Of a DNA stretch of 57,761 nt, positions 1 through 57,761 are shown in pieces. Numbering within the stretch: position 1 is the first letter of the stretch; the number at the start of each line of letters is the position of its first letter. The notes under the pieces were generated by a model. It did no database searches. It was not told the origin of the DNA and worked only from the letters and a program-made list of their open reading frames with translations. The stretch lies in NCBI GenBank assembly GCA_025356095.1, contig JANXUR010000061.1, forward strand, positions 1-57,761, in the 5' to 3' direction. Source of the DNA: Acidobacteriaceae bacterium. GTDB lineage: Bacteria; Acidobacteriota; Terriglobia; Terriglobales; Acidobacteriaceae. A program made the position numbers and the translations under genes.

Positions 1-243
1 CAAAACACAAATCATCTCGGTCTCCTTGTGCTAGATGAACCGCGACAGCAGCAGGCGAATAAGGTTAGCTTTTCAGCGTTCGCGTTGAGGGCTTCCCTGG
101 CGAACAAGTGGCATCAACAGATGATTTTTCTCACAAGCGAGGATCAGGAAACCCTCGAACGGATGATGAAAGATGTGCCTCATCAGATGGTAAATTTTGA
201 GGGTAAATTGATTCAGCCGCTTCAGGTTGATCGCATGATCTGA
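1..243 (+). CDS. C-terminal fragment of an SMC/Rad50-like ATPase (partial)
   Basis: The reading frame is open from the first base and ends at a TGA at 241-243, leaving the last 80 residues of a longer protein cut by the window edge. Residues 8-14 read LLVLDEP, a Walker B followed by the D-loop position of ABC-type ATPases. A FLTSED stretch about 32 residues later sits where SMC/RecF/Rad50-like proteins have the switch (H-loop) strand, although His is not present there. The piece is soluble with no membrane segment. In this family the missing N-terminal part would hold Walker A and a long coiled coil, used in DNA repair, chromosome work or phage defence; which of these cannot be told from the tail. 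The family call is inference from one good motif. The GTG within the Walker B strand is not a real start. Confidence 0.6.
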   Translation, partial: QNTNHLGLLVLDEPRQQQANKVSFSAFALRASLANKWHQQMIFLTSEDQETLERMMKDVPHQMVNFEGKLIQPLQVDRMI

Positions 244-323
244 CAAGATTCCCCCCGGCAACCGGTGCCGCGCGCAGTTCGGTCGCCTTGGTGCCGGGGT
301 TTCAAATCCAACTCTCCCGTGCT

Positions 324-2567
<2,244 letters not shown>

Positions 2568-2588
2568 GAGTTCGGGCATCAGTCCAGC

Positions 2589-2621
2589 AATGACGCCAAA
2601 ATGACGCCAAAATGACACCCA
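2589..2621. repeat. 11-bp tandem repeat, three units
   Basis: Two identical copies of AATGACGCCAA followed by a third copy with changes (AATGACACCCA), head to tail, in the divergent gap between katG and the methyltransferase gene. One of six short-period arrays in the window. Confidence 0.75.
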
Positions 2622-2669
2622 GTCGAGATGGGGGACGCACAAAGGCGCTGTACTACGGTGCTATCTTGG

Positions 2670-3290
2670 ATGCGCATGCCTGCGCTCACGCTCCAAGAAC
2701 AATTCGGCCAAATTGATATCTACCTTTTCGACCAGATATTGAAAGGCCGCATCACGTCTGGGATGACGATTTTGGACGCAGGGTGCGGTGGGGGCCGGAA
2801 CATCGTCTACTTGCTGCGCGAAGGCCACCCGGTTTATGGCGTAGACATCAGCGCCGAAGAGATTGCTGGCATTCGGCGAATGGCCCGCATGCTTGCCCCG
2901 GCGATTCCAGAGACGAATTTCCGCGTGGAAGCCATGGAGCGCATGTCTTTTGACGATGCCTGCGCGGATGTGGTCCTCTGCAATACCGTTTTGCACTTTG
3001 CCCAAGACGACGCCCACTTCGAGGCCATGTTGAACGAACTGTGGCGGGTGCTGAAACCGGGCGGGCTTCTCTTTACCCGCCTCGGTTCTTCGATTGGGAT
3101 GGAGAATGAGATTAAGCGTATTCAAGGCCGCCGCTACTGGTCTCCGGATGGTTCGGAGCGCTATCTGGTGGATGAAGCGCTGCTGGTCGCGCACACGGCG
3201 CGCTTGGGTGGTGCACTGGCCGACCCCATCAAGACCACGGTGATGCCGGGGCTGCGTGCGATGACTACATGGGTGGTGCGCAAGAGCTGA
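2670..3290 (+). CDS. Class I SAM-dependent methyltransferase
   Basis: A 206-residue Rossmann-fold methyltransferase transferring a methyl group from S-adenosylmethionine to an unknown acceptor. Motif I is ILDAGCGGGRN near residue 35; an acidic residue ends the second strand in VYGVDISAEEI; motif IV-like VLCNTVLHFA and the LWRVLKPGG motif of the family follow. The size and order match stand-alone methyltransferase type 11/25 domains. I chose the ATG at 2670 because the residues encoded before it (from 2628) are not family-like and run into the upstream repeats; another ATG at 2676 is possible, and none has a clear ribosome site. It ends eight bases before the convergent TonB receptor gene. The substrate cannot be inferred. 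Confidence 0.85.
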   Translation: MRMPALTLQEQFGQIDIYLFDQILKGRITSGMTILDAGCGGGRNIVYLLREGHPVYGVDISAEEIAGIRRMARMLAPAIPETNFRVEAMERMSFDDACADVVLCNTVLHFAQDDAHFEAMLNELWRVLKPGGLLFTRLGSSIGMENEIKRIQGRRYWSPDGSERYLVDEALLVAHTARLGGALADPIKTTVMPGLRAMTTWVVRKS

Positions 3291-3297
3291 TTGCCCG

Positions 3298-6200
3298 TCA
3301 GAAAATCACTTTCACAGAAAATTGAATCTGGCGCGATGAGCCAGATGTCTTGCTGATCACACCGAAGCCGCTACCGCTTACGATGTTCGATGGCAGGCCG
3401 AAATTCACGATATTAAAGACGTTGAAAAACTCAGCGCGAAATTCCAACGTCCCAAGTTCGCCGTTAACACGGCGGCCAAAGGGTGTGTCCTTCACGAGTG
3501 CTAAGTCAAAGTTATGAAAACCGGGCCCACGGAAGGTGTTGCGGCCGAGGGTTCCGAAACGGCCATGGTTCGGCCCAGTGCCGTCTGGCACGTTGAGTGG
3601 AATGGTAAAGAACGACGCATTGCAAGCTCCCGCAGCACAGTTGTCGCCTTGGCCAAAGTAGTCGGCGCGATTGCTGCGGCTGGTGGAAAAGTGCGGCTTC
3701 TCCACTAGGTCGGGGCGGTCGGTGCCGCCAGCGCCGACTCCAGTTTGCTGCACTCCAGAAAATACCGTAAAGGGCGAACCTGTAGTCAGCGTAGTGATGT
3801 TGAGCACCTGCCAGCCGGAGGTAAGCACCTTGGGAACCGGATGCAAAAAGCCTACGTTTTCCAAGTGCAACAGTTGAATCCAACTGAAGGCAAAGACGTG
3901 GGTTACGTCGAAGGTGGAAGCTCCCTTTTCCGCGCGCGGGTTGCGGGGGTTCTGCGGCAACGTCTGCAGGATTACGCCGGAGGCCCCGAACACGCCGCCC
4001 AGAACAGCGCTGGTATCATCCAGCGATTTGGCATAGGTGTAGCTCGCCTGCACGCCGATGCCACGACGCGCCGAGTTCTTGGCGACGCTCGCCTGCAGGG
4101 CGTGGTACGAAGAATGCGAGCCGCTGGTGATTAGGCTTTCAGGGCCGTAACCTCCCGTCGGTTGCCCATTGGCGTCGAAGTTGGTGAAGGGAGCAAAAGC
4201 GGGCTCGGCACCCGCATAGCCGTTGGGCGAGAAAACAGACGGCAGATGAATGCCGGTGGTAGCCACGTAAGCGGCAGAAGCCTTCACATCGCCAAAGTCG
4301 TGGTCCACGCCCAGAGTGTAGCTGCCGATGTAGCCGTTGCGAAAGTTTCGCACGATGCCCGCAATGGCTGGCAGCAACACTTGATGGGGAGGATTGAGTG
4401 CAGCCACATCGGCTTCATAACGCAACAGGTCGAGTTCGGCGTTAGGCCGCGCATCGGAGCTCTTGCCATTGGGGAAGATGGGATTGCCCTGAACGTCGTA
4501 GGGGGTGGGAAGTGCTCCCGGAACAAAGGTGTTTTGGAAGGGCACGGGCGTACCGGGCCTTGCGGTAAACAGAGGATTGTAAACATCCGGAATTGAGGCT
4601 GTCAGGAAGTTGTCTTGCCAAAGGTTGGGAATATTGCTGGTGATCGCTCCACCCGCGTGCAGAACGGTGTGCGCCCCCCAAGCGTAATCAAGTGCGAGCC
4701 GGGGGCCGAAGCCGCTCCAGTCCTGATTATAGGGAGGTTGCGGGTTAATCAGATAACGCTGGGTGGCGTTGGGATTCCAGTAAGAGGTCGGCTTGCCATC
4801 TGAACCTTCGAACACGGGCTGGGAGGTGCGCTTGGTCGCTTCATGGATGCGGCTGTTCACCTCGTACCGCAATCCGTAAGAAACCGTGAGATGAGAAGTA
4901 GCTTTCCAGGTGTCTTGGAAATAAAAGTTGTAAGCCTCGCGGCGGACGCCGGCTTCATCGAACTTGCCGCCGATGGGGGTGAAGGCGTCGGGGATGCTGA
5001 TGGTGTAGGAATACGGAGTGGCGGTCAAGAGCCCGGTGAGAGAGTCGGGCAGGGGGTCGCCCGGTGCGATGTTGTGCAAGCCACTGGCGGAGGGGATGGC
5101 TACGGGCGAGTACGCGGTGCCGCCACCAAACGAGTACGCGCCGTTGGGCGCTTGGCCGAAGATGGTGGAATCGCGATTGACTCGGATTTCCACTCCCCAC
5201 TTGAAAGTGTGGCGGCCGCGGATGCCCGTCATATCGTGCTTGAACTGGTAGAGATTGGAGTAGGAGCCGAAGATAGATCCGGCGGGCGCGCCAAAACTTT
5301 GGAAAAGGCCGTCGCCAAAACCGATGCCCGGCTGAATGTGGTTCGATGCGGGGAACAAAGGTGTACTGCGGATGTACCCCAGCGTGGTTTCCATGCTCAG
5401 ATGCGGACTCATGGTGCGCGTGTATTTGACCACGGCATTGCGTTGGTGATCGAGAAATTGCACTTTGAAACTAGGGTCAATCGCCGTTTGGTCGGGATTG
5501 TTCACTGGCCCGGTTACCTGATTCAAGCTGAAGCGAGTGAGTAACTGCGCCTTGTTGGAGATGCGATGATCCACGCGAATGGAAAACTGATCGGTTCGGG
5601 TATCAACCTTAGAGTAGGCCGCGTAGGTGCGGTCGCCAAATTGGCCGCTTGGGCTGTTGGGTAGCGGGTAGCCATCGAGGATGGCCTGCACTCTTTGGTC
5701 TACGGCCACGGTCAGGGTATCGAAGGTGCCATCCGCAAACTTCAGCGTGTCAATGCCCTTGCGTTCGTCGGCAGTGGGCACAGGGAAGACCTGCGTAGTG
5801 CCAAGGACTTGCCGAAAGCCCTGATACTGCGCGAAGAAGAAGGTGCGATCCTTGCCATCGTAGAGGCCGGGTAGCTTCACCGGGCCGCCGATGGTGCCGC
5901 CGAATTCATTGCGCTGGAAGGGCGGAATCCGCCGGTTGTTGAAATTCACTTGATCGAAGTAGTTGCGGGCGTCGAGTGAGGCGTTGCGCAGAAACTCGAA
6001 GACGCTGCCGTGCAGGTCGTTGGCACCCGAGCGGGTGATGACGTTAGTGAAGCTGGCGGCACCGTGCCCGATTTCGGCAGGCATTACGCCAGCGTTGCCT
6101 TGCACTTCCTGAATGGCATCCACGTTGAAGTTGGAGAAGGTTGCTCCGCCGAGTTCGGGGTCGGTAGTGTCGGCACCGTCAATCGCGAACACGGTTGCGG

Positions 6201-6756
6201 TGCCGCGCTGGCCGTTCACCGCGAACTGCTGGGTAAAATTGGCCGCGCCGTTGGCGTCGGTCATGGTTCCGGCGGCCAGCAGAAGCAGCTTACTGAAATC
6301 ACGCGAATTCAACGGCAGTCCGGAAACCTTTTCCGCAGAAAGGCGCTCGCCGCTACTGGCCTGCGAGGAGGGTCCGGCGGCTTCAGCGATGGCAACCTCA
6401 GCTCTCTCGGCAGACGATAATTGCAGTCCCACGCTGAGGGGGCTACTGCCCTTAATTTCCATCACCGCGCTGGATCTGAAAGTCACCGTGCCAACTGTGG
6501 CGAAAAATTGGTAGCTCCCGGGCTGGATCTCAGGAAAGGCAAACGCTCCGCTCGAGGAGGTGCGGGCTGAATAGGGCGGCCCGCCGGAAGCCGAGCGCAG
6601 CGTAATGGCGGCATCCGAGACGACAGCCCCGGCAGCGTCGCGTAGAAGGCCGGTCCATGAAACGTGCTCGCTAGCAGCAAATGCCGAAGCCGCCAACAGA
6701 ACAGTGCACAACAACGCGGGAACCATCCCGCGGAGAACACGAAGAAAAACATGCAT
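3298..6756 (-). CDS. TonB-dependent receptor, Oar-like, with carboxypeptidase-regulatory-like N-domain
   Basis: Outer-membrane beta-barrel of about 1150 residues that would import bulky ligands using TonB energy. The start at 6756 gives a clean signal peptide (MHVFLRVLRG then a hydrophobic stretch ending ASAFAA); an in-frame ATG at 6801 adds 15 unlikely residues. After the signal comes a roughly 90-residue beta-sandwich of the carboxypeptidase regulatory type (GLLRDAAGAVVSDAAITL onward), then a plug-like region with VNGQRGTATVFAIDGAD and NVITRSGANDLHGSVFEFLRN, then the barrel, ending in IQFSVKVIF with the terminal Phe expected for barrel assembly. This architecture is greatly expanded in Acidobacteria. 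Its position after a SIS enzyme and a glycosidase on the same strand suggests carbohydrate uptake; the ligand is unknown. Confidence 0.93.
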   Translation of the reverse strand: MHVFLRVLRGMVPALLCTVLLAASAFAASEHVSWTGLLRDAAGAVVSDAAITLRSASGGPPYSARTSSSGAFAFPEIQPGSYQFFATVGTVTFRSSAVMEIKGSSPLSVGLQLSSAERAEVAIAEAAGPSSQASSGERLSAEKVSGLPLNSRDFSKLLLLAAGTMTDANGAANFTQQFAVNGQRGTATVFAIDGADTTDPELGGATFSNFNVDAIQEVQGNAGVMPAEIGHGAASFTNVITRSGANDLHGSVFEFLRNASLDARNYFDQVNFNNRRIPPFQRNEFGGTIGGPVKLPGLYDGKDRTFFFAQYQGFRQVLGTTQVFPVPTADERKGIDTLKFADGTFDTLTVAVDQRVQAILDGYPLPNSPSGQFGDRTYAAYSKVDTRTDQFSIRVDHRISNKAQLLTRFSLNQVTGPVNNPDQTAIDPSFKVQFLDHQRNAVVKYTRTMSPHLSMETTLGYIRSTPLFPASNHIQPGIGFGDGLFQSFGAPAGSIFGSYSNLYQFKHDMTGIRGRHTFKWGVEIRVNRDSTIFGQAPNGAYSFGGGTAYSPVAIPSASGLHNIAPGDPLPDSLTGLLTATPYSYTISIPDAFTPIGGKFDEAGVRREAYNFYFQDTWKATSHLTVSYGLRYEVNSRIHEATKRTSQPVFEGSDGKPTSYWNPNATQRYLINPQPPYNQDWSGFGPRLALDYAWGAHTVLHAGGAITSNIPNLWQDNFLTASIPDVYNPLFTARPGTPVPFQNTFVPGALPTPYDVQGNPIFPNGKSSDARPNAELDLLRYEADVAALNPPHQVLLPAIAGIVRNFRNGYIGSYTLGVDHDFGDVKASAAYVATTGIHLPSVFSPNGYAGAEPAFAPFTNFDANGQPTGGYGPESLITSGSHSSYHALQASVAKNSARRGIGVQASYTYAKSLDDTSAVLGGVFGASGVILQTLPQNPRNPRAEKGASTFDVTHVFAFSWIQLLHLENVGFLHPVPKVLTSGWQVLNITTLTTGSPFTVFSGVQQTGVGAGGTDRPDLVEKPHFSTSRSNRADYFGQGDNCAAGACNASFFTIPLNVPDGTGPNHGRFGTLGRNTFRGPGFHNFDLALVKDTPFGRRVNGELGTLEFRAEFFNVFNIVNFGLPSNIVSGSGFGVISKTSGSSRQIQFSVKVIF

Positions 6757-6842
6757 GATGGAAGAGTTTATACTGCCGAACGGCACGGCGCGCAGTGACA
6801 ACCGAAAGGGGAGGAGGATACCCTTCGCGTGACTGCCCGGTG

Positions 6843-8795
6843 CTATGGCCGACCGGGTTTGGCGGCCGTCGGTGTCTCGGCGGGCAGGCCATCTCTATAG
6901 CGCTCCCACAGGCCAGCCAAGGCCGGCCAGTACGAGTCTGGAGGCTCTTCTAGCGTGGATTCGGTTTTGTGCAGAAAGTACAGCGCCGGGATGCCGATAG
7001 ATGGCTGGGCCTGCATATATTCCCACCATGTTTCCAGCGTAGTGGAGCTGGCGTTGTCGGTATCCACCAACTCCCAACCTGCAGTGTGAGCGATGCGGGC
7101 GCGCATTCGCATAGTCCCGACTACATCCCGCGTCGCGAACCAAATGTCGTTCAGCCGCAGCACGTCAGAGGAATCGCGAAATGCTGCATTGGCAGTCTGC
7201 GTCTCCACCATGGCGTCGGGCCGCCAGCGATGCGCTTCGGTGTACAGAATGGCCTGGAAGTGCCGCACGGCTTCGATCCCGGCAAGCTCGGGCGGCAGGG
7301 GAAGGCCCGCTTGTGTCGGAGCCCACACCCAATCCTCTTTGAAGCCATCCACCCCGATTGTTTCCACCAAGTAGCGAATCTTCTTACGCAGAAATGCTTC
7401 GTAGGCGGCGTCGCCTAAGTTTGGTGCCAGGCACTTGCCCTGTTCGCCGCGAACGCAGAGCTCCGGCGGCAATCCATCGGGATGGGCTACAGGAACCCAC
7501 AGCAGCACGTGGCGTCCCCGAGCGTGCTGCGCGGCGACAAAGCGTTTCAGGTCGGGCCATTTTTCGGTGTCCACATCGAACGATCCGTAACCCTTCTGCC
7601 ATTTGTCGTCAATCACGATGGTGCCGACTGGCAGCTTGCGCCTTTCCAGTTCGCTGACCCATGCCTCGTAGTTCTTCTGGGTTGCTTCCTGATTCGCCGG
7701 GCGACCAAAGGGGATGGCGAGCGTCGTCTGCTCCGCCCAGCCGCAGAAGATGGGCAGGTGATGCCAAGCTACATCAGGATATTGTGCATCGGTGCCAAAG
7801 CCACTGCGGCGAATCCATTCGCTATAACGCTCCAGGGCGTCGAGTGGACTGTAAGCAAAATGGAGTGACGCCACGGGCGAATGAAACTCGCCGCCCGGGC
7901 GGTTACTCAGCGTTTGATAGCCGAGATAGTCCACCCACCATGCGGCTCCGCTGTAGCGCGAGCCCGAATACTCCAGTGCCGGAAAGCGGTACTGCCCCGG
8001 CGGGGTGCCGATGCCCACGCTTGCCCACTCGCCGTTACGGTGAAAAGCCATCATCAACGGTGGAGGGCTGAACATATCTGTCATTTGCGCCGGACGAAAG
8101 TCCTCGTCTGTTCCTTTGCGCGCGTCTGTGGTGAAGCCCAGAGCCTGCGGCTCCGCAATGGAAAACTCCCACTGGTTCGCATGATTGGGTGCGGGGCTCC
8201 AGTAGTGGTCGGCCATCAGCGTGGAATTCCACGCGCTGCCATCGGTGGTGCCTTTTTCCCAGCGTCCGGGCCGACCGTTGGAAAAAAAGTAGCAGCGCCC
8301 TAGCTTGCCCTCTCCCCATGCGGTCTGGTCGAACTCCACGTGATCGGTATAGAGTCGCCAGTGGAACTCGCGTTTGCTCCACAGGGAACTGGTGGCGGTG
8401 ACTACGATTTCACTGCGCAGGTCAGTATCGCTGTCGGGCTGCTTCTCTCCCACACTGTGAACTTGGTAGTGGATTTGGGAAAGATGCTCCGACCCAGTGT
8501 CAGAGTCGAGTCCGGAGACCAGCGGAAAGCGAAAAAGCAATCGATGATTGCGGTAAACCTCAAGCGCCGGAACCGGACCGAGTTCGGTCGAGTCGAGTAG
8601 CTGCACAGAATAAGCGGGCATGGTTGCCTGATATGTGCCTGCGCCCTTCGGGGCTTTGGCGGAACTGGAAGCGGCGTCTTGCGCGGTGGCAGAACTGGCG
8701 ACCAGCGCTATGGCTCCGAGTAATGCCAGGCCAGCAGCCCGACATGCAAGAACTCTAAACGCGAGGTTTGAAGGAATATTCATATCGCGCGCCAT
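6843..8795 (-). CDS. Exported TIM-barrel glycoside hydrolase (clan GH-D type, GH31/GH36-like)
   Basis: A 650-residue secreted glycosidase. The N-terminus is a signal peptide (hydrophobic stretch to SSATAQ, about residue 39; a second start at 8783 keeps it). A beta-sandwich region occupies roughly residues 60-330, followed by a (beta/alpha)8 barrel: GTIVIDDKWQ (residues 391-400) is the conserved strand with the Asp pair, and GVDGFKEDW (481-489) holds Asp488 at the usual nucleophile position of alpha-glycosidases in GH27/31/36. A later VDTDNAS could supply the acid/base. Retaining alpha-glycosidase activity is therefore expected from family knowledge; the sugar is not determined. It sits 43 bases after the SIS gene and 86 bases before the TonB receptor gene, consistent with one operon for uptake and breakdown of an oligosaccharide. 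Confidence 0.8.
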   Translation of the reverse strand: MARDMNIPSNLAFRVLACRAAGLALLGAIALVASSATAQDAASSSAKAPKGAGTYQATMPAYSVQLLDSTELGPVPALEVYRNHRLLFRFPLVSGLDSDTGSEHLSQIHYQVHSVGEKQPDSDTDLRSEIVVTATSSLWSKREFHWRLYTDHVEFDQTAWGEGKLGRCYFFSNGRPGRWEKGTTDGSAWNSTLMADHYWSPAPNHANQWEFSIAEPQALGFTTDARKGTDEDFRPAQMTDMFSPPPLMMAFHRNGEWASVGIGTPPGQYRFPALEYSGSRYSGAAWWVDYLGYQTLSNRPGGEFHSPVASLHFAYSPLDALERYSEWIRRSGFGTDAQYPDVAWHHLPIFCGWAEQTTLAIPFGRPANQEATQKNYEAWVSELERRKLPVGTIVIDDKWQKGYGSFDVDTEKWPDLKRFVAAQHARGRHVLLWVPVAHPDGLPPELCVRGEQGKCLAPNLGDAAYEAFLRKKIRYLVETIGVDGFKEDWVWAPTQAGLPLPPELAGIEAVRHFQAILYTEAHRWRPDAMVETQTANAAFRDSSDVLRLNDIWFATRDVVGTMRMRARIAHTAGWELVDTDNASSTTLETWWEYMQAQPSIGIPALYFLHKTESTLEEPPDSYWPALAGLWERYRDGLPAETPTAAKPGRP

Positions 8796-8838
8796 CTTAC
8801 AACAAGCGACTCGTGCGGCCTAAGCGGAGGTTCAGGTG

Positions 8839-9873
8839 CTACAGTGTCCGCGTCACCTTGGCTAGGGAACGAGACTGGTCGGGGTTAAGGCCTTTGGCTT
8901 CGGCAAGCAACGCGGCAAACATCTGCGCCGGAATCAGATAGGGAATCGGCGTCAAGAACTCGCCAATCTCTGTCGGCATCAGAATGCTGCGGGTGCAGGC
9001 CTGGGCAAGTGGCACGTCTGAGGTGATGGCAAGGGTATCGGCATGGAGTTCTTGCAGGCGGGCGGCAAGCGACGAAATGCCTTCCATGGTAGGGCCGGGC
9101 GAAGCAAACAGAATGGCCGGAAAGTGCCGCTCCACCAGAGCGAGAGGCCCATGGAAGAAGTCAGCCGAAGAAAATCGTTCGGCGACTACGTAGCAGGTTT
9201 CCATCAACTTCAGCGCGAACTCGTAGGAGTTGCCGTAGAGCAAGCCGCGACCTATGACCACACAATTTTCCATGAAGGTGTAGCGCTGCACGATCTCGCG
9301 AACAGAGTCTTGGTGCCCCAGTGCCTGCTGGCAGTATTCCGGAATGCGTTCGAAGCCCGCGGTGGCGGGGGTAGGCCCGGCGAGGGCTTCGGCCAGCAGG
9401 TAGAACATCATCATCTGGCCGGTAACGGTTTTGGTGGCGGCGAGCGAAAGCTCCTTGCCTCCATGCACCAGCAGCGGGTGATCCACCAGTTTCACCATGC
9501 TCGATTCGGGCTCATTGGTAATGCCAAGAGTGAAGGCTCCACGTTGCTTGGCTTCGCGCAGCACCTGATTAATGTCCACGCCTTCGCCAGACTGGGAGAC
9601 GCCTATGACGAGAGTCTCATCGAGCCGCAACTGGCCCTTGTAGAGGGTGTAAACCGAGGGCGCGGCTAGAGAGACAGGAATTCCGGTGGCGAGTTCCAGC
9701 AGGTAGCGGCCAAACAGGCAGGCATTGTCGGAGCTGCCACGGGCGACTAAGACGATAAGGCGAATCTTGCCGCGCAGGCGTTCGCCGACCGCGCGCAGCG
9801 ACTGGCGCTCGCGGGCGGCAATGCGGGCCAGCACGTCGGGTTGCTGGTGGATCTCTTGCAGCATTAAAGACAT
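8839..9873 (-). CDS. SIS-domain sugar-phosphate isomerase/deaminase, GlmS C-half-like
   Basis: A 344-residue protein made of two SIS domains (about residues 35-175 and 200-335), the arrangement of the isomerase half of glucosamine-6-phosphate synthase but without its glutaminase domain. Motifs include VARGSSDNACLFGRY and GVSQSGEGVDINQVLREA (phosphosugar binding) and KELSLAATKTVTGQ, typical of GlmS-like and NagB-II-like proteins. Such stand-alone proteins act as glucosamine-6-phosphate deaminases or related ketose/aldose isomerases in amino-sugar catabolism. A GGAG precedes the ATG by five bases. It is the first gene of a set with the glycosidase and TonB receptor; nagA, a natural metabolic partner, lies 44 kb away at 54087. 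I leave the symbol empty because deaminase versus isomerase cannot be decided here. Confidence 0.85.
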   Translation of the reverse strand: MSLMLQEIHQQPDVLARIAARERQSLRAVGERLRGKIRLIVLVARGSSDNACLFGRYLLELATGIPVSLAAPSVYTLYKGQLRLDETLVIGVSQSGEGVDINQVLREAKQRGAFTLGITNEPESSMVKLVDHPLLVHGGKELSLAATKTVTGQMMMFYLLAEALAGPTPATAGFERIPEYCQQALGHQDSVREIVQRYTFMENCVVIGRGLLYGNSYEFALKLMETCYVVAERFSSADFFHGPLALVERHFPAILFASPGPTMEGISSLAARLQELHADTLAITSDVPLAQACTRSILMPTEIGEFLTPIPYLIPAQMFAALLAEAKGLNPDQSRSLAKVTRTL

Positions 9874-10196
9874 GGCATCTCCGGAACCTGATTACCATAC
9901 CATTTGTGAGTGCAGGCTCGCCGCCCGCCGCCGTACAGATTCGCCGCAAAGAGCCAGCTTTTTCTGCAAGTTAGCGCGATTCGGGGCAACTTGCAGCACT
10001 CATTCTGCCACTAATCAAGAGTGCCCCCCCGCGAAGCGGTGGCGAAAGTGCGCCCGCAGCCAAGGCGCACGAGGCGAACCTTTTTGTACACTAGGAGTTG
10101 CACTTATTTCGTCGAAGTCTTGACGGCTGTTGTGGCGAGTGTTTTCAGGCCGTACCCGATCGTCCATTTGCTCTCGTAAACCGAGGAGTCTGCTCC
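9874..10196. other. Intergenic region between divergent SIS and beta-propeller genes
   Basis: 323 bases without a credible gene. A direct repeat (ACCATACCAT) lies about 20 bases upstream of the SIS gene start and could be a regulator site. A 9-bp inverted repeat CTGCAAGTT / AACTTGCAG with a 15-base spacer lies at 9964-9996. A run of seven C's is at about 10023. Promoters for both flanking genes must lie here, but I see no convincing -35/-10 pair. Confidence 0.5.
9964..9996. promoter_or_regulatory. 9-bp inverted repeat, candidate operator
   Basis: CTGCAAGTT and its exact reverse complement AACTTGCAG are separated by 15 bases in the divergent promoter region. This spacing suits a dimeric regulator contacting two major grooves, but no cognate regulator gene is nearby. 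Confidence 0.3.
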
Positions 10197-13100
10197 ATGA
10201 AGTTGCACCCGTGGCGGGTATTTACCGCCCTGCTGAGTACTGTTCTGCTGGTTCCGTGTGTTTCCGCGTTTGCGGCACAGCCTTTTTCTCCTCTCGAAAC
10301 TCCCGTCGCGCAGAGCGCGGAGCATCCGGTTGGTGCTACAGAAGTTTGGGGAAAGCGGGTTGCTGCGGGCAGCCCTTTCAGCGCAGCGGAGCTACGCCTG
10401 AAGGGGCTCGAGCAGAAGGCGCAACTGCGTACGGCTCGGGCCAAGCAAGGCAAGGCAGCAGTCGTGCGTCCGGCTCAGGGCGTAAAGGTGGCCAGGGTAT
10501 TTTCGGGTCACGAGCTTTCCGCATCGGCAATTCGAGGCAACGCTACTAATGCTACCAACGCTACCATAGCTGGCGACTGGACTTCACTGGGACCAGCGCC
10601 GGTGATTTCTGACCCCGGCATTTACGGGCAAGACTATGGTGCGGTCTCCGGGCGAGTGACCGCGGTGGCGGTGGACCCGAACGATGCTACGGGCAATACG
10701 GTTTATGCCGGTGCGGCGGTGGGCGGACTGTGGAAGTCCACCAACGCGACCGCGAGCGCGGCCAGTGTGGTGTGGACGCCGCTGCTCGATGCTCAGGCGA
10801 CCTTGGCCGTAGGTGCGGTGGCCGTACAGCCGGGCAATGGCAATGTGATTCTGGTTGGCACGGGCGAAGCGGATGGAACTGGCTCGTACTTTGGATTGGG
10901 AGTCTTGCGCTCCACCGATGGCGGCACCAGTTGGACGCAGATTGCGACGGCGGACAGCGGATCGCACTCGTTTGCCGGCCTGGGTTTCAGCAAGATCGCA
11001 TTCAGCTCGGTGAATCCGAGTTTGGTGGTAGCCGCGGTTTCTGGTGCCACCAACGGCAGCAGCTTGGGTGCGGTGAGTACGCTGGCGGTGACGGGTCTCT
11101 ACTATTCCACCGATGCGGGTGCCAGTTGGCATTTGGCCACGGCGAGCAACGCAGGTGTGGCGATTTCTCCTGCAGCGTCGGCTACCGATGTAGCTTTTGC
11201 TGCGGCGGGAAACAGCGGTGCGGGTACGTTTTATGCGGCGGTGCAGGACCACGGTGTGTTTTCTTCGAATGACGGCATAGCTTGGTCGCAGCTGGCTGCG
11301 CAGCCAAGCACGTCCAGTGCAACTGCGACGGGTTCACTTCCCTTCCACACCGGGCGGCTGGCAGTGGTGGCCGCTCGCACCGAGCTTTACGCCTGGTTTG
11401 TGGATGAGGCGGCGGGCGATCGCGGCATCTCGCGCAGCAACGACGGCGGTGCTACGTGGACGACGCTTGACGGCACTGGGATTGATAGCTGCGGCGACTC
11501 CACGGGCTGCGGCACGCCGAGCGCTTCCGCGCTCACCTTGGCGGCTGTGCCTCTCGGCTCAACCGGCACCGACCTTTATGCCGGTGCTACCAATCTTTAC
11601 AAGTGCTCAACGTCGGATGCGACGGATGCGGGCAGCACCTGCCAGGCGGTCAGCGGTACGACCTCGGCGGCGGGATTTGTAAACCTGACGCACGTTTATG
11701 GCTGTGGCGGACCCTTGGCAACGACGGCGCACATGCATGGCGGGCAGCACAGCGTGGCGGCACAGTTGTTGGGGTCTGGCGATGCCATTTTGTACATGGG
11801 CAATGATGGTGGCGCGTACCGCGCGTTGAGCGGTCAGGCACTGCTTTCTGGTGGCGTCAGCAGCAGTACTTGCACGGGCAGCAATCCGTTTGACAACTTG
11901 ACCGGAACGCTGGGTTCGCTTAGCGAAGTGGTGGGTTTTGCACAGCATCCGACGGATGCCACCACCTACCTTGCCGGCTTGCAGGACAACGGCGCGGCAG
12001 GGGTCTCAGAGAGCTACAACGTTGCGCCACGCTACGGTTCGCCGCTTCCGCTGGCGACGTGGACCTCGCTTGGTGGCATCAACGGCAGCAATGGCTTCAG
12101 CGAAATTGATTCCAGCAATCCGGATTATTGGTACACCGCAAAAGCGGGGGGCGAAGTGGACCTGTGCACTGCGGGCACTACCACTCCGCTGGGCTGCATC
12201 GAGGCCGGTTTCAGCCCCGTGGGTGTAGGCTATCCCGGCGCAGCCAGTAACCCTTGGAGTGGAGATCCGACGGGGCCGTTCACGGCGTTTGTGACCGATC
12301 CGCAACTCGCTGGCAACTTACTGGTCGGCACCTGCCGGGTGTGGCGCGGCAATGGCGTCACCGGCGTCTTTAGCCCCATTAGTCCGGAGTTCGACTTCCT
12401 GAAGAGCAGCAGTTGTCTGGGCACCAGTCAGAGGAATGTGGTGAGTGCCATCGCGGCAGGCGGGGCGACTACGGCCAATGGCTCACAAGTGATCTACATC
12501 GGTACGGCAGGTTCTGGCACCGTCACCGCACCCACGAGTGGGCGGGTATTCGCTACCACCAGCGCCGACAGTGGCAATTCGGTATGGCGTGAAGTGACAG
12601 GCGCGGTGAACCCGATGGGCTTTGATATTTCCAGCATCTACGCGGATAGCTTCAATGACCCGACCGGTTTTACAGCATACCTTGCGGTGAAGGGATATTT
12701 GACGCAGGCAGGCGGGCGGGTATGGAAGACGACAAATGCCGGCGGATTGTGGACGGATATCAGCCGAACCTTGCCGAATATACCGGTTTCGAGCGTGGTG
12801 CTCGATCCGGTGGATCACACCACGTTGTACGCGGGAACGGATATCGGCGTCTTCGTTACACAGGATAGCGGTGCAAGCTGGGCGGAATATGGTACCGGTT
12901 TGCCTAATGCTCCGGTGAGCCAACTGCGGGTCTTCAATAGCGGCGGAGTGAGTGAGCTGCGGGTGGCCACGTATGGGCGCGGCCTGTGGAGCATTCCACT
13001 GCTGGGCGTGAGTAGCACCCTGCCTAACTTCTCCTTTGGCGGAGTGAGCAGCGGGGTAAGTGTACTGCTGGGCGGTAGCGTAGCCACGTCGTTCACCTTG

Positions 13101-14141
13101 ACTTCTACCAACGGCTTTGCCGGCGATGTTACGTTCAGTTGCCCGGCTCCCCCGGATGGAGTGTCGTGCAGCTTTGATGCCGGTACGGTTACGCTCGCTT
13201 CTGGCGGTAGCGCCACAGTAAACCTTACAATCAGCGCGACCACCAGCGCCTTGGCGCAATTGGTCAACTTGAGCCTTCAGGCGACGAGCGGAAACACTAC
13301 GCAAGAGACCACTATCCCGGTCACCGTGACGGGGGTGCAGCCAACCTTTGTCTTCCGGCTCAGCGCGCCTGACGTCATCAGCACCGCTCCGGGCGGCTCT
13401 ATTGCTTACGGATTGAGCATTGAGTCTGTGAGCGGATTCAGCGAGGCCGTCACCTTCACCTGCATTGCGGGGATTCCGCAGGGAGCGACCTGCCTGTTTA
13501 GCCCCTCGGTGGTGACGGGCGCGGGCAATTCAACGCTCACCATCCAGACCGCACCGCCAGTAAAGACTGCTTCCATTCCAAAGCCGGATGGATCTTGGCT
13601 TGCGCGCACCAGATCAGCACCGCTGCCCACCGCTTTGTGGATGCCACTGGCTGGGCTGACCCTGTTGGGGTTTGGTGTAGGCCTCGCAGGCCGCCAGCGG
13701 GTTTGGCGTTCACTCGGTGTGGTGACGGCGATGGCATCCGTGGCCTTATGGCTGGCGTGCAGCGGCGGCAGTTCTACCACGACCTCGACCTCAGGCGTTG
13801 CGGTCACGATTTCGCCCACCATCGTTTCGTTGTTCTCTGGCGCGACGCAGCAGTTTTCCGCGATTGTCACCGGCTCCACCAACACCACCGTCACGTGGGG
13901 CGCCTCGCCCGGCACGATTGATACCAACGGTTTTTACACCGCTCCGTTCTACACGGGAACCAAGGCGGAGACGGCAACCGTAACTGCCACGGCGCTGGCC
14001 GACACTACGCAATCGGCCAAATCAACCGTGACCATCAATGCCTACAACGGTGGCACCCCGCCGGGGAACTACACGGTCACTGTGCGGGCGACCTCCACCC
14101 ACGCCAGTCAAACCGGTACTGTGAACATCACCGTCCAGTAG
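10197..14141 (+). CDS. Giant exported Asp-box (BNR/sortilin-like) beta-propeller protein with Ig-like domains
   Basis: About 1314 residues. The ATG at 10197 follows GAGGAG by seven bases and begins a signal peptide ending FAAQPF; the longer frame from 10098 is not used. The first ~940 residues carry at least six Asp-box repeats (RSTDGGTSW, YSTDAGASW, SNDGIAW, RSNDGGATW, TTNAGGLW, TQDSGASW), the signature of BNR/sortilin propellers that bind or cleave glycans or act as adhesins. Two beta-sandwich domains follow (TFSCPAPPDGVSC, TFTCIAGIPQGATC). Residues 1147-1188 form two hydrophobic helices separated by GRQRVWR, the second ending LACSGG like a lipobox; then another Ig-like domain and a terminal PPGNYTVTV...TVNITVQ strand set. 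A small NAT-NAT-NAT repeat is encoded near 10545. No catalytic residues were recognised, so adhesion or glycan binding is inferred. Confidence 0.85.
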   Translation: MKLHPWRVFTALLSTVLLVPCVSAFAAQPFSPLETPVAQSAEHPVGATEVWGKRVAAGSPFSAAELRLKGLEQKAQLRTARAKQGKAAVVRPAQGVKVARVFSGHELSASAIRGNATNATNATIAGDWTSLGPAPVISDPGIYGQDYGAVSGRVTAVAVDPNDATGNTVYAGAAVGGLWKSTNATASAASVVWTPLLDAQATLAVGAVAVQPGNGNVILVGTGEADGTGSYFGLGVLRSTDGGTSWTQIATADSGSHSFAGLGFSKIAFSSVNPSLVVAAVSGATNGSSLGAVSTLAVTGLYYSTDAGASWHLATASNAGVAISPAASATDVAFAAAGNSGAGTFYAAVQDHGVFSSNDGIAWSQLAAQPSTSSATATGSLPFHTGRLAVVAARTELYAWFVDEAAGDRGISRSNDGGATWTTLDGTGIDSCGDSTGCGTPSASALTLAAVPLGSTGTDLYAGATNLYKCSTSDATDAGSTCQAVSGTTSAAGFVNLTHVYGCGGPLATTAHMHGGQHSVAAQLLGSGDAILYMGNDGGAYRALSGQALLSGGVSSSTCTGSNPFDNLTGTLGSLSEVVGFAQHPTDATTYLAGLQDNGAAGVSESYNVAPRYGSPLPLATWTSLGGINGSNGFSEIDSSNPDYWYTAKAGGEVDLCTAGTTTPLGCIEAGFSPVGVGYPGAASNPWSGDPTGPFTAFVTDPQLAGNLLVGTCRVWRGNGVTGVFSPISPEFDFLKSSSCLGTSQRNVVSAIAAGGATTANGSQVIYIGTAGSGTVTAPTSGRVFATTSADSGNSVWREVTGAVNPMGFDISSIYADSFNDPTGFTAYLAVKGYLTQAGGRVWKTTNAGGLWTDISRTLPNIPVSSVVLDPVDHTTLYAGTDIGVFVTQDSGASWAEYGTGLPNAPVSQLRVFNSGGVSELRVATYGRGLWSIPLLGVSSTLPNFSFGGVSSGVSVLLGGSVATSFTLTSTNGFAGDVTFSCPAPPDGVSCSFDAGTVTLASGGSATVNLTISATTSALAQLVNLSLQATSGNTTQETTIPVTVTGVQPTFVFRLSAPDVISTAPGGSIAYGLSIESVSGFSEAVTFTCIAGIPQGATCLFSPSVVTGAGNSTLTIQTAPPVKTASIPKPDGSWLARTRSAPLPTALWMPLAGLTLLGFGVGLAGRQRVWRSLGVVTAMASVALWLACSGGSSTTTSTSGVAVTISPTIVSLFSGATQQFSAIVTGSTNTTVTWGASPGTIDTNGFYTAPFYTGTKAETATVTATALADTTQSAKSTVTINAYNGGTPPGNYTVTVRATSTHASQTGTVNITVQ

Positions 14142-14159
14142 CTGCAACATCCGTGGCCC

Positions 14160-14201
14160 GAGCGGCTGGAAGAGCATAGCGATGTGCTCTTCCAGCCGCT
14201 C
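14160..14201 (+). terminator. Strong hairpin downstream of the beta-propeller gene
   Basis: A perfect 17-bp inverted repeat beginning GAGCGGCTGG, extended by a G-T and an A-T pair to a GCGA tetraloop, starts 18 bases after the stop codon. There is no U-run, so it is either a factor-dependent terminator or an mRNA 3'-end stabiliser. Confidence 0.6.
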
Positions 14202-14319
14202 GCGGTTCCAGCCCACTTCCGCTGCTTGCCGTGCGGCATTTTACTTTTTCACCCTTGTTTCTTATCTGTCTGCGCCGATTGCGCTATATTGGTGTTCGCA
14301 AGTGGCACACATTCTCCGT

Positions 14320-14338
14320 GCGCCCCAGTCGGGGGCGC
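14320..14338 (+). promoter_or_regulatory. Leader hairpin before the DUF1080 gene
   Basis: GCGCCCC and GGGGCGC, separated by five bases, form a 7-bp stem that ends 22 bases before the ATG at 14361. A TATATT that could serve as a -10 box lies at about 14284-14291. Function is unproven; the stem could influence access to the ribosome site. Confidence 0.35.
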
Positions 14339-14360
14339 CAAAGGAATCAGGGGGCAGTTT

Positions 14361-15089
14361 ATGTTCCGTAGCACTTTCCGCAACGCATTTCGCAAAATTG
14401 GTTTGGGTGTGGTGGTTTTGGCCATGTTCGCACTTCCAGTTCTGGCCGAGGATGGCTGGAAGCAGCTCTTCAACGGCAAAGACCTAACCGGCTGGAAGCA
14501 CGTGGGCCCGGGTGGCATTACTGTGGAAGACGGATTGATGAAGACCCACGGCGGCATGGGCCTGACCTATTGGGGTGGTGGTAAGGTCGGCGATTGTGTA
14601 ATCCGCGTGGTCTTCAAGATGCGCGATCACAATGACAACTCCGGGGTATACATTCGCATTCCGCTGGAGCCGCGCGAAGCCTGGATGCCGGTTCACTATG
14701 GCTACGAGGTCCAGATTGACAATCAACCAGAAGACTCCAAGGAAGATGAATACCACGTGACCGGCGCGTTGTATTCACTATCGAAGCCGCTGGCGCGTCC
14801 GGGCAAGCCGGGGCCAGAGTGGAACACGATGGAGATTACGTTGGATGGGCCGCGCACCATCGTCTTTTTGAACGGCGTGAAGGTGACCGACTATAAAGAA
14901 GGCCAGCCGGTGCCGGAGCAGAAGTTCGATTTCGAGCCGCTGCGCGGCCCGCGTCCACTGAAGGGCTGGTTCGGATTGCAGAACCATAGCGATAACGACA
15001 TCGTGATGTTCAAGGAAGTTGCGATGAAGCCACTGGTGAAGAAATCGGCTGCAATGAAGATGGACGCTGAGAAAATCGAAAAGAAATAG
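14361..15089 (+). CDS. DUF1080 protein, 3-keto-disaccharide hydrolase family
   Basis: A 242-residue exported protein of the concanavalin-like DUF1080 family, whose characterised members hydrolyse 3-keto-glycosides. The start at 14361 is preceded by a G-rich ribosome site and opens a signal peptide ending PVLAEDG; a frame running in from 14184 is not coding. Family motifs: GWKQLFNGKDLTGWKHVG at the N-terminus, NSGVYIRIP in the middle, YEVQIDN, the TGALYSL segment, and GWFGLQNHSDNDIVMFKEVAMKPL near the end are in the usual order, shown here as separate blocks. It is followed after 36 bases by the Gfo/Idh/MocA gene, so the two probably form one transcript in which the oxidoreductase makes the keto-sugar that this protein cleaves in the periplasm. 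Confidence 0.88.
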   Translation: MFRSTFRNAFRKIGLGVVVLAMFALPVLAEDGWKQLFNGKDLTGWKHVGPGGITVEDGLMKTHGGMGLTYWGGGKVGDCVIRVVFKMRDHNDNSGVYIRIPLEPREAWMPVHYGYEVQIDNQPEDSKEDEYHVTGALYSLSKPLARPGKPGPEWNTMEITLDGPRTIVFLNGVKVTDYKEGQPVPEQKFDFEPLRGPRPLKGWFGLQNHSDNDIVMFKEVAMKPLVKKSAAMKMDAEKIEKK

Positions 15090-15125
15090 GGCAGTCATCC
15101 CGCTAGCGCGAGGAGGAGAATATCT

Positions 15126-16475
15126 ATGAACAATAGCACGGTTTCACGCAGGGAGTTTTTGCAGGCAAGCGCAGTGGCAGGTACGTTCCTGGCGGCATCT
15201 AGCCTGATGGATCCCGAAGCGGCAGAAGCAGAGATGGCTGCTGGTGCTGCCGAGCCGGTGAAGTTTGGCATGATCGGCATCGGTATGCAAGGTTCGGGGC
15301 TGATGACGAATGCGCTGGAATTGCCGGGAATCAAGTGCATCGGCGCCGCTGACCTCTATGATGGGCGCCACACACTGGCGAAGGAGATCGCCAACGATCC
15401 TAACCTGTTCACCACGCGGCACTATGAGCAATTGTTGGAGAACAAAGACATCCAGTGCATCGTGGCCGCCGTACCCGACCACTGGCACAAGCAGGTAGTG
15501 GTGGACGCGGTCAGCGCGGGCAAGGATATTTACTGCGAAAAGCCTATGTCGCATTCGGTGGCTGACGGACTTGCCATGGTGGCGGCGGGCAAGAAGACCG
15601 GGCAGATCATCCAGATTGGTTCGCAGCGCGTCAGTTCTATCATTTGCGCCAAAGCAAAGGAAATGATCGCCAGCGGGATGCTTGGCGACCTGATGATGGT
15701 GGAAGGCACAATGGGGCGGAACGATCCGAATGGTGCATGGGAGTACCCCCTTCCAACTGATCTTTCGCCGCAGACAGTGGATTGGGACAAGTGGCAGGGC
15801 ACGGTGCCCAAGCGCGACTTCGATGGCAAGATATTCGCTCGTTGGCGTTGCTGGAAGGAATACGGTACGGGCGTGGCGGGCGATCTGATCGTACATTTGA
15901 TCAGCGGCATGATGTTCATGGTTGGCATCAACGAGCCACCCAAGCGGGCGTCAACCTTCGCCAACATTCTGCGCTGGAAGGATGGCCGCAACATGCCAGA
16001 CGTCCACCTCACGCTCTTTGAGTATGGCCAAATCCCCATATACATCCGGCTCAACCTGGGTACGGAGACGCCAGAGGTTTACCGGATCATGGGATCAAAG
16101 GGCATACTCGAAGTGACCGAGTTCGGTTTGCGGTTCGACCCGCAGCCGGGCATTGACGTAAGCCCCAGCTACTACTCTGGCGGCTTCCCTAAGGCGATGC
16201 GCGAGGAGTACGTGAAGCAGTGGCACGCAGAAAACGACGCAGCGGTGGAGAAGACTATGACTGCGGCCAGTACCGTGTTACGTGCGCCGGACTACGACGA
16301 CGTGAAGCCGCATCTGCTTAATTTTTTTAACGCAGTGCGGACGCGCAAGCCTGTGGTGGAGGATGTGGTGTTCGGCCATCACGCCGCCCTCGCCTGCCAC
16401 ATGGCGAATGAAAGCTACTTCCGGCATTCCGCCGTGGTGTGGGACGAAAAGACGAACACGATTAAGAACGCGTAG
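15126..16475 (+). CDS. Tat-exported Gfo/Idh/MocA family oxidoreductase
   Basis: A 449-residue NAD(P)-dependent sugar oxidoreductase. The N-terminus has a twin-arginine signal (SRREFLQASAVAGTF), so the folded, cofactor-loaded enzyme would act in the periplasm. The Rossmann motif GIGMQGSG is at residues 51-58 and the family EKP motif at 138-140 (DIYCEKPMSHS), followed by the alpha/beta C-terminal domain of the Gfo/Idh/MocA fold. A GGAGGAG precedes the ATG. Members exported by Tat in Acidobacteria and Bacteroidetes often retain a tightly bound NAD(H) and oxidise or reduce C3 of glycosides. The gene lies directly after the DUF1080 gene and before a terminator-like hairpin. The substrate is inferred from neighbours only. 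Confidence 0.9.
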   Translation: MNNSTVSRREFLQASAVAGTFLAASSLMDPEAAEAEMAAGAAEPVKFGMIGIGMQGSGLMTNALELPGIKCIGAADLYDGRHTLAKEIANDPNLFTTRHYEQLLENKDIQCIVAAVPDHWHKQVVVDAVSAGKDIYCEKPMSHSVADGLAMVAAGKKTGQIIQIGSQRVSSIICAKAKEMIASGMLGDLMMVEGTMGRNDPNGAWEYPLPTDLSPQTVDWDKWQGTVPKRDFDGKIFARWRCWKEYGTGVAGDLIVHLISGMMFMVGINEPPKRASTFANILRWKDGRNMPDVHLTLFEYGQIPIYIRLNLGTETPEVYRIMGSKGILEVTEFGLRFDPQPGIDVSPSYYSGGFPKAMREEYVKQWHAENDAAVEKTMTAASTVLRAPDYDDVKPHLLNFFNAVRTRKPVVEDVVFGHHAALACHMANESYFRHSAVVWDEKTNTIKNA

Positions 16476-16499
16476 TTTGGTAGTTTGTTCCAGCGCATA

Positions 16500-16534
16500 C
16501 ACACGCCTTTTCCGGAGACCGGGAAGGGCGTGTG
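16500..16534 (+). terminator. Stem-loop between the oxidoreductase and GH36 genes
   Basis: A 16-bp stem with two G-T pairs and a three-base loop (CACACGCCTTTTCCGG, AGA, then the complementary arm) begins 25 bases after the oxidoreductase stop; a T-rich stretch (ACATTTTTTG) follows 14 bases later. It could end the upstream transcript or act as an attenuator for the GH36 gene. Confidence 0.65.
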
Positions 16535-16577
16535 CACATTTCTGACATTTTTTGTGCGGCATGAGGCATGGATTTGC

Positions 16578-18665
16578 ATGAAGATTAGGGTCTGTTGGAT
16601 TGCATTTGGGCTGATTGTTGCGGCGGCAACGGCCGGGGCGCAAACCTGGACCGTCAGCAATGGCGAGGTTTCGCGTACGCTTCAGTTCAGCGAGGCAGCA
16701 GGACTCTCCACGCAACAGCTAACGGATATCAAGACCCACACCGACTTCATCCTGTCATCAAAGCCGCGCTACAACGTGCCGCAAGAGTTTGCGCTGGAGT
16801 GCGACGGGCAGCACTATAGTGGCGGCAGCAATCAGTTTGCGCTGTTGGGCGCGAGTGAAGAAGTTCTGCCCAAGGGCAAGTCGCTGACCATCCGGCTGAG
16901 GGCGAAACAAACCGCGCTGGAAGTGGCGGTCGTGTACGCCGTATATGACGGGCATCCAGCGATTCGCAAACATCTGGTGTTGCGGAATGCGGGCGAGCAG
17001 CCCCTGCACTGCTCCCATCTCAATCTGGAGTCTATCGCGCCTTCTGTGGGGCCGGAGGCCGAAACCACGCTGCTCACACAATACGGGTCGGTTCCGCGCG
17101 AAATTTTCTACACTGGCCGCTCGGAAGATGCGGGCTTGCTGGTGGCCAATGCGCGAACGGGTGTGGGCTTCGCAGTGGTAAGCGAAGTGCCCGGGTACAT
17201 GAAGCGTACGGAGATCCTAGGTTGGGACGAGTTCGACCGGGTGCCGATTGGCGTCCTGTATGACACCGACCTGATGCCCTTTTCGCGGACGCTGAGGCCG
17301 CGCGAAGCGTTTATCACGGCCAGCGTTTCACTGCTCACCTTCCGCAACGGCGATGGCTTTCGCGACCCGCACTGGGTGCTGCCAACTTACACCGCGCAGG
17401 TGCTGATGCGACGCGTGGAAGCACGTGGCGGCGCGCCATGGATCTACAACACTTGGGAGCCGTTTGAGCGGGAGATCAATCGCGATACGGTGATGCAGTT
17501 GCTCAACGTGGCTGGCACCATGGGCATAGACATCTTCACCATTGATGACGGCTGGCAGAAAGAGTACGGCGCGAATGAGGTGAACCTCGACGCGTTTCCG
17601 GGCGGGCTCAAACCGATTCAAGACGCAGTGGAAGCCAAGGGCATGAGGTTGGGCCTGTGGATTCCGTTGGCTGCAATTGGCGATTCGACCAAGGAGTATC
17701 TCGAGCATCCGGGTTGGGCTGCGCTCGACATTCAGGGCAAGCCGAAGATCACCGGGACAGCGGCGGGACCCAAGCCGGTGATGTGCCTAGCCAGTCCATT
17801 CGCGGATACTGCTGCGGACCGGATCAACGACGCGATTGAGCGATTTAACCTTGCCTACGTCAAGCTGGACTTGACGACCATCTTCAATGCCTACGGCGAG
17901 GCTCCGGGATGCTGGGCCAAGGGGCACGATCACGCCGATTGGTCGGAGTCACTGGGCAAGATCTACGAGGGCATTTCGTCCGTTACACACCGTGTGTATG
18001 CGAAGCATCCCGACGTGCTGCTGGACTTGACTTTTGAGTTGTGGGGGCAAAAACACATGGTGGACGCCGGACTGCTGGCGGTGGGCGACCTCGACTGGCT
18101 CAGTAACGTGGACGACCGGGTACCGACCTCGGCGGGGCCGCTACAGGCGCGGACACTGCTCTATCAGCGTGCGGCTTCCATGCCGGTGGAAAGTATGCTG
18201 ATCGGCAATATCCACGGCGAGGTGCCCAGTATTCAGGAAAGCTTTGCCACGGAGATTGGCTCCGCTCCACTGTTGCTGGGCGACCTGCGCAAGCTGACTG
18301 TCGCAGACCAGCAGTGGTACCACGAGAAGATCGCGTGGTTCAAGCAACTGCGGCGGAGCAGGCGCATCAGCGACAGTTTTTTCCCGCTCGGCAGTGCTGC
18401 GCAACCTTCTGCCAGCCAATGGGATGGCTTTGCCCGTCTGGAACGTAGCGGTAGTGGCGTGATCGCGCTGTTCCGCAACCACTCGGGTGTGCCGGGAGTG
18501 GACGTGCGCCTACCGCTGATACCCGAAGGCAAGTTCCGCGTGAAGTCGGTGATGACGGGTGGAGAGTTGGGTGTGTTCAACAAGGCGGACTGGGCGCAGG
18601 GCGTGCACGTGAAATTCGGCGGCGATGCGACAGTTGAGATTCTGGAAGTGACGGCCGAGCGGTAA
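16578..18665 (+). CDS. GH36-type alpha-galactosidase (melibiase)
   Basis: A 695-residue exported glycosidase. The ATG at 16578 gives a signal peptide (MKIRVCWIAFGLIVAAATAGAQ); the frame before it passes through the upstream hairpin. After an N-terminal beta-supersandwich, the TIM barrel shows NTWEPFER (291-298), IDDGWQKEYG (322-331), the nucleophile strand YVKLDLT with Asp431, and DLDWLSNVDDRVP with Asp512/513 at the acid/base position, the order known from GH36. Family members remove alpha-galactosyl residues from raffinose-type sugars or galactomannan by retention. It is separated from the upstream oxidoreductase gene by a stem-loop but is on the same strand, and converges on the GMC gene with a terminator between. 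GH31 was considered; the WEPF and DDGW motifs favour GH36. Confidence 0.88.
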   Translation: MKIRVCWIAFGLIVAAATAGAQTWTVSNGEVSRTLQFSEAAGLSTQQLTDIKTHTDFILSSKPRYNVPQEFALECDGQHYSGGSNQFALLGASEEVLPKGKSLTIRLRAKQTALEVAVVYAVYDGHPAIRKHLVLRNAGEQPLHCSHLNLESIAPSVGPEAETTLLTQYGSVPREIFYTGRSEDAGLLVANARTGVGFAVVSEVPGYMKRTEILGWDEFDRVPIGVLYDTDLMPFSRTLRPREAFITASVSLLTFRNGDGFRDPHWVLPTYTAQVLMRRVEARGGAPWIYNTWEPFEREINRDTVMQLLNVAGTMGIDIFTIDDGWQKEYGANEVNLDAFPGGLKPIQDAVEAKGMRLGLWIPLAAIGDSTKEYLEHPGWAALDIQGKPKITGTAAGPKPVMCLASPFADTAADRINDAIERFNLAYVKLDLTTIFNAYGEAPGCWAKGHDHADWSESLGKIYEGISSVTHRVYAKHPDVLLDLTFELWGQKHMVDAGLLAVGDLDWLSNVDDRVPTSAGPLQARTLLYQRAASMPVESMLIGNIHGEVPSIQESFATEIGSAPLLLGDLRKLTVADQQWYHEKIAWFKQLRRSRRISDSFFPLGSAAQPSASQWDGFARLERSGSGVIALFRNHSGVPGVDVRLPLIPEGKFRVKSVMTGGELGVFNKADWAQGVHVKFGGDATVEILEVTAER

Positions 18666-18703
18666 GCGGTGGGCGGATCATAGATCGCTGGTGACAATAA
18701 AAA

Positions 18704-18722
18704 GGCGGGCTCTGGGCCCGCC
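18704..18722 (-). terminator. Rho-independent terminator between convergent genes
   Basis: GGCGGGC and GCCCGCC form a 7-bp GC-only stem with a five-base loop; on the minus strand the stem is followed by TTTTTATTG. It ends the GMC dehydrogenase transcript and may also act weakly on the GH36 transcript. Confidence 0.8.
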
Positions 18723-18751
18723 CATTTACTTCGCTACCAAGTAACTCCGAG

Positions 18752-20437
18752 CTACAACTCGTTCTTCTTCATTGCCTCCACCGCGTAGTTCACGGCTCTC
18801 GCCGTGAGCGCCATGTAGGTCAGCGACGGATTTACGCACGCAGTCGAAGCCATGCAGGCGCCGTCGGTGACGAACAGATTCTTGGCATCGTGGGCCTGAT
18901 TGTGCGAGTTGAGCACGCTGGTCTTGGGGTCGCGGCCCATGCGGGCACCGCCCATCTCATGGATGGTGATACCCGGAACATTGTCCTCGATGAAGGGTTG
19001 AATGTCGCGCGCGCCCGCGGCAGAAAGCATCTCCGCCGCGCAGATGGACATATCATGCAGCATGGCGCGTTCGTTCTCACCGTATTCGCAGGTGATGCGC
19101 AAAGCCGGAATGCCCCATGCGTCCTTTACCTCAGGATCAATCTCCACGCGATTCTTCGGGCTTGGCAGTGATTCGCCAAAGCCGTAGAAATCGAATGTCC
19201 ACGGACCGGGCTGGCTGAGTTCGGCTTTGTACTCGGGGCCGAATCCGGCCATTTGCTCGCCGCGCTGCCAGTTTTCGCGTCCGCCACCACCTTGATAGCC
19301 ATAGCCGCGCAAAAAGGCCTTGTGTTTGCTCTTGACGTTGCGGAAGCGCGGCATATAAATGCCATTGGGGCGACGTCCCTGATGGGTCTGGTTTTCGTGG
19401 CCCGGCATCCGTCCGCGTGCACCGCCGCCCATGCAATGGTCCATCACATAGGTGCCGAGCACGCCGCTGGAGTTACACAGTCCATGGGTAAACTCCGGTG
19501 TGGAAGAGTTCAATAAAATGCGGGTGGATTCCAGCGACGACGCGCACAAGAAGACAATGCGCGCGTTGAACTCCATCACCTCTTTGGTTTGGCCGTCAAT
19601 CACGCGGACGCCCTTGATGCGGCGCTTGGCGGAATCGTAAATCAAGCTATGTACAACGCTATGCGGACGCAGCGTAAGCTTGCCGGTGGCGCGAGCCGCT
19701 GGCAGCGTGGAGTTCAAGCTGCTGAAGTAAGACTTGGTGCTGCATCCGTGGTCGCAGGGGCCGCAGTAGTGGCACGCGGCGCGTCCGCGATGGCGTTGGG
19801 TGAGCACAGCGCTGCGGCCGATGGTCAGCATGCGCTCGTCGCCGAAATATTTGGCAACCGTGTCGCGCATATCCTCCTCGACGCAGAAAAAGTCCATGGG
19901 CGGCAGAAATTTGCCATCCGGTAATTGTGGCAAGCCTTCCATACGCCCGCTGACACCGATAAACTCTTCCACATGGTCGTACCAAGGAGCGAGATCGGCG
20001 TAGCGAATGGGCCAGTCAGCGCCGAGGCTTTCCTTGAGGTTTGCTTCAAAGTCGAGATCACTCCAGCGATAGGACTGGCGTCCCCACATGATGGAACGTC
20101 CACCGACCTGACGGCCGCGAATCCAAAGAAATGGCTTATCTTTGGGGGTGGTGTAGGGGTTTTCATTGTCATTGACGAAGAACTTGGCGTTGAGTTCGCC
20201 CAGCACTCCGCCCTTCTGCTGCATGGGTTGGTCGCGCTCAACTTTCTTGCGGTCGCCCAAATCGCGAAAGGTCTTTTCCCAAATCGGAACATGTTCGGCG
20301 TAGTCCTTATCTGGGTCAATGGGGCGGCCAGCTTCCAGGCAGAGCGTCTCCATGCCATTTTCGGTGAGTTCCTTGACAGCCCATCCGCCAGAGATGCCAG
20401 AGCCGATCACAATCGCGTCATATTGTTTGCTCGCCAT
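18752..20437 (-). CDS. GMC-family FAD dehydrogenase (gluconate 2-dehydrogenase/3-keto-glucoside large-subunit type)
   Basis: A 561-residue flavoprotein. The start at 20437 leaves YDAIVIGSGISGGWAVKEL, the FAD-binding glycine motif, at residues 5-23; a frame extending to 20494 overlaps the previous gene and adds a Cys-rich nonsense stretch. Later blocks fit the GMC family: GGRSIMWGRQSYRW (substrate/FAD contacts), CHYCGPCDHGC, and the C-terminal HEMGGARMG ... ACVNPSLTYMALTAR region with the His/Asn catalytic pair. Family members oxidise a sugar hydroxyl (C2 of gluconate or C3 of glucosides) and pass electrons to the respiratory chain through a cytochrome. The gene starts two bases after the stop of its small-subunit partner. 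No cytochrome c subunit is present here, so the electron acceptor must be encoded elsewhere. Confidence 0.9.
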   Translation of the reverse strand: MASKQYDAIVIGSGISGGWAVKELTENGMETLCLEAGRPIDPDKDYAEHVPIWEKTFRDLGDRKKVERDQPMQQKGGVLGELNAKFFVNDNENPYTTPKDKPFLWIRGRQVGGRSIMWGRQSYRWSDLDFEANLKESLGADWPIRYADLAPWYDHVEEFIGVSGRMEGLPQLPDGKFLPPMDFFCVEEDMRDTVAKYFGDERMLTIGRSAVLTQRHRGRAACHYCGPCDHGCSTKSYFSSLNSTLPAARATGKLTLRPHSVVHSLIYDSAKRRIKGVRVIDGQTKEVMEFNARIVFLCASSLESTRILLNSSTPEFTHGLCNSSGVLGTYVMDHCMGGGARGRMPGHENQTHQGRRPNGIYMPRFRNVKSKHKAFLRGYGYQGGGGRENWQRGEQMAGFGPEYKAELSQPGPWTFDFYGFGESLPSPKNRVEIDPEVKDAWGIPALRITCEYGENERAMLHDMSICAAEMLSAAGARDIQPFIEDNVPGITIHEMGGARMGRDPKTSVLNSHNQAHDAKNLFVTDGACMASTACVNPSLTYMALTARAVNYAVEAMKKNEL

Positions 20438-20439
20438 GA

Positions 20440-21120
20440 TTATTTCGCGGCCTCCGCAGGGGTAGCAGTCGCAGCAGGTGCAATGGTGACGCATGCGCCG
20501 TGGCTGGTGGGTACCACTTCATAGTGAAGCACTTGTGTGGCACCGATTTCTGAGGTGAAGAATCCGACGAGCGTCAGATGCTTCATGGCGCGGAAGAAGC
20601 TGGTCTCCACTGGTTTGGGGTGGTAACGATTCTCACCCGTAAATGGAGTGGCTGCTTCGCGCGTGCGGGTCAGGTGTTCGTCCCAGTAGCTGAGCATCTG
20701 CTTCTGCTGCACCGAGGTGCAATCCAGAAACACCGCACCATAGGTGGCCTTGCACTCGGCATCCGCCTGGTCCAGGTCCTTCAAGAACTGGTCGCGCTCC
20801 GGTGGGCTGTACCATTCGGCGAGCAGCAGATCAATGAACTCATTCACCCGCGCGGCCTTGGCTCCCGGCGTATCTGTCGCGGGGATGATCCATTCGGAGA
20901 TGGCGGCGACCGTAGCGTTCTGGTGGGGGTTCAGCACCTTCAGCGCGGTTCCGCCGGGTGGCGTTTCGGCATTAATCTGCTGGTGCACACCATGCAGCAT
21001 GGCCAGCGCACTGCTGGAAAGCAAGGGCAGGGCGACGGCTCCGCTCAAAAGGCGAATAATGTCTCGCCGGGAAAGTTCCGGCAGAGATAATCCCGTGGCC
21101 GACGGTTTGGGTTCAGGCAT
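20440..21120 (-). CDS. Gluconate 2-dehydrogenase subunit 3 family protein
   Basis: A 226-residue exported partner of the GMC dehydrogenase. The N-terminus has a twin-arginine signal, SRRDIIRLLSGAVALPLL, about residue 17, consistent with the small subunit carrying the flavoprotein across the membrane by hitch-hiking. The mature part shows the family's features: AISEWIIPATDTPGAKAARV near residue 95 and FIDLLLAEWYSPPERDQFLKDLD after it. Small subunits of this family are needed for export and assembly of the large subunit. It is tightly coupled to the downstream GMC gene. Directly upstream of its start codon lies the long 13-bp repeat array, which would be in its leader if transcription begins further upstream. 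Confidence 0.87.
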   Translation of the reverse strand: MPEPKPSATGLSLPELSRRDIIRLLSGAVALPLLSSSALAMLHGVHQQINAETPPGGTALKVLNPHQNATVAAISEWIIPATDTPGAKAARVNEFIDLLLAEWYSPPERDQFLKDLDQADAECKATYGAVFLDCTSVQQKQMLSYWDEHLTRTREAATPFTGENRYHPKPVETSFFRAMKHLTLVGFFTSEIGATQVLHYEVVPTSHGACVTIAPAATATPAEAAK

Positions 21121-21128
21121 AAGTTGAC

Positions 21129-21258
21129 ACCTCGGTACTTCGAATCGGTCGTGCGAATCGGTCGTGCGAATCAGTCGTGCGAATCAAGGGTTCAAATCGG
21201 TACAGCGAACCCGACATGCGAGTTCGTCTCGCAGGTTCGTTATGCAAATCAAAGACGG
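21129..21258. repeat. 13-bp tandem array, about ten units, progressively diverged
   Basis: Head-to-tail units of 13 bases starting eight bases upstream of the subunit-3 gene start. Units at 21142, 21155 and 21168 are nearly identical (GAATCGGTCGTGC); those to the right keep the period and the terminal C or GC but drift (AAATCGGTACAGC, GAACCCGACATGC, GAGTTCGTCTCGC, AGGTTCGTTATGC). The unit at 21129 keeps TCGGTA. The array fills nearly the whole gap to the TIM-barrel gene. Confidence 0.8.
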
Positions 21259-21292
21259 CGGGCCAGTTGCACTGGTGCCACCGTCTTCATGT

Positions 21293-22183
21293 TTAGGCCT
21301 GCGCGGAGCGAATCGCAAATTCTCGTGCCGCTTTCAGGCTGGCGATTGGGTCAGCCGTCGGAATGAACTCCATGGCGACGTAGCCCTTGTACTTGAGTTG
21401 TTGCATCTTGCGGAAGATGCTGGCGTAGTTGATCTCGCCAGTGCCGGGCTCGTTGCGGCCGGGTACGTCCGCAATGTGGAACAAGCCACACTGGTCAATA
21501 TTCTTCTCCATCTTCTCGATCAGGTTCCCCTCGGAAATCTGCTCGTGGTAGAAGTCGTAAAGGAATTTGACGCGTGGGCTACCCACGGCGCGGGTGATCT
21601 CGAAACCTTCTGCAACCGAGGTCAAGTAGTACTTGGGATTTTCTTCGCCGTCTATGTTTTCCAGCAGCAGGGTCCAATTGCGGCGCTCGGCGATGTCGGC
21701 GGCGCGCTTCAGGGCTTCAATGCAGGCCTTGTGATGCGCCTCTTGCGACAGGCCTTCCACGCGGTTGCCGGAAAGCATGATGATGCTGTTCGTGCCAATC
21801 TGCTCGGTCACCTTGGCGAAGCCGTCGAGTTCGGTGAGGAACTCCTTCTGGGTGGCAGGATTCGCGATACCAGTGTGCATACCGGCGGTGCAGTCCACCA
21901 CCATGTTAAGTTCCCGCATCTTGGCCATATTGGTTTTGTAGTCAGCGGGTGTCCACTTCTCAAACTCTCCCACCAGTTCTACGGCATGGTAGCCAGCGGC
22001 GGCGACTTTCTCCAGGCGCTGCGTAAACGGCAGGTCGCGGTACACGGTCCACAGCATTACGGAAAGTTTGAACGAAGGCTCAGCCATTGAGGCATAGGCG
22101 GCAGCCGGAGAAGACAACGCGGGCAGCACGGCGGAGCCTAGGGCAGCGCCAGAGACAAGTTTAGAAAAGTCGCGACGGTTCAT
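21293..22183 (-). CDS. Tat-exported hydroxypyruvate-isomerase-like TIM-barrel protein
   Basis: A 296-residue protein of the xylose-isomerase-like TIM-barrel superfamily. MNRRDFSKLVSGAALGSAVL is a Tat-type signal, so it would act in the periplasm. The barrel matches the hydroxypyruvate isomerase branch: LSVMLWTVYRDLPFTQRLE at the start, GYHAVELVGE, WTLLLENIDGEEN with the first metal Glu, and KFLYDFYHEQISEGNL with Asp, His and Gln ligands, then GTGEINYASIF and GYVAMEFIPTADP with the last Glu. Exported homologues next to GMC and Gfo/Idh genes are better explained as sugar epimerases or keto-glycoside lyases than as hydroxypyruvate isomerase proper. An ideal AAGGAGG sits six bases before the ATG. 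It precedes the subunit-3 and GMC genes on the same strand. Confidence 0.83.
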   Translation of the reverse strand: MNRRDFSKLVSGAALGSAVLPALSSPAAAYASMAEPSFKLSVMLWTVYRDLPFTQRLEKVAAAGYHAVELVGEFEKWTPADYKTNMAKMRELNMVVDCTAGMHTGIANPATQKEFLTELDGFAKVTEQIGTNSIIMLSGNRVEGLSQEAHHKACIEALKRAADIAERRNWTLLLENIDGEENPKYYLTSVAEGFEITRAVGSPRVKFLYDFYHEQISEGNLIEKMEKNIDQCGLFHIADVPGRNEPGTGEINYASIFRKMQQLKYKGYVAMEFIPTADPIASLKAAREFAIRSAQA

Positions 22184-22189
22184 GAAGAG

Positions 22190-22196
22190 CCTCCTT
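22190..22196 (-). promoter_or_regulatory. Consensus Shine-Dalgarno of the TIM-barrel gene
   Basis: AAGGAGG on the minus strand, six bases before the ATG at 22183; the strongest ribosome site in this part of the window. Confidence 0.8.
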
Positions 22197-22297
22197 GAGT
22201 TGCCAACACTACTTGAGTTTCCAGCACGAAGTGACTAGCACTCCGACCGGCAAATCGAAACAACTACACCGCAGTGCCGCGCACGAATTCTACCGCA

Positions 22298-23836
22298 CTA
22301 TGCGGTCTTTGGGCGCAGCACCGCCCGCAGGGGCGCGCAGAGCGCTAGCAGGGCGGCCTGCTGCTGCCCGGCCCAGTCTGCATCCTTGCCGAGTTCGCGC
22401 GCCAACACTGCGGCCACTGGGGCCGCGCAATCGGAACTGGCGGCGAGGTCGAGAAACAGGCTGCGAGTGCGCCGCGCCAGCACGTCTTCTGCGGTGCGGG
22501 CCATCTCTTGCCGCGCAGCGGCTACCACGTCGGCATAAATGTAAGGCAGGTTCGGGTGCAGCGGCGCCGCGAGCGTCGAATCCGCACTGACCATCGCAGC
22601 GGTATCCGGCTCGGCGGCCAGCACAATCCCTGCCGTCCGGCATGGAGCAGCAGGCAGTCCAGCCATTTCGACTGCTTTGTCCACAGCGTCCTCGGCCATG
22701 CGGCGGTAAGTGGTCCATTTGCCTCCGGCGACGGTGACCAACCCGCTAGCCGCGACGGTAACCGAGTGCTCTCGCGAGAGGCCCGCCGTGCTGTTCGCGT
22801 CCTGCCGAATCAAAGGGCGCAAGCCCGCGAAGGAGGCAGTGGCATCCTCCACGGTCAGCGGCGAATCCAGATAACGATTCAGTTGCGCCAGAATGAACTC
22901 CGCCTCAACGCTGGTTGGTACCGGGTCGTGTACGGCGCGTTCGGCTTCCACATCCGTGGTGCCAACGATCACATGATTGTGCCAGGGAATCGCGAATAGC
23001 ACGCGGCCGTCGTCGGTCTTTGGCACCATGATGGCGCTTTGCATTGGCAGCAGAGCGCGCGGAAACACCAGATGGCTGCCCCGGCTCCAACGTAGCATGG
23101 GCTTGGCGGCTGGCGAATCCTCGGTGCGAATCTCATCCACAAAAATGCCGGTCGCGTTGATGATGGCGCGCGCGCGAACTTCAACTTCTCGGCCCGACTC
23201 TTCGTCGCGTGCCACCACGCCGCTGAGCTTGCCCAGCCCACTGCTTTTGCCGCCCTCGCGAAGAAAACGCAGTGCAGGCATGTAGTTCAGCACCACCGCA
23301 CCTTGGTCTGCCGCAGTGCGGGCCAGCGCCACCGCCATCCGAGCATCGTCAAATTGGCAATCGGAATAGAGTACTCCGCCGACAAGGCCTTTGGGCTGCG
23401 CGCCCGGCAGATGCTCCAGTGTTTTCGATGCGCCTAGCAGTTTCGTGGGCGATAGCCCATAGCGACCGGCCAGCAGGTCGTAGATCTTCAGCCCGGTAAA
23501 GTAAAATGGCGCGTCCAAGTAGTGGTAGAGCGGCACGATGAAAGGAACTTCGCGCACCAGCGCGGGCGCATTTCGCAGCAGGATGGCGCGTTCGCGCAGA
23601 GCTTCGCGCACCAGCGGTATGTTGCCCTGCGCCAGATAGCGTACCCCTCCGTGCACCAACTTGGTGGAGCGGCTGGAGGTTGCATGGGCAAAATCTTTCG
23701 CTTCGATGAGGGCCGTGCGATAGCCGCGCGAGGCTGCATCCAGCGCAGCGCCGAGGCCGGTGGCACCGCCGCCGATCACCAGCACGTCAAACACGCCGTC
23801 GCTGGCTAGAGCTCGAAGATTGGATTCGCGGTTCAT
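22298..23836 (-). CDS. glpD: Aerobic glycerol-3-phosphate dehydrogenase
   Basis: FAD enzyme, peripheral on the inner membrane, that oxidises sn-glycerol 3-phosphate to dihydroxyacetone phosphate and reduces quinone. The ATG at 23836 gives 512 residues, the normal length; a GTG at 23854 would add six. The FAD motif FDVLVIGGGATGLGAAL covers residues 16-32, followed by the family block AHATSSRSTKLVHGGVRYL, and FAIPWHNHVIVGTTD in the middle. A C-terminal cap domain follows VTVAGGKWTTYRRMAEDAV. It lies 33 bases after the glpK stop on the same strand, so glpF, glpK and glpD form a glycerol operon or regulon in the order uptake, phosphorylation, oxidation. Confidence 0.96.
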   Translation of the reverse strand: MNRESNLRALASDGVFDVLVIGGGATGLGAALDAASRGYRTALIEAKDFAHATSSRSTKLVHGGVRYLAQGNIPLVREALRERAILLRNAPALVREVPFIVPLYHYLDAPFYFTGLKIYDLLAGRYGLSPTKLLGASKTLEHLPGAQPKGLVGGVLYSDCQFDDARMAVALARTAADQGAVVLNYMPALRFLREGGKSSGLGKLSGVVARDEESGREVEVRARAIINATGIFVDEIRTEDSPAAKPMLRWSRGSHLVFPRALLPMQSAIMVPKTDDGRVLFAIPWHNHVIVGTTDVEAERAVHDPVPTSVEAEFILAQLNRYLDSPLTVEDATASFAGLRPLIRQDANSTAGLSREHSVTVAASGLVTVAGGKWTTYRRMAEDAVDKAVEMAGLPAAPCRTAGIVLAAEPDTAAMVSADSTLAAPLHPNLPYIYADVVAAARQEMARTAEDVLARRTRSLFLDLAASSDCAAPVAAVLARELGKDADWAGQQQAALLALCAPLRAVLRPKTA

Positions 23837-23869
23837 GGTGAGAATGCGGCGCACGGAGCAGTCCGTCGC

Positions 23870-25375
23870 CTAGTTGTCATCCTCCGGTGCGTCCCATCCG
23901 CGGCAGCGTTCAATCGCGCGTGCCCAGCGGCGCAGTGTCTTAGCTCGCGCTTCCTGGGGGATGGATGATTTGTAGCGTTGATCCACCTTCCACTTCGAGG
24001 CAACGTCGTCCGGCGTCTTCCAGATGCCCGCGCCGAGTCCAGCCAGATACGCTGCGCCCAGTGCGGTGGTTTCGCTGACGACCGGACGCACTACGTCAAT
24101 GCCCAGCAAGTCAGCCTGCCGCTGCATGGCGAAATCATTTTGCGAGACTCCGCCATCCACGCGAAGTTCGGTGAGGGTTACGCCCGACTCCTGTTGAATC
24201 AGACGGATGACGTCGGCGGCCTGGCAAGCAATGGACTCCAGCGCGGCGTGGACAATATGCGCGCGCGTAGTGCCGCGGGTGATGCCAAGAATCATGCCGC
24301 GCGCGTAGGGATCCCAGTGCGGTGCACCGAGGCCAACAAAGGCTGGCACAAAGACGACGCCGCCGGAGTCAGGCACGCTGCGAGCGAGCGCATCGGTTTC
24401 AGGCGACCCCTTGACGAAGCCCATTTCATCGCGAATCCACTGCACCGCCGCACCGCTGACAAAGACCGCGCCCTCTAGCGCGTAACTGGCTTTGCCCACT
24501 TCGCTGGAAAACGCGACGGTCGTAAGCAGGCCCTTCTGGCTCTGCACAATTTTTTCGCCAGTGTTGGCCAGCACGAACGAGCCGGTACCGTAGGTGCACT
24601 TGGCGGCTCCGGCGGTAAAGCCAGCTTGTCCGCATAAAGCCGCCTGCTGGTCGCCCGCAATTCCGGTAATAGGAATGGCGGTCCCAAAAAGTGAAGCGTC
24701 GGTGTCACCAAAATGCGCGGTGCAGGGCAAGGCTTCCGGTAAAACCGCCGCCGGAACCTTTAGCATCGCCAGCATCTCGCCGCTCCAGTTCAGCGTGGTC
24801 AGGTCAAAGAGCAGCGTACGCGAGGCGTTGGTGTAGTCGGTGCGATGCTGCTTGCCGCCGGTCAACTTCCACAGCAGCCAGCTATCTACATTCCCGAAGC
24901 AGACTTCGCCACGCTCGGCCCGGTCGCGCAGGCCAGCGACGTTTTGCAGCAGCCAGTGGACCTTGGTGCCCGAAAAGTAGGGGTCGAGCGGTAGCCCGGT
25001 GATGGCACGGGAGCGGGCTTCGAAACCAGCGGCTTTCAACTCGGCGCAATAGGCTGCCGTGCGGCGGTCTTGCCACACGATGGCGCGGTGAACCGGCTCT
25101 CCGCTCGCTCGATCCCACACAATCGTCGTTTCCCGCTGGTTGGTAATGCCGATCGCGGCAACGTCCCCCGCCGTAATGTGGGCGCGCTTCAGAGCTTCAT
25201 ACACGGTGCGCAGCTGGCTCTGCCATATTTCTTCGGGGTCGTGCTCCACCCATCCCGGCTGGGGATAGTGCTGCTCGATCTCTTCTTGCGCGAAGGTGAT
25301 GAGGTTGCCGTCGCTGTCGAAAACGGCAGTGCGAGAACTGGTGGTGCCTTGGTCAAGAGCGAGGATGTATTTCAC
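23870..25375 (-). CDS. glpK: Glycerol kinase
   Basis: Transfers phosphate from ATP to glycerol, trapping it as glycerol 3-phosphate. The 501 residues are full length for the FGGY kinase family. DQGTTSSR at residues 8-15 is the phosphate-binding loop, VWQDRRTA and GLPLDPYFSGTK are glycerol-kinase signatures, and ELRVDGGVSQNDFAMQRQADLLGIDV is split here as the DGG adenine-binding loop and its following helix. The start is the only plausible one. Upstream at 25385-25398 lies a perfect 14-bp palindrome of the LacI type, ten bases from the ATG, which suggests direct repression of glpK separately from glpF. Product level in related bacteria is often controlled by glycerol 3-phosphate; no glpR-like gene is in view. 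Confidence 0.97.
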   Translation of the reverse strand: MKYILALDQGTTSSRTAVFDSDGNLITFAQEEIEQHYPQPGWVEHDPEEIWQSQLRTVYEALKRAHITAGDVAAIGITNQRETTIVWDRASGEPVHRAIVWQDRRTAAYCAELKAAGFEARSRAITGLPLDPYFSGTKVHWLLQNVAGLRDRAERGEVCFGNVDSWLLWKLTGGKQHRTDYTNASRTLLFDLTTLNWSGEMLAMLKVPAAVLPEALPCTAHFGDTDASLFGTAIPITGIAGDQQAALCGQAGFTAGAAKCTYGTGSFVLANTGEKIVQSQKGLLTTVAFSSEVGKASYALEGAVFVSGAAVQWIRDEMGFVKGSPETDALARSVPDSGGVVFVPAFVGLGAPHWDPYARGMILGITRGTTRAHIVHAALESIACQAADVIRLIQQESGVTLTELRVDGGVSQNDFAMQRQADLLGIDVVRPVVSETTALGAAYLAGLGAGIWKTPDDVASKWKVDQRYKSSIPQEARAKTLRRWARAIERCRGWDAPEDDN

Positions 25376-25384
25376 GGTCAGCTC

Positions 25385-25398
25385 CGTAAGCGCTTACG
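25385..25398. promoter_or_regulatory. Perfect LacI-type palindrome upstream of glpK
   Basis: CGTAAGCGCTTACG, a perfect 14-bp palindrome with the CG centre typical of LacI/GalR operators, ends nine bases before the glpK start codon, where bound repressor would block transcription or initiation. No LacI-family gene lies in the window. Confidence 0.6.
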
Positions 25399-25476
25399 TC
25401 AATTTGAGTGCAAAAATCATTGCGCCACAAAACTCAAGCGCGACTTCTGCCGCGCCCCAATTCTTGGTTTCCCACC

Positions 25477-26262
25477 TTAACTACGTTTCATAAACGGCCG
25501 CATACACACCTGATAAATCGTCGCTCCCAGCACCCCGCCGATCAGTGGCCCCGCTATCGGTACCCACCAGAAGTTGCCCGGTGAAGGGAACGCTTGCTCA
25601 CCCCAACCTGCTGCGAAGGCAAACAGCCGCGGGCCGAGGTCACGGGCCGGGTTGATCGCCCAGCCTTCCAGATAGCCGCCCGCCGCGCCAATCACCGCCA
25701 CCAGCAAACCAATCGCCAGCGCGCCCCCATTGGCCTGCGGCGCCACCGTGTTGAACTGGTCGGTGATGGCGAAGATGCCCAGCAGCAGAATCGCCGTCAG
25801 AATGATTTCGTCGCCAAACGCATGCCACGGGGTGATGGCCAAGCCGGGGTGCGTGAAGAAGATGCTGGCCGTGGTGCCGCCAGACTCCATATTGCGCACC
25901 GCATTGTGCAACGTGTTGTAGTGGTCAATCACCGGACTGTAAAGCTGATACACCACCGCCGCACCCACAAATCCGCCTGCCACCTGCGCCGCCACATAAG
26001 GGAAAAACTTTTTCCAGGGGAAGTCGCGATGAATGCACAAGGCCAGCGTCACGGCGGGATTGGCGTGAGTGCCGGAAACGGTTCCCGTGACGTAGATCGC
26101 CAGCGTTACAGCCATGCCCCATGCGATGCAGACCCCCCAGTAGGCTTGCGCGTAAGGACTGGGGTCGTAGAGAAAGTACATGGCGGCGACGGAATCGCCG
26201 AGCGAAATGATGATGGCTACTGCGATCAACTCGGCGAGCAACTCGCCGGCCAGCTTCTTCAT
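25477..26262 (-). CDS. glpF: Glycerol facilitator / aquaglyceroporin
   Basis: Inner-membrane channel of 261 residues with six hydrophobic helices and two half-helices. The two family motifs are present: NPA at residues 68-70 (in THANPAVTLAL) and NPA at 204-206, followed by Arg207 and Asp208. The NPARD form with Asp after Arg is characteristic of glycerol-conducting rather than water-only channels. Loops are compatible with the GlpF subgroup. It is the first gene of the glycerol set, 101 bases upstream of glpK, and would supply glycerol by facilitated diffusion. The start ATG follows a GGGGACG stretch. Confidence 0.94.
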   Translation of the reverse strand: MKKLAGELLAELIAVAIIISLGDSVAAMYFLYDPSPYAQAYWGVCIAWGMAVTLAIYVTGTVSGTHANPAVTLALCIHRDFPWKKFFPYVAAQVAGGFVGAAVVYQLYSPVIDHYNTLHNAVRNMESGGTTASIFFTHPGLAITPWHAFGDEIILTAILLLGIFAITDQFNTVAPQANGGALAIGLLVAVIGAAGGYLEGWAINPARDLGPRLFAFAAGWGEQAFPSPGNFWWVPIAGPLIGGVLGATIYQVCMRPFMKRS

Positions 26263-26346
26263 GGTCGTCCCCGCAGGGTGCTCGCAGGCTAGGCAGAGCG
26301 AACCCTAAGATTTTTTGTCGTGTCAGAAGTACAAAATCACCGCGAG

Positions 26347-29300
26347 CTAATTTTCGACGTAAGCGGTTGCTTCCGCCTCAGGCCGGGTGCGGCTTAAATA
26401 GTAATTCATGGCGGGCGTAACCAAAAGCGACAACACCATGGAGACCAGAATCCCGCCAATCACCGCAACGGCCAGCGGCTGCAACATCTGCGACCCCGCG
26501 CCCCATGCCAAAGCCAGGGGCAGCATCCCCGCCATCGCTGCCAGCGCGGTCATCATAATGGGGCGCAACCGCCGCCGACCTGCCTGAAAGATGGCTTCTT
26601 CTGCGGATACGCCCAGGCTGCGCAGTTTTTGTTCTGCGTCCAGCAGCAAAATGCCATTCTTGGCCACAATGCCGATGACCATGATGAGTCCCATGAACGA
26701 TGCGATGTTGAACGTGATGCCGGTGACCAGCAGGGCGAGAAATACGCCGGAAGTAGAGAGCAGCGCTGAGGTGAGAATGGAGAGCGGCGCCGCGAAGGTG
26801 CGGAATTCGTAGAGTAAGACTGCGAACACACACACCACAGCCAGTACCAGCACAAAGGCGAGATCGTGGAACGAGCGCTGCTGCTCCTCATATGCGCCGC
26901 CGTAAACCACGCGAATGCTCTGTGGCAGGTGAAGGCCCGCCACCGCTTGCTTTACTGCTGCAACCCCTGTGCCAAGGTCGCGGCCTTCGAGTCTGGCCGT
27001 AACGGCAACCAAACGCTGCAAGTTTTCGCGGCGAATCTCTTCCTGACCCGGAATCTCAGTGAGTGCAGCCAAGGAACCCAGCGTTGCCGTCTTGCCAGTG
27101 CTGCTGTTGAGCAGCGTGTTATTCATGGCTTCCAGCGAGTCGCGGTTATGGCCCGCATAGCGTACGCGGATGGTATAGGCGCGATCGTTGACGATGACTG
27201 GCGTGGCCGCTGGCGCGCCCTGCAAAATTGCGGAAGCATCGGTGCTGACCTCTTCGGGCGTAAAGCCAGCCCGCGCTGCGGTGGCAGGATCTACCTGCAA
27301 ATTCACCGCCGGGCCACTGATGGTGTTTTCAATGCCGTCCAGTTCATCCACCACGCCCGGAACCTTTTGGATGGCATCGGCGACTTTAGGTGCCCACAAG
27401 CGCAGCAGCGCCGGGTCGTGGGCAAACAGCTTGATCTGGATCGGTTCGGGTGCGCTGGTCAGGTCGCCAATCATGTCCTGCAACAGTTGCACAAACTCCA
27501 CGTTCAGGGCAGGCTCTTCGCGGGCAATACGGGTGCGGACGTCGGCGATGATGTCGTCTATGGCGCGGCTGCGGTCGCGCTTCAGCTTGACGGTGAGGTC
27601 ACCGGTATTGGCTTCGGTCACAGCGGCCAGACCCAGTTGTAGGCCTGTGCGGCGCGATGTGGTTTCCACCTCAGGCACTTCGGCCAGCATGTGTTCCACA
27701 TGGCTGATGACGCGGTCGGTCTCTTCCAACGAGCTGCCAGCAGGCATGATGTAGTCGAGCACAAATCCGCCTTCATCCATGGCAGGCAACAGGTCAGAGC
27801 CGAGAGCACGATAGCTAACGGCTGAAACCGCCACCACGGCGAGGCAAAACACAATCAGCAGACGGGGCCGCGCGACGGTCAGGCGCAACGCCTTATCATA
27901 CAACCGCAAGATCTTGCCGAAGAAGCCGGATTCTTCGTGTTGTGCCAGCGCCTGCTCATGTTCCAGCGCTGCTGCGCCGTGTCCGTGTCCGCGCTCGCCT
28001 TCGCCCAGAGCTTCGGCGCCGGGTTGCACTTCTAGGTCGTGGATCAGAAACTGGCTCAGGCAAGGGGTCCAGGTGACGGCCAGAATCAACGAAGTGAATA
28101 ACGATGCAGCGACCGTGATGGCGAGCGCTCGAAAGAATGTACCCGTCACGCCGGTGATGGCGATCAGTGGCAAGAACACAACAATGGGTGTGATCGTGGA
28201 AAAGATGAGCGGCCCGGTGATCTCGCGGAGCGCACAATCCACAGCATGCAGGCCACGTTCCCCCGCGTCGCGATGCAACACAATGTTTTCCACCACCACG
28301 ATGGCATCATCAATTACCAGGCCGACCGCAGCCGCCAACCCTCCCAGCGTCATCAAGTTGAAGCTCTGCCCCATCCACTTCAGCACGATAAAGGTGATGA
28401 GCAGAGTGACCGGGATGACCATGCCCGCAACCACAGAAGTGCGCCAGTCCCGCAGGAACAGCACCATGATGATGGAGGCGAGAATGATGCCGATTAATAC
28501 CGCGTCGCGCACACTGGCGATGGAATCGCTCACGATGTTCGACTGGTCGTAGAACACTTGCAACTGAACGCCGGCGGGCAGCGTCTGGCGAATCGCGTCC
28601 ACCTCGGCGTGTACGGCGCTGGCTACGTCGAGCGTGTTGCCTTCGGGCTGGCGATTGATATTGAGCAGAACGGCGGGCTTTCCATTCGCGCGAACGGCCG
28701 TATAGACCGGCTTCACAGAGGGGCCAACTTCGGCGACGTCGCCAACGCGGATAGGAATGCCCGCCCCAGTGGTTTTGATGACGATGTTGCCAATGCCGCC
28801 GCCGCTGTTGACTTGTCCATTGACCAGCGTCAGAAACAGTTGATGGTTGCGTTCGATCAGGCCTGGCGAATCAATCAGATTAGTGCGGCGAATGGCATCC
28901 AGAATGTCACTGACTGTAACGCCGGTGGCGAGCAGCTTCGCGGGATTCGGTGCTACCTGAAACTCGGGTTCTTCGCCGCCCTGTACCAGCACGGTGGAAA
29001 CGCCATCCAGCCGGTTGAGCCGTGGCTTGATCTCGTATGTGGCCATCTCCCAAAGCTTGGTTTGCGGTACTGTGTCGGAGGTTAAGCTATAGCCGAGAAT
29101 AGGAAAGCTGGCGAAGGTGAGCTGATGGCTTTGTACTTTGGCACCAGCGGGTAGCAGGCCCTGGGCACGGGCGAGGGCGGAATCCACCCGCTGCAAGGTC
29201 AGCGGCATATCTGCCTTCCAGTCGAAAAACAGGTCAATCTCTGCCGAGCCCCGGCTGGTGATGGAGCGAACCTGACGCAGGTCTTGCACTGCGTTGACCT

Positions 29301-29592
29301 CTTCTTCCACCGGTCGCGTGATTGTGACCAGCATCTGATCAATCGGCATCACACCGTTATCAATCGCGATTAGTACCCGCGGAAAGTTAGTGGCCGGAAA
29401 GACGGTGACGGGAATAGTGAAAGCGAGATAGCCGCCTGCCAACGACATCGCCAGAGCCAAAAAGACGATGAACCGGGGATGCGCCTCGACCCAGCGGGCG
29501 GAAACGCTAGTAAGCGCGGCGCGCGCTTTTTCCCGGCTGGCGCGGTCGGTCATGGAGTCGAAAAATGAAAGCGTCTTTTTCAGCAGAGGCAT
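26347..29592 (-). CDS. RND efflux transporter, inner-membrane pump
   Basis: A 1081-residue proton-driven pump of the AcrB/CusA superfamily. The first membrane helix is near residues 40-60; helix 4 carries the proton-relay pair Asp428-Asp429 in GLVIDDAIVVVEN. Large periplasmic loops lie between helices 1-2 and 7-8, and GRRRLRPIMMTALAAMAGML near the C-terminus is the conserved helix-11 entry. A charged insert around residue 550 (acidic, then a His/Gly-rich EGERGHGHG) is unusual; it falls in the cytoplasmic linker between halves and might bind metal. The pair of acidic relay residues fits drug or solvent (HAE) as well as some metal pumps, so the substrate is open. It is the last gene of a TolC-adaptor-pump operon, 17 bases after the adaptor gene. 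Confidence 0.94.
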   Translation of the reverse strand: MPLLKKTLSFFDSMTDRASREKARAALTSVSARWVEAHPRFIVFLALAMSLAGGYLAFTIPVTVFPATNFPRVLIAIDNGVMPIDQMLVTITRPVEEEVNAVQDLRQVRSITSRGSAEIDLFFDWKADMPLTLQRVDSALARAQGLLPAGAKVQSHQLTFASFPILGYSLTSDTVPQTKLWEMATYEIKPRLNRLDGVSTVLVQGGEEPEFQVAPNPAKLLATGVTVSDILDAIRRTNLIDSPGLIERNHQLFLTLVNGQVNSGGGIGNIVIKTTGAGIPIRVGDVAEVGPSVKPVYTAVRANGKPAVLLNINRQPEGNTLDVASAVHAEVDAIRQTLPAGVQLQVFYDQSNIVSDSIASVRDAVLIGIILASIIMVLFLRDWRTSVVAGMVIPVTLLITFIVLKWMGQSFNLMTLGGLAAAVGLVIDDAIVVVENIVLHRDAGERGLHAVDCALREITGPLIFSTITPIVVFLPLIAITGVTGTFFRALAITVAASLFTSLILAVTWTPCLSQFLIHDLEVQPGAEALGEGERGHGHGAAALEHEQALAQHEESGFFGKILRLYDKALRLTVARPRLLIVFCLAVVAVSAVSYRALGSDLLPAMDEGGFVLDYIMPAGSSLEETDRVISHVEHMLAEVPEVETTSRRTGLQLGLAAVTEANTGDLTVKLKRDRSRAIDDIIADVRTRIAREEPALNVEFVQLLQDMIGDLTSAPEPIQIKLFAHDPALLRLWAPKVADAIQKVPGVVDELDGIENTISGPAVNLQVDPATAARAGFTPEEVSTDASAILQGAPAATPVIVNDRAYTIRVRYAGHNRDSLEAMNNTLLNSSTGKTATLGSLAALTEIPGQEEIRRENLQRLVAVTARLEGRDLGTGVAAVKQAVAGLHLPQSIRVVYGGAYEEQQRSFHDLAFVLVLAVVCVFAVLLYEFRTFAAPLSILTSALLSTSGVFLALLVTGITFNIASFMGLIMVIGIVAKNGILLLDAEQKLRSLGVSAEEAIFQAGRRRLRPIMMTALAAMAGMLPLALAWGAGSQMLQPLAVAVIGGILVSMVLSLLVTPAMNYYLSRTRPEAEATAYVEN

Positions 29593-29609
29593 GGGGTTCG
29601 AGTGGAAGC

Positions 29610-30968
29610 TCAGTCTTCCTTTGCGCCGGGTTTGGTGGATTTGTCTTCCTGCACAGCGGCGGGCTTCTCGTCGCTGGCCGCATCCTCAATCAGCTTGACC
29701 GCAGTGCCGTCTGGCAATGCAAAAGCTCCGGCGGTCACCACACGATCGCCCGGCTTGACGCCCGTAGTGATCTGCACCAGGTTGCCCTGACGAATGCCAA
29801 CCTCCACCTTCTGTGTCGCCGCCTTCAGGTCGCTGCTGACCAGCATTACGGTAGTGGCACCGTCCGCACCAGTCAGCACCGCTGATGCCGGCACTGCCAC
29901 CGCATCGGCGACCTCTTTCGCGACGACTACCACGCGCGCTGTCATCCCCGGCTTCAACAAATGCTTGGGGTTGGCCGCCTCCACCCAAACCTCGATGGTG
30001 GTGCTGTTCTGGTCTACGGCGGGACTCACCAATGTAACCTTGCCCGCGACCGGGACATCCGCGCCCGGGACTTCGAGCGTGGCCTCGTCGCCGGGCTTGA
30101 GCAGCCCGGCATCGGCTTGCGGCATGTGCGCCTTGGCAATGATCTTTGAGAGATCCATCACCGTGAGCAGGGGCGTACCCGCAGCGGCCATCTCGCCGGG
30201 ATAGAGTGGACGTTCGGTGACGTAGCCGTTGATGGGGCTACGAATTTCAGAGTAGGCGAGCTGTGCGGCAGCACCAAGATGATGGCCTTTGGCGGCGGTG
30301 AGCTGGCCTTCGGCCGACTTCTTCTGTAACTGGTGTCCACTGGCTTGCAATGCATCGTAATGCTGTTTGGCGATTTCGTAAGTGTTTTTGGTTTGAATCA
30401 GCGAAACCCGCGATTGGTCGAGATCTTTGCGGGGCAGCGCACCTTGCTGAAACAGGTTCTCCCGGCTGTCGTAGACTTTTTGCTCGGCTTCCAACGTCTG
30501 TTGCGCGGCGTGCAGATCGAGTTCGGCTTTGCGCAACTCTTCGCCCAGCAGCGCCCCGGTGTTGCGGTCGTAGTCAGCCTGCGCTTGCTGATACGAGCCG
30601 CGAGTCTCCACCTCAGCGGCGTTCAGGTCGGTGTTCTCCAGCACGGCAAGCAACTGGCCTTCTTTTACGGGACTGCCGCGATTCACCAGAAACTGCTTGA
30701 CCGGTGCGCTGATTTTGGGCGTGATGGCAGCCTGATGAATGGGAAACAGCACGGCATCTGCCGTCACCAGCCGACGTATGGCGGTCTTCTGCGCCACAGC
30801 GATGCGTACGGAAACCTTGGGTGCCTGCTCGGGTGCCGACTTGGTGCAACCTGCCAGAAGACTGCCTAACGTGGCCAGCACAAGCAGGGCGACCGCGCGA
30901 GAAACGGTCAGGTCGCGATGCTTCTGTGAAGTTGGGGCTTGCAATTCGTTGCTGGCTGCGAAAGTCAT
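29610..30968 (-). CDS. RND efflux periplasmic adaptor lipoprotein
   Basis: A 452-residue membrane-fusion protein linking the RND pump to the outer-membrane channel. After residue 22 a hydrophobic stretch ends in the lipobox LLAGC with Cys41, so the protein is likely anchored in the inner membrane by lipid. The order of domains is that of the HlyD/AcrA family: a first lipoyl half (AAITPKISAPVKQFLVNRGS), a long alpha hairpin from about residue 115 to 210, the second lipoyl half (EIRSPINGYVTERPLYPGEM), beta-barrel and membrane-proximal domains. The C-terminal tail is rich in Lys, Glu and Asp. It lies between the TolC-like gene (five bases) and the pump gene (17 bases), so the three are one operon. 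Confidence 0.93.
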   Translation of the reverse strand: MTFAASNELQAPTSQKHRDLTVSRAVALLVLATLGSLLAGCTKSAPEQAPKVSVRIAVAQKTAIRRLVTADAVLFPIHQAAITPKISAPVKQFLVNRGSPVKEGQLLAVLENTDLNAAEVETRGSYQQAQADYDRNTGALLGEELRKAELDLHAAQQTLEAEQKVYDSRENLFQQGALPRKDLDQSRVSLIQTKNTYEIAKQHYDALQASGHQLQKKSAEGQLTAAKGHHLGAAAQLAYSEIRSPINGYVTERPLYPGEMAAAGTPLLTVMDLSKIIAKAHMPQADAGLLKPGDEATLEVPGADVPVAGKVTLVSPAVDQNSTTIEVWVEAANPKHLLKPGMTARVVVVAKEVADAVAVPASAVLTGADGATTVMLVSSDLKAATQKVEVGIRQGNLVQITTGVKPGDRVVTAGAFALPDGTAVKLIEDAASDEKPAAVQEDKSTKPGAKED

Positions 30969-30973
30969 GCGAA

Positions 30974-32407
30974 TTAGAGGCTCCCGGTCAAAGTTTGCAG
31001 TGTGGCCAAGGCCAGCCGGTAGCGAGCCTGCCCGTCATCATACGCGTTGCGGGCTGTGACCAGCGTGTTTTGCGCGTCCACCACTTCCAGCGCGTTCGCC
31101 TCACCTGCCTGATAGCGCAGGGTGGTCAGATGCAGACTTTGTGCTGCGATCTCCGAAGAGTCGCGTAGCGAGTCGAGCTCGGCGCGGGCCGCGTCGGCTT
31201 CAGCATAGAAGCCGCGCAAGTTGGCTAGCGTCTGGCGTTGCGCGGCGCTTAGCTCCAGCTTAGATTGGTCGCGGCGCAACGTCGCTTGTTTGACCTTGCT
31301 TTCCGAGGCCCACCAGTTCCAGACCGGCAGATTCAAGCTCACCGCAGCAGAGTAGCCTACATTGCGCAGACCGTTGGTGCTGGTCTCAAAGCGCGGAGCG
31401 TCCAGACCGTAGTTGTAGTCGAAGCCGAGTGTAGGGAACAGGCCGCTGCGCGCCACCAGTACTTCTTTGGCAGAAACGTCGAGTGCAGCCACGGCTGCAC
31501 GCACGTCCAGATTATTCACGGCCGCCAGCCGCGTTGCTTCTTCCATGGTCGGCAGCGGCGGGCCGAGTTGCAGGTCATCCACCACGGTGAAGTTCTCGTT
31601 GAAGTCAGGGAAGAGCAGAACTGCGAGTGTGAGACGAGCCTTTTCCAGATTGAGTTGGCTTTCGCGGAAGTCGCGGCCACGGTCATTGGCCTGCAGTTTG
31701 GCCTTGATGGTGTCGGCATGGGCTACTTCGCCACCCTGTTCCAATTGCTGCGTGATAGTCAGGAAGTGAGAGGCTTCGTCCGAGGCTGCTTGCGTATTCG
31801 CATAGCGGCGCTGCGCCACCACCAGCCCATAGTAACTCTGGGTGACGACTACGGTGAGACCGCGCGCTGCTATCTCTGCCTTGGCTTTGGCCAGCGCCTC
31901 CGCTGCAGTGGAGCGCTGGTAATCTGCAACTTGTCCGCCAGCGATATTCAGATTTTGGTGCAGGTTGCCCTGCGCTGTGTACTCATGCACTCCATTGCTG
32001 GCGCTAAAGCGTCCGTTGCCGGAATGGGTGCCATCGCTTTGAGTAAAAATCGCACCACCCACCAGATTTACGCTGGGCAACAGGCCCGCGCGAGATTGAA
32101 TTCGATCCTGCTGCGCGGATTTGAAATCCGTTTGCGCGGACTGATACTGCGGATTCAGCCGCTGGGCGCGCTGAAGCGCATCTTGTAGCGAGAGAGTCGT
32201 GGGAGCAGCCGAGGCCGTAGTCGCGATGGCAATTGGTGCGGAAGGTGGCACTTCCTGCGGTGTTTGGGCATCCACGCTAACACCCGCCATGGCGACTGCA
32301 AAGCTTGCGGCAAGACCAGTGATCTGCGCCACGCGCAAGCCCGAAGCTGGCAGAAAACGCGGCACCCACAGAAATCGGAACGCATTTGCAGAGGCGATGT
32401 GCATCAT
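30974..32407 (-). CDS. TolC-family outer-membrane efflux channel
   Basis: About 477 residues; the start could be either ATG at 32407 or 32404, or one at 32428. A signal peptide follows (GLAASFAVAMAGVSVDAQ). The mature protein is almost all long helices in two repeats, as in TolC: ALQRAQRLNPQYQSAQTDF in the first half and EATRLAAVNNLDVRAAVAAL in the second, with beta strands that form the barrel (AAVSLNLPVWNWWASESKVK). The protein would form the trimeric exit duct for the RND pump encoded directly downstream. There is an 87-base-plus gap to the upstream sulfatase gene, so the efflux operon promoter is likely within 32408-32515. Confidence 0.92.
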   Translation of the reverse strand: MMHIASANAFRFLWVPRFLPASGLRVAQITGLAASFAVAMAGVSVDAQTPQEVPPSAPIAIATTASAAPTTLSLQDALQRAQRLNPQYQSAQTDFKSAQQDRIQSRAGLLPSVNLVGGAIFTQSDGTHSGNGRFSASNGVHEYTAQGNLHQNLNIAGGQVADYQRSTAAEALAKAKAEIAARGLTVVVTQSYYGLVVAQRRYANTQAASDEASHFLTITQQLEQGGEVAHADTIKAKLQANDRGRDFRESQLNLEKARLTLAVLLFPDFNENFTVVDDLQLGPPLPTMEEATRLAAVNNLDVRAAVAALDVSAKEVLVARSGLFPTLGFDYNYGLDAPRFETSTNGLRNVGYSAAVSLNLPVWNWWASESKVKQATLRRDQSKLELSAAQRQTLANLRGFYAEADAARAELDSLRDSSEIAAQSLHLTTLRYQAGEANALEVVDAQNTLVTARNAYDDGQARYRLALATLQTLTGSL

Positions 32408-32515
32408 GACGATTGGGCTCCGAGGCAATAGAACGGCGCTGATAGTATGCTTTGCATTTTAGACGCAATTGGATGAATTCTGGATGAAAGCGGCCCTGAG
32501 AATTCTTCCAAAGCG

Positions 32516-34234
32516 CTACTGGGCTGCAAGTTGGCGCTCGCGCTTGGCCTCGTCGGCCTGGCCGAGTTTGGCGTAGGCCTCTGCCAACGCCGCGTGGGCT
32601 GGCGCATATTTCGCAAGCCGCGCGGCGGCAATCGCCAGATGCACCGCCGCAGTCTTGGCATCCCCCGACCTTAGCAGCGCCACCCCAATCTGGCAGTGCG
32701 CCCAGGCTGACTCAGGCTGAAGCTGAATGGCGCGATGCAGTGCGGGGATGGCGTTGGCATAGTGCTGCTGCTGGTTGAGCGCGACCCCCAAAGCGTAATG
32801 CGCCAGAAAGGCCCCGGGTATGGCGCTGGCAGCAGTTTGCAACGCGGCGGTGGCTCGGTCTGGTTTACCGGCGGCAACCATTTGTGCGGCGGCAAGCACG
32901 CGGTTCGCATCGGCAATCCTATCTTTGGGGTCGGTGCCGGTGAGGCCTGCACTGCTCACGTTCGCTTTCTGCAATCCCACATAGCCTAAAGAAGCCAGTT
33001 TCTGCGTTTCGCTGGAAGAAAGTCCGGAGGCTGAGCTTTGCCCAGTAGGGGCTGCCAGACGCCGCGTGAAGGCATCCAGTTGGCCGGCCATGGTGTCGAG
33101 CGTAGCTTTGGAGCTTCCAGCCAGATTGTGAGTCGCGCCGGAGTCGGCCGCAAGATCGTACAGTTCCGGCCTAGGTGCCCGGATATACAGATACTTACCG
33201 GCCCGCCAAGACTCTGTCACAGACCAACCCATTGCGCGCTGGCCGAAGTCACTGCGCGAATAGACCGGCTGCTCGGCGGCAGTTGCCTTGGCCGTGCGCA
33301 ACAGACTCTGCCCTTGCATTTGCGCGGGGATGGCAACGCCTGCCGCCTCCAGCAGCGATGGTGCGAGGTCCAGCAAACGCACCCGAGCACTCACGCGTGT
33401 GGCCGCCATCTGATTCTGCGGCAGCTTCACCAGCAACGGCACGTGCAAGGTTTCTTCGTAGAGAAAAATGCCGTGCGTATCCTCGCCGTGCGCGCCAAGG
33501 CTTTCCCCGTGGTCGCCAGCCACGGCAATCATGGCGTCGTCAAAGAGCTTCTTCTGGCGCAGCGCGCTTAGCAGCTTGCCCAGAGCCGCGTCTTCCGCGG
33601 CCACGGCTGCCTCGTACGAGCCTGCGCGCGGTGCATCGGCGTCGGAGAGGTGAATCCACAAAAAGAACGGCATGGAATTGTTGTGTACGAGCCACGCCAT
33701 GGCTCGTGCTGCGATTTGCGCTCCCCGTCGGCGTGACGACTGATACGTGTCCTCACCGCGTGCTGTGGCGTGGAACCCAGCGTCAAAACTGTCAAAGCCG
33801 CGATCAAAGCCTTGGGCCAGACCGCTCCGCGGGTCGAGGTCGAGCGACGCGACGAAGGCCGCTGTGTGGTATCCCTTGGCCTTGAAGAGCGCGGGCAGGT
33901 ACGGCAAGGCAGGGGCAAGCGCTGCGCCAAACTCGCTCACCTGATTGGTTTGGGGATAGGTGCCAGTGAGGATCCCGGCGTGCGATGCGACGGTGGTGGG
34001 CACCTGCGCATAAGCCCGCTCAAAAACGAAGGACTGTTTGGCCAGCCCGTCAAGGTTCGGCGTGGTGCCTGTGTGAGACCCGAGAGCGCCCACGCGGTCC
34101 GCGCGAACGCAATCGAGCGTAATAAGGATGACGTTGGGCTTGTTGGGAGCGGCAGACACCCACCCGCTAAACCCGACGAGGATTGTTGCCAGCCATGCCA
34201 TTGCCCGCGTGAACCGAAAACTTGCCATGCGCAA
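32516..34234 (-). CDS. Sulfatase-like (alkaline phosphatase superfamily) protein with C-terminal TPR repeats
   Basis: A 572-residue exported or membrane-anchored protein: signal or anchor at residues 8-28, sulfatase fold from 33 to about 380, TPR repeats from about 440 to the end. The metal-site ITLDCVRAD (Asp41) and GDHGESLGAHG are clear. The position that holds the formylglycine Cys/Ser in true sulfatases is Thr81 (TVASHAGILTG) and the following Arg is His85, so the enzyme is probably a phospho-transferase or phosphodiesterase rather than a sulfatase, as in EptA/LtaS-type relatives that use Thr. A linker motif KLASLGYV precedes the TPRs. It is divergent from the two phosphodiesterase-like genes at 34325 and 37542. 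Confidence 0.85.
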   Translation of the reverse strand: MRMASFRFTRAMAWLATILVGFSGWVSAAPNKPNVILITLDCVRADRVGALGSHTGTTPNLDGLAKQSFVFERAYAQVPTTVASHAGILTGTYPQTNQVSEFGAALAPALPYLPALFKAKGYHTAAFVASLDLDPRSGLAQGFDRGFDSFDAGFHATARGEDTYQSSRRRGAQIAARAMAWLVHNNSMPFFLWIHLSDADAPRAGSYEAAVAAEDAALGKLLSALRQKKLFDDAMIAVAGDHGESLGAHGEDTHGIFLYEETLHVPLLVKLPQNQMAATRVSARVRLLDLAPSLLEAAGVAIPAQMQGQSLLRTAKATAAEQPVYSRSDFGQRAMGWSVTESWRAGKYLYIRAPRPELYDLAADSGATHNLAGSSKATLDTMAGQLDAFTRRLAAPTGQSSASGLSSSETQKLASLGYVGLQKANVSSAGLTGTDPKDRIADANRVLAAAQMVAAGKPDRATAALQTAASAIPGAFLAHYALGVALNQQQHYANAIPALHRAIQLQPESAWAHCQIGVALLRSGDAKTAAVHLAIAAARLAKYAPAHAALAEAYAKLGQADEAKRERQLAAQ

Positions 34235-34324
34235 GTTTACTTGCTAAGGCACCGCCTACCCAAGCGTGGTGGGCATCGCCAGATGGCCCACCGGGTGCTT
34301 TGGAAACCGCGCCTGCCATTCGGT

Positions 34325-36391
34325 ATGCTTGAGGAGTCCAAGTTGTTCATCGCGGCACCACACGCTTTCGTGCCGCTGGAGCGATTCCTGAAAAAGTTGA
34401 TCCTCATTATGGGTGCACTACTGGTGGTGGCCGCAGCGGCTTTCTACCTGCTGCATCGTGCGCCGACTTGGCGCGGTGCGCAGCGAGTTGTTGTCCTCGG
34501 TATTGACGGCATGGATCCGCAACTGCTGCGGCGCTATATGGCCGAAGGCCGGATGCCGAATTTCGCCAAGCTGGCGGCGAGGGGGTCGTTCACCCCGCTG
34601 GGCACAAGCATCCCTCCGCAGAGCCCGGTTGCTTGGTCGAATTTAATTACCGGACAAAACGCTGGAGGCCACGGCATCTTCGACTTTATTCATCGCGACC
34701 CCAAAACGATCGGCCTGTACTTTTCTACCTCAAAAGTAGAAGGCCCCAAGCATTCCGTGAGCGTTGGCCCATGGGTGGTGCCGCTGGGCAGCGGTACGGC
34801 CGAGCAACTGCGCCACGGCAAAGCCTTTTGGGAAGTTCTCGACGACCACGGAATTCCGAACACCATCTTCCGTATTCCGGCGAACTTTCCGCCAGTCCCC
34901 GCCAAGGGTAAGACGCTTTCGGGCATGGGTACGCCCGATTTGCAAGGCACCTATGGGACTTTCACCTTTTACACCGACGATCCGCTGGCTGCGACAGGCG
35001 CTGTGGAAGGTGGGCAAATCGTTCCCGTCGAAGTACAAAATTCCCAAGTGAGGGCGAACCTGATTGGGCCGGTCAACAGTTTTCGCAGAGGTGCGCCCGC
35101 CGCAACGGAGCCATTTGTGGTTTCGGTTGATCCCACCGAAGCTGCCGCGCACTTTGCGGTACAAGATGCGCAGTTTGTTCTGCGCGAAGGCGAGTGGAGC
35201 CCGTGGGTGCACGTGCAATTCCGACTCATCCCGTTCTTTGGCAATGTGAAGGGCATTTGCCGCTTTTATCTTAAGCAGACGCATCCGCGTTTCCAGCTTT
35301 ACGTTTCGCCCATCAATATGGACCCCGCCGACCCCGCGCTACCAATCGCAACGCCTTCGAGCTACTCGCGCGATTTGGCGGAAGAGTCGGGCGACTTTTA
35401 CACGCAGGGCATTTCAGAGGACACCAAGGCACTCAGCGCGGCAGTGCTCGACGACAAAGAATATTTGCAGCAGGCCAAAGAAGTGTTGGCCGAGCATCGG
35501 CGGATGTTTGATGCCGAGTTCGGAAGGTTTGCCGCGACGTCTGAGGCGTCGAAGGCAGGCCTCTTCTTCTTTTATTTTTCGAGCCTCGACCTTAACTCCC
35601 ACATGTTCTGGCGGCTCACTGATCCGTCGCATCCTGGATATGATGCCGCCCTAGCAGCCGACCACGGTACTGCCATTGCCGACTTCTACGTGCAGATGGA
35701 TGAAGTGCTTGGCGAAGTACTCGCGAAACTCGACGAGCGCACCACGCTTCTTGTCGTCAGCGACCACGGCTTCGCGCCCTACACCCGATCCTTCAACTTG
35801 AACACATGGCTACTGCAGCAGGGCTACATCGTGCTTAAACCTGACTCATCGCCAGACGCCGATTCCGCCGAGCCGCTCGCCAACGTGGATTGGAGCCGCA
35901 CCCGCGTTTACGGGCTGGGGCTGAACGGGCTGTACCTCAACCTGCGGGGCCGTGATCGCGAAGGCATCGTTGCACCGGGCGAAGAAGCCCGTCGCCTGAT
36001 GCAAGAAATAAACGACAAGCTGCTCGCGGTGCGCGATCCGAAAAATGGCCAGCCTGTGATCACCCGCATGGATCGTGCTCAAGACGTATATCAAGGCCCC
36101 TACGCGCAGGCTGGGCCCGACGTGATCGTCGGCTACAATCGCGGCTACCGTGCGGGATGGAAGACGATTCTCGGTGGGTTGCCGCCCGATGTGCTAGAAG
36201 ACAACCTGAACCCGTGGAGTGGCGACCACTGCATGGACTACACTCAGGTGCCCGGGGTGCTGCTGAGCAATCGCAGGCTGCGCCCCGGCAGCCACGCACT
36301 CACTGACATCGCGCCCACGATTCTTGCGGAGTTTGGCATCGCGCCTACCCCGGGTATGATGGGACATTCTGTGCTGGAAGTCCGCAAGTAG
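34325..36391 (+). CDS. Membrane-anchored type I phosphodiesterase/alkaline-phosphatase-superfamily protein, first paralogue
   Basis: About 688 residues from the ATG at 34325; a TTG at 34343 with GAGGAG seven bases before it is a strong alternative, and the long frame before 34325 overlaps the divergent gene and is not real. One membrane helix lies near residues 24-43, then the catalytic domain. Asp61 in VVVLGIDGMD, Ser100 in PQSPVAWSNLITG at the nucleophile position, SLDLNSHMFWR (Asp and His), SDHGF and WSGDHCMD supply the two-zinc site residues of the superfamily. The catalytic domain would face the periplasm. It shares the PPxSPVAWSxxxTG, SDHGF and WSGDHC motifs with the gene at 37542. The physiological phosphodiester is unknown; envelope lipid or glycan head groups are a reasonable guess. 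Confidence 0.85.
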   Translation: MLEESKLFIAAPHAFVPLERFLKKLILIMGALLVVAAAAFYLLHRAPTWRGAQRVVVLGIDGMDPQLLRRYMAEGRMPNFAKLAARGSFTPLGTSIPPQSPVAWSNLITGQNAGGHGIFDFIHRDPKTIGLYFSTSKVEGPKHSVSVGPWVVPLGSGTAEQLRHGKAFWEVLDDHGIPNTIFRIPANFPPVPAKGKTLSGMGTPDLQGTYGTFTFYTDDPLAATGAVEGGQIVPVEVQNSQVRANLIGPVNSFRRGAPAATEPFVVSVDPTEAAAHFAVQDAQFVLREGEWSPWVHVQFRLIPFFGNVKGICRFYLKQTHPRFQLYVSPINMDPADPALPIATPSSYSRDLAEESGDFYTQGISEDTKALSAAVLDDKEYLQQAKEVLAEHRRMFDAEFGRFAATSEASKAGLFFFYFSSLDLNSHMFWRLTDPSHPGYDAALAADHGTAIADFYVQMDEVLGEVLAKLDERTTLLVVSDHGFAPYTRSFNLNTWLLQQGYIVLKPDSSPDADSAEPLANVDWSRTRVYGLGLNGLYLNLRGRDREGIVAPGEEARRLMQEINDKLLAVRDPKNGQPVITRMDRAQDVYQGPYAQAGPDVIVGYNRGYRAGWKTILGGLPPDVLEDNLNPWSGDHCMDYTQVPGVLLSNRRLRPGSHALTDIAPTILAEFGIAPTPGMMGHSVLEVRK

Positions 36392-36399
36392 GAGCGCTC

Positions 36400-36609
36400 A
36401 TGTTCGGCGGCTACAAAGTGAAGATTGACGAAGACCTCGTTACCAAGTTGAAGATTGTGGCGGAAGCAGGCGGCTATGAGTCGGTGGAGGAGTTTGTGGC
36501 TCATGTGCTGGAGCGCGAGGTGGGCAAGTTGCTGCCGGAAGGCGACGCCAACGCGACCTCGAAAGAGGCCGTGAAGAAGCGCTTGCGGGGGTTGGGATAT
36601 ATCGAGTAA
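36400..36609 (+). CDS. Small conserved-looking protein ending in LGYIE, between two phosphodiesterase genes
   Basis: A 69-residue protein starting eight bases after the phosphodiesterase stop, with AGGAG overlapping that junction. The pattern YKVKIDEDLVTKLKIVAEAG, then ESVEEFVAHVLEREV resembles a strand-helix-helix ribbon protein (CopG/Arc-like), but the expected DNA-binding context is missing. The C-terminus RLRGLGYIE resembles the LASLGYV linker of the nearby TPR-sulfatase. Tight spacing and the same strand argue for translation with its neighbours. I do not recognise a characterised family; a small accessory of the phosphodiesterase or a regulator of the operon are both possible. Confidence 0.75.
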   Translation: MFGGYKVKIDEDLVTKLKIVAEAGGYESVEEFVAHVLEREVGKLLPEGDANATSKEAVKKRLRGLGYIE

Positions 36610-36623
36610 TCATTTTTGCATTT

Positions 36624-36671
36624 GAGTTGTCATTCTGAATTCCGCCCAAGCGGACGAAAACCCCTGCCCAA
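36624..36671. repeat. Possible degraded REP-like dispersed repeat
   Basis: The gap between the small protein and the membrane protein gene begins TTGTCATTCTGA and contains TCCGC-CCAA-GCGGA and AACCCCTGCCC, a layout similar to dispersed palindromic units common in acidobacterial genomes. Only one copy is in the window, so the call rests on general resemblance. Confidence 0.3.
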
Positions 36672-36693
36672 TCACAAGACCATACTTAAGCGA

Positions 36694-37545
36694 ATGCCGA
36701 CTGTCTTACATCTCGCGCTGGCAAGCTACACTGCGGGCATTGTGGCGAACACTATGGTGAACTCTGCGACCAGCATAGTGACCAACAATGACTGGCCGCT
36801 GATCGTAACGCTCGCCGCATCGGTCATCGTCGGCTTCGGCATGGTAGTGCTCTTCGGCTATGCATCGAATCAACGTGCAATCAAACGCGCGAAGGCCCAG
36901 ATTCAGGGCAATTTACTCGCCGTGCGTTTGTTTCAAGATCAAATCAGCGCGGTGCTGAAGAGCTATGTCGGCATCCTCACTTCACTCGGCCGCTACCTGC
37001 GCCTGTCATTCGCGCCGCTGCTCATCGTCATCGTTCCGCTCACGCTGCTCATCACCCAGATGGATCGCTATCTCGGCAATACGCCGATCTCACCGGGGAA
37101 ACCCTTTCTGGTGAAGGCGCACGTGAGCAATGCCGACACACTCAGCGATGTAGCGCTGCAAGATTCAACCGGTCTGGCGGTTCCAGCGCAAGTAGTCCGT
37201 GTGCCCGCTGAAAGCGAAGTGATTTGGCGGGTGGATGGTCTGCCGCCCGGCGAGCAGACTCTCAACGTGGTGTTCGGCGGAATCAGCGTCTCCAAGAATA
37301 TTGTGGTGGGCAATGGCATGGCACGGCTCTCGAGCATTCGTATGCGCCAGCCGCTGTGGAAGCGCTGGATGGAGTCTGGCGAGCCTGCGATTGAGACCGG
37401 CGCAGCGGTTGAGTCCATCGAAGTCCTCTACCCGCCGCGCGATATCGCTATCTTCGGCTTTGGCATGGGCTGGCTTCTCTGGTTCTTTGTGTTTTCCATC
37501 ATCGCTGGATTCATCTTTAAGAGTCTGCTGGGGATTGAGATATGA
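36694..37545 (+). CDS. Three-helix membrane protein (possible Oxa1/EMC3-like topology)
   Basis: A 283-residue integral membrane protein. The ATG at 36694 is chosen because the frame before it runs through the REP-like sequence. Helix 1 spans about residues 35-55; a basic amphipathic stretch (SNQRAIKRAKAQIQGNLLA onward, 58-100) follows; helix 2 is 103-121; residues 130-245 look like a beta domain (PGEQTLNVVFGGISVSKNIV); helix 3 is 251-278. A helix, cytosolic coiled segment, then further helices recalls the EMC3/TMCO1/DUF106 branch of the Oxa1 superfamily, but I cannot show homology. Its stop overlaps the start of the next phosphodiesterase gene (ATGA), so the two are translationally coupled and probably work in one complex. 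Confidence 0.8.
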   Translation: MPTVLHLALASYTAGIVANTMVNSATSIVTNNDWPLIVTLAASVIVGFGMVVLFGYASNQRAIKRAKAQIQGNLLAVRLFQDQISAVLKSYVGILTSLGRYLRLSFAPLLIVIVPLTLLITQMDRYLGNTPISPGKPFLVKAHVSNADTLSDVALQDSTGLAVPAQVVRVPAESEVIWRVDGLPPGEQTLNVVFGGISVSKNIVVGNGMARLSSIRMRQPLWKRWMESGEPAIETGAAVESIEVLYPPRDIAIFGFGMGWLLWFFVFSIIAGFIFKSLLGIEI

Positions 37546-39719
37546 TGCGCGCTCGAGCCTTCCTCACCGGCCAGCGCCGTATGCTGCTCGCAGCATTGCT
37601 GCTCGCTGTGATTTTCACGCCAGCGCACGCTCACGCTTATGCGGGGCCCGGCGCGGGCTTTGCGGTGTTGTCCTCGTTTTGGACTCTATTCGTCGCCTTC
37701 GTGTATTCCGCGTACGCTCTGCTTACCTGGCCGTTTCGAACCATGTTGCGGCTGCTGCGCCGCCGCAAAGCGTTCGCAAAAGCGCAGATTCGTCGCGCAG
37801 TGATTCTCGGCTTCGACGGCATGGACCCCGGGCTCTCTGCCCGCTACATGGATGAAGGCAAGCTGCCGAATTTGGCGCGGCTGCGTGATACAGGCACCTT
37901 CAGAAATTTGCGGACTACCAATCCGCCGATCTCTCCGGTGGCGTGGTCCACCTTCATGACCGGTGTGAATCCCGGCAAGCACAACATCTACGACTTTCTC
38001 GCCGTGGACCGCCGCAGCTATCTGCCGTTTCTTTCATCGGCGGAGATTAAAGGCCCAAAACGCCGCATTCATCTCGGCAAATATTCCATCCCGCTCGGCA
38101 AGACGGAGATCAAACGGATGCGGCGCGGTACGCCCTTCTGGCACTGGCTGGGCAAGGCTGGGATTTTTTCTTCCATCATTCGTGTGCCCGTCACCTTTCC
38201 GCCAGAAAAGTTTCCCGGTGTGTTGCTTTCTGGCATGTGCGTGCCTGACCTTAAGGGAAGTCAGGGGACTTTCTGCCTATGCAGCACCGCAGCAGGCGGT
38301 GCATTTCGTGAAGGCGGCACGCGCGTGCCTATGGCGCGCGCCGGTGCCAAGCTCCACTCCTACATTCCGGGGCCGGAGAATCCTCTCGCGAACCCCAGCG
38401 CCGAAAGTCCAGCCGAAGAACTTCGCGTGCCTTTTGAGGTCGTCGTCAACGCCGCGCAGAATGCCGCCAAAATCACCGTTGGCTCGAGCCGCAAAGAGAG
38501 CTTCACCATAAAGCTCGGCGAGTACTCCGATTGGATCCCCATCGAGTTCAAGGCAGGACTCGGCCTGAACGCGCACGGCATCTGCCGCTTTTATCTGAAG
38601 CAGCTCGCGCCCGAGGTGGAAGTATATGTGACGCCCGTAAATATTGACCCCGCCAAGCCGGATCTGCCGATCTCGCATCCCATTACGTATTCGGTCTATC
38701 TCGCCAAGATGTTTGGTGCCTTTGCCACGCTCGGTCTGGCGGAAGATACGTGGGCACTCAATGAGGAAGTGCTCGATGACGACGCGTTTCTTGCGCAGTG
38801 TTATGGCAATCATGAAGCCCGCGAGCGGCAGCTATTCGACGCGCTGGAGAAGACGCCCGAGGGCTTGTGCACTTGCGTCTTCGACAGCACCGACCGCGTG
38901 CAGCATATGTTCTGGCGCTATTTGGAAAAGGATCATCCCGCAACGCGCGGCTTGCCGCAGTACGCTACGCACAGCGATAAGCCACTGGTAATTGAAAATC
39001 TGTATCGCCGGGTGGATGAACTGGTGGGCCGCGTGATGGCCAAGGTAGACAAGCAACAGAACGGCAAGACGCTGGTGATGGTGATCTCCGATCATGGCTT
39101 CCAAAACTTTGCGCGCGGCTTTAACCTGAATGCATGGCTGCACCAGAATGGCTACCTAACGCTGTTACCGGGCAAGAGCGAGAGTGGCGACTGGTTTGAG
39201 GATGTGGACTGGTCGTGTACCCGCGCCTACACCATGGGACTAAATGGTCTGTTTCTGAACATGCAAGGGCGGGAGCGGCAGGGCATTGTCGCGCCGGGTG
39301 CAGAGGCCGAAGCGCTGAAGGTCGAACTCACCGCCAAGCTGAGCGGTCTCGCCGACACTGAAGCCGGACGCATCGCCATCTCTGGCGTGTGGGACACCGA
39401 CGATGCCTACGTTGGCCCCTACGTGGAAAACGCGCCAGATCTACTGATTGGCTACGGCGACGGCGTGCGTGCGTCGTGGGATTCAGTGATGGGCAAAGTC
39501 ACCTCTGCCATTTTCGAAGACAACACCAAAGCCTGGAGCGGCGACCATTGCGTGGATCCGAGGCTGGTGCCGGGTGTGCTATTTTGTAATCGCACAATCG
39601 CGGAAGAAAATCTCGCGATTGTAGACGTCGCACCGACGATGCTGAAACTCTTCGGCCTAGAGCCTCCGAGTTACTACGACGGCAAGGCGTGGACAGTGGC
39701 GGGCATTGCGAACAAGTGA
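37542..39719 (+). CDS. Membrane-anchored type I phosphodiesterase/alkaline-phosphatase-superfamily protein, second paralogue
   Basis: A 725-residue paralogue of the gene at 34325. The N-terminus has a signal or first helix (MLLAALLLAVIFTPAHA), an AYAGPGAG motif at residues 32-39, a second helix about 42-64 and a basic stop-transfer stretch (RRRKAFAKAQIRR). The catalytic domain begins with VILGFDGMD (Asp92), has Ser131 at the nucleophile position in PPISPVAWSTFMTG, then DRVQHMFWR, SDHGFQNFARGFNLN and WSGDHCVD, giving a complete two-metal site. AYxGPGAG-type leaders recur in this protein family. ATG 37542 overlaps the previous stop. It converges on the CRTAC1 gene with only ten bases between them. 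Substrate unknown; the pairing of two paralogues with a membrane protein suggests envelope lipid or polymer modification. Confidence 0.87.
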   Translation: MMRARAFLTGQRRMLLAALLLAVIFTPAHAHAYAGPGAGFAVLSSFWTLFVAFVYSAYALLTWPFRTMLRLLRRRKAFAKAQIRRAVILGFDGMDPGLSARYMDEGKLPNLARLRDTGTFRNLRTTNPPISPVAWSTFMTGVNPGKHNIYDFLAVDRRSYLPFLSSAEIKGPKRRIHLGKYSIPLGKTEIKRMRRGTPFWHWLGKAGIFSSIIRVPVTFPPEKFPGVLLSGMCVPDLKGSQGTFCLCSTAAGGAFREGGTRVPMARAGAKLHSYIPGPENPLANPSAESPAEELRVPFEVVVNAAQNAAKITVGSSRKESFTIKLGEYSDWIPIEFKAGLGLNAHGICRFYLKQLAPEVEVYVTPVNIDPAKPDLPISHPITYSVYLAKMFGAFATLGLAEDTWALNEEVLDDDAFLAQCYGNHEARERQLFDALEKTPEGLCTCVFDSTDRVQHMFWRYLEKDHPATRGLPQYATHSDKPLVIENLYRRVDELVGRVMAKVDKQQNGKTLVMVISDHGFQNFARGFNLNAWLHQNGYLTLLPGKSESGDWFEDVDWSCTRAYTMGLNGLFLNMQGRERQGIVAPGAEAEALKVELTAKLSGLADTEAGRIAISGVWDTDDAYVGPYVENAPDLLIGYGDGVRASWDSVMGKVTSAIFEDNTKAWSGDHCVDPRLVPGVLFCNRTIAEENLAIVDVAPTMLKLFGLEPPSYYDGKAWTVAGIANK

Positions 39720-39729
39720 TTCTCCAGCC

Positions 39730-41466
39730 CTAAAATCCGTTCTGCCCCGCGATACCCTTACCCTCGGTGCATTCATACGCGCGGCCCGCAGCCACGTTCT
39801 TAAACTCTTCCACTCTTCCGCTGGGCCAGTAAATCACCATGCGTTCGGCAGTCGCCTGCTTGCCCAGCCCAAACGTCAGCGGCAGTTCAGATTGCGACAA
39901 ATAGCTTGACCCGCTTTTCACCATGCGCGTCTGCGCCATGCCACTCGATTCCACTCGCACCACGGCGCCAATGCCATCACGATTCGACTTTGTCCCCACC
40001 AGCCGCAAGCGCAGGCTGTGGTTGCCATTCGCTACATCATTGCGGTAGAGGTACGCCGGGCCATCGTTGGTCGTCAATAGCAGATCCAAATCGCCATCGC
40101 GGTCGAAGTCACCATATGCCAAGCCCCGCGCCACCTTGGGTGCGGCAAAGGCGCTGCCAACTTCTGCAGCCACGTCATGAAATTTGCCGCTGCCATCGTT
40201 TAGAAACAGCTGCGGCGGCTGCGCATAGCCCGCATGGCCAGAGATGTTGCGCACGGTGTCGTCAATATGGCCGTTCGCCACCGCCAGATCAAGCCAGCCA
40301 TCTAAATCGAAATCCGCAAACGCGCAGCCAAAGCCCAGCGTAGTCTTCGACGCGCGGCCCACGCCGGAAGCCAGCGCAACGTCCTCATACGAGCCGTTGC
40401 CGGTGTCGCGATACAGCCCGATCATCTCGTTGTCGAAATTGGTCACGGCAATGCTGGCCACGCCCGCGTTGCGATAGTCGGCTACATCCACGCCCATGCC
40501 GGCACGCGCCTTGCCCTCGGTGCTAAAAGCAATTCCTGCCTCCACCCCTATGTCGCGGAAGGTGCCGTTCTTCTGGTTGCGATATAGCTTGTTGGGCTGG
40601 GTGTCGTTAGCCACAATCAGGTCAAGCCAGCCATCGCGGTCTACATCCACCAGCGCTACGCCCAACGACTTCGAACTGGTATCGAAGATGCCGCTCTTGG
40701 CGGAAACATCCTCAAAGGTGCCATCGCCACGATTGTGAAAAAGCCAACAGGTTTCGCCGCGATACGCCTCGGGAGTGCAATAGCTTTTGCGCTTGCCATC
40801 GAGGCTGCAAAAGACGTCTTTATCCTGCGACCAGCGCACGTAGTTGCACACAAACAGGTCGAGCAGGCCGTCGCGGTCGTAATCGAACCACAGCGCGGAG
40901 GTGCTAAGCGCCATGCGACTGCCCAAGCCGCTGCTATGGGTGGCGTCCACAAACGTGCCTTTGCCGGTGTTACGAAACAGCCGGTTCTGGCCCACGCAGG
41001 TCACGAGGATGTCGGGGAAGCCATCATTGTTGTAGTCGCCAACGGCCACGCCCATGCCGTACATCGAGAGCTCGAGCCCGGCGGCGCGCGTTACATCCGT
41101 AAAGGTGCCATTGCGATTGTTGCGATAAAGCTTGAGCGTGGAAGCTGCCGGTGCCATACTCCGTTTGTGACCCGGCCAGTCCGAGCCATTCACCAGCAGA
41201 ATGTCTTGCCAGCCGTCGCCATCGTAGTCCAGAAAGGCGCAACCGGCTCCGAGCGTCTCGGGCAGTAGTTTGCCGCCATAGGCCCCGTTGTTGTGGCGGA
41301 AGTTGATGCCAGCGGATTGCGTGACATCGGTGAGATGAAAGCCGGGATTCGCACTTGGACTGGCGGCCCATAGCGCCGACTCGCCCAGCGCCGAGGCCGC
41401 TGCGGCTGCGGTCGTCAGGCCGCAGAAGCCCTGCAGAAACGAACGCCGGTTGAAGCGATGGCTCAC
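39730..41466 (-). CDS. CRTAC1-type protein: VCBS/FG-GAP propeller with ASPIC/UnbV domain
   Basis: A 578-residue Tat-exported protein. RRSFLQGF with the following hydrophobic stretch is a Tat signal. Residues from about 45 on carry at least six calcium-binding FG-GAP/VCBS blades of the form DxDxDGxxD (DYDGDGWQDILL, DYNNDGFPDILV, DYDRDGLLDLFV, DVDRDGWLDLIV, DFDLDGWLDLAV, DFDRDGDLDLLL), an integrin-like propeller. The C-terminal region (GIGAVVRVESSG ... IYWPSGRVEEFKNV) is the ASPIC/UnbV domain. Such proteins are abundant in Acidobacteria and Planctomycetes with unknown function, possibly surface recognition. Its ATG overlaps the stop of the response regulator gene, an unusual physical link between a two-component system and this family. 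Confidence 0.92.
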   Translation of the reverse strand: MSHRFNRRSFLQGFCGLTTAAAAASALGESALWAASPSANPGFHLTDVTQSAGINFRHNNGAYGGKLLPETLGAGCAFLDYDGDGWQDILLVNGSDWPGHKRSMAPAASTLKLYRNNRNGTFTDVTRAAGLELSMYGMGVAVGDYNNDGFPDILVTCVGQNRLFRNTGKGTFVDATHSSGLGSRMALSTSALWFDYDRDGLLDLFVCNYVRWSQDKDVFCSLDGKRKSYCTPEAYRGETCWLFHNRGDGTFEDVSAKSGIFDTSSKSLGVALVDVDRDGWLDLIVANDTQPNKLYRNQKNGTFRDIGVEAGIAFSTEGKARAGMGVDVADYRNAGVASIAVTNFDNEMIGLYRDTGNGSYEDVALASGVGRASKTTLGFGCAFADFDLDGWLDLAVANGHIDDTVRNISGHAGYAQPPQLFLNDGSGKFHDVAAEVGSAFAAPKVARGLAYGDFDRDGDLDLLLTTNDGPAYLYRNDVANGNHSLRLRLVGTKSNRDGIGAVVRVESSGMAQTRMVKSGSSYLSQSELPLTFGLGKQATAERMVIYWPSGRVEEFKNVAAGRAYECTEGKGIAGQNGF

Positions 41467-42092
41467 GGAATCGTCACCAGCCCGTTGCGGATGGCATAAA
41501 CAACCAGTTCGGCAGTCTTATGGATGCCGAGCGCGTCCATCATGTTGGCGCGATGCACCGCAACGGTATTGGCGCTCAAATCGAGAATCTGCGCGATCTC
41601 TTTGTTGGATTTGCCCTCCACGATGAATTGCAGAATCTCCAACTCCCGCGGGGTAAGCGTCTGGCTGGTTTCGCCGCGCAGCAACTGTTTGCCAGCCAGC
41701 GTAGGATCCAGCACAAGCTCACCTGCGGCCACGCGCTTAATTGCAGTTGCCAAGTCAAGATCCATGGCGTTCTTTAGAATGTAGCCGCGCGCACCCACGT
41801 CGAGCGCCTGCTTCACCAGCGTTTCTTCGGTGTGCATGCTCAGCATCAGGATGAGCGTGTCCGGGCGCCGCTCCAGAATTTTGCGGGTGGCAACCAAGCC
41901 GTTGATGCCGGGCAACTGACAGTCCATCACAATCACCTGAGGGCGCAGTGAATCGGCGAGCCGAACCGCCTCTTCGCCATCGCCGCACTCGCCCACCACT
42001 TCAATGGCGGCTTCATCTTCCAGAATGCGGCGAAACCCGCGCCGCACGAGCGAGTGGTCGTCTACCAGTAGCACTGAAATTTTAAAGTCCAT
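41463..42092 (-). CDS. NarL/LuxR-family response regulator
   Basis: A 209-residue transcription factor. The start at 42092 gives MDFKISVLLVDDHSLVRRGF, the usual beginning of a receiver domain with Asp11/Asp12; phosphorylation would be on Asp57 in VIVMDCQLPG, with the Thr/Ser position and the conserved Lys in GARGYILKNA later. The C-terminal domain has the LuxR helix-turn-helix: LTPRELEILQFIVEGKSNKE, then IAQILDLSANTVAVHRANMM, then the dimer/DNA helix end. The gene starts inside the last 11 bases of the histidine kinase gene and its own stop overlaps the start of the CRTAC1 gene, so the three are translated as one unit. The regulated genes are not identifiable, though the next gene in the operon is a likely target. 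Confidence 0.94.
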   Translation of the reverse strand: MDFKISVLLVDDHSLVRRGFRRILEDEAAIEVVGECGDGEEAVRLADSLRPQVIVMDCQLPGINGLVATRKILERRPDTLILMLSMHTEETLVKQALDVGARGYILKNAMDLDLATAIKRVAAGELVLDPTLAGKQLLRGETSQTLTPRELEILQFIVEGKSNKEIAQILDLSANTVAVHRANMMDALGIHKTAELVVYAIRNGLVTIP

Positions 42093-43491
42093 GGCTCTCC
42101 TGCTTCTCGCCCGAAGGCATTTCCATAGGTTCGGCATGGTGCGGCCCCGCGTGATCCCGAGGGACGGTTAAGCGCACCAGCGTCCCGCTCTGCGGCGGTT
42201 CGGCGAATTCGAGGGTGCCACCCACCAACTCTGCGCGCTCACGCATGGCGACCATACCAATGCCGTTGCTGCGCCCTTCGTTGCTCGTATTGTTGCTACG
42301 GCTTAGCCCCCGACCGTGATCTTCCACCTCGACGCGCAAGGCTTCTGGCAAAAAGTGCAGCCGCACCCAGACCTCGGTCGCACCTGAGTGGCGAGTGACG
42401 TTGTTGAGCGCCTCTTGCACCACGCGGTAAATGTGCACGCCCACCCCGCCATCCACCGCGAACGCCGCACCCGACTTCTGGTAGTGGATGGTGATGCCGG
42501 TCTGCCGCTCGGTGGCGGGCAAATACCAGTCTAACGTGCTCTCCAGCCCTGCCTCATCCAGCATCACCGGGTGGAGCGCCTGTGAGAGTGTTCGCACTTT
42601 ATCCAGCGTGGCCTGCGCAATTTCTTGTACTTCACGCAAATCCTCGCGAAGGGTGGAGCCTTCGGGTGCGTGTTTGCCCGCGCGGCGAAGCAACGATCCC
42701 ATGGCCGTCAGTATCTGGCCGAACTCATCATGCAGTTCGCGCGAGATGTGCCGCAGTGTAGATTCCTGCGTGGAAATTAGTGTCTGCGCCAATTCGCTAC
42801 GTTGGGCCGAGAGTTCCGCGACGCGCTCGAACAGCCTCCGATTGGCACGGATTACGTAAAGGCTGGTCAGCAGGATGGCAGCCAAAGTCGCGGCCAGAAA
42901 AATATATACCTGGCGCTGCACCCGGCTGTAGATACCGGCGATTTGCTCGGCGGCCTGCTCTTGGCTTTCGTTATTTTCCACCAGCAGCCGGGCGACAGAG
43001 GTGCTCAGTGCGGCTTGGCGGGCTTGCAAGGTAAGGCGAATCTGCTCGCGTGCATCTTTGTCTTTGCCCTCGCGGGCCAGCGCAAAGGTGCGGTCAACCG
43101 CATCCCAAAACTGGGTGACGGATGCGCGCAAGTATTGCCGTTGTTCAGGGCTGCGCTGCGCCAGCGCCACTTGATCCTCGCGTTGCATCGCATCGGCCAG
43201 GTCCACGCGGATGCGGCGGAATTGGCCGTCCCACGCACTCAGCGGATAGGGTTCGCCACCGTCGAGCATGTCGCGCATACCGAGCGCTATGGAGTTCAAG
43301 TCGTTCTGAATGCGGAGTAGTTGCAGCGAGTCGAGCCGCGTGCGATCTACCAGCCCGCTTTGCAGTTCGCGCAACCCTTTGATTTGCAGGCTGATATACC
43401 ACGAGTATGCCAGCACCGCCGCCAAGGTGACGACAAGTCCCAACACCAGTCCCAAGGACGGATATTGGCGTGCTCGCAGAGTTCGGGCCAT
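42082..43491 (-). CDS. NarX-type sensor histidine kinase (HisKA_3)
   Basis: About 469 residues from the ATG at 43491, which leaves a first membrane helix at residues 14-34. A four-helix-bundle sensor region (about 35-195, rich in Arg/Gln/Leu, CHASE3-like) lies in the periplasm, a second helix at about 196-212 returns inside, and a short linker leads to HisKA_3: the phospho-acceptor His254 in ISRELHDEFGQILTAMG. The ATPase domain has VVQEALNNVTRHS (N box), VEDHGRGLS (G1) and GIGMVAMRERAELVGGTLEF (G2), shown here as separate blocks. No PAS or ligand pocket was recognised, so the signal is unknown. It is the first gene of the HK-RR-CRTAC1 operon. Confidence 0.93.
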   Translation of the reverse strand: MARTLRARQYPSLGLVLGLVVTLAAVLAYSWYISLQIKGLRELQSGLVDRTRLDSLQLLRIQNDLNSIALGMRDMLDGGEPYPLSAWDGQFRRIRVDLADAMQREDQVALAQRSPEQRQYLRASVTQFWDAVDRTFALAREGKDKDAREQIRLTLQARQAALSTSVARLLVENNESQEQAAEQIAGIYSRVQRQVYIFLAATLAAILLTSLYVIRANRRLFERVAELSAQRSELAQTLISTQESTLRHISRELHDEFGQILTAMGSLLRRAGKHAPEGSTLREDLREVQEIAQATLDKVRTLSQALHPVMLDEAGLESTLDWYLPATERQTGITIHYQKSGAAFAVDGGVGVHIYRVVQEALNNVTRHSGATEVWVRLHFLPEALRVEVEDHGRGLSRSNNTSNEGRSNGIGMVAMRERAELVGGTLEFAEPPQSGTLVRLTVPRDHAGPHHAEPMEMPSGEKQESHGL

Positions 43492-43554
43492 GCAAACAGG
43501 ATAGCGTACCGGGCGAATCACGCAAGGGTACGGCCCACAGAGGCGCAAAAACAA

Positions 43555-43581
43555 TCAGGCGGAGGGTTGGCCTCCGCCTGA
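43555..43581 (-). terminator. Rho-independent terminator after the di-heme oxidoreductase gene
   Basis: An 11-bp GC-rich perfect stem (TCAGGCGGAGG and its complement) with a five-base loop; on the minus strand it is followed by TTGTTTTTGC. It lies 35 bases past the stop of the gene ending at 43616 and insulates it from the sensor kinase gene. Confidence 0.88.
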
Positions 43582-43615
43582 CAATATCTCCGGAGAATCC
43601 CGGATAAAGTGGCCT

Positions 43616-45076
43616 CTACAACGACCGCAGGAAGTTGATCAGGTCCTGCTGGTTGGTGGAAGACAGGTTGTTGAAGTTGGTGACAGAGGTGTTGGCTTCT
43701 GACGCCGGATACTTGGAGTTGGCTGAACTGGAGTGCTGTTCAATGGCCTGAACGATGTCCGAGGTGCGGCCATCATGCAGGAAGAATACACGCTGTCCAA
43801 TGCCCCAAAGCGGTGCAGTACGGAATTCATCCGGCCCGGCTCCGCCTTGCGTGATGCCATCGGCCAGGTTCGGGCCCATGTGATGCACCAGCAAATCCGA
43901 GTAAACGTTGATCCGCTTCTGGCCCGTGATGTTGCCGCCCAGTGACGAGGGTGGCGTAGTCCACTGCTGAGTATGGCAGTAGATGCAGCCCGCGTTGGTG
44001 AACTGGGTGGAGCCATTCTTGATGGAAGAGCTGGACGGCGCCGGGGTCGGACCTGCCAGAAAAGTAATGTATTCGCCAGCTCGCTCCGGCCCGCCCGGGA
44101 AGCTCATGAACGGAATTCCGGGAGTGAAATTGGTGCCGCTTTCTGGCGCCGGATTCGTCAGACAAGTGGTGTCGCTGTCATCGGTTTCGTTTTGGAAGGT
44201 TTCGTTCGTGACACCCATTTCCACGTTGTACTGCTGCGCGGCAAAGATGTGCACCGAACGGATCTGCGCCTTCCAGCCAAAGCGCTGAATACTGCCATCG
44301 TTACCGCTGAAGTTGGGGTGACCCGTGATTCCAAGCGTCTGCTTCACCGTCAGGTTCGCGTTCTGATTGGAGATGATGTCAGAGTTCTTGATAATCTCAA
44401 TTTCGCCATCTCCGAAGGTGGGAATGGGCTGGCGGTAGGCAATGTTGCCGTGGGAAATGAAGGTCGCAAAATCCGGCTGAGCCAATCCGCAGCCTGCCGA
44501 ATCGGTGCGGCCCTTGATGGTGAAGAGCTGGTGTACCTTGCCGTCCGGCGAGCCATCTTGGTTGGTGATAAAGCGGGCTTCCAAGATCGGGCCGGTCGTA
44601 GTGATGAACGACGGCATGGTGTTGGTCGCGCCCATCAGCTGATAAATACCAAACAGCGGATTGCTCGGCGGACTGGAACCACCAACCGCCGGGTACGAGT
44701 GGCAGCTAACGCACGAGTTGGAGTTGAAGCGTGGACCGAGGCCACCGTTGGTTCCGTCCGAGGGCACGCCGTAAGCCTGACTCATCTCTGCCGTCAGTTG
44801 CGGCAGGATGGCGATCTGGTCAGACGTCATGCCTTTGAGGAAGCCGCCTGCCCCGGACGCGCCCTGGCGTACCCCGGGATCCACTGCGGTGACCGCCGCC
44901 GGTACAGCCTTGGAACCCGCTCCTAAAACCGACTGGGGGTAGCTGGTGAGCCACAGAGCGCAGCCGGCAACCATGGCCGCCACGACTGCTACCCGAATCA
45001 TTGTTCTTGCAACACTTACCGTCATCTTTTTCTCCCCGGCATCTGGGCCGCTTGGCTTGGCTTGATATGGATTCAT
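43616..45076 (-). CDS. Di-heme oxidoreductase (DHOR/DUF1111 putative peroxidase family), first copy
   Basis: A 486-residue exported c-type cytochrome. A hydrophobic signal segment lies at about residues 27-43 and the mature part begins near VDPGVRQGASGAGG. Two heme c sites are visible: CVSCH at residues 122-126 and CIYCH at 364-368, the CxxCH pattern needed for covalent heme. FGDGEIEIIKNSDI, GHPNFSGNDG and LWGIGQRVFFLHDGRTSDIVQAIE (in pieces) are family blocks. The family is known as putative peroxidases or thiol oxidoreductases, but few members are characterised. A GGAGG precedes the ATG, five bases after the stop of the paralogous gene, so the two are co-transcribed. It and the copy at 45088 share the C-terminal DLINFLRSL. 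Confidence 0.9.
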   Translation of the reverse strand: MNPYQAKPSGPDAGEKKMTVSVARTMIRVAVVAAMVAGCALWLTSYPQSVLGAGSKAVPAAVTAVDPGVRQGASGAGGFLKGMTSDQIAILPQLTAEMSQAYGVPSDGTNGGLGPRFNSNSCVSCHSYPAVGGSSPPSNPLFGIYQLMGATNTMPSFITTTGPILEARFITNQDGSPDGKVHQLFTIKGRTDSAGCGLAQPDFATFISHGNIAYRQPIPTFGDGEIEIIKNSDIISNQNANLTVKQTLGITGHPNFSGNDGSIQRFGWKAQIRSVHIFAAQQYNVEMGVTNETFQNETDDSDTTCLTNPAPESGTNFTPGIPFMSFPGGPERAGEYITFLAGPTPAPSSSSIKNGSTQFTNAGCIYCHTQQWTTPPSSLGGNITGQKRINVYSDLLVHHMGPNLADGITQGGAGPDEFRTAPLWGIGQRVFFLHDGRTSDIVQAIEQHSSSANSKYPASEANTSVTNFNNLSSTNQQDLINFLRSL

Positions 45077-45087
45077 AAACGCCTCCT

Positions 45088-46557
45088 CTAGAGCGACCGC
45101 AGGAAGTTAATTAAATCCTGCTGGTTGGTTTGGGAGAGACCGTTGAAAGCGTTGACTACGCCATTGGCTTCGGACGCGGGGTACTTGCCGTTCGCCAGGC
45201 TGAAGTGCTGCTCAATAGCCTGCACGATGTCTGAAGTGCGACCGTCATGCAGGAAGAAGGTGCGCTGCCCGATGCCCCACAGCGGAGCAGTACGGAACTC
45301 GTCCGGCCCTGCCTGACCTTGCGTGATGTCGTCCGCAAGATTCGGACCCATGTGATGCACCAGCAGGTCTGAATACATGTTGGCTCTGACGTTGCTCAAA
45401 GCTCCAATCGCCGAGGTTGGCGTGGTGAACGTCTGGGTGTGGCACAGATTGCAGCCAATGGAATTGAACTGCGTCTGCCCATTGATGGTGGAAACAGTGG
45501 ACGCAGCGGGCGTCGGCTGATCTAGGTAGCGCATGAACAGCGAGAAGCGATTCTGGTCGCCCGTCACATTGACGTTGCCCTTGCCGCCAGCGGCGGTGGG
45601 GTCAGTGCGGTCATCGGGCACGCCATGGGTCTTAAACGTGTTGCCCGTGACCGGGAACGGCGGTGTGCAGCCCGGCGTCTCGTCGCGCTCGTTGGGGAAC
45701 AGTTCGTTGCTGATGCCGACTTCCACGTTGTAAGCTTCGCCCGAGAAATAGATCAGCGATTTGTTCTGCGCTTTCCAGCCGAACCGGGAGATGGTACCGT
45801 CCTCGTCCACCCGGTTGGGGTGGCCGCCGATGCCCAAGGCTGCCTTCGCTGCAACATTGGAGTTCATGTTGGTGACGATGTCGCGGTCGCGGATGATTTC
45901 CATCAGACCGTCGCCGAAGGTCGGTGTGGTCAGGCGCAGGCGCAAGTTGCCAGCCGCCGAAGCACCAGCGAAATCGGGCTGTGAAACCAAGCCGACGTTG
46001 CAACCCGGAGAGTCCGTCCGCCCTGCGATCGTGAACAGATTGTGGACGCCGCCATCGGGCGTCACACCATCGGACTGGAAGGCGAATCGAGCGACATTCA
46101 CCGGGCCCGTGGTGGTGTTGAAGAACGGCATGATGTTGGTGCCGCCCTGCACGTTGAAAATCGCGAATAAAGGATTCGCAACTGGGCTGGAACCGCCAAC
46201 CGCTGGCTGACCGTGGCAACTGTTGCAGGAGTTCGAGTTAAATAACGGCCCCAAGCCCACGCTTTTCTGGTTCCCGCCGCCCGTTACATTGTTGACTTCA
46301 GTAAAAATCTGCGTCAGGCGGGTTTCCAGCGACGATTGATTGGCCGTCAGCCCTGGGATAAAACCTCCCGCACCGGCTGTGCCTGTGCGAAGGCCTGGAT
46401 CCACAGCAAGAGATTGCGCTCCTACGCCCTGTGGTTGTGCGATCAGAACCGCCAGGCCAGCCACGAGAGAAGCCGTCGCCAAGGTCAGCGTCACGGCAGC
46501 AATGCGGTTCCGGAATGCAATTCCAGACACGCCAAGAACTTTCTTTTTTAATGACAT
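45088..46557 (-). CDS. Di-heme oxidoreductase (DHOR/DUF1111), second copy
   Basis: A 489-residue paralogue of the gene at 43616 with the same layout: a signal segment around residues 20-41, mature start near AVDPGLRTGTAGAGG, heme sites CNSCH (111-115) and CNLCH (369-373), the FGDGLMEIIRDRDI block, and LWGIGQRTFFLHDGRTSDIV. It is the first gene of the pair, preceded by a leader of about 130 bases with two stem-loops and a promoter-like TTGACA. Whether the two copies form a heterodimer or act on different substrates cannot be said. Both would need the cytochrome c maturation machinery encoded elsewhere. Divergence between copies is moderate, so the duplication is not recent. Confidence 0.9.
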   Translation of the reverse strand: MSLKKKVLGVSGIAFRNRIAAVTLTLATASLVAGLAVLIAQPQGVGAQSLAVDPGLRTGTAGAGGFIPGLTANQSSLETRLTQIFTEVNNVTGGGNQKSVGLGPLFNSNSCNSCHGQPAVGGSSPVANPLFAIFNVQGGTNIMPFFNTTTGPVNVARFAFQSDGVTPDGGVHNLFTIAGRTDSPGCNVGLVSQPDFAGASAAGNLRLRLTTPTFGDGLMEIIRDRDIVTNMNSNVAAKAALGIGGHPNRVDEDGTISRFGWKAQNKSLIYFSGEAYNVEVGISNELFPNERDETPGCTPPFPVTGNTFKTHGVPDDRTDPTAAGGKGNVNVTGDQNRFSLFMRYLDQPTPAASTVSTINGQTQFNSIGCNLCHTQTFTTPTSAIGALSNVRANMYSDLLVHHMGPNLADDITQGQAGPDEFRTAPLWGIGQRTFFLHDGRTSDIVQAIEQHFSLANGKYPASEANGVVNAFNGLSQTNQQDLINFLRSL

Positions 46558-46692
46558 ACGGAGTTACTCCCTGCCAATGCGGTAGCCGCTTGGCCGATGG
46601 TGCTGTTTTGGATTAAAGTCGCTCGAGGTTTGGGGGAACCCCGTGCCCCTCTTCCACCTACCCGGAAGAGAGACAACGCTCCGTGAACTAAA

Positions 46693-46721
46693 ACGGTAGC
46701 GCTTAGCGCCGCCGGTGTCAA
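46693..46721 (-). promoter_or_regulatory. Candidate promoter with LacI-like core for the di-heme oxidoreductase genes
   Basis: On the minus strand TTGACA (46721-46716), 17 bases, then TACCGT (46698-46693) resembles a -35/-10 pair with a poor -10. The spacer contains TAAGCGCTA with the AGCGCT core seen in LacI-type sites. Transcription would begin about 128 bases before the gene at 46557. Confidence 0.4.
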
Positions 46722-46780
46722 GGAGATTGTTCTAAGTCTCCTCTTGCATCAAAATCACGCGCCCGAAGTGAGGCACGGTT

Positions 46781-46814
46781 TGGAGCCAAGACTGGTGCAA
46801 AAGCCTTGGCTCCA
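46781..46814 (-). terminator. Hairpin downstream of the Ig-domain gene
   Basis: TGGAGCCAAG and its exact complement form a 10-bp stem with a 14-base loop, starting 32 bases past the stop of the gene ending at 46846. No U-run follows on the minus strand, so termination is a guess. Confidence 0.45.
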
Positions 46815-46845
46815 CCCTGTCAAGCCGCACGAAACAGCTACGCGC

Positions 46846-48756
46846 CTAGTGCGCTAAAAACCACGGTGTCGTCGTCAGATCCGTCTTAAAGAACTGGAGG
46901 ATCGTTGCCGCCGTCTTGTTGGAACCGTCGGTACCCGTGTGCGTGCCGTCGGAGTTAAAGTCCTGACAAGTAAACAGCAAGCCGCTGTCTTTGGGAGTCA
47001 TGCCGTTGGCCCAGTGATAGGATGCCCAACCCACCCACGGGGCCAGCACCGCACCGTTGCTCGGGTTATAGTTGAGCGCCGCTAGGCCATTCAACTGGTC
47101 GCCAATCGCCCACTTGCTCCCAAACGCGTTCTCGTAGGCGTACGGTTCCGGGTCAATTGTAGAAACCCCATTGGAAAACCCAGCGTAGGCGCGGCTGCCA
47201 AGATATGCCAGCTTCAGATTCGGAAAGTAGAGCAGCGCATTCTGCAGAGTTAGTTCGATTTCATTTTGCAGATTTGCCTGATCGTTCGGGAAGTTTCCCG
47301 AGCTTTGGCCATCAATGCCCTCCAGGTAAATCGCCACAACCTGATTGGGGGTTACGCCCGAATTCGGTATCAGATTGTTGACCACCAAGCCCCAGTAGGT
47401 GCTGCCATAGGCCGAGAGCAACCCGGCGGTCTCGCCGCCTGCTCCACCGTTCACCACCACCAGACTGGGATTCTTGGCAGGGTCGCTTTGCGCAACTTGC
47501 GCGAACTGCCGCACTTCATCCAAAGTGACAGACGGGCCCAAGCCTACCAGCGCATACTTACCCGTCACGCTCGGCTTGCCGTTGGCGTCCAGCGGTTGAA
47601 TCTGGCTGGCAAAGGTGGTGCCGTCGGTCAAATGGCTCGCGGGCATGGTGTTGCTGCCATTCAGGTAAAGCCCGCCCACGCTGCCAAAATAGTTGCCCGT
47701 TCCCAGATCATCCAGCGGAACTAGCGGAGTATTGCCCGCGCCGCCGCTGTAGCTGATATTGGCACAATTGGCATTCGTGACTGCGTTAACAGCCAAAGTC
47801 AACAACTTGGAGGCACTCGTGTTGGTGCTGTTGTCGGTCGCGCGCGCCGTAAATGTGTAGTTGCCGGTAGACACGGTAGAGGCGATGGTTCCACTGAGCA
47901 CGCCGTTGTTGGCGAGAGTAAGCCCCGCGGGTAACGATCCGGAACTCAGACCCCAGGTGACGCCGCCTCCGTTGCCCGCAGCCGCCAGATTGTACTGGTA
48001 AACAAATCCGCGAGTAGCCTTGGGCAAGCTCGGTGGACTGCTTACAGTGAGCGCACTGGCTGCATTGGAAGTGCCGTTCAGGTTCACTCCAAAGTCCAGA
48101 ACATTGTCGGCCTGCATATTGATGGCACCCGTGAACGATCCGACCGAATCAGGATTGAAGGTCACCGTAAACGTCGCGGATTTGTTCACTGGAATGGAGA
48201 GCGGGATGGGCTGGCCGCTGACCACGAACTGAGAGGGAATTACCGTCAGACTGGTGATCTTGAAGGTGGCACCAGCGCCATTGTTGGTCACCGTAAAAGT
48301 TTGTGAGACTGGTGTGCCCACCGGTTGCGAGTAGTTCAGGCTGGTGGCGCTCAGGCTTTGTTTTGCGTTACTGGTGCCGCCAATGCCGGTCAGCGGCAGA
48401 GAAATGGTGGTGCCATTGGAAATATTCAGCGTAAAGGTGCCGCTCTGCGAACCCCGCGTAGTGGGCGCAAACTGGATCGAGTAGTGGGTGACGATGCTCG
48501 TTCCAAGGCCGGTGGGGAAAACGCCATCGGTGATTTGAAATCCAGGAGTCAGGGTGTAGCCCGTGATGGTAATGGCAGTCGTCCCCTTGTTGGTAACAGA
48601 GACCGACTTGGAGATACCGGTGCGGCCGATCAGGATGTTACCCCAGGAAAGGCTGGAGACGCCGAACACCACCTGCGCCTGAGCTACCGACGAAAGAGTC
48701 AAAGCAAAACCGAGAGCCAGCAGGAACGAGCGAATCACAGTACCGGAGTGGCGCAT
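46846..48756 (-). CDS. Exported protein with Ash-type beta domains, Ig-like putative domain and SGNH-like C-terminal domain
   Basis: 636 residues from the ATG at 48756, which follows TGAGGTGAG and begins a signal peptide (RSFLLALGFALTLSSVAQA); the frame extends to 48924 but that part is not protein-like. Domains: two choice-of-anchor/ASH-type beta sandwiches (LSWGNILIGRTGISKSVSV, SLNYSQPVGTPVSQTFTVTN), a putative Ig domain (WGLSSGSLPAGLTLANNGVL), then about 260 residues with LKLAYLGSRAYAGF, DPEPYAYENAFGSKW, PWVGWASYHWANGM and DFNSDGTHTG. The last DGTH resembles the catalytic Asp-x-x-His of SGNH hydrolases, but the GDS-type Ser block is not obvious. An exported esterase-like enzyme on an adhesive scaffold is possible; I regard function as unknown. 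Confidence 0.75.
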   Translation of the reverse strand: MRHSGTVIRSFLLALGFALTLSSVAQAQVVFGVSSLSWGNILIGRTGISKSVSVTNKGTTAITITGYTLTPGFQITDGVFPTGLGTSIVTHYSIQFAPTTRGSQSGTFTLNISNGTTISLPLTGIGGTSNAKQSLSATSLNYSQPVGTPVSQTFTVTNNGAGATFKITSLTVIPSQFVVSGQPIPLSIPVNKSATFTVTFNPDSVGSFTGAINMQADNVLDFGVNLNGTSNAASALTVSSPPSLPKATRGFVYQYNLAAAGNGGGVTWGLSSGSLPAGLTLANNGVLSGTIASTVSTGNYTFTARATDNSTNTSASKLLTLAVNAVTNANCANISYSGGAGNTPLVPLDDLGTGNYFGSVGGLYLNGSNTMPASHLTDGTTFASQIQPLDANGKPSVTGKYALVGLGPSVTLDEVRQFAQVAQSDPAKNPSLVVVNGGAGGETAGLLSAYGSTYWGLVVNNLIPNSGVTPNQVVAIYLEGIDGQSSGNFPNDQANLQNEIELTLQNALLYFPNLKLAYLGSRAYAGFSNGVSTIDPEPYAYENAFGSKWAIGDQLNGLAALNYNPSNGAVLAPWVGWASYHWANGMTPKDSGLLFTCQDFNSDGTHTGTDGSNKTAATILQFFKTDLTTTPWFLAH

Positions 48757-49044
48757 ACTCACCTCAAGCATTTCATTTGGCGTACCAGAGTGGGGAAGAA
48801 TCCCCGACTCCGCTGTTGAAGTCCATGGTTCTTGGGCAGGAAAGTGCCTTCGTACGAGGTCATGGTTCCTGCCGCGGCGGCTCTTCGGCGCAACCGGACA
48901 CGCTTTGAGGGTCGTGCACGACACCTGACATCGCGGGGGGGGCGCGTGTCAAGATTCTGTTTAGAATACCCCACTCCACCCGCTATGCCTAGCCCTCTTT
49001 TGGGGGATATTTCACTTGCAGGTGCCAGATCGAGGTGCCTCGCC

Positions 49045-49121
49045 ATGTACTGATCACGTACTGACCACGTACTGACCATGTACTGACCATGTACTGACCT
49101 TGTACTGACCTTGTACTGACC
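49045..49121. repeat. 11-bp tandem array, seven units, in the fdhA leader
   Basis: Seven head-to-tail units of 11 bases with GTACTGACC as the constant part and a variable first pair (AT, AC, AC, AT, AT, TT, TT). GTAC occurs at exactly 11-base steps (49047, 49058, 49069, 49080, 49091, 49102, 49113). The array ends 57 bases before the fdhA start codon at 49179. Confidence 0.9.
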
Positions 49122-49166
49122 ATGGCTTCCCCGTTTAGAATGAAGCGGATCGGACCATTGGCCCTT

Positions 49167-49172
49167 GGAGGG
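49167..49172 (+). promoter_or_regulatory. Ribosome binding site deciding the fdhA start
   Basis: GGAGGG, six bases before the ATG at 49179. It favours this start over the in-frame ATG at 49122, which directly abuts the repeat array and adds 19 residues without family similarity. Confidence 0.85.
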
Positions 49173-49178
49173 TCTTCC

Positions 49179-51110
49179 ATGTCTGGAACTGCAACTCGCC
49201 TCACTCAACCCCTGATTCGTGAGAACGGCCAGCTTCGCCCTGCCACGTGGGCAGAAGCGCTGGATAAGGCTGCCAACGGCTTCTGCGCTGCCAAAGAGAA
49301 ATTCGGCCCGCAAAGTTTCGGCTTGTTCAGTTGCTCCAAGACCACGAATGAGATGAACTACTTGGCGCAGAAATTCACCCGGGTCGTGATGGGCAGCAAC
49401 AACATTGATAGTTGCAACCGAACTTGACACGCCCCTAGCGTCGTCGGTCTGGCGACGGTCTTCGGTATGGGTGGCGGCACCAGTTCCTATCGCGAGATAG
49501 AAGAGGCGGATTTCATCGTCTTGTGGGGATCGAACGCCCGCGAGACCCATCCCATTTTCTTTCATCATGTATTAAAGGCAGTGCACCGGGGGGCGCGGCT
49601 GTTCGTGGTGGATCCCCGGCGCACCTCGTCCGCGCAATGGGCCGAGGGCTGGCTGGGCATTCGCGTGGGCACCGACATCGCCCTGGCCAATGCTGTGGCG
49701 CATGAGATTCTGCATCGCAAGCTGGAGCACGGCGAGTTCATCGCCAACGCCACCAGCGGCTTCGAAGCCTTTCGTGCGCACGTTGAACTTTACACCCCAG
49801 AATACGCGGCCAGTATTTGCGGTATTGACGCCAGCTTGATTCGCGCATTGGCGTCTGCCTACGCTTCCTCCGAAAACGCACAAATCTGCTGGACCCTTGG
49901 CATTACCGAGCACCACAACGCAGTGGACAACGTGCTTTCACTGATTAACCTTGGTTTGCTGACGGGTCATGTAGGCAGATGGGGGTCGGGGCTGAATCCG
50001 CTGCGCGGTCAGAATAACGTGCAAGGCGGCGGTGACATGGGTGCCCTGCCGGATCGCTTGCCCGGATTCCAACACCTTGAAAATGACGAACTCCGCGCGA
50101 AGTTTGAAAAGGCTTGGGGCGTCACCATTCCGCCCAAGCATGGCTGGCATTTGACGGGCATGTTCGATGCCATGGATCGCGGCGAACTCAAGGCGCTGTA
50201 CGTGATTGGTGAAAACCCCGCCAGTTCGGAGTCGGATCAGCACCGTACCCTCCGCCTGCTGCAGGGCCTGGACATGCTGGTGGTGCAGGACATGCTCTTG
50301 ACCAAGACGGCTGAGCTGGCCGATGTGGTTTTCCCCGCCGCCGCAGGTTGGTGCGAGACCGAAGGCACCGTCACCAACAGCGAACGCCGGGTGCAGCGGG
50401 TGCGCAAGGCGCTGAATCCGCCTGCGGGTGTGTTAGATGATATGGAGATTCTGCGAGAGTTGGCGCAGCGCATGGGCTACGACTTAGGCGTGAAGACGGC
50501 GGAAGAGGCGTGGAATGAACTGCGACCACTCAGTCCGATGCACAGCGGCATGAGCTACGCGCGACTTGACCAGACCGAGGGCTTGCAGTGGCCCTGCTAT
50601 GACGAATCGCATCCGGGGGAACAGTATCTTCATGCCCGGTTGTGGCAGTGGCCGGTGGTGGGCCCGCTGGCTCCGTTTACTTGCGCGAACGATGAAGGCC
50701 CCCTCGAAGCGACCGATGCCGAGTATCCGATTTGCCTAACGACGGGACGCCGGCTGGATTCGTACAACACCGGCGTGCAGACCGGTAGATACGCGTCGCC
50801 GGGGCGGCTGCGGGAAGCGATTGAGATTTCCACGGCGGACGCAAAGCATTTAGACGTGTGCGACGGCGACCGGGTGCGTGTGATTTCGCGGCGGGGCACA
50901 GTGGAAGCGCCGGTGCGGGTGGATGCTACCATGCGACCGGGCTTGGCTTTTCTCACGTTCCACCATCCCGACGAGGTGGAAACCAATTTGCTCACGGTGG
51001 ACTTTACCGATCCGCGATCGGGCACGGCTGAGTTTAAAGCCGCCGCCATACGCATTGAAAAGCTGCCGCTTTTGGCGGAATCACAAGTGGCGCAAGCGGT
51101 GACGGTATAG
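49179..51110 (+). CDS. fdhA: Selenocysteine formate dehydrogenase, catalytic molybdopterin polypeptide (alpha subunit lacking its N-terminal Fe-S domain)
   Basis: Read through an in-frame TGA (codon 83, 49425-49427), this is one 643-residue polypeptide; both sides are in the same frame and family-like. Before the codon: TKPLIR-like TQPLIRENGQLRPATWAEAL and VMGSNNIDSCNRT; after it HAPSVVGLATVFGMGGGTSS. In formate dehydrogenases the residue between R(V/T) and H-x-PSV is the Mo/W-binding Cys or Sec, so UGA most likely encodes Sec. A SECIS-like hairpin follows. Family blocks continue (ADFIVLWGSNARETHP, LLTGHVGRWGSGLNPLRGQNNVQGG split as two, MGALPD) to the C-terminal MGD-binding domain (CLTTGRRLDSYNTG). 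The normal N-terminal CxxCxxxC [4Fe-4S] domain is absent and lies in the protein at 53027. It oxidises formate to CO2 (or the reverse) in the cytoplasm. Confidence 0.88.
49425..49427 (+). other. In-frame UGA, predicted selenocysteine codon (Sec83)
   Basis: TGA stands between ACT (Thr) and CAC (His) at the catalytic Cys/Sec position of the formate dehydrogenase family; the frame stays open on both sides with continuous family similarity. Confidence 0.85.
49439..49457 (+). promoter_or_regulatory. Bacterial SECIS-like hairpin
   Basis: CGTCGTC-GGTCT-GGCGACG: a 7-bp stem (one U-G pair) with apical loop GGUCU, beginning 11 bases after the UGA. Loop sequence and distance match the fdhF-type SECIS bound by SelB; the bulged U of the E. 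coli element is not obvious here. Confidence 0.82.
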
Positions 51111-51157
51111 AGTAGTGCGCGGTGCACTTGTGCAGCCGCGCGGCATCCACCGCAAAT

Positions 51158-51201
51158 GAGTACGGCACGAGTACGGCACGAGTACGGCACGAGCACGGAA
51201 T
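51158..51201. repeat. 11-bp tandem array, four units, between fdhA and the NuoEF-like gene
   Basis: Three identical copies of GAGTACGGCAC and a fourth changed one (GAGCACGGAAT), head to tail, in the 121-base gap inside the operon and 31 bases before the next start codon. Confidence 0.85.
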
Positions 51202-51231
51202 GTTCGCGGAACGATGTTTGAACCCTAACTC

Positions 51232-53007
51232 ATGGATCTTCACTTCACTTCCGAGCAAGCCACACCGCAAGAGCAGGCCATCGTTGACGCCCAAGTCGCG
51301 CGCATGCGCGGTGATATTCCTCAGCGGTCGTATCTGTTGCCGGTCTTGATCGCGATTCAGCAACGTGTGGGGTGGATCAGCCCCGGCGGGCTGAATTACG
51401 CCAGCAACGTGCTGGGTGTTCCTCCGGCGGACGTCTACGGCGTTGCCGATTTCTACGCACTGCTTTCGACCAAAGCGCAGGCGCTCAACGTTGCACATAT
51501 CTGTGACGATATCGCCTGCGCCAATCGCGGCGGGGCAGCGCTCTGCGCGGCGATGGAAGCGGCCCTCGGCCCGGCAGGCGCGGGCGAAGCGACTACCTGG
51601 CACCACAGTCCATGCCTCGGCTTATGCGAGCATGCGCCTGCAGCGCTGGTGGCGCGGGCGGGCGAAACCGCGTCCTCGATGCTGCTGCCAAGGGCAACGA
51701 CTGGCCCATTACTGGCAATTCTTGCAGGTGCCGAGCCGGTTCGACTGCCGATCGAAACTTCACTCCCTCAATTTGGCGATGCGTCGCTTAAGCTGCTGCG
51801 CCGCATTGGTCATGTGGATCCGTTCAGCCTCACCGACTACGAACGCAGCGGTGGATTCGCGGCACTGCGGCGAGCCTTCGAAATGGGTGCAGATGCGGTG
51901 ATGCGCGAAGTCGAGGCATCGAAGCTTGCTGGACGCGGAGGTGCTGCATTTCCAGCGGGTGCCAAATGGCGTTCGGTGCTGGCCAATCCCGGTCCGCGTT
52001 ATCTTGTCTGCAACGCCGACGAGTCTGAGCCAGGCACATTTAAGGATCGCGCCGTGATGGAAGGCGATCCCTATGCGGTGATCGAGGCCATGATCCTCGC
52101 GGCCTTTACCACGGGATGCGAGCTTGGCTTCCTATATCTGCGCGGCGAATATCCGCTGGCGCACCAGTACCTTTCTTATGCCATAGAGCAATGCCGGGCG
52201 CAGGACTGGCTGGGCGCGAACATTCAGGGCTCCGGTTTTTTGTTTGACATCGAATTGCGCAGCGGCGCGGGCGCTTACATCTGCGGCGAAGAGACCGCGA
52301 TGCTCAACTCCATCGAGGGCTATCGCGGCGAACCGCGCAACAAGCCGCCGTTCCCCACGCAAGTGGGCCTCTTTGGCAAGCCCACCGTCATCAACAATGT
52401 AGAGACGCTCATCAATATTCCGGGAATTGTGCTGGAGGGTGGGGCAGCGTATGCGGCGATCGGCACCGAACGCTCCACCGGCACCAAACTCTATTGCGTT
52501 TCGGGTGATGTGTCCCGTCCCGGCGTGTACGAAGCTGCGTTTGGCATCACGTTGCGAGAGCTTCTGACGCTGGCTGGTGGTGTCGTAGGCAACCTGCAAG
52601 CGGTGTTGCTGGGCGGAGCGGCGGGCGGATTCGTCACACCAGAACAACTCGATACGCCGCTGACCTTTGAAGGGTGCCGCACAGCGGGTGCCACGCTCGG
52701 CTCGGCCGTGGTGATGCCCTTCAACGATCAAACCGATTTGCGCCAGGTGCTCCTGCGCATTGCCGCATTCTTTCGCGACGAATCTTGTGGACAGTGCGTG
52801 CCTTGCCGCGTAGGTGTAGTCCGTCAGCAAGAGTTATTGCAGCGGCTTTCCGCAAGCGCGCCGATTGGCGACGTGGCCAGCGAGCGCGCGTTACTGAAGG
52901 AGTTGGGACAAGCTATGCGCGACGCGTCCATTTGCGCGCTGGGACACACCGCATCGAGCGCGGCGGAATCCGCACTGAGTAAGTTCGCGATCTTTCAACC
53001 AAGGTGA
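51232..53007 (+). CDS. Formate dehydrogenase NADH-reacting subunit, NuoE-NuoF fusion
   Basis: A 591-residue fusion of the two complex I-like diaphorase parts. Residues 1-160 are NuoE-like with a thioredoxin-like [2Fe-2S] site: Cys91, Cys96, Cys128, Cys132 (CDDIACANRG, SPCLGLCEHAP). Residues about 185-591 are NuoF-like: GRGGAAFPAGAKW (234-246) for NADH/FMN, NADESEPGTFKDR, ICGEETAML and the [4Fe-4S] site ESCGQCVPCR (Cys519, 522, 525) with Cys568. It passes electrons between NAD+ and the formate site. Soluble NAD-linked formate dehydrogenases encode these parts as separate or fused subunits (FdsG/FdsB). It follows fdhA after a gap containing an 11-bp repeat array and precedes the Fe-S subunit by 19 bases. 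No strong ribosome site. Confidence 0.93.
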   Translation: MDLHFTSEQATPQEQAIVDAQVARMRGDIPQRSYLLPVLIAIQQRVGWISPGGLNYASNVLGVPPADVYGVADFYALLSTKAQALNVAHICDDIACANRGGAALCAAMEAALGPAGAGEATTWHHSPCLGLCEHAPAALVARAGETASSMLLPRATTGPLLAILAGAEPVRLPIETSLPQFGDASLKLLRRIGHVDPFSLTDYERSGGFAALRRAFEMGADAVMREVEASKLAGRGGAAFPAGAKWRSVLANPGPRYLVCNADESEPGTFKDRAVMEGDPYAVIEAMILAAFTTGCELGFLYLRGEYPLAHQYLSYAIEQCRAQDWLGANIQGSGFLFDIELRSGAGAYICGEETAMLNSIEGYRGEPRNKPPFPTQVGLFGKPTVINNVETLINIPGIVLEGGAAYAAIGTERSTGTKLYCVSGDVSRPGVYEAAFGITLRELLTLAGGVVGNLQAVLLGGAAGGFVTPEQLDTPLTFEGCRTAGATLGSAVVMPFNDQTDLRQVLLRIAAFFRDESCGQCVPCRVGVVRQQELLQRLSASAPIGDVASERALLKELGQAMRDASICALGHTASSAAESALSKFAIFQPR

Positions 53008-53026
53008 CAGGAACCACGGATTCGCT

Positions 53027-54043
53027 ATGAGTGAAACGACCCGCAACGGAGCCACTCCACTGGTGCAGCTCGCACCCGACGCGATGACACCGATTCCGCG
53101 CGGGCCGCTGCCTATTTTGCCGTCGCGTCCCAGCAAGATGATAGATCTGACGGTGGATGGCCGTGCGGTTTCCGTTCCAGAGGGCGCGACGCTCATCGAG
53201 GCCACAAGGCGGCTCAGTATTGATACCCCAACCCTCTGTTTCCTTGAAAATCTCACCCCGGTCAACGTGTGTCGCATCTGCGTGGTCGAGTTGGAAGGCT
53301 CTCGCGCGCTGGTTCCTTCGTGTTCGCGCAAGGCAGAAGCTGGGATGAAGGTTCTTACCGACTCCGAGCGTGTGCGCCTGAGCCGTCGCATGGTTTTGGA
53401 ACTGCTGGCCTCCTCGGTGGACGTTTCTACCGCGCCCCAATTTCAGGAATACATGCGTCGTTATGGCGCGCATCCTGAAAGGTTTGGCGCTGCTGCCGCG
53501 CCTGCCAACGAAGGTGAGCGCGATGCCGCCGTTCCGGGCCGTCATCACACCGGGCATGGCCATTCCGCTGCCACGGCAGCTTCCGTTGCTCAGCCCGTGA
53601 AGGTAGACAACGACCTCTACGTCCGCGACTATGGCAAGTGCATTCTCTGCTACAAGTGCGTGGAAGCCTGCGGCGAAGATGCGCAAAACACCTTTGCGAT
53701 AGCCGTCGCTGGGCGTGGCTTCGATGCCCGCATTTCCACCGAATACAACGTTCCACTCACTGAATCTGCGTGCGTGTATTGTGGCAACTGCATTGGCGTG
53801 TGTCCCACTGGCGCGCTGATGTTCAAAAGTGAATTCGACATGCGGGCAGCCGGGACGTGGAACGAGACTGCACAGACGCAGACCAATACCATCTGCCCAT
53901 ACTGCGGCGTGGGCTGCACCCTTACCGTGCATGTTCAAGCCGACAAGATCGTAAAGGTCACCTCGCCCATGGAGCAGCCGGTCACCAACGGACATCTCTG
54001 CATTAAGGGGCGCTTTGGCTGGGAGTGGGTGAACCAGCGCTAG
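53027..54043 (+). CDS. Formate dehydrogenase Fe-S subunit: ferredoxin domains plus the missing N-terminal [4Fe-4S] domain of the alpha subunit
   Basis: A 338-residue protein matching the N-terminal half of FdsA/NuoG-type alpha subunits. Residues 38-125 form a [2Fe-2S] ferredoxin domain (Cys71, 82, 85, 99). The His-Cys [4Fe-4S] segment usual after it is replaced by SSVDVSTAPQFQEYMRRYGA without ligands. A linker has a His-rich patch (RHHTGHGHS, 172-180). Two [4Fe-4S] motifs follow: Cys205/208/211/215 and Cys249/252/255/259. The C-terminus is CPYCGVGC (290-297) to HLCIKGRFGWEWV (Cys325), the Fe4S4 domain that normally starts the catalytic chain, and it stops exactly where the 49179 protein begins (TATRLTQPLIR). 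The two must associate so that the cluster sits next to the molybdopterin. Confidence 0.92.
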   Translation: MSETTRNGATPLVQLAPDAMTPIPRGPLPILPSRPSKMIDLTVDGRAVSVPEGATLIEATRRLSIDTPTLCFLENLTPVNVCRICVVELEGSRALVPSCSRKAEAGMKVLTDSERVRLSRRMVLELLASSVDVSTAPQFQEYMRRYGAHPERFGAAAAPANEGERDAAVPGRHHTGHGHSAATAASVAQPVKVDNDLYVRDYGKCILCYKCVEACGEDAQNTFAIAVAGRGFDARISTEYNVPLTESACVYCGNCIGVCPTGALMFKSEFDMRAAGTWNETAQTQTNTICPYCGVGCTLTVHVQADKIVKVTSPMEQPVTNGHLCIKGRFGWEWVNQR

Positions 54044-54072
54044 CCTGCTGCAAGAACGCCTGCGTGGTTCGC

Positions 54073-54078
54073 TACAAT
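54073..54078 (+). promoter_or_regulatory. Possible -10 box for a leaderless nagA transcript
   Basis: TACAAT ends eight bases before the nagA ATG, the distance expected if transcription begins at the start codon; no ribosome site is present and no good -35 is seen. Confidence 0.3.
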
Positions 54079-54086
54079 GGCAGACG

Positions 54087-55274
54087 ATGCGCGCCTTCAC
54101 TGCTGCCGCCCTGTTAACTCCGCTGGAAGTAGTCGAGCGGCCCTTATTGCTGGTCAGCGATGACGGTCGCATCGTGGAGGCTTCCTCCCGCGATGCCTGC
54201 GCAGTGCCTCCCAGCGCTTCGCTTACTGACTTTGGCGATGCCGTCCTTGCACCCGGTTACTTCGACATTCATATTCACGGGGGCGCAGGGTTTGACGTGA
54301 TGGAGTCGTCACCCGACGCGTTGCCTGCAATCGAGGGCCTGCTCGCCAAACACGGCGTGACTGCGTATTTTCCTACCACGGTCACGGCGCCGATGGATGC
54401 GACGTTGCAAGCGCTGGAGCGACTCGCAGATGCTGTTGAAGCGCACGCGAAGAGTCTCCTTCATGGAGAAGGAGCGCGCCCTCTCGGTATCCATCTGGAA
54501 GGCCCGTTCCTAAGCCACGCCAAGAAGGGTGTGCATCCTCCTGACCTGCTGCTTGACCCCACGCCCCAGTTGTTCGAGCGCTTTTGGCAAGCCTCCCGCG
54601 GCCACATTCGCATGATGACGATTGCGCCCGAACTGCCGGGAGCCATCGAGGTGATTGCTCTGGCGGCAGCACGAGGCGTGTGCGTCAGCCTTGGCCACTC
54701 CAACGCCAGCACTGCGGAAACGCATCGAGGGATGGCTGCCGGTGGCCACCACTGCACCCATGCCTTTAACGCCATGCGCCCTCTCGATCATCGTGAGTTG
54801 GGCATCCTGGGAACACTCCTCACCTCAGATTCACTAACCGCAGACATCATCGCCGATGGCGTGCACGTGCATCCGGAGGTGGTGCAAATGTTTTTGCAGC
54901 TAAAGGGTGAGGCGCGCGCCGTGCTGATTACCGATGCCACCGCCGCAACGGGGATGCCGGACGGCACTTACAAACTGGGCCGTTTTGATATGCAACTGCG
55001 CGACGGCGTCTGCTGGCACGATGGCCATTTGGCGGGTAGCGCCTTGACGATGGATCTTGCTGTCCGCAACGTAATGCTGTTTGCCGGGTGGAGTCTGCGT
55101 CAGGCGGTGCGGTTGGCCTCGGCTAATCCCGCCGATGTGGTAGGCGAAGGGGGCCAGCGAGGCCGGCTCGTCCCCGGAGCGATTGCTGATTTTGTGGTGC
55201 TTTCCCCGTCTGGCGAGGTGCGTAGTACCTACCTCGCCGGACGGGATGGTGGTGAGTCGTTACGTTTCTTCTAG
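54087..55274 (+). CDS. nagA: N-acetylglucosamine-6-phosphate deacetylase
   Basis: Cytoplasmic amidohydrolase that removes acetate from N-acetylglucosamine 6-phosphate in amino-sugar catabolism and peptidoglycan recycling. The 395 residues are full length. Metal and catalytic residues of the family are in order: His62 and His64 in DIHIHGG, Glu138 in HLEGPFL, His204 in SLGHSNAS, His225 in THAFNAM, and catalytic Asp283 in LITDATAATG. The start follows the formate dehydrogenase Fe-S gene by 43 bases without a ribosome site but with a TACAAT, so it may have its own leaderless transcript. The product, glucosamine 6-phosphate, is the expected substrate of the SIS protein encoded at 8839. It overlaps the convergent 152-residue gene by four bases. 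Confidence 0.95.
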   Translation: MRAFTAAALLTPLEVVERPLLLVSDDGRIVEASSRDACAVPPSASLTDFGDAVLAPGYFDIHIHGGAGFDVMESSPDALPAIEGLLAKHGVTAYFPTTVTAPMDATLQALERLADAVEAHAKSLLHGEGARPLGIHLEGPFLSHAKKGVHPPDLLLDPTPQLFERFWQASRGHIRMMTIAPELPGAIEVIALAAARGVCVSLGHSNASTAETHRGMAAGGHHCTHAFNAMRPLDHRELGILGTLLTSDSLTADIIADGVHVHPEVVQMFLQLKGEARAVLITDATAATGMPDGTYKLGRFDMQLRDGVCWHDGHLAGSALTMDLAVRNVMLFAGWSLRQAVRLASANPADVVGEGGQRGRLVPGAIADFVVLSPSGEVRSTYLAGRDGGESLRFF

Positions 55275-55729
55275 TTTGGCTTCTGCACTTTAGAGCCGGT
55301 CCAATAGTGCTTCAAGGCGTCTTCTGCTGCGTTTGTCACTCGGTCAAGAAAGTCCGGCTCGTCGTCGTCATCCTCAAATAGGCTGGGCAAATCCAGTAAC
55401 GCTGCCAACCGGGTGGAGCGGCCACTGCGCCTGGAGGATGCAGTGATCACTTCTGGATTGATGGCGCGCCGATAAAACCACAAAAACTGGCGCATTTGGT
55501 CAGTCGCTGACTTGATCTCCTCCAAAGTCCCCAATTTTTCTAGAGCTTTCAGTTCATCGAGCCGCTCCGGTTCGCTAGCGGCTTCAATGGCTGCGCGGCT
55601 CAGTTCGTGTTGCAAAGTGGCCATCTCGGCAGAGGCGCTGCGTAGTCGCGCCTCCAGTTCTTCCATCCGGGTTGAGTGCACGTTAGCGGTTCCATTCATA
55701 GTTGGCATCCGTGGGGACACTCCATACAT
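55271..55729 (-). CDS. Unrecognised coiled-coil protein with acidic loop
   Basis: Up to 152 residues; ATGs at 55729, 55699 and 55666 are possible starts and none has a good ribosome site. The N-terminal third is a predicted coiled coil (MEELEARLRSASAEMATLQ, then helices rich in Glu/Ala/Leu). A middle segment QMRQFLWFYRRAINPEV is amphipathic, then ITASSRRSGRSTRLAALLDL and an acidic loop FEDDDDEPDFL precede a short helix and a Lys-rich tail. No membrane helix, signal or cofactor motif is visible. I do not recognise the family. It lies downstream of the epimerase gene on the same strand with a 12-bp repeat array between them. Confidence 0.6.
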   Translation of the reverse strand: MYGVSPRMPTMNGTANVHSTRMEELEARLRSASAEMATLQHELSRAAIEAASEPERLDELKALEKLGTLEEIKSATDQMRQFLWFYRRAINPEVITASSRRSGRSTRLAALLDLPSLFEDDDDEPDFLDRVTNAAEDALKHYWTGSKVQKPN

Positions 55730-55918
55730 CGGAAAGTTGCGGCGGAATCACAGTCCCACCCGTGCTGGCACCTAGGTAACCAAGGTTGTCTACTCGATTT
55801 ACGCTGGCGGAGCGACCCAGAGCAACGCCCGGCACTAAGCGCTGTTGGACACTCCGTCCGGAGCGTCGTCCGGAGCGTCGTCTGAAGCGTCGAATGAAGC
55901 GCCAAATGAAGCGCCAAA
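55730..55918. other. Gap between the epimerase and coiled-coil genes
   Basis: 189 bases on the transcript side between two minus-strand genes. Apart from the 12-bp array at its right end, nothing is recognisable; open frames here are antisense shadows. Confidence 0.5.
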
Positions 55919-55922
55919 CTAC
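55851..55922. repeat. 12-bp tandem array, six units, touching the epimerase stop codon
   Basis: Six head-to-tail 12-base units with stepwise change: ACTCCGTCCGGA, GCGTCGTCCGGA, GCGTCGTCTGAA, GCGTCGAATGAA, GCGCCAAATGAA, GCGCCAAACTAC. Neighbouring units are always most alike, a gradient expected from successive unit duplication. The last unit includes the stop codon of the epimerase gene on the minus strand. Confidence 0.85.
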
Positions 55923-56563
55923 GCACCTGCGCGAATGCCAGCCACGTCCACGATTCGTATGCCCTTCGCCGGCTTTTCCACTGCGCCTTGCAACGTGGCC
56001 AGCATTTGCCAAAGCGAAACCAAACCCAATCGAGTTGCTCCTGCACGGGTGGCGGGCACCGCCTCGGCCAGCTTGTAGATGGGAAGCAGTGCGTAAGGCC
56101 ACCAGTGCCCCGGGCCCAGCACGTACCATGGCCGCAGAATAGTGGCGTCCATGCCGCTGTCGCAGATCATGGCTTCGCATTCCTTGCGGACCGCGATATA
56201 CGCCTGCATAGCCGGGGCGGGGTGCGCCACGCTGACGTAGACAAAGTGCGAAATGCCCGCAGCCTTGGCTACCCTTACGGCCTCGCGGGTACCCACTAAA
56301 TCAATCTCACGAAACTGCCGAGCCTTGCCGGGGCTGGGATGCGGCACCGCTGCCAGATGCACAAAAGTGTCACCGGGGTAAACGCCATCCGCATAACTGC
56401 TGCCACGCAGCGCATCACCGAATACCGGAACCGCCGCCGCAGGCAGCCGCCCTTCGGAGCCGGGGCGTACCAGCCCCCGAATTTCATATCGCCCAGCCGC
56501 CAGCATGGGGATGAGCCGTGACCCCATGTAGCCCGTCCCGCCCGTGATGAAGACCGACCTCAT
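55919..56563 (-). CDS. NAD(P)-binding epimerase/NmrA-like short-chain protein
   Basis: A 214-residue Rossmann-fold protein of the extended or atypical short-chain dehydrogenase type. VFITGGTGYMGSRLIPML (residues 4-21) has the TGxxGxxG cofactor motif; FVHLAAVPHPSP and FVYVSVAHPAPAMQAYIAVRKECE (blocks) replace the normal YxxxK site with Tyr-x-x-x-x-Lys spacing that does not fit a classical catalytic pair. ILRPWYVLGPGHWWPYALLPI is the usual substrate-binding start. It may be an NAD-sensing or isomerase-like protein rather than an active reductase. The C-terminus is short for the family. The gene ends within a 12-bp repeat array and starts beside another (13 bp), divergent from the permease gene. 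Confidence 0.8.
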   Translation of the reverse strand: MRSVFITGGTGYMGSRLIPMLAAGRYEIRGLVRPGSEGRLPAAAVPVFGDALRGSSYADGVYPGDTFVHLAAVPHPSPGKARQFREIDLVGTREAVRVAKAAGISHFVYVSVAHPAPAMQAYIAVRKECEAMICDSGMDATILRPWYVLGPGHWWPYALLPIYKLAEAVPATRAGATRLGLVSLWQMLATLQGAVEKPAKGIRIVDVAGIRAGA

Positions 56564-56589
56564 GCCTCGCGTCCTTTCACGCGCCCATT

Positions 56590-56641
56590 GTAGCGCTCTC
56601 CTGCAGCGCCGCTATGCAGCGCCGTTATGTAGCGCACTCAA
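56590..56641. repeat. 13-bp tandem array, four units, in a divergent promoter region
   Basis: Units GTAGCGCTCTCCT, GCAGCGCCGCTAT, GCAGCGCCGTTAT and GTAGCGCACTCAA keep GYAGCGC at the start; a fifth, weaker unit (GTAGTACGCAGCG) follows. Located 26 bases upstream of the epimerase start and 62 bases upstream of the permease start. Confidence 0.8.
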
Positions 56642-56703
56642 GTAGTACGCAGCGTAGTGGCTTTCCGATTGCTTCCTGCCGGGTAACCTGATACAACTCC
56701 GCA

Positions 56704-57761
56704 GTGACGCCGCCTGCCCATCCCGCCAACGCCACCACCGCAGCAACAGCCGCGCCTTCGCTCGCCCGTGCTATCGGGCGCTGGTCGCTTGTCGCGTTGA
56801 TGATTAACTCCATCATCGGCAGTGGCGTCTTCGGTCTGCCTTCGCAGGTGGCGGAGCGGGTGGGCCGGGCTGGGCCTGCGGCATGGCTGCTCGCGGCGCT
56901 GGTCGCTGGACTCATCATGGCCTGCTTCGCGGAAGTGGCCTCGCGCTTCACCGAGGCAGGCGGGCCTTACCTGTACGCGCAAGCTGCCTTTGGGCGCTTC
57001 CCCGGCCTGCTTACCGGATGGCTGCTCTGGCTGACCCGCGTTACCGCCGCCGCTGCCAACGTCAACCTCTTCGTCACTTACGCGGCGCAATTCTCGCCGT
57101 CGCTGGCTGGCCCGGTGGGGAGGCTGCTCGCGCTCACTCTGCTCGTCGCCTTTTTAGCGGCCATCAACCTGCTCGGCGTCAAAAACGGCGCGCGCATGAG
57201 CAACCTGTTCACCGTCGCCAAACTGCTGCCTCTGCTGGTGGTCGTGCTTGCCGGAGGCGCCTGGCTGCTGACTCGCGGTGGCGTGGCCCCGGTCGCCCCG
57301 CCAATCGCCCCGCTGCCCTCCGACTGGATGCGCGTCACCCTGCTGCTGCTGTTTGCCTACGGAGGCTTTGAGACCGCCCTCATCCCCGCTGGCGAGGCCA
57401 AAAACCCTCGCCGCGACAGCCCCCTCGCCCTCTTCGTTTCCCTCGGCGTCTGCGCCTTCCTCTACACCGCCGTGCAGTGGGTGGTCACCGGCCTGCTCGC
57501 CGACCCCGCCCACGCCGCCCGTCCCGTGGCCGCTGCCGCTCAGGTCTTCCTCGGCCCCATCGGAGCCAGCTTCGTCGCCATCGGCGTCCTCATCTCGGTC
57601 TACGGATACAGCGCGGCCAACATGATCTCCAACCCGCGCCTGCTGTTCGCCCTTGCCGAGCGCGGCGACCTGCCCTCGGCGCTGGCGCGCGTCAGCCGCC
57701 GCTTCCAGACGCCCTGGGTCGCGATCCTCATCTATAGCGCCGTCCTGTGGGCTCTGGCCGC
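56704..57761 (+). CDS. APC-superfamily amino acid permease (partial, runs off the right end)
   Basis: The frame has no stop from the in-frame TGA at 56689-56691 to the end of the window, giving at least 352 residues. The first available start is GTG at 56704. Helix 1 contains the APC signature GRWSLVALMINSIIGSGVFGLP (residues 26-47 of the GTG product, shown in one family-typical block split here at SLVALMINS / IIGSGVFGLP), with the unwound GSG used for substrate binding. FTEAGGPYLYAQAAFG is the helix 3 entry and GFETALIPAGEAKNPRRD the helix 6/7 block of amino acid/polyamine transporters. At least eight to nine helices are within the window. The substrate is unknown. Frames on the other strands here are shadows. 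Confidence 0.88.
   Translation, partial: MTPPAHPANATTAATAAPSLARAIGRWSLVALMINSIIGSGVFGLPSQVAERVGRAGPAAWLLAALVAGLIMACFAEVASRFTEAGGPYLYAQAAFGRFPGLLTGWLLWLTRVTAAAANVNLFVTYAAQFSPSLAGPVGRLLALTLLVAFLAAINLLGVKNGARMSNLFTVAKLLPLLVVVLAGGAWLLTRGGVAPVAPPIAPLPSDWMRVTLLLLFAYGGFETALIPAGEAKNPRRDSPLALFVSLGVCAFLYTAVQWVVTGLLADPAHAARPVAAAAQVFLGPIGASFVAIGVLISVYGYSAANMISNPRLLFALAERGDLPSALARVSRRFQTPWVAILIYSAVLWALA

Follow-up and report, generated by a model that had tools for sequence, protein, structure and literature searches.

Five genes lie together in the window, which is the whole stretch of 57,761 nucleotides that was analysed, and all five were found at the coordinates given in the initial annotation. A TPR-sulfatase-like protein is encoded on the minus strand (32516..34234), divergent from the other four on the plus strand. 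The first of these is PDE1 (34409..36391), an NPP-type phosphodiesterase whose start codon is uncertain, at 34409 or upstream, for example at 34325. It is followed by a 69 aa ribbon-helix-helix-like protein, RHH (36400..36609), with the C-terminal tail KRLRGLGYIE, and by MEM (36694..37545, start uncertain, at 36694 or later), a DUF106/EMC3/TMCO1-like membrane protein of the Oxa1 superfamily. The last is PDE2 (37542..39719), an NPP-type phosphodiesterase with an N-terminal signal-like helix and a second helix. The coupling of MEM and PDE2 by an ATGA overlap of stop and start codons, as described initially, is seen at 37542–37545 and recurs in each of the five relatives from the window's order.

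Both phosphodiesterases match PF01663 far above its cut-off of 23 bits, PDE1 with 122 bits (4.7e-35) and PDE2 with 112 bits (8.3e-32). A soluble third enzyme, PDE3, is often part of the module and scores 133 bits against the same cut-off at locus L072; it is unlinked in the window. The nucleophile regions contain PPQSPVAWSNLITG in PDE1 and PPISPVAWSTFMTG in PDE2. The putative nucleophile of PDE1, placed by alignment, is the Ser of PPQSPVAWS (34622..34624, plus strand; S72 counted from 34409), and that of PDE2 is Ser131 in PPISPVAWS (37932..37934, plus strand), invariant in 24/24 aligned sequences. Seven putative catalytic or metal-binding residues (D, S, D, H, D, H, H), which are presumed to correspond to the two-metal residues of NPP, do not vary in any of the aligned sequences (24 of PDE2, 22 of PDE1), and the description of the pair as alkaline phosphatase superfamily paralogues with full two-metal sites and a Ser is thereby borne out. 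The model of PDE2 (pLDDT 83.9) matches ENPP5 with Z 29.7 and rmsd 4.0 over 346 aligned positions, and thus has the NPP catalytic fold.

The TPR-sulfatase-like protein has an alkaline phosphatase fold (PF00884, E=9.8e-38) plus TPRs in Pfam, with LASLGYVG preceding the repeats. Formylglycine sulfatases carry the motif Cys/Ser-x-Pro-x-Arg. The protein was rejected as a member of this group, as it reads TTVASHAGILTG here, with Thr at the nucleophile position; the word sulfatase is therefore a name for the fold only.

The AlphaFold model of MEM (mean pLDDT 85.1) consists of a helix, a coiled coil, a helix, a beta domain and a helix, which is the architecture proposed for it in the initial annotation. 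Helix 1, taken as transmembrane, covers residues 34–57 of the model (36793..36864, plus strand, as are all MEM features). The coiled-coil hairpin and helix 2, delimited by the model and by alignment with the archaeal protein MJ0480, cover residues 60–128 (36871..37077). A filamin/Ig-like beta domain of about residues 130–259 (37081..37470) separates helix 2 from helix 3, which spans residues 260–279 (37471..37530) and is matched in the alignment by the final helix of MJ0480. Fold searches with the whole model were filled by matches to the beta domain.

Placement of MEM in the Oxa1 superfamily, as a protein of the DUF106/EMC3/TMCO1 type, is well supported. The profile from a 25-sequence MEM alignment matches MJ0480 (5c8j) in the PDB with E=1.1e-11, a broader 21-sequence profile with E=4.3e-11, and a profile of the window's 6-member MEM family alone with E=1.4e-4. 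The match covers helix 1, the coiled coil and helix 2, with the third helix collinear, so that both the model and the alignment give three core helices, the first two of which are separated by a coiled-coil hairpin. It is probable that this hairpin is on the cytoplasmic side. PF01956 matches 11 of the 25 MEM members at E<=1 (best 3.1e-6), the window's MEM alone not being matched at E<=1, and exceeds its curated cut-off in one of 149 genomes of the phylum, at the MEM gene (genome G169). The YidC proteins of the phylum score similarly, and weakly, with PF01956. Assignment of MEM as a bacterial YidC was rejected, the MEM profile having given no positive score to five same-phylum YidC ORFs confirmed by PF02096. 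On sequence, archaeal DUF106 is the nearest relative among those testable. The earlier hint of an insertase-like membrane protein would agree with this superfamily. Members of PF01956 outside the archaea are treated as EMC3 and TMCO1 in the accessible part of PMC8675477, and in the literature, as far as its accessible text goes, archaea and eukaryotes are the groups from which Oxa1 proteins of this kind have been described.

The recurrent linkage by which the initial annotation proposed that the cluster be judged is strong and extends to several bacterial phyla. Among the 88 non-redundant MEM loci that have 4.5 kb or more of upstream sequence, PDE1, RHH, MEM and PDE2 are together on one strand in 84, as expected of the dedicated module that had been suggested. 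PDE2 is present at 87 of these loci, PDE1 and RHH each at 86, and PDE3 at 51. With the 18 loci found through PDE2 removed, the four-gene linkage is 68/70. The loci span Acidobacteriota, Planctomycetota and other lineages. The one in the window is the Acidobacteriota version of a module that is widespread and has no name, and whose core consists of the two phosphodiesterases, MEM and a small protein of RHH type. Among 150 genomes sampled in the window's order, the five others that have MEM all show the window's gene order, divergent TPR protein included, so the arrangement is more than a chance one. The TPR protein, included in the cluster initially, is a feature of the window's family, where it is kept beside the module, and is not part of the widespread core.

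The two enzymes, both described initially as membrane-anchored, probably do not share one side of the membrane. PDE1 relatives have Tat, lipoprotein or Sec-type N-termini; a script pattern applied to the N-termini of 22 PDE1 sequences found 11 Tat and 6 lipobox signals, one with both and six with neither, and the window's own PDE1 has neither the Tat nor the lipobox pattern. The N-terminus of PDE2 has its signal-like helix, the motif GPGAG (37644..37658, plus strand; invariant in 24/24 aligned sequences) and the second helix, followed by strongly basic sequence. In 24/24 sequences there are 5–10 K/R and 0–2 D/E among the 26 residues that follow helix 2, which would place the catalytic domain in the cytoplasm. 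Together, the export signals and the charge suggest that PDE1 is outside and the catalytic domain of PDE2 inside.

MEM could be an insertase or chaperone specific to its operon, acting on PDE2 and perhaps on other envelope proteins, with no role in the chemistry. Its Oxa1-superfamily membership, the two N-terminal helices of PDE2 and the ATGA overlap, which the window shares with its five relatives in the order, are consistent with this. In arrangements other than that of the window, however, MEM is not adjacent to PDE2 and is usually last, after PDE1 and RHH. Members of the phylum also have an ordinary YidC, which makes a further insertase dedicated to a single two-helix protein seem superfluous, and the beta domain of MEM is left unexplained. 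This explanation is considered rather unlikely.

An association of the module with sulfate activation and with sulfotransferases is new here. Of the 73 loci whose upstream sequence reaches 8 kb or more, 21 have at least one of sat, cysC, cysD or cysN within the fetched flanks; no sulfate-activation gene is found in these flanks at the remaining 52, and the window itself has no linked sulfate gene. Two unrelated types of ATP sulfurylase, Sat and CysDN, are upstream of the module in different lineages. Other contigs of the window's genome encode a bifunctional Sat-CysC (NCBIfam, 928 bits vs 669) and a sulfotransferase-like protein. Strong matches to the latter gene, using a query from one of the six MEM genomes of the window's order, are found in 6/6 genomes of that order with MEM and in 6/144 without (Fisher 6.5e-8, ignoring phylogeny); the MEM-less genomes with a match rise from six to eight at E<=0.001. 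Likewise, in the Planctomycetota sample the sulfotransferase is present in 11 of 32 strong-MEM genomes vs 8 of 167 others (Fisher 1.1e-5, again ignoring phylogeny), and is absent at E<=1e-15 from 21 of the 32. The sulfotransferase-like gene co-occurs with MEM in two phyla and is often absent. No NCBIfam model matches the window genome's copy at E<=0.001; the copy compared with Pfam, that of locus L016, matches PF13469 with E=1e-8. At locus L080 an inositol-monophosphatase-family gene, possibly CysQ-like, is beside the sulfotransferase.

The preferred interpretation, which is tentative and given a little under an even chance, is that the module encodes a membrane complex for the synthesis or editing of an envelope compound that is sulfated or linked through a phosphodiester, with a group being either transferred or removed. 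Computation establishes the gene linkage, the superfamily of MEM, the NPP fold of PDE2, the conserved metal residues and the genomic association with sulfate activation; the sides of the membrane, the complex itself, its substrate and the direction of the chemistry are inferred. MEM would be the membrane hub, holding PDE2 and PDE1, with its filamin/Ig-like domain in the periplasm. The catalytic domain of PDE2 would face the cytoplasm and that of PDE1 the periplasm, in which case the complex may act on a lipid-linked intermediate in both leaflets. In some lineages the module is linked to ATP sulfurylase, APS kinase and sulfotransferase-like genes, which suggests a compound that carries sulfate or whose synthesis uses PAPS. 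With enzymes probably on both sides of the membrane and sulfate-activating neighbours, the module may build or edit a component of the cell surface.

The same neighbours can be read otherwise. The NPP enzymes might break down sulfonucleotides or by-products of these (APS, PAPS, PAP), and so control activated sulfate, with MEM as an anchor; the NPP fold, the linkage to sat, cysC, cysD and cysN, and the possible CysQ-like gene at L080 are compatible with this. It is improbable, since relatives export PDE1 and so separate it from the nucleotides of the cytoplasm, and since such a role has no need for two beta-inserted paralogues and a membrane protein of their own. Remodelling of envelope phosphodiesters that does not involve sulfate, for which LtaS or EptA-type transferases offer a comparison, would make the sulfate genes coincidental neighbours in some lineages. 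This possibility fits the place of the enzymes in the alkaline phosphatase superfamily, their Ser at the position of the nucleophile, and the 52 of 73 loci without sulfate genes. Its probability is low, because the ATP sulfurylases found beside the module in separate lineages are of two types that are not homologous, and because the sulfotransferase co-occurs with MEM.

The small RHH protein probably acts as an adaptor or a regulator. It matches the FitA-like RHH family PF22513 at E=0.027 (14.8 bits, below the cut-off of 27), and its profile has no clear match in the PDB (NikR, E=0.76). That it is an antitoxin or transcription factor in the operon by chance, for which there are this weak FitA-like match and the toxin-antitoxin-like genes downstream of MEM at Planctomycetota loci L189 and L190 (of different kinds and not adjoining RHH), is very improbable given its presence at 86/88 loci, its best conserved part being the C-terminal GLGYI (invariant in 21/21 aligned), and no toxin-antitoxin-like genes having been noticed beside RHH at the other loci with inspected gene lists. 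The GLGYI tail resembles an element of the TPR-sulfatases and a tail on some operon-linked APS kinases.

The membrane complex proposed above can be extended, more speculatively, to a bacterial counterpart of EMC3/TMCO1 that serves as a membrane-spanning biosynthetic hub with one NPP-type enzyme on each face. LGYI-tailed adaptors, RHH and the tailed APS kinases, would tie PAPS synthesis to this hub, and a sulfated lipid or glycan would be made and moved across the membrane. The LGYI tail would dock in trans where TPR-sulfatases carry the equivalent element in cis. In this full form the proposal is doubtful.

Acidobacteriota and Planctomycetota are large groups of soil and water bacteria, and to our knowledge their surface lipids and glycans are poorly understood. 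The module provides a handle on their envelope chemistry. A bacterial branch of the Oxa1 superfamily locked in an enzyme operon would also show further uses of this fold, against a simple genetic background.

Compared with known systems, the module resembles sulfate activation (Sat or CysDN, CysC) with PAPS sulfotransferases (PF13469) in its linked or co-occurring genes; no sulfation pathway with an MEM-type protein and these enzymes is among the literature matches listed, as far as their available text goes. PDE1 and PDE2 are like the ENPP family and Xanthomonas NPP (PF01663) in their above-cut-off family match and two-metal residues, and PDE2 also in its fold (Z about 29). They differ in having Ser at the nucleophile position, where NPP enzymes have Thr, and an inserted, mainly beta region, and PDE2 in its two-helix GPGAG membrane anchor. 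MEM shares its superfamily with bacterial YidC, as well as the weak PF01956 match, but differs in its three core helices, the different placement of its beta domain and the lack of a profile match. It is like archaeal DUF106 MJ0480, EMC3 and TMCO1 in its profile match, three helices and coiled-coil hairpin, yet unlike these it is bacterial, carries a filamin/Ig-like domain of ~130 residues between helices 2 and 3, and has a fixed linkage to NPP-type enzymes.

The five genes lie where the initial annotation had placed them, and the ATGA overlap it had described between the genes for the three-helix membrane protein (MEM, ending at 37545, plus strand) and the second phosphodiesterase (PDE2) is present in the window and also in five relatives of the order Terriglobales. 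Pfam identifies a sulfatase fold with TPRs in the minus-strand protein (32516–34234) and PF01663 in both PDE1 and PDE2. The 69-residue protein (RHH, 36400–36609, plus strand) has just a weak ribbon-helix-helix match, and the window's MEM has no Pfam family above cut-off. Promoter and terminator scans gave matches not more numerous than in shuffles. Genes recognised by eye as those of an RND efflux pump, its membrane fusion protein and a TolC-like outer membrane component adjoin the module on the minus strand (26347–32428), and a protein with FG-GAP/ASPIC-UnbV repeats and a Tat-like N-terminus is encoded directly behind PDE2 on the opposite strand (39730–41466). The window's genome has a further cluster of TPR-sulfatase-like genes elsewhere (locus L021, 3645–10887, contig C25).

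Linkage was counted over 117 sources, these being 116 loci and the window. Removal of L068, which has no MEM, and of duplicates with identical MEM ends left 107 non-redundant loci; the sequence upstream of MEM reaches 4.5 kb or more at 88 of these and 8 kb or more at 73. All four core genes, PDE1, RHH, MEM and PDE2, are on one strand at 84 of the 88, as called by simple ORF scripts with some starts and frames wrong in GC-rich loci. This is seen in the scan of named genomes (44 of 45), in Planctomycetota (18 of 19), in the order (5 of 5), in the window itself and at 16 of 18 loci found through PDE2, which are not independent for that gene. The four exceptions have PDE1 adjacent on the opposite strand (L062), RHH on the opposite strand (L070), no PDE1 (L127), or no RHH and no labelled PDE2 (L193). 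The order PDE3-PDE2-PDE1-RHH-MEM, in which PDE3 is a soluble third enzyme, is the commonest (46 loci), followed by PDE2-PDE1-RHH-MEM (20), and the window's own arrangement, PDE1-RHH-MEM-PDE2, occurs at 6. The initial annotation had proposed a dedicated module, against which homologues scattered singly would speak; the neighbourhood comparison clearly shows no such scatter, since the core is linked at 84 of 88 loci. The conserved module is almost certainly real. Aminotransferases, a nitroreductase, an OmpH-like protein, ABC transporter parts and a rhamnosidase recur in the flanks, but were set aside as presumably the general synteny of one lineage. Toxin-antitoxin-like genes, of a different kind at each locus, are found downstream of MEM at L189 (2554–2934) and L190 (2738–3408).

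Within the order, MEM is matched at E ≤ 0.001 in 6 of 150 sampled genomes, including that of the window, and the other five have the same gene order with the divergent TPR protein. PDE2 is matched at this threshold in 188 of 297 genomes of the phylum. At E ≤ 4e-200 a count by eye gives 75 places in 74 genomes of the phylum, where PDE1 commonly follows immediately, and 19 of 20 loci chosen by such a strong PDE2 match have MEM inside the fetched stretch. Scanning named genomes of bacteria and archaea gave 71 loci; a subset of seven sequences was used, the 25-sequence alignment being too variable, so that relatives close to the subset are reached and the full spread of MEM is not addressed. Most of these records are titled Acidobacteriota or Aminicenantes, the remainder being Planctomycetota, Deltaproteobacteria, Gemmatimonadetes, Pseudomonadota, Clostridiales and candidate division B38, with the taxa taken from record titles that may be wrong for MAGs. 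In a phylum sample of one Planctomycetota genome, MEM is matched in 41 of 199 genomes at E ≤ 0.001, with 32 of these at E < 1e-20 as counted by eye, and all seven genomes of a small group around the 'Gemmatimonadetes' record have it.

Genes for sulfate activation are recurrent neighbours. Where 8 kb or more upstream is available (73 loci), one or more of sat, cysC, cysD and cysN are in the fetched flanks at 21. Including sulfotransferase-like genes, which are present at 7 loci, the count is 29 of 107; most MEM loci have none of these genes nearby. A typical Planctomycetota order is RHH2-sat-AP318-cysC-PDE2-PDE1-RHH-MEM and a typical Acidobacteriota order is cysD-cysN-PDE3-PDE2-PDE1-RHH-MEM. 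NCBIfam identified Sat, adenylyl-sulfate kinase, CysD and CysN in examples, each passing the threshold of one or more subfamily models, and the sulfotransferase-like protein of L016 belongs to PF13469. AP318, a 318-residue sulfatase-fold protein encoded between sat and cysC (L139, 2654–3610; L134, 2638–3594), has no obvious signal, and matches PF00884 at E=8e-7 in L139. A functional tie is argued for most strongly by the presence of two unrelated ATP sulfurylases beside the module.

A strong sulfotransferase-like match is present in all six MEM genomes of the order, one of which supplied the query, against 6 of 144 others (Fisher 6.5e-8, kinship ignored); two further genomes without MEM have a weak match. 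The corresponding figures in the Planctomycetota sample are 11 of 32 strong-MEM genomes against 8 of 167 (Fisher 1.1e-5, kinship ignored), the sulfotransferase thus being missing from most strong-MEM genomes there. At the level of genera (42 in number), all five with MEM are among the six with the sulfotransferase (7e-6). Each of the 12 genomes in which the sulfotransferase is strongly matched also encodes an APS kinase domain, within a reading frame of 583–613 residues; any APS kinase match is found in 57 of the 150 genomes of the order. A functional tie of the module to sulfate activation is on balance favoured. The window's genome encodes a bifunctional Sat-CysC and a sulfotransferase-like protein, both on other contigs. 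Sat-CysC (contig C28, 31202–31663; L218, 4305–7870) has as neighbours a gene of the inositol-monophosphatase family and a membrane gene resembling a TauE-type exporter, and such a grouping would fit the supply of PAPS to sulfation. A CysQ-like reading of this inositol-monophosphatase-family gene is not firm, as its scores fall short of the NCBIfam thresholds for both CysQ and its best match, HisN; nor is it firm for the L080 gene, which has PF00459 only.

GLGYI(x) forms the C-terminus of RHH in each of the 21 aligned sequences. A C-terminal LGY tail is present in 114 of 1286 called genes across the loci, 90 of which are RHH or the second small RHH-like gene, RHH2; several of the others are CysD-like, a family that may end similarly anyway. 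A tail of the RHH type is also found on RHH2 and on some APS kinases, only part of the 22 listed APS kinase ORFs having one (some contigs counted twice). In the distinct TPR-sulfatase homologues LxxLGY[ILVM] is found in 15 of 15, against 20 of 1192 shuffled ORFs. As a lead only, these tails may be a shared docking element. RHH2 precedes the ATP sulfurylase at L134 (1144–4322), L139 (1210–4343), L127 (1681–5143), L196, L198 and L203, and has an LGYL-type tail wherever its end was examined. An extra tail ending LGYI, LNFID or similar is present on some of the linked APS kinases. Small genes near the module in Planctomycetota, lipoprotein-like by eye, end in LGYL or LGYVG-like sequence (L139, 308–802; L189, 9713–10243; L194, 13292–13807; L196, 2978–3484; L203, 12980–13486; L204, 2659–3153).

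PDE2 and PDE1 proteins share 42–44 percent identity, and D,S,D,H,D,H,H are invariant in both alignments. The model of PDE2 takes the NPP fold, matching ENPP5 at Z 29.7 and the Xanthomonas NPP at Z 29.1, with a mainly beta region inserted within it. In the 24 aligned PDE2 sequences GPGAG is invariant; a signal-like helix precedes it and another helix follows, and all 24 have 5–10 Lys/Arg within the 26 residues after this second helix. On this arrangement, the catalytic domain of PDE2 should be in the cytoplasm. In the N-termini of 22 PDE1 sequences a script found a Tat motif in 11 and a lipobox in 6, with both in 1 and neither in 6, and from these motifs PDE1 should be outside; the window's PDE1 has a hydrophobic anchor only, with an uncertain start codon. 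The two enzymes are probably on opposite sides of the membrane. Tentatively at best, PDE2 and cytoplasmic enzymes would prepare a membrane-linked intermediate, MEM would hold the enzymes and might aid the crossing, and PDE1 would complete the intermediate outside, with PAPS as the source of sulfate in some lineages at least.

Sequence comparison, rather than fold search, was decisive for the placement of MEM. A match to LapA (PF06305, E=6e-4, 20.1 bits against 28; at E ≤ 1 in 4 of 25 MEM members) was taken as a chance match of helix and coil. PF01956 is matched at E ≤ 1 in 11 of the 25, the window's MEM not among them, and at E ≤ 1e-3 in 15 of 149 genomes of the phylum. Its scores on five YidC proteins of the phylum are about as weak as those on MEM, and of six PF01956 places read in longer frames five are YidC (PF02096), with no YidC seen at the sixth (L236); a weak PF01956 match alone therefore does not single out MEM. 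As a control, the MEM profile gave no score for these five proteins, which PF02096 confirms as YidC. The AlphaFold model of MEM has a helix, coil, helix, filamin/Ig-type beta domain and last helix. What the fold searches matched was chiefly the beta domain, to filamin and further folds of Ig-like type with a best Z of 6.2, and no Oxa1-superfamily chain was among the best 50 matches, which is not evidence against the placement because this one domain filled the lists. MJ0480 (5c8j) is the one significant PDB protein for the profile of 25 MEM sequences, with E=1.1e-11 across helix 1, the coiled coil and helix 2. After an insert the third helix also aligns, weakly on its own. The E-value for MJ0480 is 4.3e-11 with a broader MEM alignment and 1.4e-4 with the window's six-member family. 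MEM is very probably a member of the Oxa1 superfamily. Titles and abstract openings among the literature matches listed, from a coverage mostly outside subscription journals, name no bacterial DUF106-type protein. Two papers describe DUF106 as a relative of Oxa1 that has three helices and occurs in archaea, and place EMC3 and TMCO1 in the superfamily as eukaryotic members (PMC8887752, PMC8675477). EMC has been used to complement a yeast oxa1 mutant (PMC8887752). Among the branches compared, the archaeal DUF106 proteins are, by their sequences, the nearest to MEM.
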